Assembly (NCBI GenBank): GCA_004346725.1
Contig: SMDE01000001.1
Coordinates: 1-64,000, forward strand
DNA length: 64,000 nucleotides
DNA from: Phytobacter diazotrophicus
GTDB lineage: Bacteria > Pseudomonadota > Gammaproteobacteria > Enterobacterales > Enterobacteriaceae
Reading direction: 5' to 3'
Position numbers and translations under genes: made by a program. The notes below the pieces were generated by a model. The model did not search any database, was not told where the DNA came from, and saw only the letters and a program-made list of their open reading frames with translations. This document shows, one piece after another, positions 1-64,000 of the stretch; the first letter of the stretch is position 1; each line of letters starts with the position of its first letter.

Positions 1-4
1 AATG

Positions 5-62
5 TCAGATCGTATGCGCCTGTTAGGGCGCGGCTGGTAACAGAGCCTTACAGGCGCATCTG
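5..62. repeat. Imperfect inverted repeat
   Basis: The arms TCAGAT...ATGCGCCTGT and ACAGGCGCATCTGA face each other across about 25 bases, so the stretch can fold into a long hairpin. It is not a canonical REP or ERIC. It lies just before a terminator and is probably the 3' region of a gene left of the window. Its role is unknown. Confidence 0.5.
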
Positions 63-67
63 AAAAA

Positions 68-95
68 CCTCCGGCTATGCCGGAGGATATTTATT
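68..95. terminator. Probable bidirectional terminator
   Basis: CCTCCGG and CCGGAGG form a 7-bp GC stem around CTATG. A T-rich tract follows on the plus strand and a run of A precedes it, which reads as T on the minus strand. It would end transcription arriving from the left. Bases 96 to 194 hold no gene that I can see. Confidence 0.6.
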
Positions 96-194
96 CGTCT
101 GTAGAAAAGGCCATGCGCCTGAATGTATGTGACTCGGACACGGGTTGATGGCTATCGTCTCCACGGCGTGATGTTACTGCATAAATGTATGGCA

Positions 195-220
195 TAAAAA
201 AAGCCGCTTTCGCGGCTTTT
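195..220 (-). terminator. argG terminator
   Basis: The stem AAAAGCCGC/GCGGCTTTT has a 4-base loop and, on the minus strand, is followed by a run of seven or more T. It lies 19 bases beyond the argG stop codon. Confidence 0.85.
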
Positions 221-238
221 CTCATTTTTGATCAGCGC

Positions 239-1597
<1,359 letters not shown>

Positions 1598-1668
1598 TTA
1601 ATATACCTATGGTGAGAGACTTAACAGCCACGCCATGATGTTTAATACCATTCACTGTTGTTGCGATA

Positions 1669-1705
1669 ATGAATGGTTATGCAAAATAAATGAGTTTTCA
1701 TTTAA
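1669..1705. promoter_or_regulatory. Tandem ARG boxes (ArgR operator)
   Basis: Two 16-18 bp imperfect palindromes, around ATGAATGGTTATGCA (from 1669) and AAATGAGTTTTCATTTAA (1688-1705), match the ARG-box pattern TGAAT-N4-ATTCA and are spaced about 20 bp centre to centre, as ArgR hexamers require. They lie in the 379-bp gap between argG and metY, which otherwise holds only promoters. ArgR also acts on the metY-nusA promoter in E. coli. Confidence 0.65.
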
Positions 1706-1917
1706 GCATCTTTTGGCGATGACAGGAAGAGAAGAGTGCAATTTTCATCGCAATAATGGCTGATAATGCCCTCTGAAAATGCATCCGCCATTGCGCATGA
1801 TAATACAAGTCCGGGCGCATAAAAGGCAAACCTGTCAGGGTTGACAGATAGTTATGTTTATCAATATAATGTACGCAGATTATACGTCCCGTCTTCGGTA
1901 CCAAATCCCAGCATTAT

Positions 1918-1946
1918 TTGCAAATCTTCTGCTAACCGAGTAGAAT
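1918..1946 (+). promoter_or_regulatory. Sigma-70 promoter of metY-rimP-nusA-infB
   Basis: A -35 hexamer TTGCAA (1918-1923) and -10 hexamer TAGAAT (1941-1946) are separated by exactly 17 bp. The predicted start lies a few bases before the tRNA 5' end at 1962. Confidence 0.75.
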
Positions 1947-1961
1947 TTGCCACGTTTCAGG

Positions 1962-2038
<77 letters not shown>

Positions 2039-2162
2039 CTTTCCCTAAGTGTTCTTTTTCAAATATACTATGAAGACTTAACGCCTTCGTCGCTGGATTT
2101 GAAAAAAATACTCCCGGAAGGTTCTCCAGGCCGCAGTTGCGGCTATAGGGTTCAGTTATTTA

Positions 2163-2187
2163 AAGCCCCGATTTATCGGGGTTTTTT
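2163..2187 (+). terminator. Attenuating terminator after metY
   Basis: The hairpin CCCCGA-ttta-TCGGGG is followed by six T. It separates the tRNA from rimP. Since rimP has no clear promoter of its own, partial read-through is likely. Confidence 0.8.
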
Positions 2188-2246
2188 GTTATCTGACTAC
2201 GGAATAACTGGGCTTTACGCCCTTTTTTTATGTCTTGGGGGTGGGC

Positions 2247-2699
2247 TTGTCCACATTAGAGCAAAAATTAACAGAGATGATCACAGCACCGGTTGAAGCA
2301 CTGGGCTACGAGCTGGTTGGTATTGAATTTGTGCGTGGTCGCACATCTACACTGCGCATCTATATTGATAGTGAAGATGGCATCAATGTTGATGATTGTG
2401 CCGATGTCAGCCACCAGGTCAGCGCGGTGATGGATGTTGAAGATCCTATTACCGTTGCTTATAACCTGGAAGTGTCCTCACCAGGCCTTGATCGTCCCTT
2501 ATTTACAGCGGAACACTACGCGCGTTTTACGGGTGAAGAGGTGTCGCTGGTCTTGCGTATGGCGGTACAGAACCGTCGCAAATGGCAAGGCGTTATCAAA
2601 GGTGTCGATGGCGAGATGATCACCGTTACGGTCGAAGGTAAAGATGAAGTGTTCGCATTGAGCAACATTCAGAAAGCGAACCTGGTCCCCCACTTTTAA
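2247..2699 (+). CDS. rimP: Ribosome maturation factor RimP
   Basis: RimP assists late maturation of the 30S subunit. The 150-residue product equals E. coli RimP and begins with Met-Ser-Thr-Leu-Glu-Gln. I place the start at the TTG at 2247, because it gives the family length and sits just after the Shine-Dalgarno-like GGGGGTG. A TTG four codons earlier (2235) is open but would overlap that site. Short spacing of 28 bp to nusA marks an operon of transcription and translation genes. Confidence 0.95.
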
Positions 2700-2727
2700 C
2701 AGTCTGGATTGAGGTGAAAGGCCCCCG

Positions 2728-4215
2728 ATGAATAAAGAAATTTTGGCTGTTGTTGAAGCTGTTTCTAACGAAAAAGCGCTGCCGCGTGAAAAAATCTTCG
2801 AAGCGCTGGAAAGTGCTCTGGCTACAGCAACCAAGAAAAAATACGAGCAAGAGATTGATGTCCGCGTAGAGATCGATCGTAAGAGCGGTGATTTCGATAC
2901 GTTCCGCCGTTGGGTTGTGGTCGAAGAAGTTACCCAGCCGACGCGCGAAATTACGCTGGAAGCGGCTCGCTTCGAAGACGAAAGCATGAATGTTGGTGAT
3001 TTTGTTGAAGACCAGATTGAATCTGTCACCTTTGACCGTATTACCACCCAAACGGCAAAACAGGTTATCGTGCAGAAAGTGCGCGAAGCTGAACGTGCAA
3101 TGGTTGTTGACCAGTTCCGTGAGCATGAAGGCGAGATCATCACGGGTGTGGTGAAGAAAGTGAACCGCGACAACATCACGCTTGATCTGGGTAGCAACGC
3201 CGAAGCGGTCATTCTGCGTGAAGACATGCTGCCGCGTGAAAACTTCCGTCCGGGCGACCGTATTCGCGGCGTGCTCTATGCTGTACGTCCCGAAGCGCGT
3301 GGCGCACAGTTGTTCGTGACGCGTTCCAAACCTGAGATGCTGATCGAACTGTTCCGCATTGAAGTACCGGAAATCGGCGAAGAAGTTATCGAAATCAAAG
3401 CGGCTGCTCGCGATCCTGGTTCTCGTGCAAAAATTGCTGTGAAAACTAACGACAAACGTATCGACCCGGTCGGTGCGTGTGTAGGGATGCGTGGCGCACG
3501 TGTTCAGGCAGTATCAACCGAACTGGGCGGCGAGCGAATCGATATCGTCCTGTGGGATGATAACCCGGCGCAGTTCGTTATTAACGCCATGGCGCCTGCT
3601 GATGTTGCTTCTATCGTTGTTGATGAAGACAAGCACACCATGGATATCGCCGTTGAAGCCGGTAACCTGGCTCAGGCGATTGGCCGTAATGGCCAGAACG
3701 TTCGTCTGGCTTCACAGCTGAGCGGCTGGGAACTCAACGTGATGACCGTTGAAGACCTGCAGGCGAAGCATCAGGCAGAAGCCCATGCAGCGATCGACAC
3801 CTTCACTCGCTACCTCGACATTGACGAAGACTTCGCCACTGTTCTGGTTGAAGAAGGTTTCTCCACGCTGGAAGAACTGGCCTATGTGCCAATGAAAGAG
3901 CTGCTGGAAATCGACGGTCTGGATGAAGATACCGTTGAAGCCCTGCGTGAACGCGCGAAAAATGCCCTGACCACCCTGGCTCTGGCGCAGGAAGAAAGCA
4001 TCGGTAATAAAGAACCGGCTGAAGACCTGCTGAACCTGGAAGGTTTGGATCGTGCGTTGGCGTTTAAACTGGCAGCCCGCGGTGTTTGTACGCTGGAAGA
4101 TCTCGCCGACCAGGGCGTAGATGACCTGAGCGATATCGACGGTTTGACCGACGAGAAAGCCGGGGAGCTCATCATGGCCGCACGTAATATTTGCTGGTTT
4201 GGTGGCGAAGCGTAA
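2728..4215 (+). CDS. nusA: Transcription termination/antitermination factor NusA
   Basis: NusA binds RNA polymerase and nascent RNA, promotes pausing and intrinsic termination, and takes part in rRNA and lambda-type antitermination. At 495 residues it has the E. coli length. The order is an N-terminal polymerase-binding domain (about 1-130), an S1 domain (about 135-200), two KH domains (about 200-345) and two acidic AR repeats to the end. Both AR repeats are seen as the paired LEGLDRAL and IDGLTDEK type helix-hairpin segments. Confidence 0.97.
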
Positions 4216-4239
4216 TAAACTGTAGCAGGAAGGAACAGC

Positions 4240-6954
4240 ATGACAGATGTAACCGTAAAAACGCTGGCCGCTGAGATTCAGACCTCTGTGGACCGCCTGG
4301 TACAGCAATTTGCTGATGCAGGGATCCGTAAGTCCGCTGAAGACTCAGTGACGGCACAAGAAAAACAGACGCTGTTAGCGCATCTGAACCGTGAACACGG
4401 CTCAGGTCCTGACAAGCTGACGTTGCAGCGCAAGACGCGTAGCACATTAAGCATTCAGGGCACCGGTGGGAAAAGTAAATCGGTGCAGATCGAAGTCCGT
4501 AAAAAACGCACCTTTGTAAAACGCGATCCACAAGAGGCGGAACGTCTCGCAGCGGAAGAAGAGGCGAAGCGTGAAGCGGAGGATAAGGCCCGTCGTGAAG
4601 CAGAGGAAGCTGCTAAGCGCGAAGCCGAGGAAAAAGCCAAACGTGATGCCGAAGAAAGAGCGAAGCGTGAAGCGGATGAAAAAGCCAAACGCGAGTCTGC
4701 TGATAAAGCAAAACGTGAAGCTGCGGAAAATAGCAAAGTGAGCAACCAACAATCTGACGAAATGACCAGGACAGCCCAGGGTGAAAAAGCCCGTCGTGAA
4801 GCTGAAGCGCAAGATCTTAAGCGCAAAGCGGAAGAGGAGGCTCGTCGTAAGCTGGAAGAAAATGCGCGTCGCGTAGCGGAAGAAGCTCGTCGCATGGCTG
4901 AGGAAAACGAATCCCGTTGGAATGCCAGCAGCGATAAAGAAGAAGAAAGCAGCGACTATCATGTAACCACTTCTCACCATGCACGCCAGGCTGAGGACGA
5001 TAGCGACCGTGAAGTCGAAGGTGGTCGTGGTCGTGGTCGTAACGCGAAAGCGGCACGCCCAGCGAAAAAAGGCAACAAGCATGCCGAAAGCAAAGCCGAT
5101 CGTGAAGAAGCCCGTGCGGCCATTCGCGGTGGTAAAGGCGGCAAACAGCGTAAAGGTTCTGCGCTGCAACAGAGCTTCCAGAAGCCTGCGCAGGCAGTTA
5201 ACCGTGACGTTGTGATCGGTGAAACGCTGACCGTTGGCGAGCTGGCTAACAAAATGGCGGTGAAAGGCTCTCAGGTCATCAAAGCGATGATGAAACTGGG
5301 CGCAATGGCCACCATCAACCAGGTTATCGACCAGGAAACCGCGCAGCTTGTAGCCGAAGAAATGGGCCACAAAGTTATCCTCCGTCGTGAAAACGAACTG
5401 GAAGAAGCGGTAATGAGCGACCGTGATACGGGTGCTGCGGCTGAACCGCGTGCGCCAGTCGTGACCATCATGGGTCACGTTGACCACGGTAAAACCTCTC
5501 TGCTGGACTACATTCGTTCAACGAAAGTAGCCTCAGGTGAAGCTGGCGGCATTACCCAGCACATCGGTGCATACCACGTCGAAACCGAAAACGGCATGAT
5601 CACCTTCCTGGATACCCCGGGCCACGCCGCGTTTACCGCGATGCGTGCACGTGGTGCGCAGGCAACGGATATCGTGGTTCTGGTTGTGGCTGCTGACGAT
5701 GGCGTGATGCCGCAAACAATCGAAGCTATCCAGCACGCAAAAGCGGCGCAGGTACCGGTTGTTGTTGCAGTGAACAAAATCGATAAGCCAGAAGCGGATC
5801 CGGATCGCGTTAAGAATGAATTGTCCCAGTACGGCATTATGCCGGAAGAGTGGGGCGGCGAAAGCCAGTTCGTTCATGTATCTGCAAAAGCGGGTACCGG
5901 TATCGACGAACTGCTCGACGCTATCCTGCTGCAGGCTGAGGTTCTTGAGCTGAAAGCTATCCGTACCGGTATGGCGAGCGGTGTTGTGATCGAATCCTTC
6001 CTGGATAAAGGTCGTGGTCCGGTTGCTTCCGTTCTGGTACGCGAAGGTACTCTGCATAAAGGCGATATCGTTCTGTGTGGCTTTGAATATGGCCGCGTAC
6101 GTGCGATGCGTGATGAGCTTGGTCGTGAAGTTAGCGAAGCGGGTCCGTCTATTCCGGTTGAAATCCTCGGCCTGTCTGGTGTTCCGGCAGCGGGTGATGA
6201 AGCGACGGTTGTTCGCGACGAGAAGAAAGCGCGTGAAGTTGCACTGTATCGTCAGGGTAAATTCCGCGAAGTCAAACTGGCGCGTCAGCAGAAATCCAAA
6301 CTGGAAAATATGTTCGCCAACATGACCGAAGGCGAAGTCCACGAAGTGAACGTCGTTCTGAAAGCGGACGTTCAGGGTTCTGTGGAAGCGATCACCGATT
6401 CTCTGCTGAAACTGTCTACTGACGAAGTGAAAGTGAAGATCGTAGGTTCCGGTGTTGGTGGTATCACCGAAACCGATGCTACCCTTGCAACGGCTTCGAA
6501 TGCCATTCTGGTTGGCTTTAACGTTCGTGCCGACGCCTCTGCGCGCCGCGTGATCGAAGCCGAAGGTCTGGATCTGCGTTACTACTCCGTCATCTATAAC
6601 CTGATCGACGAAGTGAAAGCAGCGATGAGCGGCATGCTGTCTCCGGAACTGAAACAGCAGATCATTGGTCTGGCTGAGGTTCGTGATGTGTTCAAATCAC
6701 CGAAATTCGGTGCGATCGCGGGCTGTATGGTTACCGAAGGCACGATTAAACGTCATAACCCAATCCGCGTCCTGCGTGACAACGTGGTTATCTATGAAGG
6801 CGAGCTGGAATCCCTGCGCCGCTTCAAAGATGACGTTAACGAAGTCCGTAACGGCATGGAATGTGGTATCGGCGTTAAGAACTACAACGACGTTCGCGTT
6901 GGCGATATGATCGAAGTGTTCGAAATTATCGAGATCCAACGTAGCATCGATTAA
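4240..6954 (+). CDS. infB: Translation initiation factor IF2
   Basis: This GTPase delivers fMet-tRNA to the 30S P site and promotes subunit joining. The product has 904 residues, against 890 in E. coli; the extra length is in the N-terminal Lys/Glu/Ala/Arg-rich coiled region (about 95-230). The G domain carries GHVDHGKT (412-419), DTPGH and NKID. In-frame internal starts GTG at 4738 (codon 167) and ATG at 4762 (codon 175) match the sites that give the shorter IF2 forms in E. coli. The Shine-Dalgarno AGGAAGGA precedes the main ATG. Confidence 0.97.
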
Positions 6955-7079
6955 TTTTCGTCGGCTTTTGGGCCGCTACTGTGTTGGTTACGTTCACTCA
7001 CCCCGGTCACATAGTTATCTATGCTCCCGGGGATTGATGAGCGTGCCGCCTTGCCGGAATCCCAAAAGCTTAGAAAATT
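6953..7079. repeat. ERIC (IRU) element, 127 bp, infB-rbfA
   Basis: The arms AATTTTC/GAAAATT and CTTTTGGG/CCCAAAAG enclose the ERIC core CTCACCCCGGTCAC, a TTATC turn and GCTCCCGGGG, with GTTGG and TTGCC on the flanks. It starts on the last two bases of the infB stop codon and is exactly 127 bp, the classic ERIC length. It lies within the operon transcript, so the mRNA will carry a long hairpin between infB and rbfA. Confidence 0.88.
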
Positions 7080-7090
7080 GATTAGCGTAG

Positions 7091-7117
7091 ACCGGGGAAG
7101 CGCAGCGCCACCCGGTA
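7091..7117. repeat. REP-like palindrome
   Basis: CCGGGgAAGCGCAGCGCCACCCGG has the variable-stem palindrome and GCGCAGCGCC centre of enterobacterial REP units. It lies between the ERIC and the terminator. Confidence 0.55.
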
Positions 7118-7125
7118 TGAATTTC

Positions 7126-7150
7126 AAAAGGGGCTATAAGCCCCTTTTTT
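7126..7150 (+). terminator. Terminator between infB and rbfA
   Basis: AAAAGGGGCT-ata-AGCCCCTTTTTT is a strong intrinsic terminator ending only 16 bases before the rbfA start. As in E. coli it should reduce, not abolish, read-through into rbfA-truB. Confidence 0.85.
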
Positions 7151-7166
7151 GTCTGGAGAATTTATT

Positions 7167-7571
7167 ATGGCGAAAGAATTTGGTCGCCCACAGCGCGTAG
7201 CCCAGGAGATGCAGAAAGAAATCGCCATCATCCTGCAGCGCGAAATTAAAGACCCGCGTGTTGGCATGATGACGACTGTATCGGGCGTTGAAGTCTCTCG
7301 CGATCTGGCCTATGCCAAAGTGTTTGTGACCTTCCTGAACGACAAAGATGAAGCCGCCGTTAAAGCGGGCATCAAAGCGCTGCAGGAAGCATCCGGTTTC
7401 ATCCGTACGCTGCTCGGCAAAGCTATGCGCCTGCGTATCGTGCCAGAACTGACTTTCTTCTACGACAACTCACTGGTGGAAGGGATGCGTATGTCTAACC
7501 TCGTCACCAGCGTGGTGAAACATGACGATGAACGTCGTGTGAACCCAACGGACGACAGCAAGGAGGACTGA
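7167..7571 (+). CDS. rbfA: 30S ribosome-binding factor RbfA
   Basis: RbfA binds free 30S subunits, helps to mature the 5' end of 16S rRNA and is needed for cold adaptation. The product has 134 residues (E. coli 133), is a single KH-like domain, and ends in an acidic tail (DDSKED). The ATG at 7167 is preceded by GGAG 8 bases upstream. An upstream in-frame TTG at 7149 lies in the terminator T-tract and is rejected. The stop codon overlaps the truB start (TGATG). Confidence 0.96.
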
Positions 7572-8518
7572 TGAGTCGTCCTCGTCGTCGCGGTCGCGAT
7601 GTGCACGGCGTGCTGTTGCTGGATAAACCGCAAGGCGCATCCAGCAATGATGTACTGCAAAAAGTTAAACGTCTCTTTAATGCCAATCGCGCCGGGCATA
7701 CTGGCGCGTTGGATCCTCTGGCAACAGGTATGCTACCGGTTTGTCTGGGAGAGGCGACAAAGTTCTCCCAGTATCTGCTGGATTCTGACAAGCGTTACCG
7801 TGTGGTAGCGAAGCTGGGCCAGCGCACCGATACTTCTGATGCTGATGGTCAAATTGTCGAAGAGCGTCCGGTCGATTTTAGCGCTGAGCAACTGGCCGCC
7901 GCGCTGGAGACCTTTCGCGGCGATATCGAACAAATACCCTCAATGTATTCTGCACTGAAATATCAGGGCAAAAAGCTGTATGAATACGCGCGCCAGGGTA
8001 TCGAAGTTCCACGTGAAGCCCGACCTATTACGGTGTATGAACTGTTGTTCATCCGCCACGAAGGCGATGAACTGGAACTGGAAGTTCACTGCTCGAAAGG
8101 CACCTATATTCGTACAATTGTTGACGATCTGGGTGAGAAACTGGGCTGTGGCGCACATGTGATTTATCTGCGCCGTCTGGCGGTGAGTAAATATCCTGCT
8201 GAGCGAATGGTGACGCTGGAACAATTGCATGACCTGGTCGCGCAAGCTGAGCAGCGTGATATCCCGGCGGCTCAATTACTCGATCCGTTGTTAATGCCCA
8301 TGGATAGCCCGGCAGCTGACTACCCTGTTATTAACCTTCCGTTGGCTTCGTCGGTTTACTTCCGCAACGGTAATCCTGTGCGAACAACCGGTGTGCCGCA
8401 TGAAGGTCTGGTGCGTGTCACTGAAGGTGAAGAGGCGAAATTTATCGGTATGGGCGAAATGGATGACGAAGGGCGTGTTGCTCCGCGTCGTCTGGTGGTT
8501 GAGTACCCGCCAGTCTAA
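7571..8518 (+). CDS. truB: tRNA pseudouridine-55 synthase TruB
   Basis: TruB makes pseudouridine 55 in the T-loop of nearly all tRNAs and acts as a tRNA chaperone. The product has 315 residues (E. coli 314). The catalytic motif GALDPLATG contains Asp48, and a C-terminal PUA-type domain follows. The start overlaps the rbfA stop by one base, indicating translational coupling. Confidence 0.96.
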
Positions 8519-8526
8519 GCCTCGTC

Positions 8527-8555
8527 TTGCGATAACCAGTCACTGAGAGTAGAAT
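8527..8555 (+). promoter_or_regulatory. rpsO promoter
   Basis: TTGCGA (8527-8532), a 17-bp spacer and TAGAAT (8550-8555) form a near-consensus sigma-70 promoter just after truB. The leader that follows to 8662 corresponds to the region which in E. coli folds into the pseudoknot bound by S15 for autoregulation. Confidence 0.75.
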
Positions 8556-8617
8556 ATTGGCGCTTAATGCCGGGTCAATTGTTTAACAATATCTGGTATT
8601 AATTCCGGGGTTGCTGA

Positions 8618-8932
<315 letters not shown>

Positions 8933-8949
8933 TTCTTGCGAGTTTCAAG

Positions 8950-8974
8950 AAAGGGGCCGTAAGGCCCCTTTTTT
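8950..8974 (+). terminator. rpsO terminator
   Basis: AAAGGGGCC-gtaa-GGCCCCTTTTTT is a textbook intrinsic terminator 18 bp past the rpsO stop codon. Confidence 0.88.
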
Positions 8975-9045
8975 CAACCAGACGGCAGTAATTAACAGTA
9001 CAATAATGTATTGTTGCTATGAATGATCTTCGTTGCAGAGGTTCG

Positions 9046-9153
9046 CGCGGCTAATGAGAGGCTTTACCCACGAGAGCGGGGTTAGGGTTGTCATTAGTCG
9101 CGAGGATGCAGGAAGATCGGGTTTAAACGACAGCATCCCTGGGGGTTGCTGTC
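9046..9153 (+). promoter_or_regulatory. pnp leader: RNase III hairpin and second stem-loop
   Basis: CGCGGCTAATGA (9046-9057) pairs with TCATTAGTCGCG (9091-9102) to make a long stem like the RNase III substrate at which PNPase autoregulates its mRNA in E. coli. A second hairpin GACAGCA/TTGCTGTC spans 9129-9153, just before the Shine-Dalgarno AAGGA (9171-9175). Confidence 0.75.
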
Positions 9154-9182
9154 ATTCATTAAGATTAAGAAAGGATAATATT

Positions 9183-11318
9183 TTGCTTAATCCGATCGTT
9201 CGTAAATTCCAGTACGGCCAACATACCGTTACGCTGGAAACCGGCATGATGGCACGTCAGGCGACGGCAGCCGTTATGGTTAGCATGGATGACACTGCGG
9301 TATTCGTTACCGTTGTGGGCGCTAAAAAAGCTAAACCGGGCCAGGATTTCTTCCCGTTAACTGTTAACTATCAAGAGCGTACCTACGCTGCTGGTAAAAT
9401 CCCGGGTGGTTTCTTCCGTCGTGAAGGTCGTCCAAGCGAAGGCGAAACTCTGATTGCGCGTCTGATTGACCGCCCGGTTCGTCCGCTGTTCCCGGAAGGC
9501 TTCGTTAACGAAGTTCAGGTTATTGCAACCGTGGTTTCCGTTAACCCGCAGGTTAACCCGGATATCGTTTCTATGATTGGTGCTTCCGCAGCACTGTCTC
9601 TGTCAGGTATTCCGTTCAATGGACCGATTGGCGCAGCGCGCGTGGGTTACATTAACGATCAATACGTACTGAACCCGACCCAGGAAGAACTGAAGTCCAG
9701 CAAACTGGACCTGGTGGTAGCGGGTACCGAAGGTGCGGTATTGATGGTGGAATCCGAAGCAGAATTGCTGAGCGAAGACCAGATGCTGGGCGCAGTCGTA
9801 TTTGGCCACGAACAGCAGCAGGTTGTTATCCAGGCCATTAACGACCTGGTAAAAGAAGCGGGCAAACCGCGTTGGGACTGGCAGCCAGAAGCCGTCAACG
9901 AAGCGCTGAACGCACGCGTTGCTGCTCTGGCTGAAGCGCGTCTGAGCGATGCTTACCGCATCACTGACAAACAAGAGCGTTATGCTCAGGTTGATGTCAT
10001 TAAATCTGACGTTGTAGCTGCGCTGGTTGCAGAAGATGAAACCCTGGATGCCAACGAGCTGGGCGACATCCTGCACGCTATCGAGAAAAATGTTGTTCGT
10101 AGCCGCGTACTGGCAGGCGAACCGCGTATCGATGGTCGCGAAAAAGACATGATCCGTGGTCTGGATGTGCGCACTGGCGTATTGCCGCGTACTCACGGTT
10201 CTGCGCTGTTTACCCGTGGTGAAACTCAGGCTCTGGTTACCGCAACGCTGGGTACTGCCCGTGATGCGCAGATCATTGATGAGCTGATGGGTGAGCGCAC
10301 TGACAGCTTCCTGTTCCATTACAACTTCCCTCCGTACTCCGTAGGTGAAACCGGTATGGTTGGCTCGCCGAAGCGTCGTGAAATTGGTCACGGTCGTCTG
10401 GCGAAGCGCGGTGTACTGGCTGTAATGCCGGAAGCGGATAAATTCCCCTACACCGTTCGTGTGGTGTCTGAAATCACCGAATCCAACGGTTCTTCTTCCA
10501 TGGCTTCCGTGTGTGGCGCTTCTCTGGCGTTGATGGACGCAGGCGTACCGATCAAAGCAGCCGTTGCGGGTATCGCAATGGGCCTGGTGAAAGAAGGCGA
10601 CAACTTTGTTGTTCTTTCTGACATCCTGGGCGATGAAGATCACCTTGGCGATATGGACTTCAAAGTAGCGGGCTCCCGCGACGGTATCTCTGCACTGCAG
10701 ATGGATATCAAAATTGAAGGCATCACCAAAGAGATCATGCAGGTTGCGCTGAACCAGGCTAAAGGTGCTCGTTTGCACATCCTGAGCGTGATGGAGCAGG
10801 CGATCAATGCGCCGCGCGGCGATATCTCTGAATTCGCACCGCGTATCCACACCATCAAGATCAACCCGGACAAAATCAAAGACGTCATCGGTAAAGGTGG
10901 CTCTGTGATTCGTGCGCTGACCGAAGAAACCGGCACTACCATCGAAATCGAAGATGACGGCACCGTGAAAATCGCAGCGACCGATGGCGAGAAAGCGAAA
11001 TTCGCTATTCGTCGTATCGAAGAGATCACTGCAGAAATCGAAGTAGGTCGTATCTACAACGGTAAAGTGACCCGCATTGTTGACTTTGGCGCGTTCGTTG
11101 CCATCGGCGGCGGTAAAGAAGGTCTGGTTCACATCTCTCAGATCGCTGACAAGCGCGTTGAGAAAGTGACTGACTATCTGCAGATGGGTCAGGAAGTACC
11201 GGTGAAAGTTCTGGAAGTTGATCGCCAGGGCCGTATTCGTCTTAGCATTAAAGAAGCCACTGAACAAACTCAGCCTGAAGCAGCGCCGGAAGCGCCGCAA
11301 GCAGAGCAGGGCGAGTAA
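9183..11318 (+). CDS. pnp: Polynucleotide phosphorylase PNPase
   Basis: This 3'-5' phosphorolytic exoribonuclease is a degradosome component. The product has 711 residues, exactly as in E. coli, if started at the TTG at 9183 (Met-Leu-Asn-Pro-Ile-Val) 7 bases after AAGGA. The longer upstream reading starts inside the RNase III hairpin leader and is rejected. The order is two RNase PH-like domains (about 1-140 and 310-540), with the active-site aspartates in [13 protein letters not shown], then a KH domain with IGKGG (about 555-615) and an S1 domain (about 620-690). Confidence 0.97.
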
Positions 11319-11329
11319 AATGGTGTTTG

Positions 11330-11355
11330 CCCTCCGCGAAAGCGGAGGGTTATTT
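11330..11355 (+). terminator. Hairpin after pnp
   Basis: CCCTCCGC-gaaa-GCGGAGGG is a stable GC hairpin followed by TTATTT. The poor T-tract suggests partial termination before nlpI. Confidence 0.65.
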
Positions 11356-11426
11356 AACTGGCAGGACGCCGTGTTTGCAGCCGGGGGACAGGACGTTCAT
11401 CCAATTGTTGTCTTCGGGAGTGGGAA

Positions 11427-12311
11427 ATGAAGCCTTTTTTGCGCTGGTGTTTCGTTGCGACAGCTTTAACGCTGGCAGGATGCAGCAACTCTGCCTGGCG
11501 TAAGAGCGAAGTCCTCGCGGTGCCATTGCAACCGACTTTGCAGCAAGAAGTGATTCTGGCGCGCATGGAACAAATTCTTGCCAGTCGGGCTTTATCCGAT
11601 GATGAACGCGCACAGCTTTTATATGAGCGCGGAGTATTGTATGATAGTCTTGGTTTGAGAGCACTGGCGCGAAATGATTTTTCACAAGCGCTGGCCATCC
11701 GACCGGATATGCCGGAAGTATTCAATTACTTAGGCATTTATTTAACGCAGGCAGGCAATTTTGATGCTGCCTATGAAGCGTTTGATTCTGTACTTGAGCT
11801 TGATCCAACTTACAACTACGCGCACTTGAATCGCGGTATCGCATTATATTACGGCGGTCGCGATAAGTTAGCGCAAGATGATCTGCTGGCGTTTTATCAA
11901 GACGATCCCAATGACCCTTTCCGGAGTCTGTGGCTTTACATCGTTGAGCGGAAGCTCGATGAGAAGCAGGCTAAAGAAGCGCTGAAACAACGCTTCGAAA
12001 AATCGGGCAAAGAGCAATGGGGATGGAACATTGTCGAGTTCTACCTTGGCGATATTAGCGAACAAGAGCTAATGAACCGCCTGAAGGCAGACGCAACGGA
12101 TAACACCTCGCTCGCTGAGCATCTCAGTGAAACCAACTTCTATTTAGGTAAGTACTACCTAAGTCTGGGGGAAAAGGACAGCGCTGCGGCACTGTTCAAA
12201 TTAGCGGTGGCTAACAACGTTCATAATTTTGTTGAGCACCGTTATGCATTGTTGGAATTAGCGCTCTTGGGCCAGGAGCAAGATGACCTGGCAGAATCGG
12301 ACCAGCAATAG
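11427..12311 (+). CDS. nlpI: Lipoprotein NlpI
   Basis: NlpI is an outer-membrane lipoprotein and TPR adaptor that recruits the protease Prc to degrade the peptidoglycan hydrolase MepS, and scaffolds other hydrolases. The product has 294 residues, as in E. coli. A signal peptide ends in the lipobox LAGC with Cys19. TPR helices lie at about 62-170 (for example [15 protein letters not shown] and [17 protein letters not shown]). The upstream GGGAGTGGGAA provides the ribosome site. It lies between pnp and deaD as in E. coli. Confidence 0.96.
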
Positions 12312-12418
12312 CTGACGTACACATCAGCCCGTAATCATTACTTTGATTGCCATCACCTTCGCGGGTGAGGGCGTTGTTGTTCGTTAATACACCTACTTTG
12401 AGCCGGTTCACACTTTTA

Positions 12419-12499
12419 ATGAAAATTACCGAAAATTTTCACGATGAGTTATGTAGACTGGCCGCCATTAATATCGAGGCACACGTACTACATGGCTGA
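12419..12499 (+). CDS. yrbN: Small protein YrbN (26 aa), upstream of deaD
   Basis: A 26-codon frame begins at ATG 12419 with [18 protein letters not shown] and ends His-Gly-stop. It closely matches the 26-residue YrbN that I recall from E. coli at the same position. Its stop codon lies inside the deaD frame: the deaD ATG (12492) is 8 bases before the yrbN end, so the genes overlap in different frames. This suggests that yrbN translation couples to, or limits, deaD initiation. The function of the peptide is unknown. Confidence 0.8.
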
Positions 12500-14411
12500 A
12501 TTCGAAACCACTTTTGCAGATCTGGGCCTGAAGGCTCCTATCCTTGAAGCCCTTAACGATCTGGGTTACGAAAAACCATCTCCAATCCAGGCAGAGTGCA
12601 TTCCGCATCTGCTGGGCGGTCGCGACGTACTGGGTATGGCCCAGACGGGTAGCGGCAAAACCGCAGCGTTTTCATTACCGCTGCTGAACAATCTTGATCC
12701 TGAGCTGAAAGCACCGCAAATCCTGGTGCTGGCGCCGACCCGCGAACTGGCGGTTCAGGTTGCCGAAGCCATGACAGATTTCTCTAAACACATGCGCGGC
12801 GTGAACGTGGTTGCCCTTTATGGCGGCCAGCGTTATGACGTGCAGTTACGCGCCCTGCGTCAAGGGCCTCAGATTGTTGTCGGTACCCCGGGTCGTCTGC
12901 TTGACCACCTGAAACGCGGTACGCTGGATCTCTCTAAACTGAGCGGTCTGGTGCTGGACGAAGCCGATGAAATGTTGCGTATGGGCTTCATCGAAGACGT
13001 TGAAACCATCATGGCAGAGATCCCGGACGGTCATCAGACCGCACTGTTCTCTGCAACCATGCCGGAAGCGATTCGCCGCATTACCCGCCGCTTTATGAAA
13101 GAGCCGCAGGAAGTGCGTATTCAATCCAGCGTGACTACTCGCCCGGACATCAGCCAGAGCTACTGGTCTGTGTACGGCATGCGTAAAAACGAAGCACTGG
13201 TACGTTTCCTGGAAGCAGAAGATTTTGATGCGGCGATCATCTTCGTTCGTACCAAAAACGCGACCCTGGAAGTGGCAGAAGCGCTGGAGCGTAGTGGCTA
13301 TAACAGCGCCGCGCTGAATGGCGACATGAACCAGGCCCTGCGTGAGCAGACTCTGGAGCGTCTGAAAGACGGTCGTCTGGATATCCTGATTGCAACCGAC
13401 GTGGCAGCACGTGGTCTGGACGTTGAGCGTATCAGCCTGGTTGTTAACTATGACATCCCGATGGATTCCGAGTCTTACGTTCACCGTATCGGCCGTACCG
13501 GTCGTGCAGGTCGCGCTGGTCGTGCGTTGCTGTTTGTTGAGAACCGCGAACGTCGTCTGCTGCGTAACATCGAACGCACCATGAAGCTGACTATTCCAGA
13601 AGTAGAACTGCCGAACGCAGAACTGCTGGGCAAACGCCGTCTGGAAAAATTCGCCGCGAAAGTACAGCAGCAGCTGGAAAGCAGCGATCTGGATCAGTAC
13701 CGTGCTCTGCTGGCGAAAATCCAGCCGTCTGCGGAAGGTGAAGAGCTGGATCTCGAAACGCTGGCCGCTGCTCTGCTGAAAATGGCACAGGGTGAACGTG
13801 CGCTGATCGTTCCGCCAGACGCGCCGATGCGTCCTAAGCGTGAATTCCGTGAGCGCGACGACCGCTTTGAACGCCGTGGCGATCGTAACGACCGTGGTCC
13901 GCGTGGCGACCGTCCTGAGCGTGGTGGTGAAGATCGTCCGCGTCGTGAACGTCGTGATGCTGGTGAAATGGAATTGTACCGTATTGAAGTTGGCCGTGAT
14001 GATGGTGTTGAAGTTCGTCATATCGTTGGCGCGATTGCTAACGAAGGCGACATCAGCAGCCGTTATATCGGTAACATCAAGCTGTTCGGTACCCACTCTA
14101 CCATCGAACTGCCGAAAGGCATGCCGGGCGAAGTTCTGCAGCACTTTACTCGCACCCGCATCCTGAACAAGCCGATGAACATGCAGCTTCTGGGTGATGC
14201 ACAGCCGCGTCCTGAGCGTCGTGGCGGTGGTGAGCGTCGTGAAGGTGGCCGCAGCTTCGGTGGTGGTGAACGCCGTGAAGGTGGTCGCAGCTTCGGTGGT
14301 GAGCGTCGTGAAGGCGGTCGTAGCGAAGGTCGTAACTTCAGTGGCGAACGTCGCGCTCCGCGTCGTGACCGCGAAGAAGGCTCCAGCCGTCGTCGTTTCG
14401 GTGACGCATAA
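12492..14411 (+). CDS. deaD: ATP-dependent RNA helicase DeaD (CsdA)
   Basis: This cold-shock DEAD-box helicase acts in 50S assembly and in the cold degradosome. The product has 639 residues (E. coli 629). It carries the Q motif, Walker A AQTGSGKT (50-57), DEAD, SAT and HRIGRTGR, then an RNA-binding domain near 480-560. The C-terminal tail is low-complexity, made of [12 protein letters not shown]-type repeats, and explains the extra length. The ATG at 12492 gives the family N-terminus MAEFETTF. An upstream in-frame ATG at 12444 lies within yrbN and is less likely. Confidence 0.96.
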
Positions 14412-14454
14412 TCGCGCAGTAAGCCAGCTTTACACTTCGTAAAGTAATTGATAC

Positions 14455-14485
14455 AACCCCGGTGCAAAACATCGGGGTTTCTTTT
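14455..14485 (+). terminator. deaD terminator
   Basis: AACCCCGGTG-caaaa-CATCGGGGTT is a 10-bp stem with one wobble, followed by TTCTTTT. Confidence 0.82.
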
Positions 14486-14493
14486 ATCTGTTA

Positions 14494-14515
14494 TGTACTC
14501 TTGTACTGGTACAAT
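14494..14515 (+). promoter_or_regulatory. mtr promoter with Trp operator
   Basis: TGTACTCTTGTACTGGTACA (14494-14513) is a palindromic TrpR-type operator overlapping the -10 hexamer TACAAT (14510-14515). In E. coli mtr is repressed by TrpR with tryptophan and activated by TyrR; the overlap supports the same repression here. Confidence 0.72.
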
Positions 14516-14548
14516 GCATCGGTATTTTACCTTACTGGAGAAGATAGC

Positions 14549-15793
14549 ATGGCAACACTGACAACCACACAAGCGACCCCTTCGTTGCTTGCCGGTGTGG
14601 TGATTATTGGCGGAACGGTGATTGGTGCGGGGATGTTTTCACTGCCAGTGGTCATGTCAGGCGCGTGGTTCTTTTGGTCGATAGCGGCCCTGGTGTTCAC
14701 CTGGTTTTGTATGCTGCATTCCGGGCTAATGATTCTGGAAGCGAACCTCAATTACCGCATTGGTGCGAGCTTCGATACAATTACCAAAGATTTGCTGGGC
14801 AACGGCTGGAATGTGATTAACGGTCTCTCCATCGCTTTTGTGCTCTATATCCTGACCTACGCTTATATTTCAGCGAGCGGTTCTATTCTGCATCACACCT
14901 TTGCTGAGCTGTCGTTAAACGTCCCTCCTCGTGTTGCAGGCCTTGGGTTTGCGCTGCTGGTCGCCTTTATCGTCTGGCTATCTACCCGCGCAGTGAGCCG
15001 GATGACGGCGATTGTGCTGGGGGCGAAAGTTATCACTTTTTTCCTCACCTTCGGCAGTTTGCTGGGGCATGTTCAACCCGCGACATTATTCAATGTGGCG
15101 GAAAGCAATGCGTCCTATACGCCGTACTTGCTGATGACACTGCCGTTTTGTCTGGCGTCGTTTGGTTACCACGGTAATGTGCCGAGCCTGATGAAGTTCT
15201 ACGGTAAAGATCCGCGCACTATCGCGCGTTGCCTGGTATATGGCACGTTGCTGGCGCTGGCCCTGTATATGGTGTGGCTGCTGGGCACGATGGGGAATAT
15301 TCCACGTCCGGAGTTTATCGGCATTGCCCAGAAGGGCGGCAATATTGATGTGCTGGTGCAGGCGTTAAGCGGCGTGCTGAACAGCCGCAGTCTGGATCTG
15401 CTGCTGGTGGTCTTCTCCAACTTTGCGGTGGCGAGTTCTTTCCTTGGCGTGACCCTGGGCCTGTTTGACTATCTGGCCGATCTGTTCGGTTTTGATGATT
15501 CGGCACAGGGGCGCTTTAAAACTGCGCTGCTGACGTTTCTGCCTCCGATTGTCGGTGGTTTGTTGTGGCCAAATGGCTTTCTCTACGCAATTGGCTATGC
15601 GGGGCTGGCGGCGACAATCTGGGCGGCAATTGTGCCAGCTTTACTGGCTAACGCATCGCGTAAACGCTTTGGCAGCCCGCGTTTTCGCGTCTGGGGCGGC
15701 AAGCCGATGATTGCGCTGATCCTTGTGTTTGGCGTGGGCAATGCGCTGGTGCATGTGCTGTCGAGCTTTGATCTTTTGCCGGTTTACCGTTAA
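14549..15793 (+). CDS. mtr: Tryptophan-specific permease Mtr
   Basis: Mtr is a high-affinity proton-driven tryptophan importer of the inner membrane, in the HAAAP family with TnaB and TyrP. The product has 414 residues, as in E. coli, with about 11 hydrophobic segments and the typical N-terminal [13 protein letters not shown]. The ATG at 14549 has GGAG 8 bases upstream. The longer reading from 14462 would begin in the deaD terminator and is rejected. Confidence 0.95.
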
Positions 15794-15801
15794 TGCTCCT
15801 G

Positions 15802-15874
15802 TCCCGGCTGGCGCTCTGCTTAGCCGGGCTACGGGTGGGGTAACCCGGATAAAGCACATTGCGCTGCATCCGGG
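15802..15874. repeat. Two inverted REP units (BIME)
   Basis: CCCGGCTGGCGCT...AGCCGGGCTAC is followed, in opposite orientation, by ACCCGGATAAAGCAC...GCGCTGCATCCGGG. Two head-to-head REP palindromes between the convergent mtr and yhbW genes form a BIME. Confidence 0.75.
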
Positions 15875-15879
15875 AAAAC

Positions 15880-16887
15880 CTAACCCAGCAGTTCCTCTTT
15901 CACCTGCATCGCCAAATCAAACGAATGCAAACGCGCCTGGTGATCAAAGATTTGTCCGTTAACCATAATCTCATCAGCCTGGGTTTCGCGCAGTACAGAC
16001 TCCAGCCCGTGACGCACTTTCGCCTTATCGCCCACCAGTGACATCCCCAGCGCCTGCTGTACGCCATATTGCTCTGACGGCGACCAGAACTGATCCATAT
16101 TTTGGATCGGTGGTGGCAACTGGCCGGTTTCCCCACGGCGCAATTTCACGAAAGCCTGCTGCATGGAGGTAAACAGGAATTCCGCATCGCGGTTACTGTC
16201 TGCCGCAACGATATTGATACACACCATGGCATACGGTTTTTCCAGTCGCGCGGAAGGTTTGAATTGGGTGCGATACAGATGCAACGCCTGGAACAGCATG
16301 TCCGGTGCAAAGTGCGAAGCAAACGCAAACGGCAGACCAAGCTGTGCCGCCAGTTGAGCACTATAAAGACTGGAACCGAGTAGCCATACCGGAATTTTCT
16401 CGCCATAACCCGGCACCGGGCGAACGTGCGGATTCGGGTCGTTGGCATCAAACCAGTCCACCAGTTCGGCAACATCGCGCGGGAAATTATCCACATCGCC
16501 GCTCATATGGCGACGCAGTGCCCGCATGGTTGGTTGATCGCTACCTGGCGCGCGCCCAAGACCCAGATCGATACGGCCCGGATAGAGCGTGTTAAGCGTA
16601 CCGAATTGTTCGGCAATCACCAGCGGAGCATGGTTTGGCAGCATGACACCGCCGGATCCCAGATGCAGAGAGGTGGTATTGGCCGCCAGATAGCCAATCA
16701 AGACGGATGTCGCCGCACTGGCGATACCCACCATATTGTGGTGCTCAGCCAGCCAGAAGCGGTGATATCCGCGCTTTTCAGCAAGCCTTGCGAGATCAAG
16801 AGAATGGGCGAAGGCCTCTTTAGCAGAAGCGCCCTGTGGGATCGGTGCCAGATCCAACACCGAGAAGGCAATCGTTTTGTCGGTCAT
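15880..16887 (-). CDS. yhbW: Luciferase-like monooxygenase family protein YhbW
   Basis: The 335-residue protein (E. coli YhbW 335) is a bacterial luciferase-like TIM-barrel expected to use reduced flavin. Family landmarks are AEHHNM near 47, [14 protein letters not shown] near 76-89 and [14 protein letters not shown] near 105. The substrate is unknown. It lies downstream of ubiV on the same strand, but a 133-bp palindromic element fills the gap, so cotranscription is uncertain. Confidence 0.9.
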
Positions 16888-16891
16888 AACG

Positions 16892-17024
16892 GCTCACTTT
16901 GCTACAGCATAGTCATCAGATTGAAGGTCTTCTTCCAACCTGGCGCATCCAGGATGCGTCGGCCAGAAAAGCTGCATCTTTAATAGTGCATTAAAATCTG
17001 ATGACTGTTGTTAACAAAGTGAGC
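16892..17024. repeat. Long palindromic element filling the ubiV-yhbW gap
   Basis: GCTCACTTTG (16892-16901) pairs with CAAAGTGAGC (17015-17024), and GTCATCAGATT (16912-16922) with AATCTGATGAC (16995-17005). In the middle GCATCC-a-GGATGC forms its own hairpin. The roughly 33-bp ends are inverted copies with about 75% identity. The element occupies essentially the whole gap between two genes on the same strand. It is not ERIC or REP. A MITE-like relic or a large mRNA hairpin are both possible. Confidence 0.75.
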
Positions 17025-17030
17025 GGTTTC

Positions 17031-17909
17031 TTAAGCCTGGAGCTCCAGACCCGGCAGACGTCGCCAGTAGCCGTTACAGTCACTGTTTGCTGTCAGCGGC
17101 AAAGGCGCTTGTCCATTTTCATTGGCGCGAAAGGCGTCGAGCATGGCAAACGTCTCTTCCCCCATGGGTGACAACCGTACCATGTCCACGATACCCGCCA
17201 TCGACTTGAGTTCATTGCCCAGGTTGTAGACGTAACCACTCATGGTCTGGATGCCATTAAGCACGAACACCTGCTGATTTTCCTGCGACAGCATACGGCG
17301 TCCATTTGGATATTTAATGCAGCAGGTTTCGCACTCATCTTTCGGCCTGTCTTCCGAGCGTGCGGTAAAGCAGCGCGCGGAATAGGCCAGCGGCAGATGC
17401 CCGTAACTCAGCACTTCCACTTCGAACTGATCGCGAATACCCAGCGTTTCGCACTGATCGAGCAAGTTAATGAGCCAGTCGCGCGAAAGTTCTACCGGCA
17501 TGCACCAGCGCATCATCCCTTGCTTAAGCAGCAGACGCAGCGTAACGGCGTTGTAGCAGTTTAGCGCGTGTCCCGCGACGAAGGGCAATTTGCGCTCGGC
17601 ACACAGGTTCACCACGCCGAGATCGCTGGCCTCCAGCAGGAAATCGCCGTTATCGACATAGCGTTTGAGTTCGTTAAGCTCTGACGAGGCTTGCACTAGC
17701 GCAAGAGTCGAGAGCACGACCTGTTTGCCGCTGTCGGCAAGTTGTTTCGCCATATCCAGCCAGTCGCCCACTTTAGTGGCGCGACGCTTGCTGCACACCG
17801 CTTCGCCAAGATAAATCACATCTGCGCTGCTGTTTGCGGCTTGCTGGTAAAACGCCTCTAACGTCTCTTTTGACCAGTACCAGAGCACGGGTCCGAGTGA
17901 ATATTTCAT
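17031..17909 (-). CDS. ubiV: Anaerobic ubiquinone hydroxylation protein UbiV
   Basis: UbiV, together with UbiU, carries out the oxygen-independent ring hydroxylations of ubiquinone synthesis using prephenate as oxygen donor. The product has 292 residues from the ATG at 17909, equal to E. coli. It is a U32-peptidase-family protein with [4Fe-4S] cysteines Cys39 (GEAVC), Cys180, Cys193 and Cys197 (CETCC) all present. An in-frame start 6 codons earlier (17927) overlaps ubiU and is less likely. Only 8 bp separate it from ubiU, so they form one operon. Confidence 0.95.
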   Translation of the reverse strand: MKYSLGPVLWYWSKETLEAFYQQAANSSADVIYLGEAVCSKRRATKVGDWLDMAKQLADSGKQVVLSTLALVQASSELNELKRYVDNGDFLLEASDLGVVNLCAERKLPFVAGHALNCYNAVTLRLLLKQGMMRWCMPVELSRDWLINLLDQCETLGIRDQFEVEVLSYGHLPLAYSARCFTARSEDRPKDECETCCIKYPNGRRMLSQENQQVFVLNGIQTMSGYVYNLGNELKSMAGIVDMVRLSPMGEETFAMLDAFRANENGQAPLPLTANSDCNGYWRRLPGLELQA

Positions 17910-17917
17910 CGTGTTTC

Positions 17918-18913
17918 CTACTGCCATTTGCGATGGTAAGCGCCAAGCGTGGTCTGCGTGCCTTCTGACATCGCACCCAGCGTGTTCATCCAGGCGGATT
18001 GCGGCACGAAGTTCTGCGGATCGGCAATGCAGCGGTCAATGGCCTGTCGCCAGACTTTGGCCACCTGACTCACATAGGCCGGGCTGCGCTGACGGCCCTC
18101 AATTTTCACCGAGGCAATATTGGCCGCCAGCAGTTCAGGCAATAATTCCAGCGTATTCAGGCTGGTGGGCTCTTCCAGCGCGTGGTAGCGCTCGCCATCG
18201 ACCAGATAGCGGCCTTTACACAGCGTCGGATAGCCTGCGTTTTCACCATCCTGGTAGCGGTCGATCAGCACTTCATTGAGGCGTGATTCCAGCCCCTGCG
18301 GGGTTTGCTGCCAGCGCACAAAACGTGCCGGAGAGCAGGCGCCCACGGTATTTGGCGACTCACCCGTCAGGTAAGAGGAGAGATAGCAGCGCCCTTCAGC
18401 CATGATGCACAGGCTGCCAAAAGCAAAGACTTCCAGCGGCACAGGGGTGACGCGGGCTAACTGTTTAACCTGATGAATAGATAAAACGCGAGGCAGGACA
18501 ACGCGGGCGACGTCAAAATGGCGATGATAGAAGCGAATGGCCTCTTCATTGGTTGCCGATGCCTGCACAGAAACATGGCGTTCGATATGGGGATAACGCG
18601 TTGCAGCATATTCCAGCATAGCCAGATCGGCGAGAATCAACGCATCCGCACCAATTTGCGCGGCCATATCCACAGCGCGCTCCCAGCGTTGATAACCATC
18701 AGGATGCGCGAAGGTGTTAATCGCGATATGCAGTTTGCGTCGGTGCTGATGCACAAAACTGACCGCTTCCTGCAGTTTCTTTTCTGTAAAATTGAGACCG
18801 GCAAAGTGGCGGGCGTTGGTATCATCTTTCAGGCCGATATAGACGGCGTCGGCACCGTTTTCGATGGCCGCTTTGAGTGCCGGAAGGTTTCCGGCAGGGC
18901 AGAGCAACTCCAT
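17918..18913 (-). CDS. ubiU: Anaerobic ubiquinone hydroxylation protein UbiU
   Basis: UbiU is the partner of UbiV in a heterodimeric U32 iron-sulfur complex that hydroxylates ubiquinone precursors without oxygen. The product has 331 residues, as in E. coli. It starts MELLCPAGN and contains the U32 signature region FAFGSLCIMAEGRCYLSSYL (about 165-184) with cluster cysteines. It is first in the leftward ubiU-ubiV operon and divergent from ubiT. The 240-bp shared gap contains a TTGAT half-site (19016-19020) that could be part of an FNR site, which would fit anaerobic induction. Confidence 0.95.
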   Translation of the reverse strand: MELLCPAGNLPALKAAIENGADAVYIGLKDDTNARHFAGLNFTEKKLQEAVSFVHQHRRKLHIAINTFAHPDGYQRWERAVDMAAQIGADALILADLAMLEYAATRYPHIERHVSVQASATNEEAIRFYHRHFDVARVVLPRVLSIHQVKQLARVTPVPLEVFAFGSLCIMAEGRCYLSSYLTGESPNTVGACSPARFVRWQQTPQGLESRLNEVLIDRYQDGENAGYPTLCKGRYLVDGERYHALEEPTSLNTLELLPELLAANIASVKIEGRQRSPAYVSQVAKVWRQAIDRCIADPQNFVPQSAWMNTLGAMSEGTQTTLGAYHRKWQ

Positions 18914-19153
18914 AATTTATCCTGAAATCAGGGGCTGTATTGGCCCTGGCAACCCACGTGGGGCGCTAAATTGTTAATGAACTGGGATTTTAGTTAACCT
19001 GGTAGCGACAATTTTTGATTTGAGGCAGTTAATTGTGTATTGGTGACATCAATAATCGAGGCATTCTTCTTACGTAATTGTTGATTTACGCCGCCATGTC
19101 GTTTATCTGATATGGCAAAATAGAAGGAATTTTCATTTCAGGGAGTAATGCTC

Positions 19154-19678
19154 GTGTTGGAAAAACTGCGCTCACGTCTCGTTCACGTTGGCCCGTCTTT
19201 GTTGAGCGTGCCGGTTAAGCTGACGCCTTTCGCCATTAAACGGCAGGTTCTGGAGCAGGTCTTATGCTGGCAGTTCCAACAGGCGCTGGCAGACGGGGAG
19301 CTAGAGTTTCTTGAAGGCCGCTGGTTAAGTATCCAGGTTCGCGATATTGGCCTGACGTGGTATACCTCGGTTGAAAATTCACGATTAATCGTGCGTGAGT
19401 CTGCCACGGCTGATGTCAGTTTCAGCGCAGATGCCAGCGACCTGTTGATGATCGCCGCGCGCAAACAGGATCCGGATACGCTGTTCTTTCAACGCCGACT
19501 GGTCATTGAAGGTGACACGGAGCTTGGGTTGTATGTGAAAAACCTGATGGACGCCATTGAGCTGGAGCAGATGCCGAAAGCACTTCGCATCATGCTACTG
19601 CAACTGGCGGATTTTGTTGAAGCCGGCCTGCAAGCGCCGGACTCAACGCCACAATCTTCTGTAGGTGAACCATGCTGA
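19154..19678 (+). CDS. ubiT: Anaerobic ubiquinone accessory factor UbiT
   Basis: UbiT is an SCP2-domain lipid carrier thought to present hydrophobic ubiquinone intermediates to the anaerobic pathway. I choose the GTG at 19154, which gives 174 residues as in E. coli and lies 8 bases after GGGAG (19141-19145). The ATG at 19148 is only 2 bases from that site. The SCP2 fold runs over roughly residues 45-150. The stop codon overlaps the yhbS start, so the two are coupled. Confidence 0.92.
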   Translation: MLEKLRSRLVHVGPSLLSVPVKLTPFAIKRQVLEQVLCWQFQQALADGELEFLEGRWLSIQVRDIGLTWYTSVENSRLIVRESATADVSFSADASDLLMIAARKQDPDTLFFQRRLVIEGDTELGLYVKNLMDAIELEQMPKALRIMLLQLADFVEAGLQAPDSTPQSSVGEPC

Positions 19679-20175
19679 TTCGAGTAGAAATTGGGATTGA
19701 TGCACCGGGAATCGACGCGCTTTTGCGCCGCACTTTTGCGGATGAGCGCGAAGCGACGCTGGTGCACGATCTGCGCGAAGACGGCTTAATTACACTTGGG
19801 CTTGTCGCAACGGATGATGAAGGGCAGGTCATCGGTTATGTCGCATTCAGTCCGGTTGCCGTGCAGGGCGAAGATTTACAGTGGGTTGGCCTTGCGCCAT
19901 TGGCCGTCGATGAGGCGTATCGTAGCCAGGGCCTTGCTCGCCAGTTGGTATACGAAGGGTTGGACTCACTCAATGAGTTTGGCTATGCCGCCGTGGTGAC
20001 GCTGGGTAATCCTGACTTTTTCGGCCATCTGGGCTTTGAGCCTGCGGCGAAGTTCGGTCTGCATTGCCGTTGGCCGGATACCGAAAGCGCTTTCCAGCTC
20101 CACCCTTTGGCAGACGATGCGTTAAATCATGTGAAGGGGCTGGTGGAATACCACGAGCACTTTAATCGCTTCTAA
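19672..20175 (+). CDS. yhbS: GNAT family acetyltransferase YhbS
   Basis: The 167-residue protein has the GNAT fold. The acetyl-CoA loop is recognisable as [20 protein letters not shown] near residues 80-100, and the C-terminal half has the GFEPA motif usual for YhbS. The substrate is unknown. It overlaps ubiT by 7 bases. It ends 4 bases inside the end of the convergent yhbQ. Confidence 0.9.
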
Positions 20176-20465
20176 TCGGCTGCGGTAACCAGGCCTTCTA
20201 ATAGCGCTTCAAAGATGCCATCTTCGGCAACGAGGCGCTCCTTCTGGCGTTTTGTCAGTTGCTTGATGCGATACTCCATACGCAGCGCCAGCGAGCGCTC
20301 TCCCACTGGCGCGGAGAATGCCAGCGTGAGTTCCCCCTTTCCCCGCAGTGCTTTTGCGCCTTTGCCGCTTTGATGCTGCATAAAGCGACGCGCCACATCG
20401 GTAGTAATACCGGTATAAAGGCTGTTGTCCGCCGTGCGGATGAGATAAAGAGACCAGAGCGTCAT
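20172..20465 (-). CDS. yhbQ: GIY-YIG domain protein YhbQ
   Basis: A small 97-residue protein with the GIY-YIG nuclease fold. The motif appears as [16 protein letters not shown] with a downstream [16 protein letters not shown]. coli YhbQ has DNA endonuclease activity in vitro. The start at 20465 (MTLW) aligns with E. coli. In-frame starts up to 13 codons upstream exist, but no start has a clear Shine-Dalgarno. It is convergent with yhbS and divergent from yhbP. Confidence 0.88.
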
Positions 20466-20518
20466 AACGTCATTCATTGTGCTAATGTGAAAGAAAAATA
20501 ACACGAGGATGAAGAGAA

Positions 20519-20962
20519 ATGGAAACTCTTGCGGCCATTAGTCGCTGGCTGGCGAAGCAGCATGTTGTGACCTGGTGTGTGGCCAACAGGGGGGAGTTGT
20601 GGTGTGCGAATGCTTTTTATATCTATGATCCGCAAAAAGTCGCATTTTATCTTCTGAGTGAGGACCATACGCGTCATTCGCAGATGACCGGCCTGCAGGC
20701 GAACATTGCCGGAACCGTGAATGGGCAACCAAAGACGGTCGCACTTATTCGCGGCGTGCAATTCACTGGGGAGATTCGGCGTCTTGAGGAGGCGGAAAGC
20801 GTCGGCCCGCGTGCGCAGTACAACCGACGCTTTCCTGTTGCCCGCGTTTTATCGGCGCCGATGTGGGAAATTCGCCTCACCGAGCTGAAATTCACCGATA
20901 ACACGCTGGGTTTTGGTAAAAAGCTTCACTGGATACGTGACTCAGGCACCCAGCAGCCGTAA
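20519..20962 (+). CDS. yhbP: UPF0306 protein YhbP
   Basis: The 147-residue protein has the E. coli YhbP length and belongs to the pyridoxamine-oxidase-like split-barrel FMN-binding fold group (UPF0306). Characteristic are [19 protein letters not shown] near 18-38 and a C-terminal [14 protein letters not shown]. The function is unknown. The last 21 bases overlap the end of yhbO on the opposite strand. Confidence 0.88.
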
Positions 20963-21460
20963 TGCTTCGCGGTTAAACGCGGGGAGATCATCAGGCGTAC
21001 GGCTGGTGACCAGTTGGTTATTATCAACCACCACTTCCTGGTCGTAGAATTCGCCTCCCGCGTTTTTCACATCCACCACGATCGGTTTCACCGCCGTCAG
21101 TTTTCTGCCGCGCAGAACATCGGCACTAATCAAGAGCTGCGGTCCGTGGCAAATCGCAAACACAGGTTTACCGCTGTTAATAAAATCGCGGGTAAAGGTG
21201 ACGAAACGGTTGTCGCCACGCAGAGAGTCTGGCGAATGTCCGCCTGGCAGAAGCAGGGCATCGAAGTCGGCGGGCCGGACGTCATCAATCGCTTCGTCGA
21301 TGGTCACGCTGGCATCGCCTTGCTTACCTTTCACTGTCTTACCCGCCTGCTTCTCTATCGTAACCACTTCGTGGCCTGCCTTACGAAACTCCTCTGCCGG
21401 AGACGTAAATTCTGAATCTTCAAATTCGTCGGTGATCAAGACTGCAATTTTCTTGCTCAT
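20942..21460 (-). CDS. yhbO: Protein/nucleic acid deglycase YhbO (DJ-1/PfpI family)
   Basis: The 172-residue product equals E. coli YhbO, reported as a stress-protective protein and deglycase acting on methylglyoxal and glyoxal adducts, although deglycase activity in this family is disputed. The nucleophile elbow AICHGPQ contains the catalytic Cys, and a conserved Glu is near the N-terminus. I reject the longer reading from 21550, because [13 protein letters not shown] at 21460 with GGAGG upstream is the family start. The 3' end overlaps yhbP tail to tail. Confidence 0.92.
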
Positions 21461-21578
21461 GTATCCTCCGTTATTCAGCTCAGGCTGGTCATTTTCAACA
21501 ATAATGACTATCAGGATTATTAAGCCTGGTTCAGGGCGATGACATTGCAAGGCAGACTATTCTGCAAAAGGAGAGGAT

Positions 21579-22217
21579 ATGAGTCGGGTATTGATAACGG
21601 GTGCAACCGGGTTGGTTGGCGGGATCTTACTGCGGATGCTGGCGAATGATGCTCGCGTTGATGCCATTGCAGCCCCCACGCGTCGGCCATTAGAACCGAT
21701 CTCTGGTGTGTTCAATCCTCATGATCCCCAGTTAACCGATGCACTCGCCATGGTGACGGAGCCCGTTGATACTGTTTTTTGCTGCCTGGGAACGACACGA
21801 CGTGAAGCGGGTAGCAAAGAGGCCTTTATACATGCCGATTACACACTGGTGGTCGACACGGCGTTAACAGGGCTACGCTTGGGGGCACGGCACATGCTGG
21901 TGGTGAGTGCGCTGGGCGCTAATGCACGTTCGCCGTTTTTCTATAATCGGGTGAAAGGCGAGATGGAAAATGCGCTGATGGAGCAAGAGTGGGAGCGTTT
22001 GACCATTGCGCGCCCGTCGATGCTACTGGGGAACCGTGAAAAGCATCGTGTTAACGAGTCACTGTTTGCCCCGTTATTTCGCATCATGCCGGGGAACTGG
22101 AAATCGATTGCCGCACAGGATGTGGCCAGCGCGATGCTGAAAGCGGCCTTTTCTCCTTCTTCGCAACGTGTGGAGATCCTCTCATCTGCCCGACTGCGCG
22201 CGATGGCAAGTGATTAA
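21579..22217 (+). CDS. yraR: NAD(P)-binding protein YraR
   Basis: The 212-residue protein (E. coli YraR 211) has a Rossmann fold with N-terminal GATGLVGG (residues 8-15), and belongs with the atypical SDR/HTATIP2-like proteins. The conserved [10 protein letters not shown] segment takes the place of the YxxxK motif. The substrate is unknown. GGAG at 21571-21574 is the ribosome site. Confidence 0.88.
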
Positions 22218-22291
22218 TCATTTTCAAATAAATAGCCCAGGAGTACTATTCGCCGGGTAATTATTTCTGCATTTATCCCCCGGAGAGTTGT

Positions 22292-23329
22292 ATGACTGGT
22301 CAGTCTTCATCTCGGGCGGCGACACCGGTGCAATGGTGGAAACCCGCTCTCTTTTTTCTCGTCGTGATCGTGGGTCTCTGGTATGTGAAGTGGCAGCCCT
22401 ATTACGGAAAAGCCTTCACCGCCGCTGAAACTCACAGTATTGGTAAATCTATTCTCGCTCAGGCCGATGCCAGCCCATTCCAGGCGGCTCTTGACTATGC
22501 CATGGTCTATTTTCTTGCCGTCTGGAAAGCGGCGGTGCTGGGGGTGTTGCTGGGTTCGTTAATTCAGGTGCTTATCCCGCGAAACTGGCTGATTCGTACG
22601 CTTGGGCAAAAGCGACTGAGCGGCACACTCTTTGGCACGCTGTTTTCCCTGCCGGGCATGATGTGCTCCTGTTGTGCAGCGCCCGTTGCGGCGGGAATGC
22701 GTCGTCAGCAGGTCTCGATGGGCGGCGCGCTGGCATTCTGGATGGGCAACCCGCTGCTTAACCCGGCAACCCTGGTTTTTATGGGTTTTGTGCTGGGCTG
22801 GCATTTTGTCGCTATACGACTGATTGCCGGGTTAGTGATGGTTATTGGCGTGGCGACACTGGTGCAGTATCTGGTCAAGGATGATATCCAGCAAACGGCA
22901 CCGGTCGATCTTTCGTTGCCGGAACCGGAAGGGCACTTTTTTGCCCGCTGGGGAAAGGCGCTGTGGGTTCTGTTCTGGAGCACAATCCCGGTTTATATCC
23001 TTGCCGTGCTGGTACTGGGCGCCGCCCGTGTCTGGCTGTTCCCGCATGCCGATGGTGCTATTGATAATTCCCTGATGTGGGTGATTGCGATGGCGATAGC
23101 CGGTTGTCTGTTCGTGATCCCAACGGCGGCGGAGATTCCGATTGTCCAGACAATGATGCTGGCGGGGATGGGGACGGCCCCGGCAATGGCGCTACTGATG
23201 ACGCTGCCTGCGGTCAGCCTGCCGTCGCTGATTATGCTGCGCAAATCCTTTCCGGCCAAAGCACTGTGGCTAACAGGGGGGCTGGTGGCATTAGGCGGGG
23301 TGATTACCGGAACGCTGGCATTGCTTTAG
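22292..23329 (+). CDS. yraQ: Permease YraQ (UPF0718 family)
   Basis: A 345-residue inner-membrane protein (E. coli YraQ 346) with about eight hydrophobic segments. It has the hallmark CSCCAAPVAAGMRR near 128-141 and a matching second-half motif, typical of the UPF0718/ArsP-like permeases. Cysteine-rich CSCC motifs suggest soft-metal or organometal efflux, but no substrate is established. CGGAGAG precedes the ATG. Confidence 0.88.
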   Translation: MTGQSSSRAATPVQWWKPALFFLVVIVGLWYVKWQPYYGKAFTAAETHSIGKSILAQADASPFQAALDYAMVYFLAVWKAAVLGVLLGSLIQVLIPRNWLIRTLGQKRLSGTLFGTLFSLPGMMCSCCAAPVAAGMRRQQVSMGGALAFWMGNPLLNPATLVFMGFVLGWHFVAIRLIAGLVMVIGVATLVQYLVKDDIQQTAPVDLSLPEPEGHFFARWGKALWVLFWSTIPVYILAVLVLGAARVWLFPHADGAIDNSLMWVIAMAIAGCLFVIPTAAEIPIVQTMMLAGMGTAPAMALLMTLPAVSLPSLIMLRKSFPAKALWLTGGLVALGGVITGTLALL

Positions 23330-23333
23330 CTGG

Positions 23334-23367
23334 TTCTCCCCGGTGGTGCTATGCCCGCCGGGGAGAA
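23334..23367. terminator. Inverted repeat between convergent yraQ and dolP
   Basis: TTCTCCCC pairs with GGGGAGAA around an inner CGG...CCG, between convergent genes. There is no proper T-tract, so it may be a weak bidirectional terminator or an mRNA end stabiliser. Confidence 0.5.
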
Positions 23368-23376
23368 GAATCAACG

Positions 23377-23952
23377 CTATTTAATCATTGTAAATGCGGT
23401 GGTGACATGTTTCACACCGCTGACGCGGCTGGCAATATCCGCCGCGGCTCTGCCTTCACGATCGGTCACCAGGCCTAGCAAGAACACTTCGCCATTCTCA
23501 GTGGTGACTTTCACATTGGACGATTTCACCTGGTCGCTACTGAGCAGTTGCGTACGCACTTTTGAGGTGATCCAGGTATCGCTGGCGGCCGTTCCCATAC
23601 CAATTGGCTGGCCCTGGCGAATTTCATTGTAGACCTCTGTTGCACCGTCTACGCCCATGGCGATTTGCTTAGCACGTGACGAGAGATCGGTGGTTGGCGC
23701 CTGCCCCACTAGCAGGACTTTCCCCTGATACGCCGTGACGTTGATGCGAGCCTGTTTTTTAATCTGTTCGTCTTTAGACAGCGCGCTGTTAACGCGAAGT
23801 TCAAGAGTACCGTCATCCACCTGAGTGCCAACCGTACGTGGATCGGTTGCCGCTTTGGTACCGACAGCAGCTGAACCGACCACCACTGCGCCTACACAGC
23901 CTTGTAGCAGCAGTGCGGAAATAAGGACTGCGAGGGGCGTAAATGCCTTCAT
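23377..23952 (-). CDS. dolP: Outer-membrane lipoprotein DolP (YraP)
   Basis: DolP is a division- and outer-membrane-stress-associated lipoprotein that binds anionic phospholipids and supports BamA and AmiC-NlpD function. The product has 191 residues, as in E. coli. The signal peptide ends in LQGC with Cys19, and two BON domains follow (about 45-112 and 118-191; GQPIGMGTAASDTWITSK marks the second). It follows diaA with 9 bp spacing. Confidence 0.94.
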   Translation of the reverse strand: MKAFTPLAVLISALLLQGCVGAVVVGSAAVGTKAATDPRTVGTQVDDGTLELRVNSALSKDEQIKKQARINVTAYQGKVLLVGQAPTTDLSSRAKQIAMGVDGATEVYNEIRQGQPIGMGTAASDTWITSKVRTQLLSSDQVKSSNVKVTTENGEVFLLGLVTDREGRAAADIASRVSGVKHVTTAFTMIK

Positions 23953-23961
23953 ATGTACTCC

Positions 23962-24552
23962 TTAATCATCCTGGTGAGGGAAAAGCGTGTTATCTATCAG
24001 ATCGCATAAACAATTTACCGTCAGCATATGCATTTCCTGTATGCGTGCGCTGCGGTGGGAAGGAATACGTATTTCGACATCCTGCGGCCCCAACAATCCG
24101 GCCAGTTCACCACCGTCATACCCCGTAAGCGCCACGATACTCATGTCGCGCGTTACTGCGGCTTCAACGGCTTTAACAATATCGCGGCTGTTTCCACGGG
24201 TGGAAATCGCCAGCAATATGTCGCCTGCGTGTCCAAGAGCCCGAACCTGCTTGGCATAAATTTCGTCATGCAGACGATCGTTTGCGATTGCCGTTAAGAC
24301 CACATTATCGGTATTAAGTGCAATGGCAGGTAAACTTGGGCGTTCCGTTTCAAAACGATTAATCATACTGGCAGCAAAATGCTGTGCATTGGCGGCGGAA
24401 GTCCCATTGCCACAACAGAGGATTTTGTTGCCATTAAGCAGGGAATGGACCATGGTCATGGCCGCGCGTGAAATTGCGTCTGGCAGCGCTTCTGCCGCCG
24501 CAATCTGGGTTTGAATGCTTTCTGTAAAGCAAACTTTAATTCTATCGAGCAC
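23962..24552 (-). CDS. diaA: DnaA initiator-associating protein DiaA
   Basis: DiaA is a tetrameric SIS-domain protein that binds DnaA and promotes its assembly on oriC, giving timely initiation. The product has 196 residues, as in E. coli. The SIS motif lies at [14 protein letters not shown] (about 46-59) and [12 protein letters not shown] near 113-124. The start codon is GTG (24552), which gives the family length. It is in the lpoA-yraN-diaA-dolP leftward operon. Confidence 0.94.
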
Positions 24553-24575
24553 GGGTGATCCCTATCATTCAGTCA

Positions 24576-24971
24576 TTATGAGTGGTCGTTAAAGGCGTTT
24601 TGTATCCACTCAACTTCATTTTCGGTGAAGGCTACCACATCGAACCGGCAATCCACAGTATCAAAACTCCCATTGTGCCGGGCCAGCCACAAACGGGCGG
24701 CATGCAGTAATTTACGTTGCTTGCTGGCGGTGACACTGGCCGCGGCGCCGCCGAAAAGTGACGACTTGCGATAGCGCACTTCCACAAATACCGTTGTCGA
24801 CTTGTCCTGCATAATCAAGTCTATCTCACCGCCGCGCTCGCGCACGTTAGCGGCAAGAAAGCGCATTCCCTTGCGCTCAAGCCAGTGACGCGCCTGTAAC
24901 TCCCACGCATCACCGGTCTGCTTACGGGTCAACTGGCGGGGACGATTTGCCCCTGCTGGTATTTGAGCCAT
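24576..24971 (-). CDS. yraN: UPF0102 protein YraN
   Basis: The 131-residue product equals E. coli YraN. It has a restriction-endonuclease-like fold: the motif [22 protein letters not shown] near 48-69 carries the D-(E/x)xK-type putative active site. The function is unknown; a role in recombination or DNA processing is only suggested by the fold. The first 43 bases overlap the end of lpoA, so translation is probably coupled. Confidence 0.9.
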
Positions 24972-27058
24972 GACAACTTCCTGTTAATCACGCATTCCTG
25001 AGTGGCGGTCAAATCGCCCGTGTTACCGTTAATTTCAAATCCTGGCACCTGACGCATTTGCGAGAAGTGGTTCGCCAGCGTCCAGGCATCCGCACCCATC
25101 GCATACAGGCGCGCCAGGGAGTAGTCATTATTGGTATGCATCAACGCCTGTTGCATCAGTGCCGGGTTGCTACCAGCGAGCATCGGTATTTCGCTAAACT
25201 GCAACCCTTCCATCTCCAGACGGAAGTCCGGACCTGAACCGCCCTGAGCGCTACGGGAGCTGGCATACAGAACAATGCCGCTCTGGCTACCGGTACGCAT
25301 CGCAATCATCGGCTTGATAAGGGCGATTTCATCCTGTGTCGCGACGATATAGACAGAATCAATATTGCCGCCGCCGGTGATCTGCGCTTCGGTTGGCGGA
25401 GCCGGAATATTCAACCCGCCAATGGTCACGCCCTGCTGCTGCGGCAGACTGGCCGTGACAGGGCTACCCGTCATTGCAATACCGGAACCGCTGTTAATAC
25501 CCATGCGTAATTCTGCCGTCGAGCCGAATTTTTGCTGCAGCACGATACCGCCGCCCAGTTTTTGCCACTCCTGGGCGAAAGCGCTGGCGACGCGATCGCC
25601 AAGTGAGCTACGCGGCAACAGCAACAGCGGTGTATGACGGCCTTGCTGGTGAATATGGCGTGCCGCATCGCGGGCTTCATCTTCCGGGGAGAGGGCGAAG
25701 TAACAGATATTCGGACGGTTTTCGACTTTCTCTGGCTGGTTCAACGCCAGCACGTTCAGCGGTGTCTGGCTACGCATTAGCTCTTCGACGTGATTTTTCA
25801 GCAGCGGCCCAACAACAATGCTTGCGCCATCTTTCTGTACCTGGCTCAACACCTGGTCAAGCGGCTGTGAACTGGTGTCATAGACTTTCAGCACGGCGGT
25901 CGGATTGGCCGGGGTGCTGGCAACGGCAGGAGTATTCACCGGTTGTCCTGCCGGGGCGGCCGGATCGGTTTGTTCAGCAGGAGCCTGTGTGGTTTGCTCA
26001 GCAGGTGACGTTTGTTGCGTCTGGTCTGCCGGAGCCTGTACCGGCGCCGTTACCGGCGCGCTAGCCGCAGGCGCGGACTGCGGCGTGGTCAGGTCGCTGA
26101 CATTGGTTTGTGCGGGGCTGACAACGTCTGCTGTAGTCGCCATTGTCGCGGCCTGGGCTACCTGAACAGGCACGGCCGGGCCAGAAACAGTAGTGGTGCC
26201 GTTTTTCGCCGCTTCAAAACCCTGCTGGATCGCGCGGCTAAAGACGGCTGCCTGGCCATTTAACGGCAACAGCAACGCGATTTGATTGACCGATGCCGGA
26301 CGGAAATTTTGTACATTCGCCAGTTGGCTCGGTAACAGAACCGCGCCAGGATTTTGCGAGAAGCGTTTCTGCCAGTCCGCAATACCCGCTTTTAGCATGT
26401 TCGGATCGTTGCGGTTATTGGACCATACGCGTTGTAAATCCAGCCATCCTTGCAGCACCGTTTCGTCCTGGCTCACCTGAATGGCGTTGGCCTGATCGGG
26501 CGTCAGGGAAGAGAGCGTCTGCCAGGTCGCATCAATATTCTTTTGTTTGTCCGGTGCCGCAGTCAGCAGCGGTTGTTGTGCGATAAGGGCACGCAGCAGT
26601 GTCGGCGACGGTTTGTTCTGGCTTGCGGTGATCACATCCTGCCAGTAACGAGCTTGCTGATTTTGACTAAACCCTTTCAGATCGACCTTGCTCAGCAGTG
26701 CCTGCGCACCGGCGTAGTCTTGTTGCGTGAGTTTGAGCTCAGCACTCAGCAAGGTTTGCTCAGCGCGCTGCTCGTCATTCAACTCTTGAGGTAATTTGCC
26801 CAACAATTCACTGGCCTGCTGGGTTCTGCCTTCTTTCAGCAGTGCACGAATGGCGAGTAATTGCCAGTTGGTCTTGCTATCATCTGAGCTTTGCTGCATC
26901 TGGTGCAGATAAAAACCCGAATCAGCCTCAGCCTTGCCCTCCAGGTGCCCGGTGCTTTGATCGACCGGGTGTGTGCCGCAGCCTGCGAACAGCAGAGCGG
27001 CCAGCACGACAGGCAGGCAGCGCATGGCTTTCGAACGTAGAAATGTTGACGGTAGCAT
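24929..27058 (-). CDS. lpoA: Penicillin-binding protein activator LpoA
   Basis: LpoA is an outer-membrane lipoprotein that activates the transpeptidase PBP1A for peptidoglycan synthesis. From the ATG at 27058 the product has 709 residues (E. coli 678); upstream codons to 27121 are excluded because they precede the signal peptide. The lipobox FAGC holds Cys27. A TPR-like N-domain (to about 250) and a periplasmic-binding-like C-domain (from about 380) are kept. The difference in length comes from a Pro/Ala/Gln/Thr-rich linker at about 285-380. Confidence 0.95.
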
Positions 27059-27120
27059 ACTGTATCCAGTGATATTTTTTACGCAATGCTCAATATTAAA
27101 TCGGCAATACGGATAGAACA

Positions 27121-27987
27121 ATGAAACAACACGAATCTGCGGACAATTATCAGGGCCAGCTCTACATTGTCCCTACGCCCATCGGCAATTTGGGTGATAT
27201 TACCCAGCGTGCGCTCACCGTATTGCAGGATGTCGATCTTATCGCTGCTGAGGACACGCGCCACACCGGACTGCTGCTTTCACATTTCGCCATTAACGCC
27301 CGTCTGTTTGCCCTGCACGACCATAATGAGCAACAAAAGGCCGACACGCTGGTGGCGAAGCTAAAAGTAGGGCAAAACATCGCGCTGGTCTCCGATGCCG
27401 GCACGCCGCTGATTAACGACCCTGGCTACCATCTTGTACGCACCTGCCGTGAAGCGGGCATCCGTGTCGTTCCACTGCCGGGGCCCTGTGCTGCAATAGC
27501 AGCATTAAGTGCGGCGGGGTTACCGTCCGATCGTTTTTGTTACGAGGGGTTTCTGCCCGCCAAATCGAAAGGGCGTCGCGACACCTTAAAATCGCTGGAG
27601 ACAGAACCACGCACGCTGATTTTTTATGAGTCAACGCATCGCCTGCTGGAAAGCCTGGAGGATATCGTTGCCGTGCTGGGCGAAGCACGTTACGTGGTGC
27701 TGGCCCGCGAGCTGACCAAAACCTGGGAGTCGATTTATGGCGCACCGGTAGGGGAATTGCTGGCATGGGTGAAAGAGGACGAAAACCGCCGCAAAGGTGA
27801 GATGGTACTGATCGTCGAAGGCCATAAGGCGCAGGAAGATGCCTTACCCGCCGATGCGCTGCGTACGCTGGCCCTGTTACAGGCTGAACTCCCTCTGAAA
27901 AAAGCCGCTGCGCTGGCTGCGGAAATCCACGGCGTGAAGAAAAACGCGCTCTATAAATACGCGCTGGAACAGCAGGGCGATGCCTAA
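27121..27987 (+). CDS. rsmI: 16S rRNA 2'-O-ribose C1402 methyltransferase RsmI
   Basis: RsmI methylates the ribose of C1402 in the 30S decoding centre, complementing RsmH. The product has 288 residues (E. coli 286). Family motifs are [11 protein letters not shown] near 18-28, AEDTRHTG near 43, [12 protein letters not shown] near 91-102 and [10 protein letters not shown]. It is divergent from lpoA with a 62-bp gap. A strong hairpin follows 69 bp after the stop codon. Confidence 0.95.
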
Positions 27988-28055
27988 CCTTTCTGCCTGA
28001 GCATAACAGGTTATATCCAGGCGATTTCCTGTTTACGAACTCCGGGCTTTCGACC

Positions 28056-28089
28056 AAAACAGCCATGTGATTCATACCATGGCTGTTTT
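28056..28089. terminator. Hairpin after rsmI
   Basis: AAAACAGCCATG pairs perfectly with CATGGCTGTTTT around a 10-base loop. It ends in T on both strands, so it can terminate rsmI rightward and the agaR remnant leftward. Confidence 0.75.
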
Positions 28090-28114
28090 CGTTACGGTCA
28101 TCGCAGTGGACGCG

Positions 28115-28297
28115 TTAAACAATCATCACGTCTTTACCCATCTTGTTCAGCGCTACTTTGTCCCTCTCGCTGATGCCCTCATCGGTAATCACGCAGTCGA
28201 TTTTGTCCATCGGTAACACCTGATTAAACCCGCGGCGATTGAACTTGCTGGCGTCCAGTACCGCCACCACGTCGCTAATCGAATAGCCTTCGTTCAA
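28115..28297 (-). pseudogene. agaR: agaR remnant (C-terminal DeoR-family fragment)
   Basis: Sixty codons encode the C-terminal end of a DeoR-type regulator (VLDASKFNRRGFNQVLPM...IDCVITDEGIS, ending VMIV). They match the tail expected of AgaR, repressor of N-acetylgalactosamine genes. A stop codon lies two codons upstream of the open stretch, and there is no helix-turn-helix or start region. In E. coli agaR and the aga and yra clusters lie between garD and rsmI, so this is the scar of a deletion. From 28298 to 28399 I see nothing coding. Confidence 0.75.
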
Positions 28298-28399
28298 ATG
28301 CGTTTATATTGATTTACCTGAGAATTAACGCTGGGTTGTCAGAAAAATGAAAGATACGAAAGCGAAAGGAGGTTTTCGAAAGTTAAGGGCGGCAAAAAA

Positions 28400-28430
28400 G
28401 CAAAAAAAAAAGCATGGCCGAAGCCATGCT
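28400..28430 (-). terminator. garD terminator
   Basis: On the minus strand AGCATGGC-ttcg-GCCATGCT is followed by ten T (the A-run at 28401-28410). Confidence 0.85.
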
Positions 28431-28453
28431 AAACGATGAGGTTTATTGATGAA

Positions 28454-30025
28454 TCAAGTCACCGGAGCCGGGTTAAAGACAGCCAGTTGGTTGTGCAGGC
28501 CCCATTGATCAGAAAAGGTTTTCTTACGACCGCTTGCGACATCAAGGATAAAGTGGAACAGCTTCCAGCCCACCTCCTCGATAGTCTCTTCGCCCGTTGC
28601 GATAGTCCCTGCGTTGATATCCATCAGGTCATACCAACGATTGGCCAGTTCAGTGCGGGTTGCCATCTTGATAACCGGCACCGCCATCAGACCGTACGGC
28701 GTACCACGACCAGTGGTAAAGACCTGCACGGTGATACCCGACGCAACCTGCTGCGTGCCGCAGACAAAGTCACTGGCCGGCGTTGCCGCGTAAATCAGAC
28801 CACGTTTGGTCGGACGCTGGCCCGGAGAAAGCACTTCGGAGATGGCGCTCTTACCTGATTTCGCGATCGAGCCCAGCGCTTTTTCCACCACGTTTGCCAG
28901 ACCGCCTTTCTTGTTACCCGGCGACGGGTTAGCGCTACGGTCAGTTTGCCCCATGTCCAGGTAGTTATCGTACCAGGCCATCTCTTCCAACAGGCGTTTG
29001 CCCACTTCTTCATTGATTGCACGCGGCGTAAGCAGATGGATAGCATCACGCACTTCGGTCACTTCGGAGAACATGACCGTGCCACCGCAACGTATAAGCA
29101 GGTCAGAGGCGTAACCGACAGCCGGGTTTGCGGTCACGCCGGAGAAGGCGTCACTACCACCACACTGCATGCCGACAACCAGTTCAGAAGCCGGGCAGGT
29201 TTCGCGCTGGCGCTGGTTGAGTTTTTCCAGATGACGAACCGCAACCTGCAAAATATCGTCAACCATGGATTTGAAACCGACATGATGTTCATCCTGCAGA
29301 CGGACAATACTGGCATCGTCTACCGGAATCGCTTTCACATCTTCTGTACCCTTAAGCAGGCGTTCAGGCTGCAGTTTTTCACAGCCCAGGCCGATGACCA
29401 TCACTTCACCGCCAAAGTTCGGGTTCAGCGCGATGTTGTGAATAGTGCGGATAGGCACAACGGCTGCCGGTGCGTTAATCGCCACGCCACAACCGTACAG
29501 ATGGTTCAGACCGACCACGCCATCCACATTCGGATATTTCGGCAGCAGGTCGCGTTCAATAATTTTCACCACATAGTCGACCACACCCGCCACACAATGC
29601 ACGCTGGTGGTGATGCCAAGGAGATTCTTGGTACCGACGCTGCCATCGGCGTTGCGATAGCCTTCGAAGGTGTAACCCTCCAGCGGCGGCAACGGCTCGG
29701 GCACTTTAGTCGCCAGTGGCAGTGTGTTCAACGGCGGCGCTTTCGGTAATTCAACGGTGGATTCGTCAATCCAGCTTCCGCGTGCAATATCACGCACCGC
29801 ATAACCGATAACTTCACCGTAACGGATAATTTCCCCATGATGAGGAATATCTACCAGCGCAACTTTATGACCTTGCGGGATATGTTCGATTAATTCGAGA
29901 CCATCCGGAAAACGGGTACCCGCTTTTAATCCATTGTCATTAACGATGATAGCGACATTATCGGTGTCGTGTACTTTAATATAAAACGCCGTAGGCGACT
30001 GCTGTCTAATTTCAATGTCGGCCAT
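28454..30025 (-). CDS. garD: Galactarate dehydratase GarD
   Basis: GarD dehydrates galactarate to 5-keto-4-deoxy-glucarate, the first step in its catabolism. From the ATG at 30025 the product has 523 residues, as in E. coli, with GGAGAT upstream; two further codons are open. It has an N-terminal SAF domain (about 1-90), then the UxaA-family catalytic domain with [27 protein letters not shown] and [10 protein letters not shown]. It is a paralog of UxaA, also in this window. It diverges from garPLRK across a 422-bp control region. Confidence 0.96.
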
Positions 30026-30447
30026 TATCAAGTAATCTCCAGCTAACGATACGATGCATTACTCAAAAAAAGAAAGGGAGGATATTCTGTAATTATCAGA
30101 AGTTAAAACCTCGTTTGATGAAATAAGAATGTCAGGAGTCTCAATATTAAAATGTGATCTAAATCACTTATTTTCGTGATTACCCGTCCTGTAAGGATGT
30201 GAATTACCAGATCTGTGCATCAGCGCCCAGCTATGTGTGCATATGCTCAAAATAATCTTAATGCTTCATATTAAAATTGAGCAAACCACCAGTGCGTGGC
30301 TGGCTGGCGGTGATTATACTGTGCGGTAATAAAATACAAACATGCTATTACCTGATATTACTTTTCGTGAGTTTCTTTTTATATATCGGGTAAGTTACAT
30401 ATCAAGAAAATTATATTTTTAAATTAAGCTGCACCAGGGGAAACCAT
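30026..30447. promoter_or_regulatory. garD/garPLRK divergent control region with CRP site
   Basis: AATGTGATCTAAATCACTT (30151-30169) matches the CRP consensus TGTGA-N6-TCACA with one mismatch. The region is otherwise AT-rich and non-coding. In E. coli CdaR activates these genes when galactarate or glucarate is present; I cannot point to a specific CdaR site. Confidence 0.7.
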
Positions 30448-31782
30448 ATGTCTGTGCAAAGTTCAGTTGAGGTAAAAAGGGGAATGCCAACTCGCTATTT
30501 AATTCTGCTCATTATATTTATTGTTACAGCAGTTAACTATGCGGACCGCGCCACGCTCTCTATTGCGGGGACCGATGTCGCGAAAGAGTTGCACCTTGAC
30601 TCGGTATCGATGGGTTACATTTTTTCTGCGTTTGGCTGGGCGTATCTGCTGATGCAGATCCCAGGTGGCTGGTTACTTGACCGCTATGGCTCGAAAAAAG
30701 TGTACACCTGGAGCCTGTTCTTCTGGTCGCTCTTTACCTTCTTGCAAGGCTTTGTCGACGTATTCCCGCTCGCATGGGCCGGGGTCTCGATGTTTATCAT
30801 GCGCTTTATGCTGGGCTTCTCGGAAGCGCCTTCTTTCCCGGCAAACGCCCGTATTGTGGCGGCCTGGTTCCCGGCAAAAGAGCGCGGTACCGCTTCGGCG
30901 ATTTTTAACGCGGCGCAGTATTTTTCACTCGCACTGTTCTCTCCGCTGCTGGGTTGGCTGACCTTCGCGTGGGGCTGGGAACATGTTTTCACCGTGATGG
31001 GCGTGATTGGTTTTGTGCTGACGGCGGCCTGGGTTAAATACATTCATAACCCAACTGACCATCCACGTATGACTCGCGAAGAGCTGGATTACATTTCTGC
31101 TAACGGCGCGGTGGTTGATATGGACCACAAAAAAACCGACAGCGATAAGCAATCTGGCCCGAAACTGGATTACATCAAGCAACTGTTATCCAGCCGTATG
31201 ATGCTCGGCGTGTTCTTCGGTCAGTACTTCCTGAACACGATCACATGGTTTTTCCTGACCTGGTTCCCGATTTACCTGGTGCAGGATAAAGGCATGTCAA
31301 TTTTGAAAGTGGGTTTTGTCGCGTCCATTCCGGCCCTGTGTGGTTTTGGGGGCGGTGTGCTGGGCGGTCTGTTCTCTGACTACCTGATTAAACGTGGTTG
31401 TACTTTGACCATGGCGCGTAAATTCCCCATCGTAGTCGGGATGTTGTTGGCTTCCAGCATCATTCTGTGTAACTACACCGACAACACTGTGCTGGTTATC
31501 GCGTTGATGGCACTGGCATTCTTCGGTAAAGGTTTTGGCGCGTTGGGCTGGCCGGTTATCTCCGATATCGCACCGAAAGAAATTGTCGGTCTGTGCGGCG
31601 GCGTGTTTAACGTGTTCGGTAATGTGGCATCGATTGTGACCCCGCTGGTAATTGGGTACATGGTCAAAGAGTTGCATTCGTTCAACGGGGCGCTGATTTT
31701 TGTCGGATGCTCGGCCCTGATGATGATGGTGTGCTACCTGTTTGTGGTAGGCGACATCAAACGTATGGAATTGAAAAAGTAA
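30448..31782 (+). CDS. garP: Galactarate/glucarate/glycerate transporter GarP
   Basis: An MFS anion:cation symporter that imports galactarate or glucarate with protons. The product has 444 residues, as in E. coli, with twelve hydrophobic segments. MFS motif A follows TM2 as GGWLLDRYGSKK, and a TM1 NYADRATLSIAG signature is typical of the hexuronate/glucarate group. AGGGGAAACC precedes the ATG. It is the first gene of garP-L-R-K, and is related to ExuT, also in this window. Confidence 0.95.
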   Translation: MSVQSSVEVKRGMPTRYLILLIIFIVTAVNYADRATLSIAGTDVAKELHLDSVSMGYIFSAFGWAYLLMQIPGGWLLDRYGSKKVYTWSLFFWSLFTFLQGFVDVFPLAWAGVSMFIMRFMLGFSEAPSFPANARIVAAWFPAKERGTASAIFNAAQYFSLALFSPLLGWLTFAWGWEHVFTVMGVIGFVLTAAWVKYIHNPTDHPRMTREELDYISANGAVVDMDHKKTDSDKQSGPKLDYIKQLLSSRMMLGVFFGQYFLNTITWFFLTWFPIYLVQDKGMSILKVGFVASIPALCGFGGGVLGGLFSDYLIKRGCTLTMARKFPIVVGMLLASSIILCNYTDNTVLVIALMALAFFGKGFGALGWPVISDIAPKEIVGLCGGVFNVFGNVASIVTPLVIGYMVKELHSFNGALIFVGCSALMMMVCYLFVVGDIKRMELKK

Positions 31783-31812
31783 GCAACGGCTTAAAAAATT
31801 AAGGTGCAAAAG

Positions 31813-32583
31813 ATGAGTAACGATATCTTCCCGAACAAATTTAAAGCTGCGCTGGCGGCAAATCAGGTTCAGATCGGTTGTTGGTCGGCGCTGGGTAGTC
31901 ATATCAGCACTGAGGTTCTGGGCCTGGCAGGGTTTGACTGGCTGCTGTTGGACGGTGAACACGCCCCGAATGACGTGCTCTCTTTTGTACCGCAGTTGAT
32001 GGCGCTGAAAGGCAGCGTCAGCGCACCGGTGGTACGTATTCCGACGAACGATCCGGTTGTGATCAAACGTCTGCTGGATATTGGTTTCTACAACTTCCTC
32101 GTCCCGTTTGTTGAAACGGCAGAAGAAGCAGCAAACGCCGTGGCGGCAACCCGTTATCCGCCTGAAGGTATCCGCGGCGTGTCCGTGTCTCACCGCGCCA
32201 ATATGTTTGGCACCGTACCGGATTACTTCGCGCAGTCGAACAAAAACATCACCATCATCGTGCAGATCGAAAGCCAGGAAGGCGTGGATAACCTCGACGC
32301 TATCCTCAAAACCGACGGTGTTGACGGTGTATTCGTCGGTCCGAGCGACCTGGCGGCAACCCTGGGTTATATCGGCAATGCTGCGCACCCGGAAGTACAG
32401 CGCACCATCCAGCATATTTTTGCGCGTGCAAAAGCACATGGCAAACCGAGCGGTATCCTGGCGCCTGTTGAGGCAGATGCCCGCCGCTATCTGGAATGGG
32501 GTGCGACCATCGTTGCTGTTGGCAGCGACCTGGGTGTGTTCCGTGCGGGTACGCAGAAACTGGCTGATGCCTTTAAAAAATAA
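31813..32583 (+). CDS. garL: 2-dehydro-3-deoxyglucarate aldolase GarL
   Basis: This class II aldolase cleaves 5-keto-4-deoxy- or 2-keto-3-deoxy-glucarate to pyruvate and tartronate semialdehyde. The product has 256 residues from the ATG at 31813, as in E. coli; AAGG is 8 bases upstream. A GTG three codons earlier (31804) lies in that site. It belongs to the HpcH/HpaI family, with DGEHAPND near 46-53 (base His), PPEGIRGVS and the metal-binding VQIESQEGV. Confidence 0.95.
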
Positions 32584-32618
32584 TCAAACCACCACTGGAT
32601 AAAGAGAGAGACGCAATT

Positions 32619-33509
32619 ATGACGATGAAAGTTGGTTTCATTGGCCTGGGCATCATGGGTAAACCAATGAGTAAAAACCTCATTAAAGCAGGTTACTCAC
32701 TGGTGGTCTCCGACCGCAATAGCGATGTGGTCGCAGAACTGATCGCCGCTGGCGCAGAAGCCGCAAGCAGCGCTAAAGCCATCGCAGAGCAGTGTGATGT
32801 GATCATCACCATGCTGCCAAACTCCCCGCACGTAAAAGAAGTTGCGCTGGGCGAAGGCGGCATCATTGAAGGCGCTAAACCAGGTACTGTTCTGATCGAT
32901 ATGAGCTCCATCGCTCCGCTGGCCAGCCGTGAAATCAGCGAAGGTCTGAAAGCAAAAGGCATCGAGATGCTGGACGCGCCGGTAAGCGGCGGTGAACCGA
33001 AAGCGATCGACGGTACCCTGTCCGTAATGGTTGGCGGTGACAAAGCGCTGTTCGACAAATACTACGATCTGCTGAAAGCCATGGCCGGTTCCGTTGTTCA
33101 TACCGGCGATATTGGCGCGGGTAACGTGACCAAACTGGCTAACCAGGTCATCGTAGCGCTGAACATTGCTGCAATGTCTGAAGCGCTATCTCTGGCAACG
33201 AAAGCGGGTGTGAATCCTGAGCTGGTATTCCAGGCAATCCGCGGCGGTCTGGCTGGCAGCACCGTGCTGGAAGCAAAAGCACCGATGGTACTCAACCGCA
33301 ACTTTAAACCGGGTTTCCGTATCGACCTGCATATCAAAGATCTCTCCAACGCACTCGATACCTCTCATGGTGTAGGTGCGCAGTTGCCGCTGACTGCCGC
33401 AGTCATGGAAATGATGCAGGCATTGCGTGCTGATGGTCACGGTAGCGACGACCACAGCGCTCTCGCGTGCTACTACGAAAAACTGGCGAAAGTAGAAATC
33501 TCTCGCTAA
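32619..33509 (+). CDS. garR: Tartronate semialdehyde reductase GarR
   Basis: GarR reduces tartronate semialdehyde to D-glycerate with NAD(P)H. The product has 296 residues from the ATG at 32619 (294 if started at the second Met, as annotated for E. coli). It is a beta-hydroxyacid dehydrogenase with dinucleotide motif GLGIMG, substrate motif DAPVSGGEPKA and catalytic Lys in GNVTKLANQ. It follows garL by 35 bp. Confidence 0.95.
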   Translation: MTMKVGFIGLGIMGKPMSKNLIKAGYSLVVSDRNSDVVAELIAAGAEAASSAKAIAEQCDVIITMLPNSPHVKEVALGEGGIIEGAKPGTVLIDMSSIAPLASREISEGLKAKGIEMLDAPVSGGEPKAIDGTLSVMVGGDKALFDKYYDLLKAMAGSVVHTGDIGAGNVTKLANQVIVALNIAAMSEALSLATKAGVNPELVFQAIRGGLAGSTVLEAKAPMVLNRNFKPGFRIDLHIKDLSNALDTSHGVGAQLPLTAAVMEMMQALRADGHGSDDHSALACYYEKLAKVEISR

Positions 33510-33515
33510 TAAGAA

Positions 33516-33533
33516 GGGTGCGGGAGCGCACCC
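33516..33533 (+). terminator. Hairpin after garR
   Basis: GGGTGCG-ggag-CGCACCC is stable but has only a poor T-tract (GAATTT). It may attenuate transcription or protect the garPLR message from 3' decay ahead of garK. Confidence 0.5.
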
Positions 33534-33541
33534 TGAATTTC

Positions 33542-33628
33542 TTAAGCATCAACACTTTGCAGGTCGAAAATCGCGGTGACGTGAATGGCCTGTGAGGTGA
33601 AATGAATGCCTTGCGCGGCAATGTCAGG
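33542..33628 (-). pseudogene. Possible gene-tail remnant between garR and garK
   Basis: On the minus strand 28 sense codons followed by TAA read PDIAAQGIHFTSQAIHVTAI and end FDLQSVDA. The composition looks protein-like. A TAG stop immediately precedes it, so it cannot be a complete gene. I do not recognise the family. It may be the C-terminus of a lost gene or chance. Confidence 0.25.
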
Positions 33629-33638
33629 CTAATCAACT

Positions 33639-34784
33639 ATGAAAATCGTAATCGCCCCAGACTCTTATAAAGAAAGCCTTTCTGCTACCGAAGTAGCGCA
33701 GGCGATAGAAAAAGGATTTCGGGAAATTTTCCCGAATGCTCAATACGTTTCAGTTCCGGTCGCAGATGGCGGTGAGGGAACGGTTGAAGCCATGATTGCC
33801 GCGACAAAAGGTTCTGTGCACAGCGCATGCGTCACCGGCCCTTTAGGTGAAAATGTCGATGCGCGTTGGGGGATGTCCGGCGACGGTAAAACAGCCTTTA
33901 TAGAAATGGCCGCCGCCAGCGGTCTGGCACTTGTGCCCCCTGAATTACGAAACCCTCTGATCACCACTTCACGCGGCACCGGGGAACTTATTTTGCACGC
34001 GCTGGATCATGGGGCGAAAAACATTATTATCGGCATCGGCGGTAGCGCAACGAACGACGGCGGAGCGGGTATGGTACAGGCGCTTGGCGCGAAGCTGTGT
34101 GATGCCAATGGTACCGACATCGGCAACGGCGGCGGTAGCCTGATAAGCCTGAATGCTATTGATGTTTCCGGGCTCGATCCGCGTCTTGAAGGCTGCACCA
34201 TTCGTGTTGCCTGTGATGTGACAAACCCGCTGACCGGCGAAAAAGGCGCATCGCGTATCTTTGGGCCACAAAAAGGCGCGACGGAAGCGCTGATCGTTGA
34301 GCTGGACCGTAATCTTGCCCATTACGCCGATGTGATTAAAAAATCGCTGCATATTGATGTGAAAAATGTGCCGGGAGCCGGTGCGGCGGGTGGGATGGGC
34401 GCCGCGTTGATGGCATTCCTCGGCGCGGAGCTGCGTAGCGGTATCGAAATCGTAACCCAGGCCTTGAATCTGGAAGAACACATTCATGATTGTACCCTGG
34501 TGGTCACCGGCGAAGGCCGTATCGACAGCCAGAGTATCCACGGTAAAGTGCCGGTGGGCGTGGCGAACGTGGCAAAAAAATACCACAAGCCAGTTATCGG
34601 TATTGCCGGAAGCCTGACGCGTGATGTTGGCATTGTGCATCAGTATGGTATTGACGCGGTATTCAGCGTTCTGACCAGCATTGGTACGCTGGAAGAGGCG
34701 TTCCGTGGTGCGTTTGACAATATTTATCATGCATCCCGCAACATTGCGGCCACCTTACAGGTTGGCATGTCTGCTGAGGGGTGA
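33639..34784 (+). CDS. garK: Glycerate 2-kinase GarK
   Basis: GarK phosphorylates D-glycerate to 2-phosphoglycerate, feeding galactarate carbon into glycolysis. The product has 381 residues, as in E. coli. It begins MKIVIAPDSYKESLSA, and has the family glycine-rich blocks IGIGGSATNDGGAGM (about 127-141) and PGAGAAGGMGAAL (about 246-258) with GEGRIDSQS. It is separated from garR by 129 bp with a hairpin. The rnpB promoter overlaps its stop codon. Confidence 0.95.
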   Translation: MKIVIAPDSYKESLSATEVAQAIEKGFREIFPNAQYVSVPVADGGEGTVEAMIAATKGSVHSACVTGPLGENVDARWGMSGDGKTAFIEMAAASGLALVPPELRNPLITTSRGTGELILHALDHGAKNIIIGIGGSATNDGGAGMVQALGAKLCDANGTDIGNGGGSLISLNAIDVSGLDPRLEGCTIRVACDVTNPLTGEKGASRIFGPQKGATEALIVELDRNLAHYADVIKKSLHIDVKNVPGAGAAGGMGAALMAFLGAELRSGIEIVTQALNLEEHIHDCTLVVTGEGRIDSQSIHGKVPVGVANVAKKYHKPVIGIAGSLTRDVGIVHQYGIDAVFSVLTSIGTLEEAFRGAFDNIYHASRNIAATLQVGMSAEG

Positions 34785-34809
34785 CATCGGCGCGCAAACC
34801 CTCTATACT
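34781..34809 (+). promoter_or_regulatory. rnpB promoter
   Basis: GTGACA (34781-34786), a 17-bp spacer and TATACT (34804-34809) precede the RNA 5' end at 34817. The -35 hexamer contains the garK stop codon (34782-34784). Confidence 0.75.
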
Positions 34810-34816
34810 GCGCGCC

Positions 34817-35198
<382 letters not shown>

Positions 35199-35207
35199 TT
35201 TTCAGGT

Positions 35208-35231
35208 AAAAACCCGCTTCGGCGGGTTTTT
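35208..35231 (+). terminator. rnpB terminator
   Basis: AAAAACCCGC-ttcg-GCGGGTTTTT with a UUCG tetraloop is a strong intrinsic terminator just after the RNase P RNA. Confidence 0.88.
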
Positions 35232-35303
35232 GCTTTTCTGTGGTTTCAAATTTCTGCACGATCTTCCCTCTGGCTCCAGTGGGGCGAGGGGAAGCCTGAA
35301 CAT

Positions 35304-35333
35304 TCCCCGGTGGCGCTGCGCTTACCGGGACGA
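35304..35333. repeat. REP-like palindrome
   Basis: CCCCGGTGGCGCTGCGCTTACCGGGACGACG matches the REP type common in Citrobacter and Enterobacter relatives. It lies between rnpB and the next gene, a 243-bp stretch with no other recognisable feature. Confidence 0.65.
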
Positions 35334-35441
35334 CGGTCTCGCCATACTCCTATTTCCGGTAGCTATCCGCGTCTCGCCGTTACATTTTCCGCTGACAATG
35401 CTCTACTGAGTACCGGAACATACTCACAGGACGCATCTGAC

Positions 35442-35852
35442 ATGAGCTCACACCCAATACGGAAAATCATCGAAGCCTGCGACAAGGCGATATCAGCAAA
35501 AGATTACGATACCCTGATGACGTTTTACGCGGACGATGCCGCGCTGGTCATAAAGCCGGGAATGATTGCCAAAGGAAAAGACAATATTCGCAACGCTTTT
35601 ATGGCCATCGCTGACTATTTTCAGGGGAATCTGGTGGTAGAACAAGGGGAGATGCAGGTCATTGAAGGCGCCGATAACGCGCTGGTCATCATGGAAACCC
35701 TGCTGCGTTACCCGGACGGCAAAGGCGGCACTGTTAAGACAATCCGTCGTGCGACATATGTTTTTCGCCACACTGCTTCGCAGGGCTGGTTATGCACTAT
35801 CGATAATTCTTACGGCACGGATTTGCTGGATAGCGCGTTGCCGTCAGGCTAA
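35442..35852 (+). CDS. SnoaL/NTF2-like domain protein (DUF4440 type)
   Basis: The 136-residue protein has a cone-shaped NTF2-like fold signature: IRKIIEACDKAISAKDYDTL near 6-25, FYADDAALVIKPG near 28-40, and a C-terminal beta-rich TYVFRHTASQGWLCTIDNSYGTDLL. Such proteins are often small-molecule isomerase-like or of unknown role. AGGA lies 10 bases before the ATG. I reject the long upstream extension to 35151, because it runs through rnpB and the REP. E. coli has the tdc and cyu genes in this interval, so this is an accessory gene. Confidence 0.8.
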   Translation: MSSHPIRKIIEACDKAISAKDYDTLMTFYADDAALVIKPGMIAKGKDNIRNAFMAIADYFQGNLVVEQGEMQVIEGADNALVIMETLLRYPDGKGGTVKTIRRATYVFRHTASQGWLCTIDNSYGTDLLDSALPSG

Positions 35853-35876
35853 TTTTTCCGCAAGCCCCACAAAAAA

Positions 35877-35901
35877 AGCCCCGGTTTTTAAACCAGGGCT
35901 T
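35877..35901 (-). terminator. yhaL terminator
   Basis: On the minus strand AAGCCCTGGTTT and AAACCGGGGCTT form a stem followed by seven T, directly after the yhaL stop codon. Confidence 0.75.
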
Positions 35902-35904
35902 CTG

Positions 35905-36072
35905 TTACGCTGCTTCGTCTTCTTGCGCCAGCCGCTGCTCTGCATCGGCGACGATAGCTTCCAGTTCGGTCAACATATCGTCGTAATCAAAAGATTGCGG
36001 CGATGCTTCCGGTGTCGTTTGCTCTGTGGAAATGGGTTTTGACGTTCTGTTTTGAACACTCTTTTTTTTCAC
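35905..36072 (-). CDS. yhaL: Small protein YhaL
   Basis: A 55-codon frame starts at a GTG (36072) with GGAG 7 bases upstream. Its C-terminal half, DYDDMLTELEAIVADAEQRL, closely matches E. coli YhaL (54 residues), whereas the lysine-rich N-terminal half is variable. It lies 26 bp downstream of yhaK on the same strand, as in E. coli. The function is unknown; the C-terminal half looks like an amphipathic helix or short coiled coil. Confidence 0.85.
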   Translation of the reverse strand: MKKKSVQNRTSKPISTEQTTPEASPQSFDYDDMLTELEAIVADAEQRLAQEDEAA

Positions 36073-36098
36073 CTTGGTACTCCGTAAAACTCTTGCGC

Positions 36099-36800
36099 TT
36101 ACACGGGTAAATCTATCAGTAAAGCGCGCAACGGCGTATCGGCGACTAACGTTATGTTAGCCTCATCACGAATAAACGCACCGTCACCACAGGTGAGCGC
36201 TTCCCGCGATTCGCACGGCATGACGGCGTGTACTGTACCGTGAATCGACTGCAAATAGGCGCGAGGCCCGTGCAGTTGAAACGTCAGCTCCTCACCTTTT
36301 TCCAGCTCGATATGGTGCAACCACACCTGCTGGCGTAATTGCAGGCTGTCCTGGCTTCCGTCTGGGGATGCCAGCAACTGGCGAGCCTGATCGGCAATCA
36401 TCACTTTCTGCACCGTCGGATTTTCACGCTCCGGGCAGGCATCCAGCCACAACTGCATACGCGTCAGCGGCTTGTCTTTGCTCAGATTATGTTCGCTATA
36501 GCTAATACCCGGCTGAGTCGCAATGAGCAACGCTTCGCCCGTTTTCGCCTGAATATGGTTACCTTCGCTGTCGCGATACTCGGCTTCGCCTTCCAGAATC
36601 AGGTTCAGAATATCGACTTTCGGGTAGGTACGCGGCTGGAATGAGGCACCGGGTGCCAGTACTTCCTGGTTCAGTACGCGCAGGGAGGCGTAGCCCAAAA
36701 GTTTCGGGTCAAAGTAATGTCCAAAGGAAAAGGTGTAGCGGGCCTGCAGCCAGCCGAAGTCCGCTTGTCCACATTGTTTGGCTGTTCTGGTAGTAATCAT
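36099..36800 (-). CDS. yhaK: Pirin-family bicupin YhaK
   Basis: The 233-residue protein equals E. coli YhaK, a redox-sensitive bicupin related to pirin and the quercetinase YhhW. Cupin-type segments are ILNLILEGEAEYRDSEGN near 45-62 and a degenerate C-terminal cupin. The N-terminal FSFGHYFDPKLLGYASLRVLN is diagnostic of pirin-like proteins. The physiological substrate is unknown. It is divergent from yhaJ, which may regulate it. Confidence 0.92.
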   Translation of the reverse strand: MITTRTAKQCGQADFGWLQARYTFSFGHYFDPKLLGYASLRVLNQEVLAPGASFQPRTYPKVDILNLILEGEAEYRDSEGNHIQAKTGEALLIATQPGISYSEHNLSKDKPLTRMQLWLDACPERENPTVQKVMIADQARQLLASPDGSQDSLQLRQQVWLHHIELEKGEELTFQLHGPRAYLQSIHGTVHAVMPCESREALTCGDGAFIRDEANITLVADTPLRALLIDLPV

Positions 36801-36906
36801 AATTCTTGACCTCTCTTTACACTAAAACAATGGTAAAGGTATGGACGCTGCATTGTTAGCCAGATATTCTGCCCGGTATGTTCAAATTTCCTGAATGAGA
36901 ACAAAA

Positions 36907-37803
36907 ATGGCGAAAGATAGGGCACTTACGCTGGAAGCGTTACGCGTCATGGACGCAATTGACCGTCGCGGTAGCTTTGCCGCCGCGGCAGATGAACTGG
37001 GGCGGGTACCCTCTGCGCTCAGCTATACGATGCAAAAACTGGAAGAAGAGCTGGACGTTGTTCTGTTTGACCGCTCTGGCCATAGAACGAAGTTTACCAA
37101 CGTTGGTCGCATGCTGCTGGAGCGTGGCCGTGTTTTGCTCGAAGCGGCTGACAAACTCACTACCGATGCCGAAGCGCTGGCGCGCGGCTGGGAAACGCAC
37201 CTGACGCTGGTTACCGAAGCACTGGTGCCGACGCCCGAGCTTTTCCCGCTTGTCGATAAACTGGCGGCAAAAGCCAACACGCAACTCTCGATCATTACCG
37301 AAGTGCTGGCAGGTGCCTGGGAGCGGCTGGAGCAGGGGCGTGCGGATATCGTGATCGCGCCGGATATGCATTTCCGCTCTTCGTCGGAAATCAACTCTCG
37401 CAAGCTGTACAAGGTACTGAACGTTTATGTCGCGGCACCAGACCATCCGATTCACCACGAACCGGAACCGTTGTCTGAGGTGACTCGCGTGAAATATCGC
37501 GGCGTGGCGGTTGCGGATACCGCGCGCGAGCGCCCGGTGCTGACGGTGCAGTTGCTGGACAAACAGCCGCGTCTGACGGTCAGTACCATTGAGGATAAAC
37601 GTCAGGCTTTACTGGCGGGGTTGGGTGTGGCGACGATGCCTTATCCGTTGGTTGAGCAGGACATTGCAGAAGGGCGTTTACGCGTCGTCAGTCCTGAATA
37701 TACCAGCGAAGTCGACATCATCATGGCCTGGCGGCGCGACAGCATGGGCGAAGCGAAAGCCTGGTGTCTGCGCGAAATACCGAAACTCTTCTCCGGAAAA
37801 TAA
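36907..37803 (+). CDS. yhaJ: LysR-type regulator YhaJ
   Basis: The 298-residue protein from the ATG at 36907 has the E. coli length; a start four codons earlier is possible. It has an N-terminal winged helix (LTLEALRVMDAIDRRGSFAA) and a C-terminal effector domain. In E. coli YhaJ senses aromatic compounds such as 2,4-dinitrotoluene products and activates yqjF and yhaJ; the yqjF target is also in this window, 1.5 kb away. Confidence 0.93.
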   Translation: MAKDRALTLEALRVMDAIDRRGSFAAAADELGRVPSALSYTMQKLEEELDVVLFDRSGHRTKFTNVGRMLLERGRVLLEAADKLTTDAEALARGWETHLTLVTEALVPTPELFPLVDKLAAKANTQLSIITEVLAGAWERLEQGRADIVIAPDMHFRSSSEINSRKLYKVLNVYVAAPDHPIHHEPEPLSEVTRVKYRGVAVADTARERPVLTVQLLDKQPRLTVSTIEDKRQALLAGLGVATMPYPLVEQDIAEGRLRVVSPEYTSEVDIIMAWRRDSMGEAKAWCLREIPKLFSGK

Positions 37804-37816
37804 TTCCCCCGGCCCC

Positions 37817-38179
37817 TTAAGGAAACGCTTTTGGCTCAGGGCCGAAGCGATTTTCTTCGGGGGTACCGTGCTGGCTCCAGAAGGCCAGCAGCATCAACCA
37901 ACCCAGGACAGGAACACACCACAACCACAGCCATTTGGCGGTGCGATCGGTATCGTGCAACCGCCGGGACTGAACGGCAAGGGAAGGCAGGAAAACCAGC
38001 AGAGCGTAGATCAGGCTTAACAGGCCAATGCCGCCCGTGCGCCAGCCTAAAATTTCATCCACCACGACAAGTACGCCAAAGAGAATGAGGTTGACCAGCA
38101 TAAACATCCAGAACTCCCGGCGATGCGCACGGCCATGAAAGAGGACGTAGTTGCTCAGCACTTTGAAATACCAATCCAT
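37817..38179 (-). CDS. yhaH: DUF805 inner-membrane protein YhaH
   Basis: The 120-residue protein (E. coli YhaH 121) has three or four hydrophobic segments and the DUF805 signature GRAHRREFWMFMLVN near 15-29, with SRRLHDTDRTAKWLW near 71-85. The function is unknown. It is convergent with yhaJ with a 13-bp gap. Confidence 0.9.
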   Translation of the reverse strand: MDWYFKVLSNYVLFHGRAHRREFWMFMLVNLILFGVLVVVDEILGWRTGGIGLLSLIYALLVFLPSLAVQSRRLHDTDRTAKWLWLWCVPVLGWLMLLAFWSQHGTPEENRFGPEPKAFP

Positions 38180-38262
38180 TCTCTACCTCGAAAGACGTTC
38201 AATACGTTGTTTTCTCAGCGATCACTGTAAGAATAGACGGGGATAAAAGGATGCGTGAAATA

Positions 38263-38291
38263 TTTTCGGGCGCAACGGCTGCGCCCGAAAA
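38263..38291 (-). terminator. yqjG terminator
   Basis: TTTTCGGGCGCA-acggc-TGCGCCCGAAAA is a strong hairpin that overlaps nothing and ends 2 bases before the yqjG stop codon. Confidence 0.8.
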
Positions 38292-38293
38292 CA

Positions 38294-39280
38294 TTATGCG
38301 AAACGAAGGTCCCGACCGTGAGGCTCGTTAAGATCCTGCCACGGGCCGATGGAGATAATCCCCGTCGGATTGATGGTTTTGTGGCTGCGATAGTAGTGGG
38401 TACGAATATGGTCAAAATTGACCGTTTCCGCGATGCCTGGCATCTGGTAGATATCCCGCAGGAAGCCATAGAGGTTGAGATAGTCGCTAATGCGATGCTT
38501 ATCGCACTTAAAGTGGGTCACGTATACCGGATCGAAACGTATAAGCGTTGTCCACAGGCGAATATCCGCCTCGGTTAACCGATCGCCTGTCAGGTAGCGA
38601 TGTTGCCCCAGGATTTGTTCCAGCCGGGCGAGGGATTCGAAGACCTTTTCGACGGCTTCATCGTAAGCCTGCTGGCTGGTGGCGAAACCGGCCTTATAGA
38701 CACCGTTATTGACGTTGTCGTAGATCCAGCTATTCAGCTCGTCAATTTGCGTGCGCAATTCTGGTGGGTAATAGTCGCCAGCACGCGCCCCCTGCGCGTC
38801 AAACGCAGTGTTGAACATGCGAATGATTTCAGCCGATTCATTGCTGACAATCGTATGGTTCTTTTTGTCCCACAGTACCGGGACCGTTACGCGTCCGGTG
38901 TATTGCGGGTCGGCATGAAGATAAAGCTGATAGAGGAATTCATGCTGATAAAGCGCGTCGCCTGTCGCTGCCGGAAAGTTATCATCAAACGTCCAGCCGT
39001 TTTCCAGCATCAGCGGATTCACCACCGAAACCGGTAAAAAATCCTCCAGCCCTTTTAGCGTGCGCATGATGAGCGTGCGGTGCGCCCAGGGACAGGCGAG
39101 AGAAACATACAGGTGATATCTGTCTTTTTCCGCTGCAAAGCCGCCTTCGCCGGATGGACCCGGTGCGCCATCGGCGGTGAGCCAGTTACGAAATGCGGAC
39201 ACTGAGCGCTGGAAGCGGCCACCGGTTGACTTGGTATCATACCAGGTATCATGCCAGACGCCGTCAATGAGTTGTCCCAT
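38294..39280 (-). CDS. yqjG: Glutathionyl-hydroquinone reductase YqjG
   Basis: This Xi-class glutathione transferase reduces glutathionyl-hydroquinones with glutathione. From the ATG at 39280 the product has 328 residues, as in E. coli. The catalytic Cys63 is in ACPWAHRT. The C-terminal helical domain has TGDRLTEADIRLWTTLIRFD. It follows yqjF on the same strand. The neighbourhood with yhaJ, yqjF and yhaK suggests a quinone and aromatic stress group. Confidence 0.95.
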   Translation of the reverse strand: MGQLIDGVWHDTWYDTKSTGGRFQRSVSAFRNWLTADGAPGPSGEGGFAAEKDRYHLYVSLACPWAHRTLIMRTLKGLEDFLPVSVVNPLMLENGWTFDDNFPAATGDALYQHEFLYQLYLHADPQYTGRVTVPVLWDKKNHTIVSNESAEIIRMFNTAFDAQGARAGDYYPPELRTQIDELNSWIYDNVNNGVYKAGFATSQQAYDEAVEKVFESLARLEQILGQHRYLTGDRLTEADIRLWTTLIRFDPVYVTHFKCDKHRISDYLNLYGFLRDIYQMPGIAETVNFDHIRTHYYRSHKTINPTGIISIGPWQDLNEPHGRDLRFA

Positions 39281-39352
39281 GATGCATTCTCCTTTAGATG
39301 GCAAAAGCGAGGAGATGTCTCCTCGCTTCATGTCTTTATCAGTATAGAGCGC

Positions 39353-39745
39353 TTACCACTTTTTATTCAGTACGCGGTCGATGCTGAATGCGCCCGGACC
39401 GGTGATAGCCAGCAGCAGGAAGCCACCGGTGATGCTCAGGTTTTTCATAAACATCAGGGAGTTCATGCCTTCCGCAAAGTTACTGTGGAAGATAAACGCG
39501 GTCAGCAGGGTGAAGCCTGCGGTGAACAGCGCGGTGGTGCGAGTCAGAAAACCGAACAGAATGGCCAGGCCGCCGCCGAACTCAAGCAGGATAACCAGCG
39601 GCAACATAAAGCCCGGGACACCCATGGCTTCCATATATTGCTGAGTGCCGGCATAACCGGTGATTTTGCCCCAGCCTGCGGTAATGAACAGGATTGGCAT
39701 CAGGATACGCGCTACCAGTACACCAACATCTTCTAATTTTTTCAT
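39353..39745 (-). CDS. yqjF: DoxX-family membrane protein YqjF
   Basis: The 130-residue inner-membrane protein equals E. coli YqjF, with four hydrophobic segments and a DoxX motif GWGKITGYAGTQQYMEAMGV near 24-43. The E. coli promoter is induced by aromatic nitro-compound products through YhaJ. The biochemical role is unresolved. The 212-bp gap to yqjK holds its promoter and the yqjK terminator. Confidence 0.92.
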   Translation of the reverse strand: MKKLEDVGVLVARILMPILFITAGWGKITGYAGTQQYMEAMGVPGFMLPLVILLEFGGGLAILFGFLTRTTALFTAGFTLLTAFIFHSNFAEGMNSLMFMKNLSITGGFLLLAITGPGAFSIDRVLNKKW

Positions 39746-39910
39746 CTTTCTCTCCAGGGAACCACAATGTCTTTTTTAGTGAAAAGTTCGGCAATCACGG
39801 GCGCTGGCCGCATGGTTGCTGTCGATGGAGAGGATATTAAACGGGGCGGGAAAAGATTGTTAGCAAGGAAAACTGTCGAAATTTTTCAAAGATACTGATG
39901 AAGTTGGTGT

Positions 39911-39951
39911 AAAAAAAGGCTGCTACCCCGGCCAGTATGGTACCGCCGGGG
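39911..39951 (-). terminator. Terminator of yqjC-D-E-K operon
   Basis: On the minus strand CCCCGGC and GCCGGGG enclose a 12-base loop, followed after TAGCAGCC by seven T. The separation of stem and T-tract is larger than usual. Confidence 0.6.
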
Positions 39952-39957
39952 AGTCTG

Positions 39958-40248
39958 TTAACGCTGTTGATCAAGCGTGGATTTTACCAGCCGCCAGACG
40001 CTCCACAGCCCAAGCCCGCGTTTCGCCCAGCGCATCAGCATGCTGGGATGGCGCACCGACCATACGGCCATGAAGCTGCTGCCGACCAGCGCCCAGGAAC
40101 GCAGGCTAAGGAAGGTGTTCCACCCGCGATCATAGACACCGGTGGCGTCCACCCAGTCACGGCGGGCGGCGGTCAAATCCAGCCGTTGCTGCTGAATTTG
40201 GCTGAGCAAAAGGGCTTTACGCTTGAGACGCTCGGCCTTGTGACTCAT
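39958..40248 (-). CDS. yqjK: YqjK-like protein
   Basis: The 96-residue protein (E. coli YqjK 99) is basic, with a charged N-terminal KAERLKRKALLLSQIQQQR helix and one hydrophobic segment (LRSWALVGSSFMAVWSV, about 50-66). The function is unknown. Its start overlaps the yqjE stop by 4 bases (ATGA). Confidence 0.9.
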   Translation of the reverse strand: MSHKAERLKRKALLLSQIQQQRLDLTAARRDWVDATGVYDRGWNTFLSLRSWALVGSSFMAVWSVRHPSMLMRWAKRGLGLWSVWRLVKSTLDQQR

Positions 40249-40643
40249 GGTTTATCCTCTTCCAGTAACTGACGATCATTGGCCAGTTCCTGCCGCGTGT
40301 GGCGCAGAATTGTGGATTCGCGGGCTTTACGTAGGGTCCAGATACCGCCAATCAACGCCAGCACCAGGAGCACCACCGTGGTGGCGATCATGGCGTTGAG
40401 TCGGTATTGCGGGTCGATGGCCCAGATAACCAGTACCATCAGACTCATCAGGCCAAATGCAGCGAACAGCATGGTCAGCCCTAACATCATGAGCAACTGG
40501 AAGAGGTTTGCTTTTTCCTCTTCCAGTTCGACCACTGCCAGCCGGAGCCGCGTTTCCACCATTTCAACCATGATGGAAACAATGCGTTGCCCGATACCCA
40601 GTACGCTTTTGCCCGGTCCTTGCGCGTGTCGTGAATCCGCCAT
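40245..40643 (-). CDS. yqjE: Phage-holin-like inner-membrane protein YqjE
   Basis: From the ATG at 40643 the product has 132 residues (E. coli 134); the longer reading to 40712 lies inside yqjD. It has an amphipathic N-terminal region (IVSIMVEMVETRLRLAVVELEEEK) and two hydrophobic segments near 50-72 and 82-103. This is the Phage_holin_3_6 type family, of unknown role in E. coli. It is 2 bp behind yqjD. Confidence 0.9.
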   Translation of the reverse strand: MADSRHAQGPGKSVLGIGQRIVSIMVEMVETRLRLAVVELEEEKANLFQLLMMLGLTMLFAAFGLMSLMVLVIWAIDPQYRLNAMIATTVVLLVLALIGGIWTLRKARESTILRHTRQELANDRQLLEEDKP

Positions 40644-40645
40644 AA

Positions 40646-40951
40646 TCAGCGACGCGTCAGGAGCACGCCTAACACGACGCCAATCGCCGCGCCAATGCCC
40701 ACGCTGGCCCATGGGTTTTCACGTACATATTCGTCAGTTCTTGCAGCGGCTTCGCGGGTCTGGCGGGCAATGGCATCCCCCGTTTCGCCCAGACGATAAC
40801 GGCTTTCCTGCAAGGCTTTTTCGGCTTTGCTGCGCAGTTTGCTCAACTCTTCTTTTGATTTGTCCCCGGAGGTGCTCAGTACTTCCTCAAGGGTATCCGC
40901 CAGGGATTTCAACTCAGCGCGCAGATGTTCAGTATTTGCCTCTTTAGACAT
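40646..40951 (-). CDS. yqjD: Ribosome-associated membrane protein YqjD
   Basis: YqjD anchors inactive ribosomes to the inner membrane in stationary phase in E. coli; paralogs are ElaB and YgaM. The product has 101 residues, as in E. coli. A long helical N-terminal part is followed by a C-terminal transmembrane segment (ASVGIGAAIGVVLGVLLTRR). RpoS control is known in E. coli. Confidence 0.94.
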   Translation of the reverse strand: MSKEANTEHLRAELKSLADTLEEVLSTSGDKSKEELSKLRSKAEKALQESRYRLGETGDAIARQTREAAARTDEYVRENPWASVGIGAAIGVVLGVLLTRR

Positions 40952-40990
40952 AATTCTCTCCAGGTGAGTGAGTGTTAACTTCCATCAAAA

Positions 40991-41359
40991 TCAGTAGTCA
41001 CGCGCTTCAAGCGCCTTAAGTTCTGCCTCGGCCTCTTTCAGCTTGTGCTCGCGTTTACTTATTTTGTCCGCATCGCCTTTTTGTTTCGCTTTGGCGAGAT
41101 CTTCGCGACGTTCGGCAACCTCGTCTTTCTGTCTGGCAATTTTGCGCTGGTGCTCCGCACGCAATTTACTGTCGGAACAGGTGGTGCGAACCTCGTGCAG
41201 CGCCTTATTCAGCCCTTCAACCCGACTCTGATTGTTGTGCTTTTCGGCATAGCTGATTTCACGCGTAATCTCCTGCTCTTTCTCCTGACAGGGGGAAGCG
41301 GCCTGAGACATCGCGCTTACAGATAATAGGGTTAGCGCCAGTGCGATGCGGTATTTCAT
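40991..41359 (-). CDS. yqjC: Periplasmic DUF1090 protein YqjC
   Basis: From the ATG at 41359, after GGAAGG, the product has 122 residues, as in E. coli. The signal peptide (about 1-20, ending SQAA) is followed by a highly charged coiled-coil region with repeated KQK, ERREDL and KLKEAEAEL heptads, and two cysteines. The function is unknown. It leads the yqjC-D-E-K group. Confidence 0.91.
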   Translation of the reverse strand: MKYRIALALTLLSVSAMSQAASPCQEKEQEITREISYAEKHNNQSRVEGLNKALHEVRTTCSDSKLRAEHQRKIARQKDEVAERREDLAKAKQKGDADKISKREHKLKEAEAELKALEARDY

Positions 41360-41504
41360 GGTCGAAACCTTCCATTGTTGGCCGGCGAAACAAGGCTCGC
41401 CAGCATCCAGTGACATAACGTGGACTTTGGTTCCATTAACTCAAGCATAGAACGTTAACGGCTAAAGCACCAAAGTAGGTGAAAAGATTCAGAATCCTGG
41501 AGGA

Positions 41505-41888
41505 TCAGCCAAATCGATGGGTGGTATCGCGTAAACGTGAAAGCCAGGCGGAGGTCTGGCTTTCGTCATCCTGTAACGCGACGATGTAGCCGTGGGGCAG
41601 TGTTCTGTCCAGCACTTCCTTGGCGGCAGCGCTCTGGGCACTGGACTCAAATTTGATTAACAGCGTGTCGTTTTGCGGCGTAATGCTTTTGAAATGGATG
41701 CCGTTTGCGTCCAGATGATGCCAAATGGAAAAACCATCCGGCACGCTTGTGTTCTGTGCGATTGGGCGTATCGCCAGCGTAGACTCACGGTTTTGCAGTG
41801 TCACCCAACCCAAAAAGAGTACGCTGAACAGCGCCATTGCGGCGATGCCCATAAAAAACCAGCGCAGGAAGGGACGTTGCGATTCCAT
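41505..41888 (-). CDS. mzrA: EnvZ/OmpR modulator MzrA
   Basis: MzrA is a small inner-membrane protein that links CpxAR output to EnvZ by binding EnvZ and raising phospho-OmpR. The product has 127 residues, as in E. coli. One transmembrane segment (about 13-31) precedes a periplasmic domain with PDGFSIWHHLDANGIHFKS. Its start overlaps the yqjA stop by one base, so the two form an operon, in agreement with Cpx control of yqjA-mzrA in E. coli. Confidence 0.93.
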   Translation of the reverse strand: MESQRPFLRWFFMGIAAMALFSVLFLGWVTLQNRESTLAIRPIAQNTSVPDGFSIWHHLDANGIHFKSITPQNDTLLIKFESSAQSAAAKEVLDRTLPHGYIVALQDDESQTSAWLSRLRDTTHRFG

Positions 41889-42553
41889 TATTGACCCCGA
41901 TTACCGTATTTTTTCTTCCACAACACTACCAGTGTGCCAACCAGGCCAATCACCAGCAGCACAACGGGAAGGAGCATCAAACAAGACATCAACGCGTCTT
42001 CATATTTACGAAACACAGGCGTTATACCCAACAAATACCCCAGTGTCGTTAGAATCAGCACCCACAACAAGCCGCTCATCCAGTTGAAAAACTGGAAGCG
42101 AGCGCTACTAAGACCCGAAATTCCGGCAATAGTTGGTAACAGTGTGCGAACAAATGCAATAAAACGCCCAATCAGCAACGCTGAGAGGCCATGTTTATGA
42201 AAAAGATGATGTGCACGTTGGTGATAATGCGCCGGAAGGTGCGATAACCAGTTTTGCACGGTTCGCGTGTTCCCCAGCCATCGGCCCTGAATATAGCTCA
42301 GCCAACAGCCCAGACTGGCGGCCGCTGTTAATAACAAAATGGTCTGTGGATAGCCCATCGCCCCTTTGGCAATCAAAACACCCACCAGCACCAGGAGACT
42401 GTCGCCAGGAAGGAAAGCGGCCGGAAGCAGGCCATTCTCAAGAAATAAGATGACAAATAACACAAAGTAGAGCATGCCAATCATGGATGGATTGGCCAGC
42501 GTTTCGAAATCCTGGCTCCAGAGGGCATGCAGCAGTTGGCTTAAAAGTTCCAT
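41888..42553 (-). CDS. yqjA: DedA-family membrane protein YqjA
   Basis: YqjA is a DedA/VTT-fold inner-membrane protein needed with YghB for proton-motive force, division and alkaline or osmotic tolerance; DedA proteins are implicated in undecaprenyl phosphate or lipid translocation. The product has 221 residues (E. coli 220). DedA signatures are [16 protein letters not shown] near 42-57 and [16 protein letters not shown] near 130-145, including the key acidic and Arg residues. It is first in yqjA-mzrA. Confidence 0.94.
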
Positions 42554-42894
42554 TCAATGTTCCTGGTACATCGGTTTACGGCACGTCGATTACCTGTAAA
42601 ACAGCACGGCGACATTATTGATAGTGACATTATGGTCGCTCGTGGCGCATTCAGCAGCCTGACTATTCCGGTAACAACGCTGTGAGCAAGCGCTAACTCA
42701 CGCAGTGGCAAAGTGCGTCCAATTGTAACAAATGCCATAGTTCTGCGGCAGAGAAATTACGCTTTGTCAGAAAATGATTTTGCTTGTCGAAAGGAGGGGT
42801 GGCGAGGGTATTTACAAAGGCTGACACTCTATACTTTTTACTGACCCTTAAGTGGCCAGGCGCAGAGGGGCTGTGCGCCTGACAGAGAAAAGCA
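42554..42894. other. yqjA upstream region and exuR terminator
   Basis: This 341-bp gap has no gene. The hairpin CAGGCGCA/TGCGCCTG (42857-42881) lies 14 bases beyond the exuR stop codon and is its probable terminator or 3' stabiliser. The rest must hold the yqjA promoter. Short GTAAA and GTAAC elements near 42596 and 42724 could be CpxR half-sites, but I do not see a clear tandem. Confidence 0.5.
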
Positions 42895-43671
42895 TTATTT
42901 TACGCCACTTGCTACGGTATCAAGGTGAACAACGGGGTTTTCCGCAAACAAATAGCGGTCAGCATTGAACTCGAAATCATCGCTGGTTTCGTTAAACAAC
43001 ATCTGTTTGGTGTTTTCCAGATGCTGCCACATCGCGACTTTAGCCGCGTGCGGGTCTTTGCGAATCAACGCCTTGAGAATTTGGTCATGATCGTCACACC
43101 AGTTATCCACGGTGCGCAAGTCGATATGGTCGTGCAGTTTTTTCCAGTACGGGTTGTGAACACGCTGGGTCCACATTTTTTCGACGATCGCCGCCAGCGC
43201 GCTGTTTTGTGTCGCCAGGGCTACCTGCACATGAAATTGTAAATCCCATTCGGAATCGCGGAAGCACTTCTCTTTACGCGCGCTTTCCTGGATTTCCATC
43301 AGTTTCATGATGTCCTGCTTAGTCACCTGGGTCGCGGCAAATTCAGCAATGTTGCTTTCAATCAATTGACGTGCCTGTAGCAGCTCAAACGGACCGTAAT
43401 TAGCAAATTCCAGCGATTCGTCAGGGGCCTGGGTATGACGAGGCTGATTGGAAATAACATGAATGCCTGAGCCTTTACGGACTTCAACATAACCTTCAAC
43501 TTCCAGCATGATGATGGCTTCACGAACCACGGTCCGGCTGACGCTTTTTTCGTCTGCAATAAAGCGCTCGGCGGGAAGTTTGTCACCCACGAGATAGACA
43601 CCCTGCTCGATCCGGCTTTTCAGCTCGGCGGCAAGTTGTTGGTACAAACGACGTGATTCAGTGATTTCCAT
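42895..43671 (-). CDS. exuR: Hexuronate regulon repressor ExuR
   Basis: ExuR is a GntR/FadR-family repressor of exuT, uxaCA and related genes, released by hexuronates. The product is 258 residues from the ATG at 43671 (E. coli 258) with GGAG upstream; five more codons are open. A winged helix-turn-helix lies at residues 9-75 ([22 protein letters not shown]), and an FCD effector domain at about 95-225. It follows exuT on the same strand, after a terminator. Confidence 0.95.
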
Positions 43672-43748
43672 ATGCGCTCCAGGCAAGATAAGGCATTAGT
43701 AGATTTGTTATACCACTTTTACGCCATTCTCACCACAACAAGGCAAGA

Positions 43749-43778
43749 AAAAGCCGCCCGAAACGGTGGGCGGCTTTT
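43749..43778 (-). terminator. exuT terminator
   Basis: AAAAGCCGCCC-gaaacggt-GGGCGGCTTTT lies 29 bp beyond the exuT stop codon; on the minus strand the stem is followed by TTTTTCTT. Confidence 0.82.
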
Positions 43779-43807
43779 GGGAAACAGTAGTACGAAGAAG
43801 GCGTGTA

Positions 43808-45109
43808 CTAGCTTTGTGTTGCGGTACCGCCGACCGCACTTTCCTGCGCTAATTCACTGGCGGATTTACTTTTCAGCACCGTCCAGATAACTACCGCACC
43901 GAGCAGGTCGAACAGGGCCAGCACGGCGAACAGCGGGCTAAAGCCGATGGTGTCAGCCAGCGCACCTACCACCAGAGCGAACATGGTACTTGCTGTCCAC
44001 GCCGCCATACCGGTCAGACCGTTCGCGGTTGCCACTTCGTTACGACCAAACACGTCGGAAGACAGGGTAATCAATGCACCGGACAGAGACTGGTGAGCAA
44101 AGCCACCAATACACAGCAGGCCGATTGCAACATACGGGCTGGTGAACAGACCGATCATGCCTGGGCCGATCATCAGCAGCGCACCCATGGTCACTACCAT
44201 TTTACGGGAAACAATCAGGTTCACACCGAACCAGCGCTGGAACAGCGGCGGCAGGTAACCACCGACGATACAGCCCAGGTCAGCGAACAGCATTGGCATC
44301 CAGGCGAACATGGCGATTTCTTTCAGGTTAAAGCCGTAGACTTTGAACATGAACAGCGGGATCCAGGCGTTGAACGTACCCCATGCCGGTTCTGCCAGGA
44401 AACGCGGCAGTGCAATACCCCAGAACTGACGGGTGCCCAGAATCTGCAGGACGGACATTTTCTTGCCGTTGAAGGTCTGGTGCTGTGCTTCCTGACCGCC
44501 AATGATGTATTCGCGTTCTTCTTCGGTCAGTTTTTTCTGATCGCGCGGGTGTTTGTAGAAAACCAACCATGCCATTGCCCAGGCGAAGCTCAGTACGCCA
44601 GAGATAATGAACGCGAGCTGCCAGCTATGCATGACGATTGCCCACACGACCAGCGGCGGTGCAATCATCGCACCAATAGAAGAACCGACGTTGAAGTAGC
44701 CCACTGCGATAGAACGTTCTTTCGCCGGGAACCACTCAGAAGCCGCTTTCAGGCCCGCCGGAATCATTGCCGCTTCGGCAGCACCAACGGCACCGCGCGC
44801 CAGCGCCAGACCACCCCAACTGCCTGCCAGCGCAGTAGCGCCACAGAAGATGGCCCAGGTCACGGCGAACACTGCGTAGCCGATCTTGGTGCCCAGGATG
44901 TCCAGTACATAACCTGCGACTGGCTGCATGATGGTATAAGCCGCCGAGTAAGCCGCAATAATGTAAGAGTATTGCTGTGTGGAGATATTCAACTCTTGCA
45001 TCAGCGTGGGCGCTGCCGCAGCAATCGTGTTACGCGTCAAGTAACCCAGCACGGTGCCGATCGTCACCAGCGCTATCATGTACCAACGTAACCCTTTAAT
45101 TTTACGCAT
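43808..45109 (-). CDS. exuT: Hexuronate transporter ExuT
   Basis: An MFS proton symporter for glucuronate and galacturonate. The product has 433 residues (E. coli 432), with twelve hydrophobic segments. Features are LGYLTRNTIAAAAPTL in TM1 and ARGAVGAAEAAMIPAGLKAASEWF in TM4. It diverges from uxaCA across a 455-bp control region with CRP and ExuR-like sites. Confidence 0.96.
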   Translation of the reverse strand: MRKIKGLRWYMIALVTIGTVLGYLTRNTIAAAAPTLMQELNISTQQYSYIIAAYSAAYTIMQPVAGYVLDILGTKIGYAVFAVTWAIFCGATALAGSWGGLALARGAVGAAEAAMIPAGLKAASEWFPAKERSIAVGYFNVGSSIGAMIAPPLVVWAIVMHSWQLAFIISGVLSFAWAMAWLVFYKHPRDQKKLTEEEREYIIGGQEAQHQTFNGKKMSVLQILGTRQFWGIALPRFLAEPAWGTFNAWIPLFMFKVYGFNLKEIAMFAWMPMLFADLGCIVGGYLPPLFQRWFGVNLIVSRKMVVTMGALLMIGPGMIGLFTSPYVAIGLLCIGGFAHQSLSGALITLSSDVFGRNEVATANGLTGMAAWTASTMFALVVGALADTIGFSPLFAVLALFDLLGAVVIWTVLKSKSASELAQESAVGGTATQS

Positions 45110-46977
<1,868 letters not shown>

Positions 46978-46994
46978 GGCCGTTTGAGGTTGAT

Positions 46995-48482
46995 ATGCAA
47001 TACATCAAGATCCACTCGCTGGATAATGTCGCGGTAGCGCTGGCGGATCTCGCCGAAGGCACAGAGGTTGTGGTTGACGGTCATGAGATTCTGCTTCGTC
47101 AGGCAGTGGTACGCGGACATAAATTTGCCCTGCAGGCCATCCCGACGGGCGAGAATGTTGTTAAATATGGTCTTCCTATCGGCCATGCCACAACAGATAT
47201 CGCCGCAGGTGAACACATACATTCTCACAATGTGCGTACCAATCTGAGCGATTTGGATGAGTATAGCTATCAACCTGATCTCATTGGTGAAAATGCACCG
47301 GCGGCCGATCGCGACGTTCAGATCTACCGCCGTGCAAACGGGGGGGTTGGGGTTCGCAACGAATTGTGGATCCTGCCGACAGTAGGCTGTGTTAACGGCA
47401 TCGCCCGTCAAATCCAGACCCGTTTTCTGAAAGATACGCACAACGCCGAAGATATCGACGGCGTGCACCTGTTTAGCCATACCTACGGTTGCTCACAACT
47501 GGGCGATGACCATATTAACACCCGTACCATGCTGCAAAATATGGTGCGTCACCCGAACGCGGGGGCGGTGCTGGTCATTGGTCTGGGCTGCGAAAACAAC
47601 CAGGTTGATGCGTTTCGCGAAACGCTGGGCGAATACGATCCGTCCCGCGTCCACTTTATGATCTGCCAACACCAGGACGACGAAGTGGAAGCGGGCATTG
47701 AGCATCTGTACGAATTGTACGAAGCCATGCGCCACGACAAGCGCGAGCCCGGCAAACTGGGCGAGCTGAAATTTGGTCTGGAGTGTGGCGGATCAGACGG
47801 GCTTTCCGGTATCACAGCAAACCCGATGCTGGGACGTTTTTCTGACTACATTATCGGTAACGGCGGCACCACGGTATTAACCGAAGTGCCGGAAATGTTC
47901 GGTGCAGAACAGATTCTGATGAGCCATTGCCGCGACGAAGAGACCTTCGAGAAGACGGTCACCATGGTGAACGACTTCAAACAGTACTTTATCGCGCATA
48001 ACCAGCCGATCTACGAAAACCCATCGCCGGGTAACAAAGCAGGCGGCATCACGACGCTGGAAGAAAAATCGCTTGGCTGTACACAAAAAGCGGGGGCCAG
48101 CCAGGTGGTCGACGTGCTCCGTTACGGCGAGCGCCTGAAAACCCACGGACTCAACCTGTTGAGCGCGCCGGGTAACGATGCGGTTGCAACCAGCGCACTG
48201 GCAGGGGCGGGTTGCCACATGGTGCTGTTCAGTACCGGACGCGGCACCCCTTACGGCGGCTTTGTTCCGACAGTGAAAATCGCGACGAACAGCGAACTGG
48301 CGGCGAAGAAGAAACACTGGATCGATTTCGATGCGGGCCAGCTTATTCACGGAAAAACCATGCCACAGCTTCTGAGCGAGTTCGTGGATGTGATCGTGGA
48401 TTTTGCCAACGGTAAGCAGACCTGCAATGAACGCAACGAGTTCCGCGAGCTGGCTATCTTCAAGAGCGGCGTAACGTTATAA
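46995..48482 (+). CDS. uxaA: Altronate dehydratase UxaA
   Basis: UxaA dehydrates D-altronate to 2-keto-3-deoxygluconate. The product has 495 residues, as in E. coli. It has an N-terminal SAF domain (about 1-90), and a catalytic region with FSHTYGCSQLGDDH, GLECGGSDGLSG and NPSPGNKAGGI, parallel to GarD in this window. Its stop codon abuts an ERIC element, and a strong terminator follows. Confidence 0.97.
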   Translation: MQYIKIHSLDNVAVALADLAEGTEVVVDGHEILLRQAVVRGHKFALQAIPTGENVVKYGLPIGHATTDIAAGEHIHSHNVRTNLSDLDEYSYQPDLIGENAPAADRDVQIYRRANGGVGVRNELWILPTVGCVNGIARQIQTRFLKDTHNAEDIDGVHLFSHTYGCSQLGDDHINTRTMLQNMVRHPNAGAVLVIGLGCENNQVDAFRETLGEYDPSRVHFMICQHQDDEVEAGIEHLYELYEAMRHDKREPGKLGELKFGLECGGSDGLSGITANPMLGRFSDYIIGNGGTTVLTEVPEMFGAEQILMSHCRDEETFEKTVTMVNDFKQYFIAHNQPIYENPSPGNKAGGITTLEEKSLGCTQKAGASQVVDVLRYGERLKTHGLNLLSAPGNDAVATSALAGAGCHMVLFSTGRGTPYGGFVPTVKIATNSELAAKKKHWIDFDAGQLIHGKTMPQLLSEFVDVIVDFANGKQTCNERNEFRELAIFKSGVTL

Positions 48483-48608
48483 GTTACCCTTCATCTTTCG
48501 CGCTACAGCGGTGTTGGCTACATCCACTCACCCCGGTCACTTACTTATGTAAGCTTCCGGGGGGTCCGGACTTGCCGCCTGGCTGTAGTACGACATCTTT
48601 TGGGTAAC
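48483..48608. repeat. ERIC (IRU) element, 126 bp, after uxaA
   Basis: The terminal arms GTTACCC/GGGTAAC and inner arms CTACAGC/GCTGTAG flank the ERIC core CTCACCCCGGTCAC, TTACTTATGTAAGC and TTCCGGGG, with GTTGGCTAC and CTTGCCGCC. It begins on the base after the uxaA stop codon, inside the transcript and before the operon terminator. Confidence 0.92.
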
Positions 48609-48625
48609 ACAGCAGTAGAATTAAA

Positions 48626-48663
48626 AAACGACGTTTCATATTATGAAGCGTCGTTTCTTTTTT
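48626..48663 (+). terminator. uxaCA terminator
   Basis: AAACGACGTTTCAT-att-ATGAAGCGTCGTTT is a 14-bp stem with one mismatch, followed by CTTTTTTT. Confidence 0.85.
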
Positions 48664-48686
48664 GGTGTCATTAACAAGGATCCTCC

Positions 48687-49241
48687 ATGAGCGCGTATTG
48701 GTTAGCCCAGGGCGTTGGTGTACTTGCTTTTCTTATTGGTATTACCACGTTTATTAACCGCGACGAAAAACGCTTCAAACTCCAGCTTTCCCTTTACAGC
48801 GCCACCATCGGCGCGCATTTCTTTCTGATGGGCGCACTGCCTGCCGGTATGAGCGCAGAACTCAACGCCATACGCACAATTATCTCCATGCATACCCGCA
48901 AGCTGTGGGTTATGGCTGTATTTATTGCGCTGACGCTGTTTTTTGGTTTGATAAAATTACACCACCCGGTCGAACTGCTGCCGATTATCGGTACGGTTGC
49001 CAGTACCTGGGCGCTGTTTCGCTGCAAAGGGCTTTCCGTGCGTTGCGTCATGTGGTGTTCAACCGCCTGCTGGGTTACCCATAACCTGTGGCTGGGATCG
49101 ATTGGCGGCACCCTGATCGAAGGCAGCTTCCTTGTGGTAAACGGGCTGAACATTATCCGTTTCTGGCGGATGCAAAAACGCGGCATCGACCCGTTTAAAG
49201 TCGAAACCGCGCTGCAAAAAGAGAGTACGTCTGCGCGTTAA
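48687..49241 (+). CDS. ygjV: Inner-membrane protein YgjV
   Basis: The 184-residue protein (E. coli YgjV 183) has six hydrophobic segments, and belongs to the YgjV/Imp family of unknown function. Marker segments are [17 protein letters not shown] near 19-35 and [25 protein letters not shown] near the C-terminus. AGGATCCTCC precedes the ATG. It ends 4 bases inside the convergent sstT. Confidence 0.9.
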
Positions 49242-50482
49242 TCGCGCTGAGGCACTAACGACGCGCGCTCGCCGTCTGTCAGACAGGCGGCGGCGGTAAA
49301 CAGCACATCGGTTGAGGAGTTGATGGCGGTCTCGCAAGAGTCCTGCACAACGCCAATAATAAAGCCGACGGCGACGACCTGCATGGCAACATCGGCTGAA
49401 ATACCAAACAGATTACAGGCCAGTGGAATCAGCAGTAGCGAGCCGCCCGCCACTCCGGATGCACCGCAGGCACAGAGCGAAGCCACTATGCTTAACAGCA
49501 CCGCCGTGGGCAAATCTACGGCTACCCCAAGCGTATGCACCGCTGCCAGCGAAAGCACGGTGATGGTGATTGCCGCGCCTGCCATATTGACCGTCGCACC
49601 CAATGGGATCGAGACGGAATAGGTGTCTTTATCAAGCCCGAGCTTTTCGCACAACGCCATATTTACCGGAATATTCGCCGCCGAGCTGCGGGTGAAAAAA
49701 GCGGTCACGCCGCTTTCACGCAAGCAGATAAAAACAAGTGGGTACGGATTCCGGCGCATCTTCACCCAGACCAGTAGTGGATTGATCACCAGCGCAACCA
49801 GTAACATACAGCCGACCAGGACCATCAGCAGTTGCGCGTAATCCCAGAGCGCGCCAACGCCCGTTGTCGCGAGGGTGGATGCCACAAGGCCAAAAATCCC
49901 AAGCGGCGCAAAGCGAATCACTAGCGTGACCATAAACGTCACCGCTTGCGACATATCGTTGATCAGCTTCTTACTGGTATCGCTACTGTGGCGCAGGGCA
50001 AAGCCGAGACCAACCGCCCAGACCAGGATGCCGATGTAATTCCCTTTGACCAGCGAATCGACAGGGTTTGCCACGATATTCATTAGTAACCCTTCCAGTA
50101 CGCCGACAATACCGGAAGGCGCAATGACATCGGTCGCGGCCGCCACCAGATGTAGCCGGGAAGGGAACAGGAAGCTGACGATCACGGCCGTTAATGCCGC
50201 AGAGAAAGTGCCGATTAAGTAGAGCAGCAGGATAGGGCGAATGCTGATTTTTTGCCCCTGTTGGTGATTAGCCACCGAGGCCATTACAAGTACCAGCACC
50301 AGAATCGGGGCTACCGATTTTAGCGCGCCGACAAACAGCGTGCCCAGCAGGCCAACGGCGCGCGCTGAGTCAGGTGAAAGCCAGCTCAACAGGATGCCGA
50401 GTATCAGTCCGGCGAGAATTTGTTTGACGATATTACCGCGCATCACGCGTTGCAACCATGTCGTAGCGGGTTGTGTTTGCAT
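49238..50482 (-). CDS. sstT: Serine/threonine:Na+ symporter SstT
   Basis: SstT is a DAACS-family inner-membrane transporter that takes up serine and threonine with sodium. The product has 414 residues, as in E. coli. The re-entrant loop signatures are [20 protein letters not shown] (about 264-283) and [20 protein letters not shown] (about 291-310). Hydrophobicity fits eight helices plus two hairpins. It is monocistronic. Confidence 0.95.
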
Positions 50483-50600
50483 ACCTTTTCCTTGGTTTTA
50501 TTGGTGTTCCATCGGTGCTGCGCCAGCAGGCGTAACGGATGGAGTATAAAGAATTCGCTGCTCAGGGGGCTGTTTCAGGTACTGGCGGGGGAAAAAATCA

Positions 50601-50629
50601 GAAAAACGCCCTCTCCGAAAAGAGGGCGT
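50601..50629 (-). terminator. alx terminator
   Basis: On the minus strand ACGCCCTCT-tttcgg-AGAGGGCGT is followed by TTTTCTGATTTTTT, 37 bp beyond the alx stop codon. Confidence 0.82.
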
Positions 50630-50665
50630 ACCAGGGACGTTGTGACCTCAGCCCCTTAGAACTGC

Positions 50666-51634
50666 TTATTCAGCAAGCTTGCGTTTGTCGTTACGGTGAT
50701 TAACCCATGCGTTAATCAGCAGCGTTACCATAAGAATGCCACCCACGATGCCAAGCGAGATGGCAATCGGGATATGGAAGAAATCGACAATCAGCATCTT
50801 GATACCGATAAATACCAGGATCACCGACAGGCCATATTTCAGCATGGAGAAACGCTCTGCCACACCCGCCAGCAGGAAGTACATCGCGCGCAGACCCAGG
50901 ATGGCAAACAGGTTAGACGTCAGAACGATAAACGGGTCGGTGGTGACGGCAAAAATAGCCGGAATACTGTCGACCGCAAATATCACATCGCTCAGTTCAA
51001 CCAGAATCAGCACCAGCAGCAACGGCGTGGCAAACAGCAGGCCGTTCTTACGCACGAAGAAATGCTCGTTTTCGATCTTGTCCGTCATGCGCAGATGGCT
51101 GCGTAGCCAGCGGACCAGGGGTTTATCGCCAATGCCGCCTTCATCTTCTTTTGCCAGCGCCATTTTCACACCCGTGAACAGCAGGAAGGCACCAAAGACA
51201 TACAGCAGCCATTCGAACTGAGAGATAAGCCAGCTTCCGGCGAAGATCATGATGGTACGCAGGACGATCGCGCCGAGCACGCCGTAGATCAGTACGCGAC
51301 GTTGCAGCGCAGCAGGTACCGAGAAGTAGCTGAACAGCATCAGCCAGACAAAGACGTTATCCACCGCCAGCGCTTTTTCAATCAGGTAACCGGTCAGGAA
51401 TGCCAGTGCCTGGGTGTCGGCAACGGCGCGGCCCTCGTTTTGTACCAGATACCACCAGAAGGCAGCGTTAAATAAGAGAGAAAGACTAACCCAGACCAGC
51501 GACCAGACGGCCGCCTGTTTCATGGACATCGTGTGCACGCCACGTCGCCCCTGAAGCAGGAGGTCGATAGCCAGCATGATAACGACAACAACGGCGAATC
51601 CGCCCCAGAGTAGCGGTGTACCGACAGTATTCAT
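50666..51634 (-). CDS. alx: TerC-family membrane protein Alx
   Basis: Alx is induced by alkaline pH and manganese in E. coli, and is implicated in Mn2+ export or homeostasis. The product has 322 residues (E. coli 321), with about nine hydrophobic segments. TerC motifs are [14 protein letters not shown] near 86-99 and [25 protein letters not shown] near 210-234, each with membrane-embedded acidic residues. Its leader carries a yybP-ykoY riboswitch with terminator and an ERIC element. Confidence 0.95.
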
Positions 51635-51652
51635 GTGAGGTTCCTCAGCACC

Positions 51653-51779
51653 TTACACTTCATCCTTCTGGCTGCCTCTTTGTTGGCTTCGGCTGCTCAC
51701 GCCAGTCACTTATTTGAGTAAGCTCCTGGCGATTCTCAGTCTTGCCGCCGCGACGCATCCAGAATGATTATGTGTATAA
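51653..51779. repeat. ERIC (IRU) element, 127 bp, in alx leader
   Basis: The arms TTACAC...TTCTGG and CCAGAA...GTGTATAA enclose CTCACGCCAGTCACTTA, a turn and TAAGCTCCTGGCGATTCTC, with GTTGGCTTCGG and CTTGCCGCC. It lies between the riboswitch terminator and the alx start codon, so every full-length alx mRNA carries it just before the coding region. Confidence 0.9.
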
Positions 51780-51786
51780 ACAAAAA

Positions 51787-52003
51787 CGGCTAACGTCGAA
51801 AGACGTCAGCCGCATGCTTTAGGTGCAATTGGGTCCTCGCCTTTCGGCAAGGTCTCACTTACGTCACATGAATGACGCCCGGCGACCGGATGCTTATACC
51901 CGTTATATTTCGAACAGCCGTTGTGTGGCTGCAACTCGAAATCTTTAGGGTAGACGCATCGTAATGACGACCCACCGGCAACGAAGTTACTCCCCTTTGC
52001 TCG
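51787..52003 (-). ncRNA. yybP-ykoY Mn2+/pH riboswitch of alx (PRE/SraF)
   Basis: Read on the minus strand, GCAAAGGGGAGTAACTTCGTTGCC and the 3' GAGACCTTGCCGAAAGGCGAGG fit the conserved aptamer halves of the alx pH-responsive element, also once called sRNA SraF. The transcript ends in the terminator-like CGGCTGACGTC-tttc-GACGTTAGCCG followed by five T (51782-51812). Known behaviour in E. coli is Mn2+ binding and pH-dependent folding that opens alx expression. The long variable helix between the halves is unusual and looks ERIC-derived. Confidence 0.85.
51897..51952. repeat. ERIC-end relic inside the alx riboswitch
   Basis: TACCCGTTATATTTCGA and TCGAAATCTTTAGGGTA are inverted arms like the two termini of an ERIC, enclosing only GCC-gttgtgt-GGCTGCAAC in place of the core. 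The arms sit inside the riboswitch helix GATGC/GCATC. This looks like an internally deleted ERIC (about 56 bp) forming a riboswitch helix. Confidence 0.6.
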
Positions 52004-52007
52004 TAAC

Positions 52008-52036
52008 AAAATATGACAGGCTATTCCTCCCGTCAA
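52008..52036 (-). promoter_or_regulatory. alx promoter
   Basis: On the minus strand TTGACG (complement of 52031-52036), a 17-bp spacer and TATTTT (complement of 52008-52013) lie immediately upstream of the riboswitch. Confidence 0.65.
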
Positions 52037-52064
52037 TGATCTGTAACATCTGTTTTACATACCT

Positions 52065-53063
52065 TTACGCAGGCTGTTCCACGCTCACGTCGTCTGCCGG
52101 GAAAACCACCCCCGTTTGACGGCGGATTTCAGTCGATAGCTTCGCGGTAATACGGCTGACGGCCAGGCCTGCATGGTTGACTTCATTCTGCTCGACCAGG
52201 CTGGCGAAGGTTTCCGCCTCGTACAGCATGGTGTTGATATGTTGCGGCTGCGTCAGATCCTGGGCTTTACCGCCACGCGGCACGAAAGAGAGCTTCTGGC
52301 ATTCTGAGATCTTCTCGATTAGCAGTGCTCCCGCTTCGCCCTGAATTTCGCTTGGCAGCACCGAGTCGCTGACTTTGGAATGTTGCAGCGTGACGCTGAA
52401 ATCGCCGTAGTCGAGTACCACCACGCCATGGGCATCAACGCCACTTTCCAGCAGGCTGGCGGTGGCCTGGAGGCCCTTCGGTTCGCCCCAAAGCGCAACA
52501 GACGCCGCCAGAACATAGAAGCCGATATCCATAATTGAGCCGTTAGAGAAGGCCGGGTTAAAGGTGTTCGGGTTTTCGCCATCCAGATAGCGCTGGTAGC
52601 GCGAAGAGTACTGGCAGTAGTTGAGAAACGCTTTGCGCAGTTTGCCCGCTTTCGCCAGCGACTGTTTCAGCAGCACAAAATTGGGCAGGCTGGCGGTTTT
52701 AAATGCCTCGAACAACACTACCTGGTTCTCTCTGGCGCAGGCAATTGCCTCTTCCACTTCGCGCAGATTCGACGCCAGCGGTTTTTCGCAAATCACATGC
52801 TTTTTGTGGCTGAGAAAGAGGCGGGTTTGCGGGAAATGCAGCGAGTTAGGGCTGGCAATATAGACCGCATCAATCTCATCGCTTTGCGCCATGGCCTCCA
52901 GCGAAGTAAAAAGATGTTCGACGGGGTAATCCCTGGAGAAATCCTGCGCCTGTTCGAGGCTACGGGAGTACACCGCCGTGAGTTTATATTTGCCCGTTTC
53001 ATGGGCGGCATCGACAAACTGGCGGGTGATCCAGTTTGTGCCAATGACAGCAAAACGTATCAT
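52065..53063 (-). CDS. ygjR: Gfo/Idh/MocA-family oxidoreductase YgjR
   Basis: The 332-residue protein is close in length to E. coli YgjR. It has an N-terminal Rossmann domain (MIRFAVIGTNWITRQF), the family motif CEKPLASN near 95-102, and a C-terminal alpha/beta domain with SIMDIGFYVLAASVALWG. It is an NAD(P)-dependent oxidoreductase of unknown sugar or polyol substrate. This is the last gene in E. coli order before the accessory region. Confidence 0.92.
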   Translation of the reverse strand: MIRFAVIGTNWITRQFVDAAHETGKYKLTAVYSRSLEQAQDFSRDYPVEHLFTSLEAMAQSDEIDAVYIASPNSLHFPQTRLFLSHKKHVICEKPLASNLREVEEAIACARENQVVLFEAFKTASLPNFVLLKQSLAKAGKLRKAFLNYCQYSSRYQRYLDGENPNTFNPAFSNGSIMDIGFYVLAASVALWGEPKGLQATASLLESGVDAHGVVVLDYGDFSVTLQHSKVSDSVLPSEIQGEAGALLIEKISECQKLSFVPRGGKAQDLTQPQHINTMLYEAETFASLVEQNEVNHAGLAVSRITAKLSTEIRRQTGVVFPADDVSVEQPA

Positions 53064-53114
53064 TAAGCGAGTTCCTTTAACTGAGCACTGTCTGGCACTG
53101 TAACATGATGCGCA

Positions 53115-53136
53115 GAGATGAAAAAAGGTTCATCTC
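53115..53136. terminator. Hairpin between aminotransferase and ygjR
   Basis: GAGATGAA-aaaagg-TTCATCTC lies in the 110-bp gap. The T-tract is poor. It may mark the end of the aminotransferase transcript and the boundary between core and accessory DNA. Confidence 0.4.
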
Positions 53137-53173
53137 CCGGTTATGGAAGACGTCTCGCACGTCACTCTTTTTG

Positions 53174-54349
53174 TTAAAAAAGATGCAGCCCGGCAATGCG
53201 ATCCAGCGCGCTTTGCAATGCATCATCCCCCGCCGTCAGGCTAATGCGAATAAACCCTTCTCCCCCTGGCCCAAAGCCAGCGCCAGGCGCGACCAGCACA
53301 TGCGATTCCTGCAATAACAACTGGGCAAATTGCTGTGAGCTAAACGCGGGTGGTACCGCAAGCCACAGAAAAAAGGTGCCCTGCTTTTCGCCTACCGGCC
53401 AGCGCAGCGCCGCCAGGCGGTGTAACACACGCTCGCGGCGCTGATGATAGACCGATACCAGTTGCGCTAAACGCGCAGTGGGGAGGGTGAGCGCCGTGAC
53501 TGCCGCATCCTGAATCGCGCCAAACACGGTGCTGTAGCTGTGGGTATGCAGTTTTTTAAATGCCTTGATTATCGAGGCGTTACCGACCGCAAAACCAAAG
53601 CGCCAGCCCGCCATATTAAAGGTCTTCGAGAAGGTATACGTCTCTACTCCCCACGCTTTCGCATCAGGCTGAGAAAAGAGGCTCAGCGGAGTGTCTGCGG
53701 CATCGCTGCCAATAGCGGCATAGGCAAAATCATGCAGGATGGGCACGTGGTAACGCTGTGCAAATTGCAGTGCGCTGGCGAACAGCGCCGGTGTTGCCAG
53801 CGCACCCGTCGGGTTATGCGGATAGTTGAGGACAACCAACCCGGCATGGTCGGCAACGTCATCTGGCACGTCATTGAAATTGGGCAGGAACTGGTTTTCA
53901 GCGTGAAGCGGCAGGCCGTAAAAATGTGCCTGCGACTGCAACGCCGCCGAGCGGTAAATGGGGTAGCAGGGGTCAGTAGAAATCAGGTATTGCCCTGGAC
54001 TGAGTACCGCACGAGGGATCCCACCCACGCCGATATGCGATCCCTGAAAGACCGCCACTTCACTGTCGGGATCCAGGGTCACGCCATAATGACGCTGATA
54101 AAAGTCGGCTATCGCCTGGCGGACCTGTGGTTTGCCCCAGAATGAGGGATAACCGTGGTTTTCACGCCGCTGGATCGCCGCTTGCAGAGAGGCGATGATT
54201 TCCGGCGGCGTAGGTTGATCCGGGCTGCCGCTCGAAAGATCGATCAGCGGTAAATCGGGGGTGTTCACCTGGGCGGCCAGTTTTTCCAGTATACTGAATA
54301 AATTCTCTTCCAGCGCATCGACCAGCGGTGAGGCATTAAAATCAGGCAT
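53174..54349 (-). CDS. PLP-dependent class I/II aminotransferase
   Basis: The 391-residue protein from the ATG at 54349 has the fold-type I aminotransferase pattern: DLSSGSPDQPTPPEI near 37-51, NYPHNPTGA in the middle, DFAYAAIG, the PLP lysine in TFSKTFNMAGWRFG and the C-terminal substrate Arg in GFIRISLT. It is closest in type to PatA, DAP and methionine aminotransferases, but the substrate cannot be read from sequence. A TTG eight codons upstream is a weaker start. It is divergent from the metQ-like gene across 220 bp. E. coli has no gene of this type here. Confidence 0.85.
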   Translation of the reverse strand: MPDFNASPLVDALEENLFSILEKLAAQVNTPDLPLIDLSSGSPDQPTPPEIIASLQAAIQRRENHGYPSFWGKPQVRQAIADFYQRHYGVTLDPDSEVAVFQGSHIGVGGIPRAVLSPGQYLISTDPCYPIYRSAALQSQAHFYGLPLHAENQFLPNFNDVPDDVADHAGLVVLNYPHNPTGALATPALFASALQFAQRYHVPILHDFAYAAIGSDAADTPLSLFSQPDAKAWGVETYTFSKTFNMAGWRFGFAVGNASIIKAFKKLHTHSYSTVFGAIQDAAVTALTLPTARLAQLVSVYHQRRERVLHRLAALRWPVGEKQGTFFLWLAVPPAFSSQQFAQLLLQESHVLVAPGAGFGPGGEGFIRISLTAGDDALQSALDRIAGLHLF

Positions 54350-54513
54350 GGTTTTCTCGAATTGATTTATCAATATGTTTCCATCTTTAATTTATTTTTG
54401 TGGATTGTCTAAGCAACAAAATTAGCTATTCATTGTCGATTTTTAGATATGAATTTCCTGATTATATTTATGCTAAAAAAGCAAAATGAAATCCGGTAAT
54501 GTGACTTACAACG

Positions 54514-54537
54514 CACAGTCGGCTGTGATTTAATCAC
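54514..54537. promoter_or_regulatory. Overlapping palindromes upstream of the metQ-like gene
   Basis: CACAG-tcgg-CTGTG (54514-54527) overlaps GTGAT-tta-ATCAC (54525-54537), a perfect 13-bp palindrome 32 bp before the start codon. It is a plausible operator for a cluster regulator, with some likeness to CRP- or FNR-type half-sites but with wrong spacing for CRP. No MetJ box tandem is seen in this gap. Confidence 0.4.
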
Positions 54538-54569
54538 TTTTAATTGCACACCAACAGGAAAATTGCGTT

Positions 54570-55376
54570 ATGAAAAAGCCAGTTGTATTAGGTTTTGTCT
54601 TTGCTTTGTTGTCATCATCTTCTTTTCTGGCTGCGGCGCAGGATAATATTATTCGTGTTGGCTTTAATCCAGGACCCTATAAAGAACAGTTTGAAAAAGG
54701 TGTCGCACCTTTTCTGATTAAGAAAGGCTATAAAGTCGAATATAAAGATTTCAGCGATGGTATTCAGGTAAACGATGCGGTTGCCCGTGGCAACATCGAA
54801 GCTAATATCATGCAGCATCCGGTGTATTTAAAATCGGTGAATGAGCGTCTGGGGATCGACAACATCGGTATCGTGCAGGTGCCCACACCGCCAATGGGGC
54901 TGTATGGCGGTAAAATCAAAACGCTGAAAACCCCGGCGGCAGGCACAGTGATTTCTGTTCCTAATCAGCCACCTAATGAATATCGTGCCCTGTTAGTGCT
55001 GCAAAGCCTTGGCTGGGTAAAACTCAAACCAGACAGCGACCCGGCCACCTTCTCGCAGCGTAATATCCTCGAAAATCCGTATAAAATTGTCCTCAAAGAG
55101 ATGGATAACGCCCAGCAGGTACGTGCGCTGCCAGATGTGGATTACGGTTTGATTCAGGGGAATTTTGCCGTCTCCAGCGGCCTGAAACTTAATTCGGCAT
55201 TACAGCTTGAAACCCCGGTGAGCCAGTTTATAAACGTTGTCACCATCGCCGGGAAAAATAAAGACGCGCAGTTTGCTAAAGATATTGTTGCCGGATATCA
55301 CTCAGCCGATTTCAAAAATTACATTCTGACTCACGAGCAATATAACGGTTATCTGCAACCTGATTATTTGAAATGA
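54570..55376 (+). CDS. MetQ/NlpA-family substrate-binding protein without lipobox
   Basis: The 268-residue protein is the periplasmic receptor of a methionine-type ABC importer (family NlpA/MetQ). A signal peptide ends AxA (LAAA, cleavage near residue 23). There is no cysteine in the whole protein, so it cannot be a lipoprotein as typical MetQ is. Family blocks are VGFNPGPYKEQ, EYKDFSDGIQVNDAV, NIEANIMQHPVYL, and PNQPPNEYRALLVLQSLGW. It overlaps the next gene by 4 bases. Its base composition is more AT-rich than the genes that follow. The ligand may be methionine, a sulfoxide, or another derivative. Confidence 0.88.
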   Translation: MKKPVVLGFVFALLSSSSFLAAAQDNIIRVGFNPGPYKEQFEKGVAPFLIKKGYKVEYKDFSDGIQVNDAVARGNIEANIMQHPVYLKSVNERLGIDNIGIVQVPTPPMGLYGGKIKTLKTPAAGTVISVPNQPPNEYRALLVLQSLGWVKLKPDSDPATFSQRNILENPYKIVLKEMDNAQQVRALPDVDYGLIQGNFAVSSGLKLNSALQLETPVSQFINVVTIAGKNKDAQFAKDIVAGYHSADFKNYILTHEQYNGYLQPDYLK

Positions 55377-56398
55377 ACGATGCAATGATTGAGTTTCGCC
55401 ATGTCAGTAAAACATTCTCCAGAAAAGGAAACCCGGTTCTGGCATTAAAGGACATTAACCTTAGTATTGCTAAGGGCGATATTTTCGGGATTATTGGTTA
55501 TAGCGGTGCAGGGAAAAGTACCTTGCTACGTTTAATCAATCGTCTCGAATCGCCAGGCCAGGGAGAGGTGGTCATTAATGGCGAAGTGTTACAGGAATTT
55601 AGCGGTAAGCGTCTGCGTGCCATCAAGAAAGATATTGGCATGATCTTTCAGAACTTTAATTTGCTCAATTCAAAAACGGTTTTTCACAATGTGGCCATTC
55701 CGCTCATTTTACAGGGGCGTGATAAGGCGTTTATTCAGGCACGCGTGACGGAGCTGCTGGAGTTCGTCAATCTCAGCGATAAGGTGCATAGCTTCCCGAA
55801 CGAGTTGTCAGGCGGGCAAAAACAGCGTGTCGGTATCGCCCGTGCGCTGGCGACTAACCCGTCAGTCCTGTTGTGTGATGAGGCGACATCGGCGCTGGAT
55901 CCCCATACCACAGTGCAGATCTTACTACTGTTGCAGGAGATCAACCGCCGCTATGGCATCACTATCGTGCTGATTACTCACGAAATGTCGGTAATCCAGA
56001 AAATCTGTAACAAGGTCGCGGTGATGCAAAACGGCAGCATTGTGGAGCAGGGCGACGTTTTTAACCTGTTTGCCCAGCCGCAGCATCCGGTCACCGCCAG
56101 TTTCGTGCAGTCGGTGATTCACGACAAGCTGCCGGAGCGCGTCTCCGCTGTGCTGCAACGGGATAACGGCGCGCAGGCCCTGCGTCTTGAGTTTGTGGGC
56201 GCAACGGCGCAACAGCCCATTATCAACCGCATCATCAAGGACTATGCCATCGAGGTGAATATCCTCTTTGCCAGCATGTCCGAAGTCCAGAGCCGCATTC
56301 TGGGGTTCATGATCGTACAGATTCTTGGCGAGCCTGAGCAAACCGGGCGCGCCATTGCCCATCTTCGCGACGCAGGAGTGAAAATCACCCATGTTTGA
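55373..56398 (+). CDS. MetN-type ABC transporter ATPase with NIL domain
   Basis: The 341-residue protein is the ATPase of the importer. Walker A is GYSGAGKST (42-50), the signature LSGGQKQR is near 145, Walker B is LLCDEATSALD, and the switch His lies in LITHEM. The C-terminal NIL domain (about 260-341) is the ligand-binding domain that in E. coli MetN gives trans-inhibition by internal methionine. Its presence suggests the same feedback here. It overlaps both neighbours (4 and 8 bases), typical of a coupled operon. Confidence 0.93.
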   Translation: MNDAMIEFRHVSKTFSRKGNPVLALKDINLSIAKGDIFGIIGYSGAGKSTLLRLINRLESPGQGEVVINGEVLQEFSGKRLRAIKKDIGMIFQNFNLLNSKTVFHNVAIPLILQGRDKAFIQARVTELLEFVNLSDKVHSFPNELSGGQKQRVGIARALATNPSVLLCDEATSALDPHTTVQILLLLQEINRRYGITIVLITHEMSVIQKICNKVAVMQNGSIVEQGDVFNLFAQPQHPVTASFVQSVIHDKLPERVSAVLQRDNGAQALRLEFVGATAQQPIINRIIKDYAIEVNILFASMSEVQSRILGFMIVQILGEPEQTGRAIAHLRDAGVKITHV

Positions 56399-57059
56399 TT
56401 TTATTGACACCGCCGTCACCGGCGATCAATTCCTGCTGGCATTGCATGACACCCTGGTGATGATCGCTGTTTCGCTGGGTTTCGGTTCGCTGCTCGGTAT
56501 TCCGCTGGGTATTGTGCTGGTGGTTTGCCGCCCAGGCGGCATTCTGCCCAACCGATTTGTGCACCAGGTGCTGAACCCAACAATCAACGTTGTCCGCTCG
56601 CTGCCGTTTATTATTTTGCTGATTACCATTCTGCCCTTCACCCGTCTGGTGGTGGGCACCACTATTGGTACGGCGGGTGCGATTGTGCCGCTGATTGTCT
56701 TTATTGCCCCCTATATTTCCCGGCTGGTGGAAAGCTCGCTGCTGGAGGTGGACGAGGGGATCCTCGAAGCCGCCGATGCCATGGGCGCCACCGCTTTACA
56801 GACCATCTGGCACTTTATGCTGCCGGAAGCCGCGTCATCTCTGATCCTGGCCCTCACGACCGCCACCATTGGCCTGCTGGGGGCGACCGCCATGGCCGGC
56901 ACCGTGGGCGGCGGCGGTATCGGCGATTTGGCCATTACCTATGGTTACCAGCGCTTTGATGCCTTCGCCACGCTGGTCACCGCGCTGGTGCTGATTGTCA
57001 TTGTCCAGCTTATCCAGACCCTCGGAACCCGCTTTGCCCGCCGTATTCGTCGCGAGTAA
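56391..57059 (+). CDS. MetI-type ABC transporter permease
   Basis: The 222-residue inner-membrane permease has five hydrophobic segments. The EAA coupling loop reads GILEAADAMGATALQTIWHFMLPEA with the conserved glycine, as in MetI. Residues SLPFIILLITILPFTRLVVGTTIGT match the family. It overlaps the ATPase gene by 8 bases. It completes a QNI set in binding protein-ATPase-permease order, unlike E. coli metNIQ. Confidence 0.93.
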   Translation: MFDFIDTAVTGDQFLLALHDTLVMIAVSLGFGSLLGIPLGIVLVVCRPGGILPNRFVHQVLNPTINVVRSLPFIILLITILPFTRLVVGTTIGTAGAIVPLIVFIAPYISRLVESSLLEVDEGILEAADAMGATALQTIWHFMLPEAASSLILALTTATIGLLGATAMAGTVGGGGIGDLAITYGYQRFDAFATLVTALVLIVIVQLIQTLGTRFARRIRRE

Positions 57060-57090
57060 GGCCGCTATTTCATCTATTCAGGAGATAAAC

Positions 57091-57546
57091 ATGCCAGTTG
57101 TAGAGAGCTTTACCCTCGACCATACCAAAGTCAAAGCCCCGTATGTCCGCGTGGCAGGTTATGAACGTCACCGGCTTGGCAGCGTGGTGCAGAAGTTTGA
57201 TTTACGTTTCCTGCAACCTAACGTGGATGCCATTCCCACTGCGGCGCTGCACACCCTGGAGCACCTGCTGGCATTTGGCCTGCGTGAAGAGCTGGAAGGA
57301 GTTATCGACATTTCGCCGATGGGCTGCCGCACCGGTTTCTATCTGATCCTGTGGGATGAGCACGATCCGAAACACATCGCGACGGCGCTGACCCGTGTCC
57401 TGCAGCGTGTGCTTACCGCAACGGATGTGCCTGCGGTCACACCGCTTGCCTGCGGCAACTATCGCGATCATTCGCTGTTCTCCGCTCAGGAGTACGCGAA
57501 GCTGGTGCTGGAAGCCGGTATCAGTGATGACCCGTTTCGGGAATAA
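57091..57546 (+). CDS. LuxS-family S-ribosylhomocysteine lyase, short form
   Basis: LuxS cleaves S-ribosylhomocysteine to homocysteine and DPD, the AI-2 precursor. The 151-residue protein from the ATG at 57091 (AGGAG 6 bases upstream) keeps the key residues: Ser6, His11, Arg39, metal ligands His54, His58 (HTLEH) and Cys121 (ACGNY), base Glu57 and catalytic Cys79 in GCRTGFY. Enterobacterial housekeeping LuxS has about 171 residues and a different N-terminal half; this protein is nearer the Bacillus length and type. One change is Leu41 where FDxRFCQPN is usual. An upstream in-frame start (56995) lies inside the permease gene. Confidence 0.9.
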   Translation: MPVVESFTLDHTKVKAPYVRVAGYERHRLGSVVQKFDLRFLQPNVDAIPTAALHTLEHLLAFGLREELEGVIDISPMGCRTGFYLILWDEHDPKHIATALTRVLQRVLTATDVPAVTPLACGNYRDHSLFSAQEYAKLVLEAGISDDPFRE

Positions 57547-57549
57547 GCG

Positions 57550-58311
57550 ATGATTGCCCTTGATTTTAGCGGCCAGACCGCGGTGGTGACGGGCGGTCTA
57601 CAGGGCATCGGTAAAGCCATTGCGCAACTGTTGCATCGGGGCGGCGCGAACGTAGTGATCGGTGATATCGCCGCCAGAGCGCGGGAGCAGAGCCTGCGCC
57701 AGTTGGTGCTACGTACCGATGTTGCCTCGCGTGAACAGGCCCATCAGCTCATTGGCGCCGCCGTGGAGACTTTCGGCGGCGTGGACATCCTGGTCAACAG
57801 TTGCGGCGTCTCGGCGATGAGCGCGGTCGATGCCATGAGCGAGGCGGACTGGCAGCGCATCCTGGATGTGAACGTCAAAGCGATTGGCTGGCTCTCTGAG
57901 GCGGCCATTCCGCTGATGCGGGCCAGAAAGGCGGGACGCATCATCAACATCGCCTCGCAGGCGGGCAAAAATGGCTACCGGCTAATGGGCCAGTACGTGG
58001 CCTCTAAACATGCGGTACTCGGCCTGACCAAAGTGATGGCCATTGAGCTTGCCCGTGACAATATTCTGGTGAATGCGGTCTGCCCCGGCATTGTCGAGAC
58101 GGAGATGAAGTGGCGCGAGCGTCGGGAAGGCGCAGCGCTGCGCGGCATGACGCCGGAAGCCATCTATGCCGAAGACTGCTCGCAGGTATTACTGGGTCGC
58201 ACGGCGCAGCCAGCCGATGTAGCTGGCGTGGTGGCGTTTTTGGCGAGCCCGCTGGCGGCCTATATGACCGGGCAGGCGATTAATGTGACCGGTGGGATGA
58301 CGATGCATTAA
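57550..58311 (+). CDS. Short-chain dehydrogenase/reductase
   Basis: The 253-residue classical SDR has the cofactor motif TGGLQGIG (14-21), NSCGV, catalytic Ser in NIASQAG, and YVASK with the Tyr-x3-Lys pair. The C-terminal end MTGQAINVTGGM is typical. A likely acidic residue in VVIGDIA points to NAD(H). It starts 3 bp after the luxS-like stop, so it is translated with it. The substrate is unknown; reduction or oxidation of DPD or another keto product of the pathway is only a guess. Confidence 0.9.
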   Translation: MIALDFSGQTAVVTGGLQGIGKAIAQLLHRGGANVVIGDIAARAREQSLRQLVLRTDVASREQAHQLIGAAVETFGGVDILVNSCGVSAMSAVDAMSEADWQRILDVNVKAIGWLSEAAIPLMRARKAGRIINIASQAGKNGYRLMGQYVASKHAVLGLTKVMAIELARDNILVNAVCPGIVETEMKWRERREGAALRGMTPEAIYAEDCSQVLLGRTAQPADVAGVVAFLASPLAAYMTGQAINVTGGMTMH

Positions 58312-58454
58312 AAACCTGCCCATCAGGCTATCTCATTTGCCATTTTGGCGCAGGGCAGTGCTCACAATCCTCACGTACTTCATGTACGTTCTGGTTGTTG
58401 CGCGCTGTCCGGGTCCAGACTGCCTGCAACCATAACTACCTGATTTACAGGTTT
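58312..58454. repeat. 143-bp nested inverted-repeat element
   Basis: The outer arms AAACCTG-ccc-ATCAGG (from 58312) pair with CCTGAT-tta-CAGGTTT (to 58454). The inner arms GGGCAGTG and CGCTGTCC pair, and the tip is CACGTAC-ttca-TGTACG. It begins right after the dehydrogenase stop codon and fills nearly all of the 160-bp gap. It resembles ERIC in architecture but lacks the ERIC core, so it is a different family. Confidence 0.65.
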
Positions 58455-58471
58455 TATATCGAGGTATCACC

Positions 58472-60796
58472 ATGAAACCCGAGCAACTTGCGGTAATGCA
58501 CTGGGGAACCTATCGGGTGACCACCGATGACGGCAAACTGACTGCGGTCAGCCCGGTTGCGTGGGACAGCAACCCGTCACGTATTGGGCAGTCGTTGCCG
58601 GGCGCGGTGCAGGGGACATCACGCGTTCGTCGCCCGGCAGTGCGGGAAGGGTTTCTGAAAGGGGGCGGCGTCAGCCGGGAGGGGCGCGGGCGTGAACCCT
58701 TTGTCGAATTGAGCTGGGAGCAGGCGTTGACGCTGGTGGCCGATGAACTCACCAGGGTTAAAGGCGAGCAGGGCAATGCGGCGATTTATGGCGGCTCTTA
58801 TGGCTGGTCCAGCGCCGGACGTTTTCATCATGCGCAGAGCCAGCTTCACCGTTTTCTCAATCTCTTTGGCGGCTACACCGGCAGCACCAACACTTACAGT
58901 ATCGCCGCCGGGGAGCGTATTTTGCCGCACATTCTTGGCGATCTCGACACCTTACAACGCCAGCACACCCACTGGCCGGTACTGGCGGAACACTGCCAAC
59001 TGTTTGTCGCCATCGGTGGCTTGCCGCTGCGTAATGCGCAGGTTAACGGCGGCGGGGCCAACGACCACGCGCTACAGCACTGGTTGCAAACGTTGCGCCG
59101 CAACGGTACCCGTTTCATCAATATCAGCCCGGTACAAAACGATCTTTCGGCCGTGCCGGATGCCGACTGGCTGGCGGTCAAACCCGGCAGCGATACGGCG
59201 TTGCTGCTGGCGCTCTGCCAGGTGCTGATTGCCGACGCGTTATACGACCAGGCCTTTGTCGACAGCCACACGGTCGGGTTCGCGCCATACCGGGATTATC
59301 TCTTTGGCCGGGACGACGGCGTAGTAAAAAGCCCGGAATGGGCCGAGTCCAGAACCGGACTCGCTGCCGGGGTGATTCGCCAGTTGGCACATGAGATGGC
59401 ACAGCATCGCACGATGATCAACATTGCCTGGTCGGTTCAGCGTGCCCGTCAGGGGGAACAGACTTTCTGGGCGACAGTGGCGTTAACCGCACTGTTGGGG
59501 CAGATTGGCACTCCCGGCGGTGGGCTGGGCTTCGGCTACGCCTCGACCAACCTGGCGGGGGCCGACCGTCGCGTCTTTTCCGGCCCGCGTTTGCCCCAGG
59601 GGCGCAATCCGGTTGAGGGGAAAATTCCGGTTGCCCGATTTTCCGACATGCTGCTGCACCCCGGCGAACCCTATGAATTTGACGGGCAGACCCACCTTTA
59701 CCCCGATATTCGCTTTGTCTACTGGGCGGGCGGCAATGTCTTTCATCACCATCAGGATCTGAACAAGCTGGTACGCGCCTGGCGGCGCCCGGAAACCATT
59801 GTGGTCCACGAGCAGTACTGGACCGCACAGGCTAAATTCGCCGATATCGTCCTGCCCGCCACCACTTCGCTTGAGCGGGAGGATATCGGCAGCGCCAGCA
59901 ACGACGGTTTTATGATTGCCATGCGCCAGCATATTGCGCCGTTTGCCGATGCGCGTGACGACTATGCCATTTTCAGCGGGCTGGCGGCCCGTCTCGGGTT
60001 TGGTGAGGCTTACACCGAAGGGCGGGACGCCAGAGCATGGCTGGAGGTTATGTATGAGCAGTCGCGCCCCCGTGCCGAGGCAGATGGGATCGCGCTCCCG
60101 CCGTTCGATACGTTCTGGCAGCAGGGCGTTCTGGAATTTTCGCGCCCCGTCCGGCCGCAGATCCTGCTTAAAGATTTTCGCGACGACCCGCTGAACGCGC
60201 CCATTGCCACCCCTTCCGGAAAAATTGAGCTTTTTTCGCAGGCCATTGCCGATTTTGGCTACGAAGAGTGTCCGGGGCATCCGTACTGGCACGAGCCGGA
60301 GGCGCAATATCAGCAGGCGCTCGCCCGCGAATGGCCGCTGCATTTGCTCTCCAGCCAGCCGCGTACCCGCCTGCACAGCCAGTACGACCACGGCAGCGTA
60401 AGTCGGGAGACCAAAATCGCCGGGCGTGAACCACTGTGGATGCATCCGCATGATGCCGCTGAGCGCGACATTCACGACGGCGAAGTGGTGAAAGTGTTCA
60501 ATACGCGAGGTGCGTTACTGGCTGGGGTGAAACTGAGCGAGGCCATCCGGCCCGGCGTGGTGCAGATGTCCACCGGCGCCTGGTATGATCCGCAGAATAC
60601 AGAAGATGCGCAGCCACTCGATAAACATGGCAATCCCAACGTTTTAACAGAAGATCGCGGCAGTTCGCGTCTGGGGCAAGGATGCAGCGCGCAGAGTTGT
60701 CGGGTGGACGTGGTGAAGTTTGAAGGGCCGTTACCGGCGATAACGGCCTGGGAACCGCCTGTTTTTGTCACGCTCGCGCAACAAAAACAGGCCTGA
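58472..60796 (+). CDS. BisC-like molybdopterin oxidoreductase
   Basis: The 774-residue protein belongs to the DMSO reductase family, group of biotin sulfoxide reductase BisC (777 in E. coli) and TorA. It lacks a Tat signal and an N-terminal iron-sulfur motif, so it is a cytoplasmic one-subunit enzyme like BisC. The Mo-ligand region reads GSYGWSSAGRFHHAQ with the candidate Ser. Other family blocks are VFHHHQDLNKL, VVHEQYWTAQAKFADIVLPATT and LLSSQPRTRLHSQYDHG. E. coli BisC also reduces methionine sulfoxide, which would fit a methionine-type importer in the same operon. GAGGT precedes the ATG. Confidence 0.9.
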   Translation: MKPEQLAVMHWGTYRVTTDDGKLTAVSPVAWDSNPSRIGQSLPGAVQGTSRVRRPAVREGFLKGGGVSREGRGREPFVELSWEQALTLVADELTRVKGEQGNAAIYGGSYGWSSAGRFHHAQSQLHRFLNLFGGYTGSTNTYSIAAGERILPHILGDLDTLQRQHTHWPVLAEHCQLFVAIGGLPLRNAQVNGGGANDHALQHWLQTLRRNGTRFINISPVQNDLSAVPDADWLAVKPGSDTALLLALCQVLIADALYDQAFVDSHTVGFAPYRDYLFGRDDGVVKSPEWAESRTGLAAGVIRQLAHEMAQHRTMINIAWSVQRARQGEQTFWATVALTALLGQIGTPGGGLGFGYASTNLAGADRRVFSGPRLPQGRNPVEGKIPVARFSDMLLHPGEPYEFDGQTHLYPDIRFVYWAGGNVFHHHQDLNKLVRAWRRPETIVVHEQYWTAQAKFADIVLPATTSLEREDIGSASNDGFMIAMRQHIAPFADARDDYAIFSGLAARLGFGEAYTEGRDARAWLEVMYEQSRPRAEADGIALPPFDTFWQQGVLEFSRPVRPQILLKDFRDDPLNAPIATPSGKIELFSQAIADFGYEECPGHPYWHEPEAQYQQALAREWPLHLLSSQPRTRLHSQYDHGSVSRETKIAGREPLWMHPHDAAERDIHDGEVVKVFNTRGALLAGVKLSEAIRPGVVQMSTGAWYDPQNTEDAQPLDKHGNPNVLTEDRGSSRLGQGCSAQSCRVDVVKFEGPLPAITAWEPPVFVTLAQQKQA

Positions 60797-60800
60797 TGCC

Positions 60801-62000
60801 TTACTGAACGGCGGCGAAGGCTGAGGCCACGCGACCGATATTGCTGTGGTTAAGGCCCGCCACGCAGACGCGGCCGCTGGCAATCAGGTAGACCCCAAAG
60901 GCTTCGCGCAGTTTATCCACCTGTTCAGCGCTGAACCCGGTGTAACTGAACATCCCGCGCTGGGTCAGCAGGTAGGTAAAGTCGTGCGTCGGCAGGGCAT
61001 CTTTGAGGACATCCACCAGCGCCTGGCGCATTTCGCTGATGCGAGTGCGCATGGCGTCCACTTCGGCACGCCACAGGGCGTTAAGCTCCGGGTCATTGAG
61101 CACCGTGGAGACGACCTGCGCGCCAAAATTCGGCGGGCTGGAGTAGTTGCGACGTACGGTGGCTTTCAACTGGCCCAGCACGCGTCCGGCGGCGTCAGCA
61201 TCTTCACACACCACGGACAGCCCACCCACGCGCTCGCCATACAGCGAGAATATTTTGGAGAAGGAATTGCTGACCAGCGCAGGCAGGCCGGTGCTGGCGA
61301 TAGCGCGAATGGCGTAGGCATCATCTTCCAGACCCGCGCCAAAGCCCTGATAGGCAATGTCGAGGAACGGGATCAGATCGCGGGAAATCAGCACCTCAAT
61401 CACTTCATCCCACTGCGCATTCGTCAGATCCGCGCCCGTCGGGTTGTGGCAGCACGGGTGGAGCAGCACGATACTGCGCGGCGGCAGTTGTTTTAAGCTG
61501 TTGAGCATGCCGCTGAAATCGACACCGCGCGTGGCGTTATCGAAGTACGGGTAGGTGTGAACCTTAAACCCGGCACCGGCAAAAATAGCGATATGGTTTT
61601 CCCAGGTCGGATCGCTGACCCACACCCCGGAGTCCGGGAAGTAGCGTTTCAGGAAATCGGCACCCACTTTCAGCGCGCCGGAACCGCCCAGCGTCTGGAT
61701 GGTGGCGATACGCCCGGCGTTCAGTGCCGGATGGTTGTCGCCAAACAGCAGCGTCTGAATGGCGCTGCGATAAGGGGCGAAACCTTCCATCGGCAGATAG
61801 AGGCTGGCTTTTTGCGGCTGGCTCTGCAGGCGGGTTTCGGCCTGTTGTACTGCCTTAAGGCAAGGAATGATAGCCTGCTCGTCATAATACAGCCCGATGC
61901 TAAGGTTCACTTTGTCAGTACGGGTGTCCTGATGGAAAGTCTCCATCAACGACAGGATAGGATCGCCCGCGTAGGCGTCAACGTTCTGGAACACAGTCAC
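60801..62000 (-). CDS. TyrB/AspC-family aromatic aminotransferase
   Basis: The 399-residue protein is a fold-type I, subgroup Ialpha aminotransferase of TyrB/AspC length. It starts [20 protein letters not shown]. It has [24 protein letters not shown], the PLP lysine in [16 protein letters not shown] and a C-terminal Arg in [11 protein letters not shown]. It is a paralog of housekeeping TyrB, which lies elsewhere in enterobacteria. The substrate is probably an aromatic or methionine keto-acid pair. It follows the YitT-like gene by 32 bp and is convergent with the molybdoenzyme gene (4-bp gap). Confidence 0.9.
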
Positions 62001-62032
62001 TACTCCTGATATTACTGTCAGAGGTCAATCCA

Positions 62033-62647
62033 TTACACCGCATAGCGTCCCGGGCGGTGGTTCATGGCAATAATGGAATTCAGAATCACGGCGCCCACAA
62101 TGGAGGCCGCCAGCATCGGCAGGCTCACGAAGAACAGCGATGCGGTCACAATGCAGGCATCGACCACCATCTGGAATTTACCGGCGCGGATACCGCTTTT
62201 ATCCTGCAGATAGAGCGCCAGAATATTCACGCCGCCGAGACTCGCTTTATGACGGAACAGCACCACAAAACCAATGCCGACCATGATGTTGCCAAACAGC
62301 GTGGCGTAGTAGGGGTTAAGCTGATCGAAATGGATAAAGCGCCCGTGCAGATCGGAGAACAACGACACCAGCGCCACGGCGCAGAACGTTTTCAGCGTGA
62401 ACTGCATGCCCATCCGGCGAACAGAGAGCCAGTAAAAGGGCAGGTTGATCAAAAAGAACGCCACGCCAAACGGCAGGTGAGTCGCGTAATGGATCAGAAA
62501 AGCGATACCCGCCGTACCGCCAGTGAGCGCGCCCGCCTGGCGAAACATTATCACGCCAAAAGAGATCATTAGCGTACCGAACAGCAGCGCCAGCGCATCT
62601 TCCAGCCAGGTATGAGCAAGTTTATTGGGAGTCAGGACGTTATCCAT
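62033..62647 (-). CDS. YitT-family membrane protein
   Basis: The 204-residue inner-membrane protein has five or six hydrophobic segments. The marker sequence is FGVIMFRQAGALTGGTAGIAFLI near 32-54, with GIGFVVLFRHKASLGGVNILALYLQ near 122-146, and the family is DUF161/YitT-type. It probably transports a small molecule, but no substrate is known. It is in an operon with the TyrB-like gene. The 251-bp gap to the regulator gene shows nothing beyond likely promoter sequence. Confidence 0.82.
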   Translation of the reverse strand: MDNVLTPNKLAHTWLEDALALLFGTLMISFGVIMFRQAGALTGGTAGIAFLIHYATHLPFGVAFFLINLPFYWLSVRRMGMQFTLKTFCAVALVSLFSDLHGRFIHFDQLNPYYATLFGNIMVGIGFVVLFRHKASLGGVNILALYLQDKSGIRAGKFQMVVDACIVTASLFFVSLPMLAASIVGAVILNSIIAMNHRPGRYAV

Positions 62648-62898
62648 AAGAAAGTACGATTCAACAATTGCTAAAGATAAGAAATATCCTGCAAAAACCG
62701 CACCAGATCCGCTTCCTGATGCGATTGAATGTAGGAAAAACAGGCGGCCATGTCGCTAACGTATTGATATGGCAAAAAGAGAATGTTGCGTGTTTTGTGC
62801 GTTTTCGTGCTGTTATTCGGTTGAGATGTGTATTTTTGTCTCACCGGATACATTAATTAACCGATTGATTGCACCAAAATAAGGCGCGTTGCCCTGTC

Positions 62899-63378
62899 TT
62901 AGGGCGCAAGACTACTACCCGGCATCAACTGGCCATTCTCTTTCAGGCGGTTAAGGACAACCGAGGTTTTCAAATGAGCGACCCCTTTATTTTGCGCCAG
63001 AATATGGCTGATTAAATGGCTCAGGCCTGGCAAATCCGGCACGGCTACCCTGAGCAGGTAATCGGCATCGCCCGTGGTTTTCCAGGCATCCAGAATCGCG
63101 TCCACTTCGCTCACCATCTGGTGGAAACTTTCCACATACTCCTGCGTGTGGTTTAAAAGACGCACCTCAATCAGACCCAGCATCTCGCGCCCGGCGGCAT
63201 CCGGTGCAAGCCGCGCATGGTAGCCCAGAATCAGTTGCGCCTGCTCCAGCGCGATACGACGCCGTGAACACTGGGAAGCAGAAAGGCCGATGAGATCGCT
63301 CAGCTCCTGGTTAGTTAAACGGCCATTGGCCTGCAACAAGGTGAGGATTTTCAGATCAAAGTCGTCGATGTTATACAT
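62899..63378 (-). CDS. Lrp/AsnC-family transcriptional regulator
   Basis: The 159-residue protein from the ATG at 63378 has an N-terminal helix-turn-helix (DFDLKILTLLQANGRLTNQE, then IGLSASQCSRRR) and a C-terminal RAM ligand domain (about 65-145; AWKTTGDADYLLRVAVPD). Such regulators sense amino acids, so it is the natural candidate to control the permease, the YitT/TyrB-like pair or both. A TTG three codons upstream is a poorer start; no strong Shine-Dalgarno is visible. A short GCCCT/AGGGC hairpin overlaps the stop codon. Confidence 0.9.
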   Translation of the reverse strand: MYNIDDFDLKILTLLQANGRLTNQELSDLIGLSASQCSRRRIALEQAQLILGYHARLAPDAAGREMLGLIEVRLLNHTQEYVESFHQMVSEVDAILDAWKTTGDADYLLRVAVPDLPGLSHLISHILAQNKGVAHLKTSVVLNRLKENGQLMPGSSLAP

Positions 63379-63713
63379 GTGCGCCAATACCGGAACGAAA
63401 GAGTGGCTACCAGACTAACAGCTTTTTTGATGACGAGAAGCCTGACGGCGCTGCGCTTTTTTGCGCTGCACCAAAACGGTTCGATTTCATGCATGCAGAG
63501 GCTGTTTTTCTCATACATCGTGCGATTTAAGCGTATTTATTGCGCGAAGTTGCTGAAAATTCAATCGCCGCGCTCAAGCTGTGGATGTGACTGGAAATTT
63601 ATATCTCCCGCTTATTCAGATAGTTAGCCTGCCATTGTCGTGTTCTCCCCGCTGGCTGGCCTGAAAGTTGCTCTGGCCGAAGGTGACGTTTACAGACAGG
63701 GGAGAGGTCAGAG
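63379..63713. other. Divergent promoter region of regulator and permease
   Basis: This 335-bp gap contains no gene. Two close direct copies of GCGCTGC occur at about 63448-63473 around a T-run. Just before the permease start, GGGGAGAGGTCAGAG gives a purine-rich ribosome site. No operator can be assigned by eye. Confidence 0.4.
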
Positions 63714-64000
63714 GTGGCAGCACAACACACTAACGAATTAAAACGCGGGTTAAAAAACCGTCATATCCAGTTGATTGCGCTCGGTGGGGCCGTAGGCACC
63801 GGGCTTTTTTTGGGCATTGCGCAGACCATTCGCATGGCCGGGCCGTCCGTACTGTTGGGGTACGCCATCGCCGGGGTGATTGCTTTTTTCATTATGCGCC
63901 AGCTCGGTGAAATGGTGGTTGAAGAGCCAGTGGCGGGCTCTTTCAGCCATTTTGCCAACCGCTACTGGGGACCTTTTGCCGGATTTATGTCCGGCTGGAA
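63714..64000 (+). CDS. AroP/PheP-like aromatic amino acid permease, 5' part
   Basis: The gene is cut by the window end; 95 codons and part of a 96th remain. From the GTG at 63714 the protein shows ELKRGLKNRHIQLIALGG, GTGLFLGIAQTIRMAGP and MRQLGEMVVEEPVAGSFSHF, the APC-superfamily signature shared by AroP and PheP. It probably imports phenylalanine, tyrosine or tryptophan with protons, which fits the aromatic-type aminotransferase nearby. The divergent Lrp-type gene is its likely regulator. Which of AroP or PheP it is closer to cannot be settled from this part. Confidence 0.88.
   Translation, partial: MAAQHTNELKRGLKNRHIQLIALGGAVGTGLFLGIAQTIRMAGPSVLLGYAIAGVIAFFIMRQLGEMVVEEPVAGSFSHFANRYWGPFAGFMSGW

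Follow-up and report, generated by a model that had tools for sequence, protein, structure and literature searches.

The window analyzed here—64,000 nucleotides of Phytobacter diazotrophicus DNA—ends in a region (53174–64000) in which genes for a methionine-type importer and a LuxS-family enzyme lie among those for aminotransferases, a molybdoenzyme and a permease, and we asked whether these genes serve a single pathway, as a sequence-only reading had proposed. The gene families and their tight spacing were as described there (open reading frames [ORFs], Pfam and NCBIfam), and synteny with E. coli indeed halts at ygjR: the E. coli match spans sstT-alx-ygjR, homology picks up again at rlmG/ygjP (about C1:67.4 kb), and a search of the E. 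coli collection with 54.5–60.8 kb of the window gave no close hit. ORFs, domain assignments and synteny divide the region into two unrelated parts, a module at 53174–60796 and a right-hand part made up of AT2, YitT, Lrp and AroP.

In the module, AT1 (53174–54373, minus strand; Pfam/NCBIfam and synteny), a class I/II PLP aminotransferase of the PRK08068/BacF-like type, is divergent from a plus-strand series assigned by Pfam/NCBIfam: Q (54570–55376; Pfam and alignment), a MetQ/NlpA-family binding protein; N (55373–56398), a MetN-like ABC ATPase with a NIL domain; I (56391–57059), a MetI-like permease; LuxS2 (57091–57546; also tree and alignment), a Firmicutes-type S-ribosylhomocysteine lyase; SDR (57550–58311), a classical short-chain dehydrogenase and proposed DPD reductase; and a BisC-family molybdoenzyme (58472–60796), an S/N-oxide reductase that is an enteric addition to the module. 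Q and N overlap by 4 bp and N and I by 8 bp; gaps of 31, 3, and 160 bp separate I from LuxS2, LuxS2 from SDR, and SDR from BisC, respectively. Beyond these lie a second TyrB-like aromatic aminotransferase, AT2 (60801–62000, minus strand; NCBIfam), a YitT-family membrane protein (62033–62647, minus; Pfam), an Lrp/AsnC-type regulator (62899–63387, minus; Pfam), and an AroP-like amino-acid permease (63714–64000, plus; ORF) that is cut by the window edge and is full length in locus L121; synteny places all four outside the module.

Indeed, all four are absent from five of nine enteric module loci (19–19.5 kb read) and are therefore not counted in the pathway; on the same synteny we reject the whole right half as a single pathway. 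In the Firmicutes module loci we found no match to AT2, YitT or Lrp, and one AroP-like match (45%, about 3 kb from LuxS in L074). The proposal of one pathway for the whole region is thus supported for AT1, the importer, LuxS, SDR and—in six of nine enteric loci—BisC, and unsupported for AT2, YitT, Lrp and AroP: by the test of co-occurrence in other genomes, the core passes and the right-hand part fails.

The importer–LuxS–SDR unit, now enlarged by AT1, is co-conserved in unrelated genomes. Cohnella, Paenibacillus and their relatives have AT1, QNI, LuxS and SDR as a set, to which a GldA/YbdH-type dehydrogenase and an S-adenosylhomocysteine (SAH) nucleosidase (Pfs) are often added. Among 80 LuxS loci, Q lay within 8 kb of LuxS in 35 and the complete Q, N and I set in 25, SDR was found at this distance in 29 and QNI plus SDR in 20, and in 44 none of the three importer genes came that close to LuxS. 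AT1 lay inside the same 8 kb in 14 loci, Pfs in 13, and the dehydrogenase in nine, all nine with AT1; gene order varies among loci. These are tblastn counts, used in place of gene calls, which were longest ORFs and lost LuxS to an overlapping ORF in Paenibacillus loci L007, L009, and L010. Within the enterics, AT1 is present in 9/9 module loci (in two pieces in L004), and BisC, where it directly follows SDR, does so after gaps as short as 2 bp (L115; 19 bp in L116, 16 bp in L117). L118 and L119 lack both SDR and BisC, and L004 lacks BisC; the sole BisC match in Firmicutes loci is distant (26%, L021).

LuxS2 passed the cut-offs of PF02664 (167.1 versus 27 bits) and NF002606 (227.5 versus 208). 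Aligned to B. subtilis LuxS (1ie0), it keeps the HTLEH motif, which we take to be the metal site, and two cysteines, presumably those of the active site, as well as Ser6, Phe7, His11, Lys35, Arg39, Arg65, and Asp78, which we assume to hold S-ribosylhomocysteine (SRH). The same genome encodes a second, canonical LuxS at C1:547085, which the earlier reading did not mention. LuxS2 shares 71–77% identity with LuxS from Cohnella, Paenibacillus, Bacillus, and Sporosarcina and 43–48% with canonical enteric LuxS; the tree joins the eight LuxS2 rows from enterics in a single fork (99/96), separate from the 22 canonical rows, and 9 of 392 genomes of the family possess it. As best explanation, these data suggest that the module was acquired horizontally, LuxS2 being of the Firmicutes type; jointly with the function proposed below, we rate this as leaning toward probable. 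Carriage on a plasmid was rejected, with no plasmid match at E 1e-45.

As to function, we propose—with slightly more confidence than doubt—that 53174–60796 is a catabolic module for homocysteine thioethers carrying a 5-deoxyribosyl group. Both the pocket of Q and the extra nucleosidase favor the previously suggested import of a homocysteine-derived thioether. Q, N and I have the expected NlpA/MetQ, ABC-NIL, and permease domains, and the NCBIfam cut-offs for MetN (375.9 versus 499.7), MetQ (90.1 versus 374), and MetI (191.3 versus 212) were missed. In NmMetQ, R156, N213, and N238 are reported to hold the amino and carboxyl groups of the ligand, and Y81, F98, H100, and Y103 to pack against the methionine thioether (PMC6739813). 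The window Q keeps the former (Arg139, Asn198, Asn222) and has Gly64 at the Tyr81 and Met81 at the Phe98 position, the pocket positions aligning without gaps.

This exchange goes with LuxS linkage. In 45 Q rows with LuxS within 5 kb—related proteins rather than independent samples—the Tyr81 position holds Gly in 40, Pro in two, Asp in two, Ser in one, and Tyr in none. Unlinked Q proteins have Tyr in 41/59 and Gly in 2/59, one of the latter in this genome (first set, n = 24: Tyr 17, Gly 2, Glu 2, Asn 2, Ala 1; second, n = 27: Tyr 22, Glu 4, Ser 1; third, n = 8: Tyr 2, Asn 4, Leu 2, Gly 0). The first two sets were drawn from the best 30 loci of 40 and 39 places; the third comprises eight full-length places without a locus, checked against a bias toward high-scoring canonical Q. 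Unlinked status was assigned by contig positions, and for G1128–G1135 by about 6 kb of flank without a LuxS match, two of these regions ending at a contig edge. A Tyr-type Q in L058, 6.8 kb from LuxS, was counted as unlinked. The counts omit duplicate loci of the own genome, P. ursingii duplicates, exact duplicates, and the fragmented Q of L004 (the G028 record; likewise, L003 is the L113 record), and treat the near-identical pairs L025/L026 and L069/L081 as separate; a Fisher's test on them takes no account of relatedness and was set aside. The linked rows are not one clade: five changes are needed on the tree, five being forced by starred branches.

The same pattern weighs against the alternative that survives best, which we nonetheless consider unlikely: a methionine-regulon cluster, with an importer for methionine, methionine sulfoxide or D-methionine, LuxS and Pfs performing ordinary SAM recycling, and a shared methionine response holding the genes together. 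Such a cluster would leave the loss of the thioether-packing Tyr in linked, and rarely in unlinked, MetQ-family proteins to be accounted for, and the gene set sits in hosts equipped with MetQ paralogues, LuxS and Pfs of their own. To our knowledge, SDR, AT1, and the Fe-ADH are not methionine-cycle enzymes, which we also count against it. On the other side, both Cohnella and all ten Paenibacillus genomes tested have the cluster LuxS as their only LuxS, so that it may be the housekeeping enzyme there, and a MetE-core gene lies near LuxS in 12/80 loci.

T-boxes ahead of a GAF-N-I-Q-LuxS-SDR run (L059) and of a MetE-core gene that itself precedes LuxS-SDR-Q (L045) may speak for a shared methionine response, as does the methionine T-box reported for L. 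paracasei yxjH-luxS (PMC6004538). Conversely, in seven Firmicutes loci scanned, neither the importer nor LuxS was preceded by an Rfam leader, the sole match being a SAM riboswitch (S-box) between LuxS and MetE-core, upstream of the latter, in L013. MetJ control was rejected as well, with no box pair upstream of Q in eight enteric upstream regions; single boxes with two mismatches occur in the window, L113, and L115, and L116 has one with one mismatch and a distant one with two. Riboswitch control at the window was discarded, there being no Rfam match at 52–64 kb.

A candidate operator is the palindrome GTGATTTAATCAC (54525–54537) in the AT1–Q intergenic region, found whole in the window only; its 11-base core GTGATTTAATC is kept in seven of eight aligned enteric upstream regions (not L116). 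The promoter scan returned 0 sigma-70-like sites versus 4.1 expected from shuffles, a count that gives no basis for placing promoters. The region has about double the number of terminator-like sites seen in shuffles (20 versus 9.5 expected); two plus-strand matches (58373–58389 and 58438–58452) fall in the SDR–BisC gap, and BisC may therefore be transcribed apart in the window.

As for the remaining enzymes, AT1 fell short of the PRK08068 cut-off (425.8 versus 494), which Cohnella AT1 passes with 533.8; its best solved relative is 6l1l (listed as Aminotransferase), presumably Bacillus BacF. The BisC-family protein carries PF00384, PF01568, and PF18364, did not pass TIGR00509 (949.1 versus 1017.55 bits), and is 41% identical to its nearest paralogue in the same genome. 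Acetoin/diacetyl reductases are among the nearer relatives of SDR. The cluster Pfs is an extra copy: another full-length Pfs was present in 12/12 tested genomes with a cluster Pfs, and a single Pfs in three without, all tested genomes being module-bearing. The nearest Phytobacter homologue of the Fe-ADH (51% identical) lies on another contig, where no surrounding ORF matched window Q, I, LuxS or AT1.

In the proposed catabolic module, Q-N-I would import SAH or SRH, with Q holding the amino-acid end as MetQ does and Gly, in place of the thioether-packing Tyr, leaving room for the sugar. In enterics, BisC might reduce the sulfoxide of the imported thioether. Pfs—the additional gene of the Firmicutes clusters, or the one copy that Phytobacter has—would hydrolyze SAH to SRH, LuxS2 would split SRH into homocysteine (for methionine) and DPD, and SDR would reduce this reactive diketone. 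The GldA/YbdH-type dehydrogenase, where present, may work further on reduced DPD or on an oxo acid. Least certain of all is what AT1 acts on, with homocysteine or the corresponding 2-oxo acid as candidates; neither AT1 nor the dehydrogenase fits clearly into the scheme. Of note, the canonical LuxS of Phytobacter should already handle cytosolic SRH, which counts against this reading of the cluster. Also on that side are the 44 LuxS loci without nearby importer genes, the enteric loci that lack SDR or BisC, and the two unlinked Gly-type Q proteins.

Improbably, the imported compound could be a different thioether amino acid of some bulk, for instance S-ribosylcysteine or a conjugate of plant or Maillard type, to which LuxS2, with Pfs in Firmicutes, is adapted. 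The conserved Arg/Asn residues constrain only the amino-acid end of the ligand, and a canonical LuxS is already present in the enteric host, both compatible with this idea; the seven residues presumed to hold SRH, which LuxS2 keeps besides the catalytic ones, argue against it. An AI-2 quenching or signaling device, in which LuxS2 makes DPD, SDR modifies it and the importer is a mere neighbor, could invoke LuxS–SDR proximity (29/80 loci) and the SDR QQ-2 as precedent (PMC4942472), yet it is very unlikely given that importer and LuxS are linked in Firmicutes as well as in enterics, that DPD has no groups to pair with the amino-acid-binding residues retained in Q, and that L118 and L119 retain importer and LuxS without SDR.

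A broader form of the catabolic reading is possible, if somewhat less than probable: an undescribed pathway that eats extracellular SAH/SRH by an altered MetQ-type importer, a dedicated nucleosidase, LuxS, and an SDR that detoxifies the AI-2 precursor DPD, the pocket Tyr apparently having been lost more than once in step with LuxS linkage, and LuxS acting as a nutrient scavenger with AI-2 removed as it is made. Most discussion of LuxS treats it as a maker of signals. Methylation leaves SRH and SAH as waste, and bacteria that have Pfs without LuxS are expected to lose SRH. A dedicated uptake route, if true, would turn methylation waste into a shared nutrient and give LuxS a role that is neither signaling nor housekeeping recycling; the paired SDR would be a concrete candidate for a DPD-clearing enzyme, bearing on the old question of AI-2 as signal versus by-product. 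At a practical level, proteins annotated as methionine-binding may be sorted by a single residue, the Gly/Tyr position.

Known systems resemble parts of the module. AT1 resembles the Bacillus BacF aminotransferase (6l1l) at family level only. The window BisC belongs with the BisC-type sulfoxide reductases in the S/N-oxide reductase family TIGR00509, but scores below the family cut-off and is placed behind a thioether-import operon. For the proposed DPD step of the window SDR, the metagenomic SDR QQ-2 serves as a precedent: action on AI-2 or a furanone analogue of it is reported, with very low activity and in a paper unable to show the AI-2 product, the comparison being one of reported role (PMC4942472). 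With the MetNIQ importer, Q-N-I has in common all three components and the Arg/Asn/Asn of amino-acid binding, whereas its Q has Gly for the thioether-packing Tyr and all three proteins stay below the MetN, MetQ, and MetI cut-offs. Finally, the LuxS branch of the activated methyl cycle (Pfs-LuxS-MetE/H) employs the same enzymes, Pfs and LuxS, with the same expected products, homocysteine and DPD; in the module, however, LuxS is linked to a changed-pocket importer, SDR, and an aminotransferase, and in enterics it is a second LuxS in hosts that already possess the cycle.

The gene order sstT-alx-ygjR follows E. coli up to ~53.07 kb of the window, where synteny ends as the sequence-only reading had placed it, and E. 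coli homology picks up again at rlmG/ygjP (~67.4 kb of contig C1). Between the two lie an aminotransferase gene (AT1; 53174–54373, minus strand), divergent from a run encoding a MetNIQ-like importer (Q, 54570–55376; N, 55373–56398; I, 56391–57059), a LuxS-family enzyme (LuxS2; 57091–57546), an SDR (57550–58311) and a BisC-like molybdoenzyme (58472–60796), followed by AT2, YitT, Lrp, AroP and a third aminotransferase. ORF calls and profile searches recovered every gene named from the sequence alone, in the family stated. We found no near match to 54.5–60.8 kb in the E. coli collection searched; by LuxS search, the closest named locus is in Phytobacter ursingii (LuxS 97% identical). A palindrome, GTGATTTAATCAC (54525–54537), occurs once in the window, 5′ of Q, and its 11-base core is retained in seven of eight aligned enteric upstream regions.

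Among 392 genomes of the family, nine enteric loci carry LuxS2. All nine have Q, N, I and AT1, counting L004, a poor assembly in which these four are fragmentary or partial; SDR is present in seven, BisC in six, and a GldA/YbdH-type dehydrogenase adjoins the module in five. YitT and Lrp occur in four of the nine, AT2 and AroP in three, Phytobacter only, and Firmicutes loci yielded a single AroP-like hit for these right-hand genes (L074). Hence, the single pathway proposed for the region is supported for importer, LuxS, SDR and BisC but not for AT2-YitT-Lrp-AroP, a separate neighbor; the unit ends earlier on the right than had been proposed and takes in AT1 on the left. For enterics, BisC was correctly counted in, since SDR and BisC are 2, 19 and 16 bp apart in three non-Phytobacter loci, although the window's own 160-bp gap contains two terminator-like matches. 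AT2 (TyrB-like), YitT, Lrp, the AroP-like permease and the third aminotransferase (60801–64000, continuing at 1715–4972 of fetched locus L121) seem to form an amino-acid cluster of their own, inserted at the same place. In Enterobacter sp. EA-1 (L004 and G421), the canonical luxS matches as three fragments with a stop, and the genes for Q, AT1 and YitT are broken up as well—likely sequencing error, as the assembly is an estimated 49% complete.

The module extends beyond enterics. The best 80 LuxS loci comprise 78 non-enteric ones, mostly from Firmicutes (four, L040, L042, L043 and L047, come from Bacteroidota). Of these 80, 35 have Q no farther than 8 kb from LuxS, and 25 have all three of Q, N and I in that range; the corresponding counts are 29 for SDR, 14 for AT1, 13 for a SAH/MTA nucleosidase (Pfs), 12 for a MetE-core gene, nine for the dehydrogenase and one for BisC, and 44 had none of Q, N and I; QNI with SDR recurs in 20, bearing out the co-occurrence expected from the window. 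With two to six MetQ-family matches per genome (11 genomes), such proximity to LuxS would, by rough estimate, arise by chance in just a few per cent of loci. Arrangements differ between hosts: in Cohnella and several Paenibacillus, Pfs-FeADH-I-N-AT1-Q (FeADH being the dehydrogenase) runs divergently from LuxS-SDR; L014, L020, L024 and L036 have N-I-LuxS-SDR-Q-Pfs; and Sporolactobacillus has AT1-SDR-FeADH-N-I-Q-LuxS. That the set is kept together despite changing order argues for a shared function. Five Sporolactobacillus and lactobacillar loci also encode, at or near the module start, a small protein (cluster c29; GAF-domain by Pfam in L037, 3643–4116), a possible sensor.

LuxS2 itself has a Firmicutes connection, as does the module. 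It shares 71–77% identity with its counterparts in Cohnella, Paenibacillus, Bacillus and Sporosarcina versus 43–48% with canonical enteric LuxS, and in the LuxS tree its eight enteric rows form one fork (support 99/96) on the Firmicutes side, split 100/100 from 22 canonical enteric rows. The surrounding forks are weak and the tree's bootstrap had not converged, and we therefore name no donor; donor searches used LuxS alone, the nearest non-enteric relatives of the other genes being known only from LuxS-fetched loci. At E 1e-45, order-level (394 genomes) and phylum-level (398 genomes) samples each returned LuxS2 in one genome, the window's own, and a plasmid search found no copy.

The importer's binding protein offers a clue to the substrate. 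Aligned to NmMetQ (PMC6739813), the window Q retains the equivalents of R156, N213 and N238, which hold the amino and carboxyl groups, and of H100 and Y103, but has Met at F98 and Gly at Y81, the other two of the four residues that pack on the thioether. Where LuxS lies within 5 kb (linked Q, n = 45), the Y81 position is Gly in 40, Pro in two, Asp in two, Ser in one and never Tyr. Unlinked Q proteins of the window's genome and module-bearing Firmicutes genomes (n = 24) have Tyr in 17, Gly, Glu and Asn in two each and Ala in one (one Tyr-type, L058, sits 6.8 kb from LuxS). A control of 27 distinct unlinked proteins, from 14 genomes chosen for lacking Q, N and I near LuxS at the examined locus, gave Tyr 22, Glu 4, Ser 1 and Gly 0; one control genome also bears a linked Q at another locus (L045, included in the linked set above). 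Eight more full-length unlinked Q from both searches (Tyr 2, Asn 4, Leu 2) bring the unlinked set to 59 (Tyr 41, Gly 2, others 16). The alignments examined cover six distinct MetQ-family proteins of solved structure, and every one has Tyr at this position. Linked Q proteins do not group as a single clade, the tree requiring five changes, all five forced by starred branches; at the chosen thresholds, linked groups differ from Tyr-type proteins at three shared columns, of which the Y81 position is the cleanest. Gly here would leave space for a large group on the sulfur, whatever its identity. Within the module of genome G329 sits another Q-N-I set, accompanied by a 2-oxoglutarate/Fe(II) oxygenase (L117, 3228–6547); the window's genome has this combination on its own (L175, 5551–8852; contig C6). 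In each case Q carries Gly in the thioether pocket, at the Y81 position, and the combination may be another thioether-scavenging unit.

Beyond gene content and residue pattern, everything is inferred. Uptake of a methionine- or homocysteine-derived compound was a sound proposal from the sequence alone, and the Q residue pattern and extra Pfs narrow the substrate, with moderate confidence, to SAH or SRH. Genomes with a cluster Pfs carry a second full-length Pfs elsewhere in 12 of 12 tested (all such loci but L041, and module-bearing genomes only); where the cluster lacks Pfs, the module genome has a single copy (three of three tested), as does the window's. In cluster-Pfs species this points to SAH, because the nucleosidase adjoins the importer and SRH would need none. 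LuxS2 retains HTLEH and both cysteines, differing from B. subtilis LuxS by a five-residue gap and scattered changes elsewhere. Both Cohnella and all ten tested Paenibacillus genomes carry just one LuxS, which may therefore have a housekeeping role in these hosts.

The SDR carries the Gly-rich and YxxxK motifs and an Asp closing the second strand, which we take to mark the NADH type. Its nearer solved and curated relatives include acetoin and diacetyl reductases, with curated cut-offs not reached. We propose that it reduces DPD, the LuxS co-product, as DPD is a vicinal diketone like diacetyl; QQ-2, a metagenomic SDR, reportedly uses the furanone form, at a rate that is very low and with no product demonstrated (PMC4942472). 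SDR is missing from L118 and L119, where a LysR regulator, a YdjG-related aldo-keto reductase and an MFS transporter adjoin the module (5184–8497 and 5130–8321, respectively); we give this reductase no weight because it lies beyond the oppositely directed LysR gene. AT1 accompanies the dehydrogenase wherever the latter occurs (9/9 among the best 80 LuxS loci, 5/5 enteric loci), and the pair could, at a guess, convert an amino acid via its 2-oxo acid to a 2-hydroxy acid.

In the PMC literature, outside which most subscription journals fall, searches turned up no paper describing a LuxS-linked transporter that imports SAH or SRH, nor one on an additional LuxS in Phytobacter. One study reports luxS in each of 97 strains of Kluyvera and Phytobacter, the available text mentioning no second copy (PMC10991690), and a survey of 36 genomes that placed LuxS within an operon in six of them names no such gene set in its available part (PMC5029033). 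A methionine T-box is described for yxjH-luxS of L. paracasei (PMC6004538), and MetR control is predicted for canonical luxS (PMC4239095).
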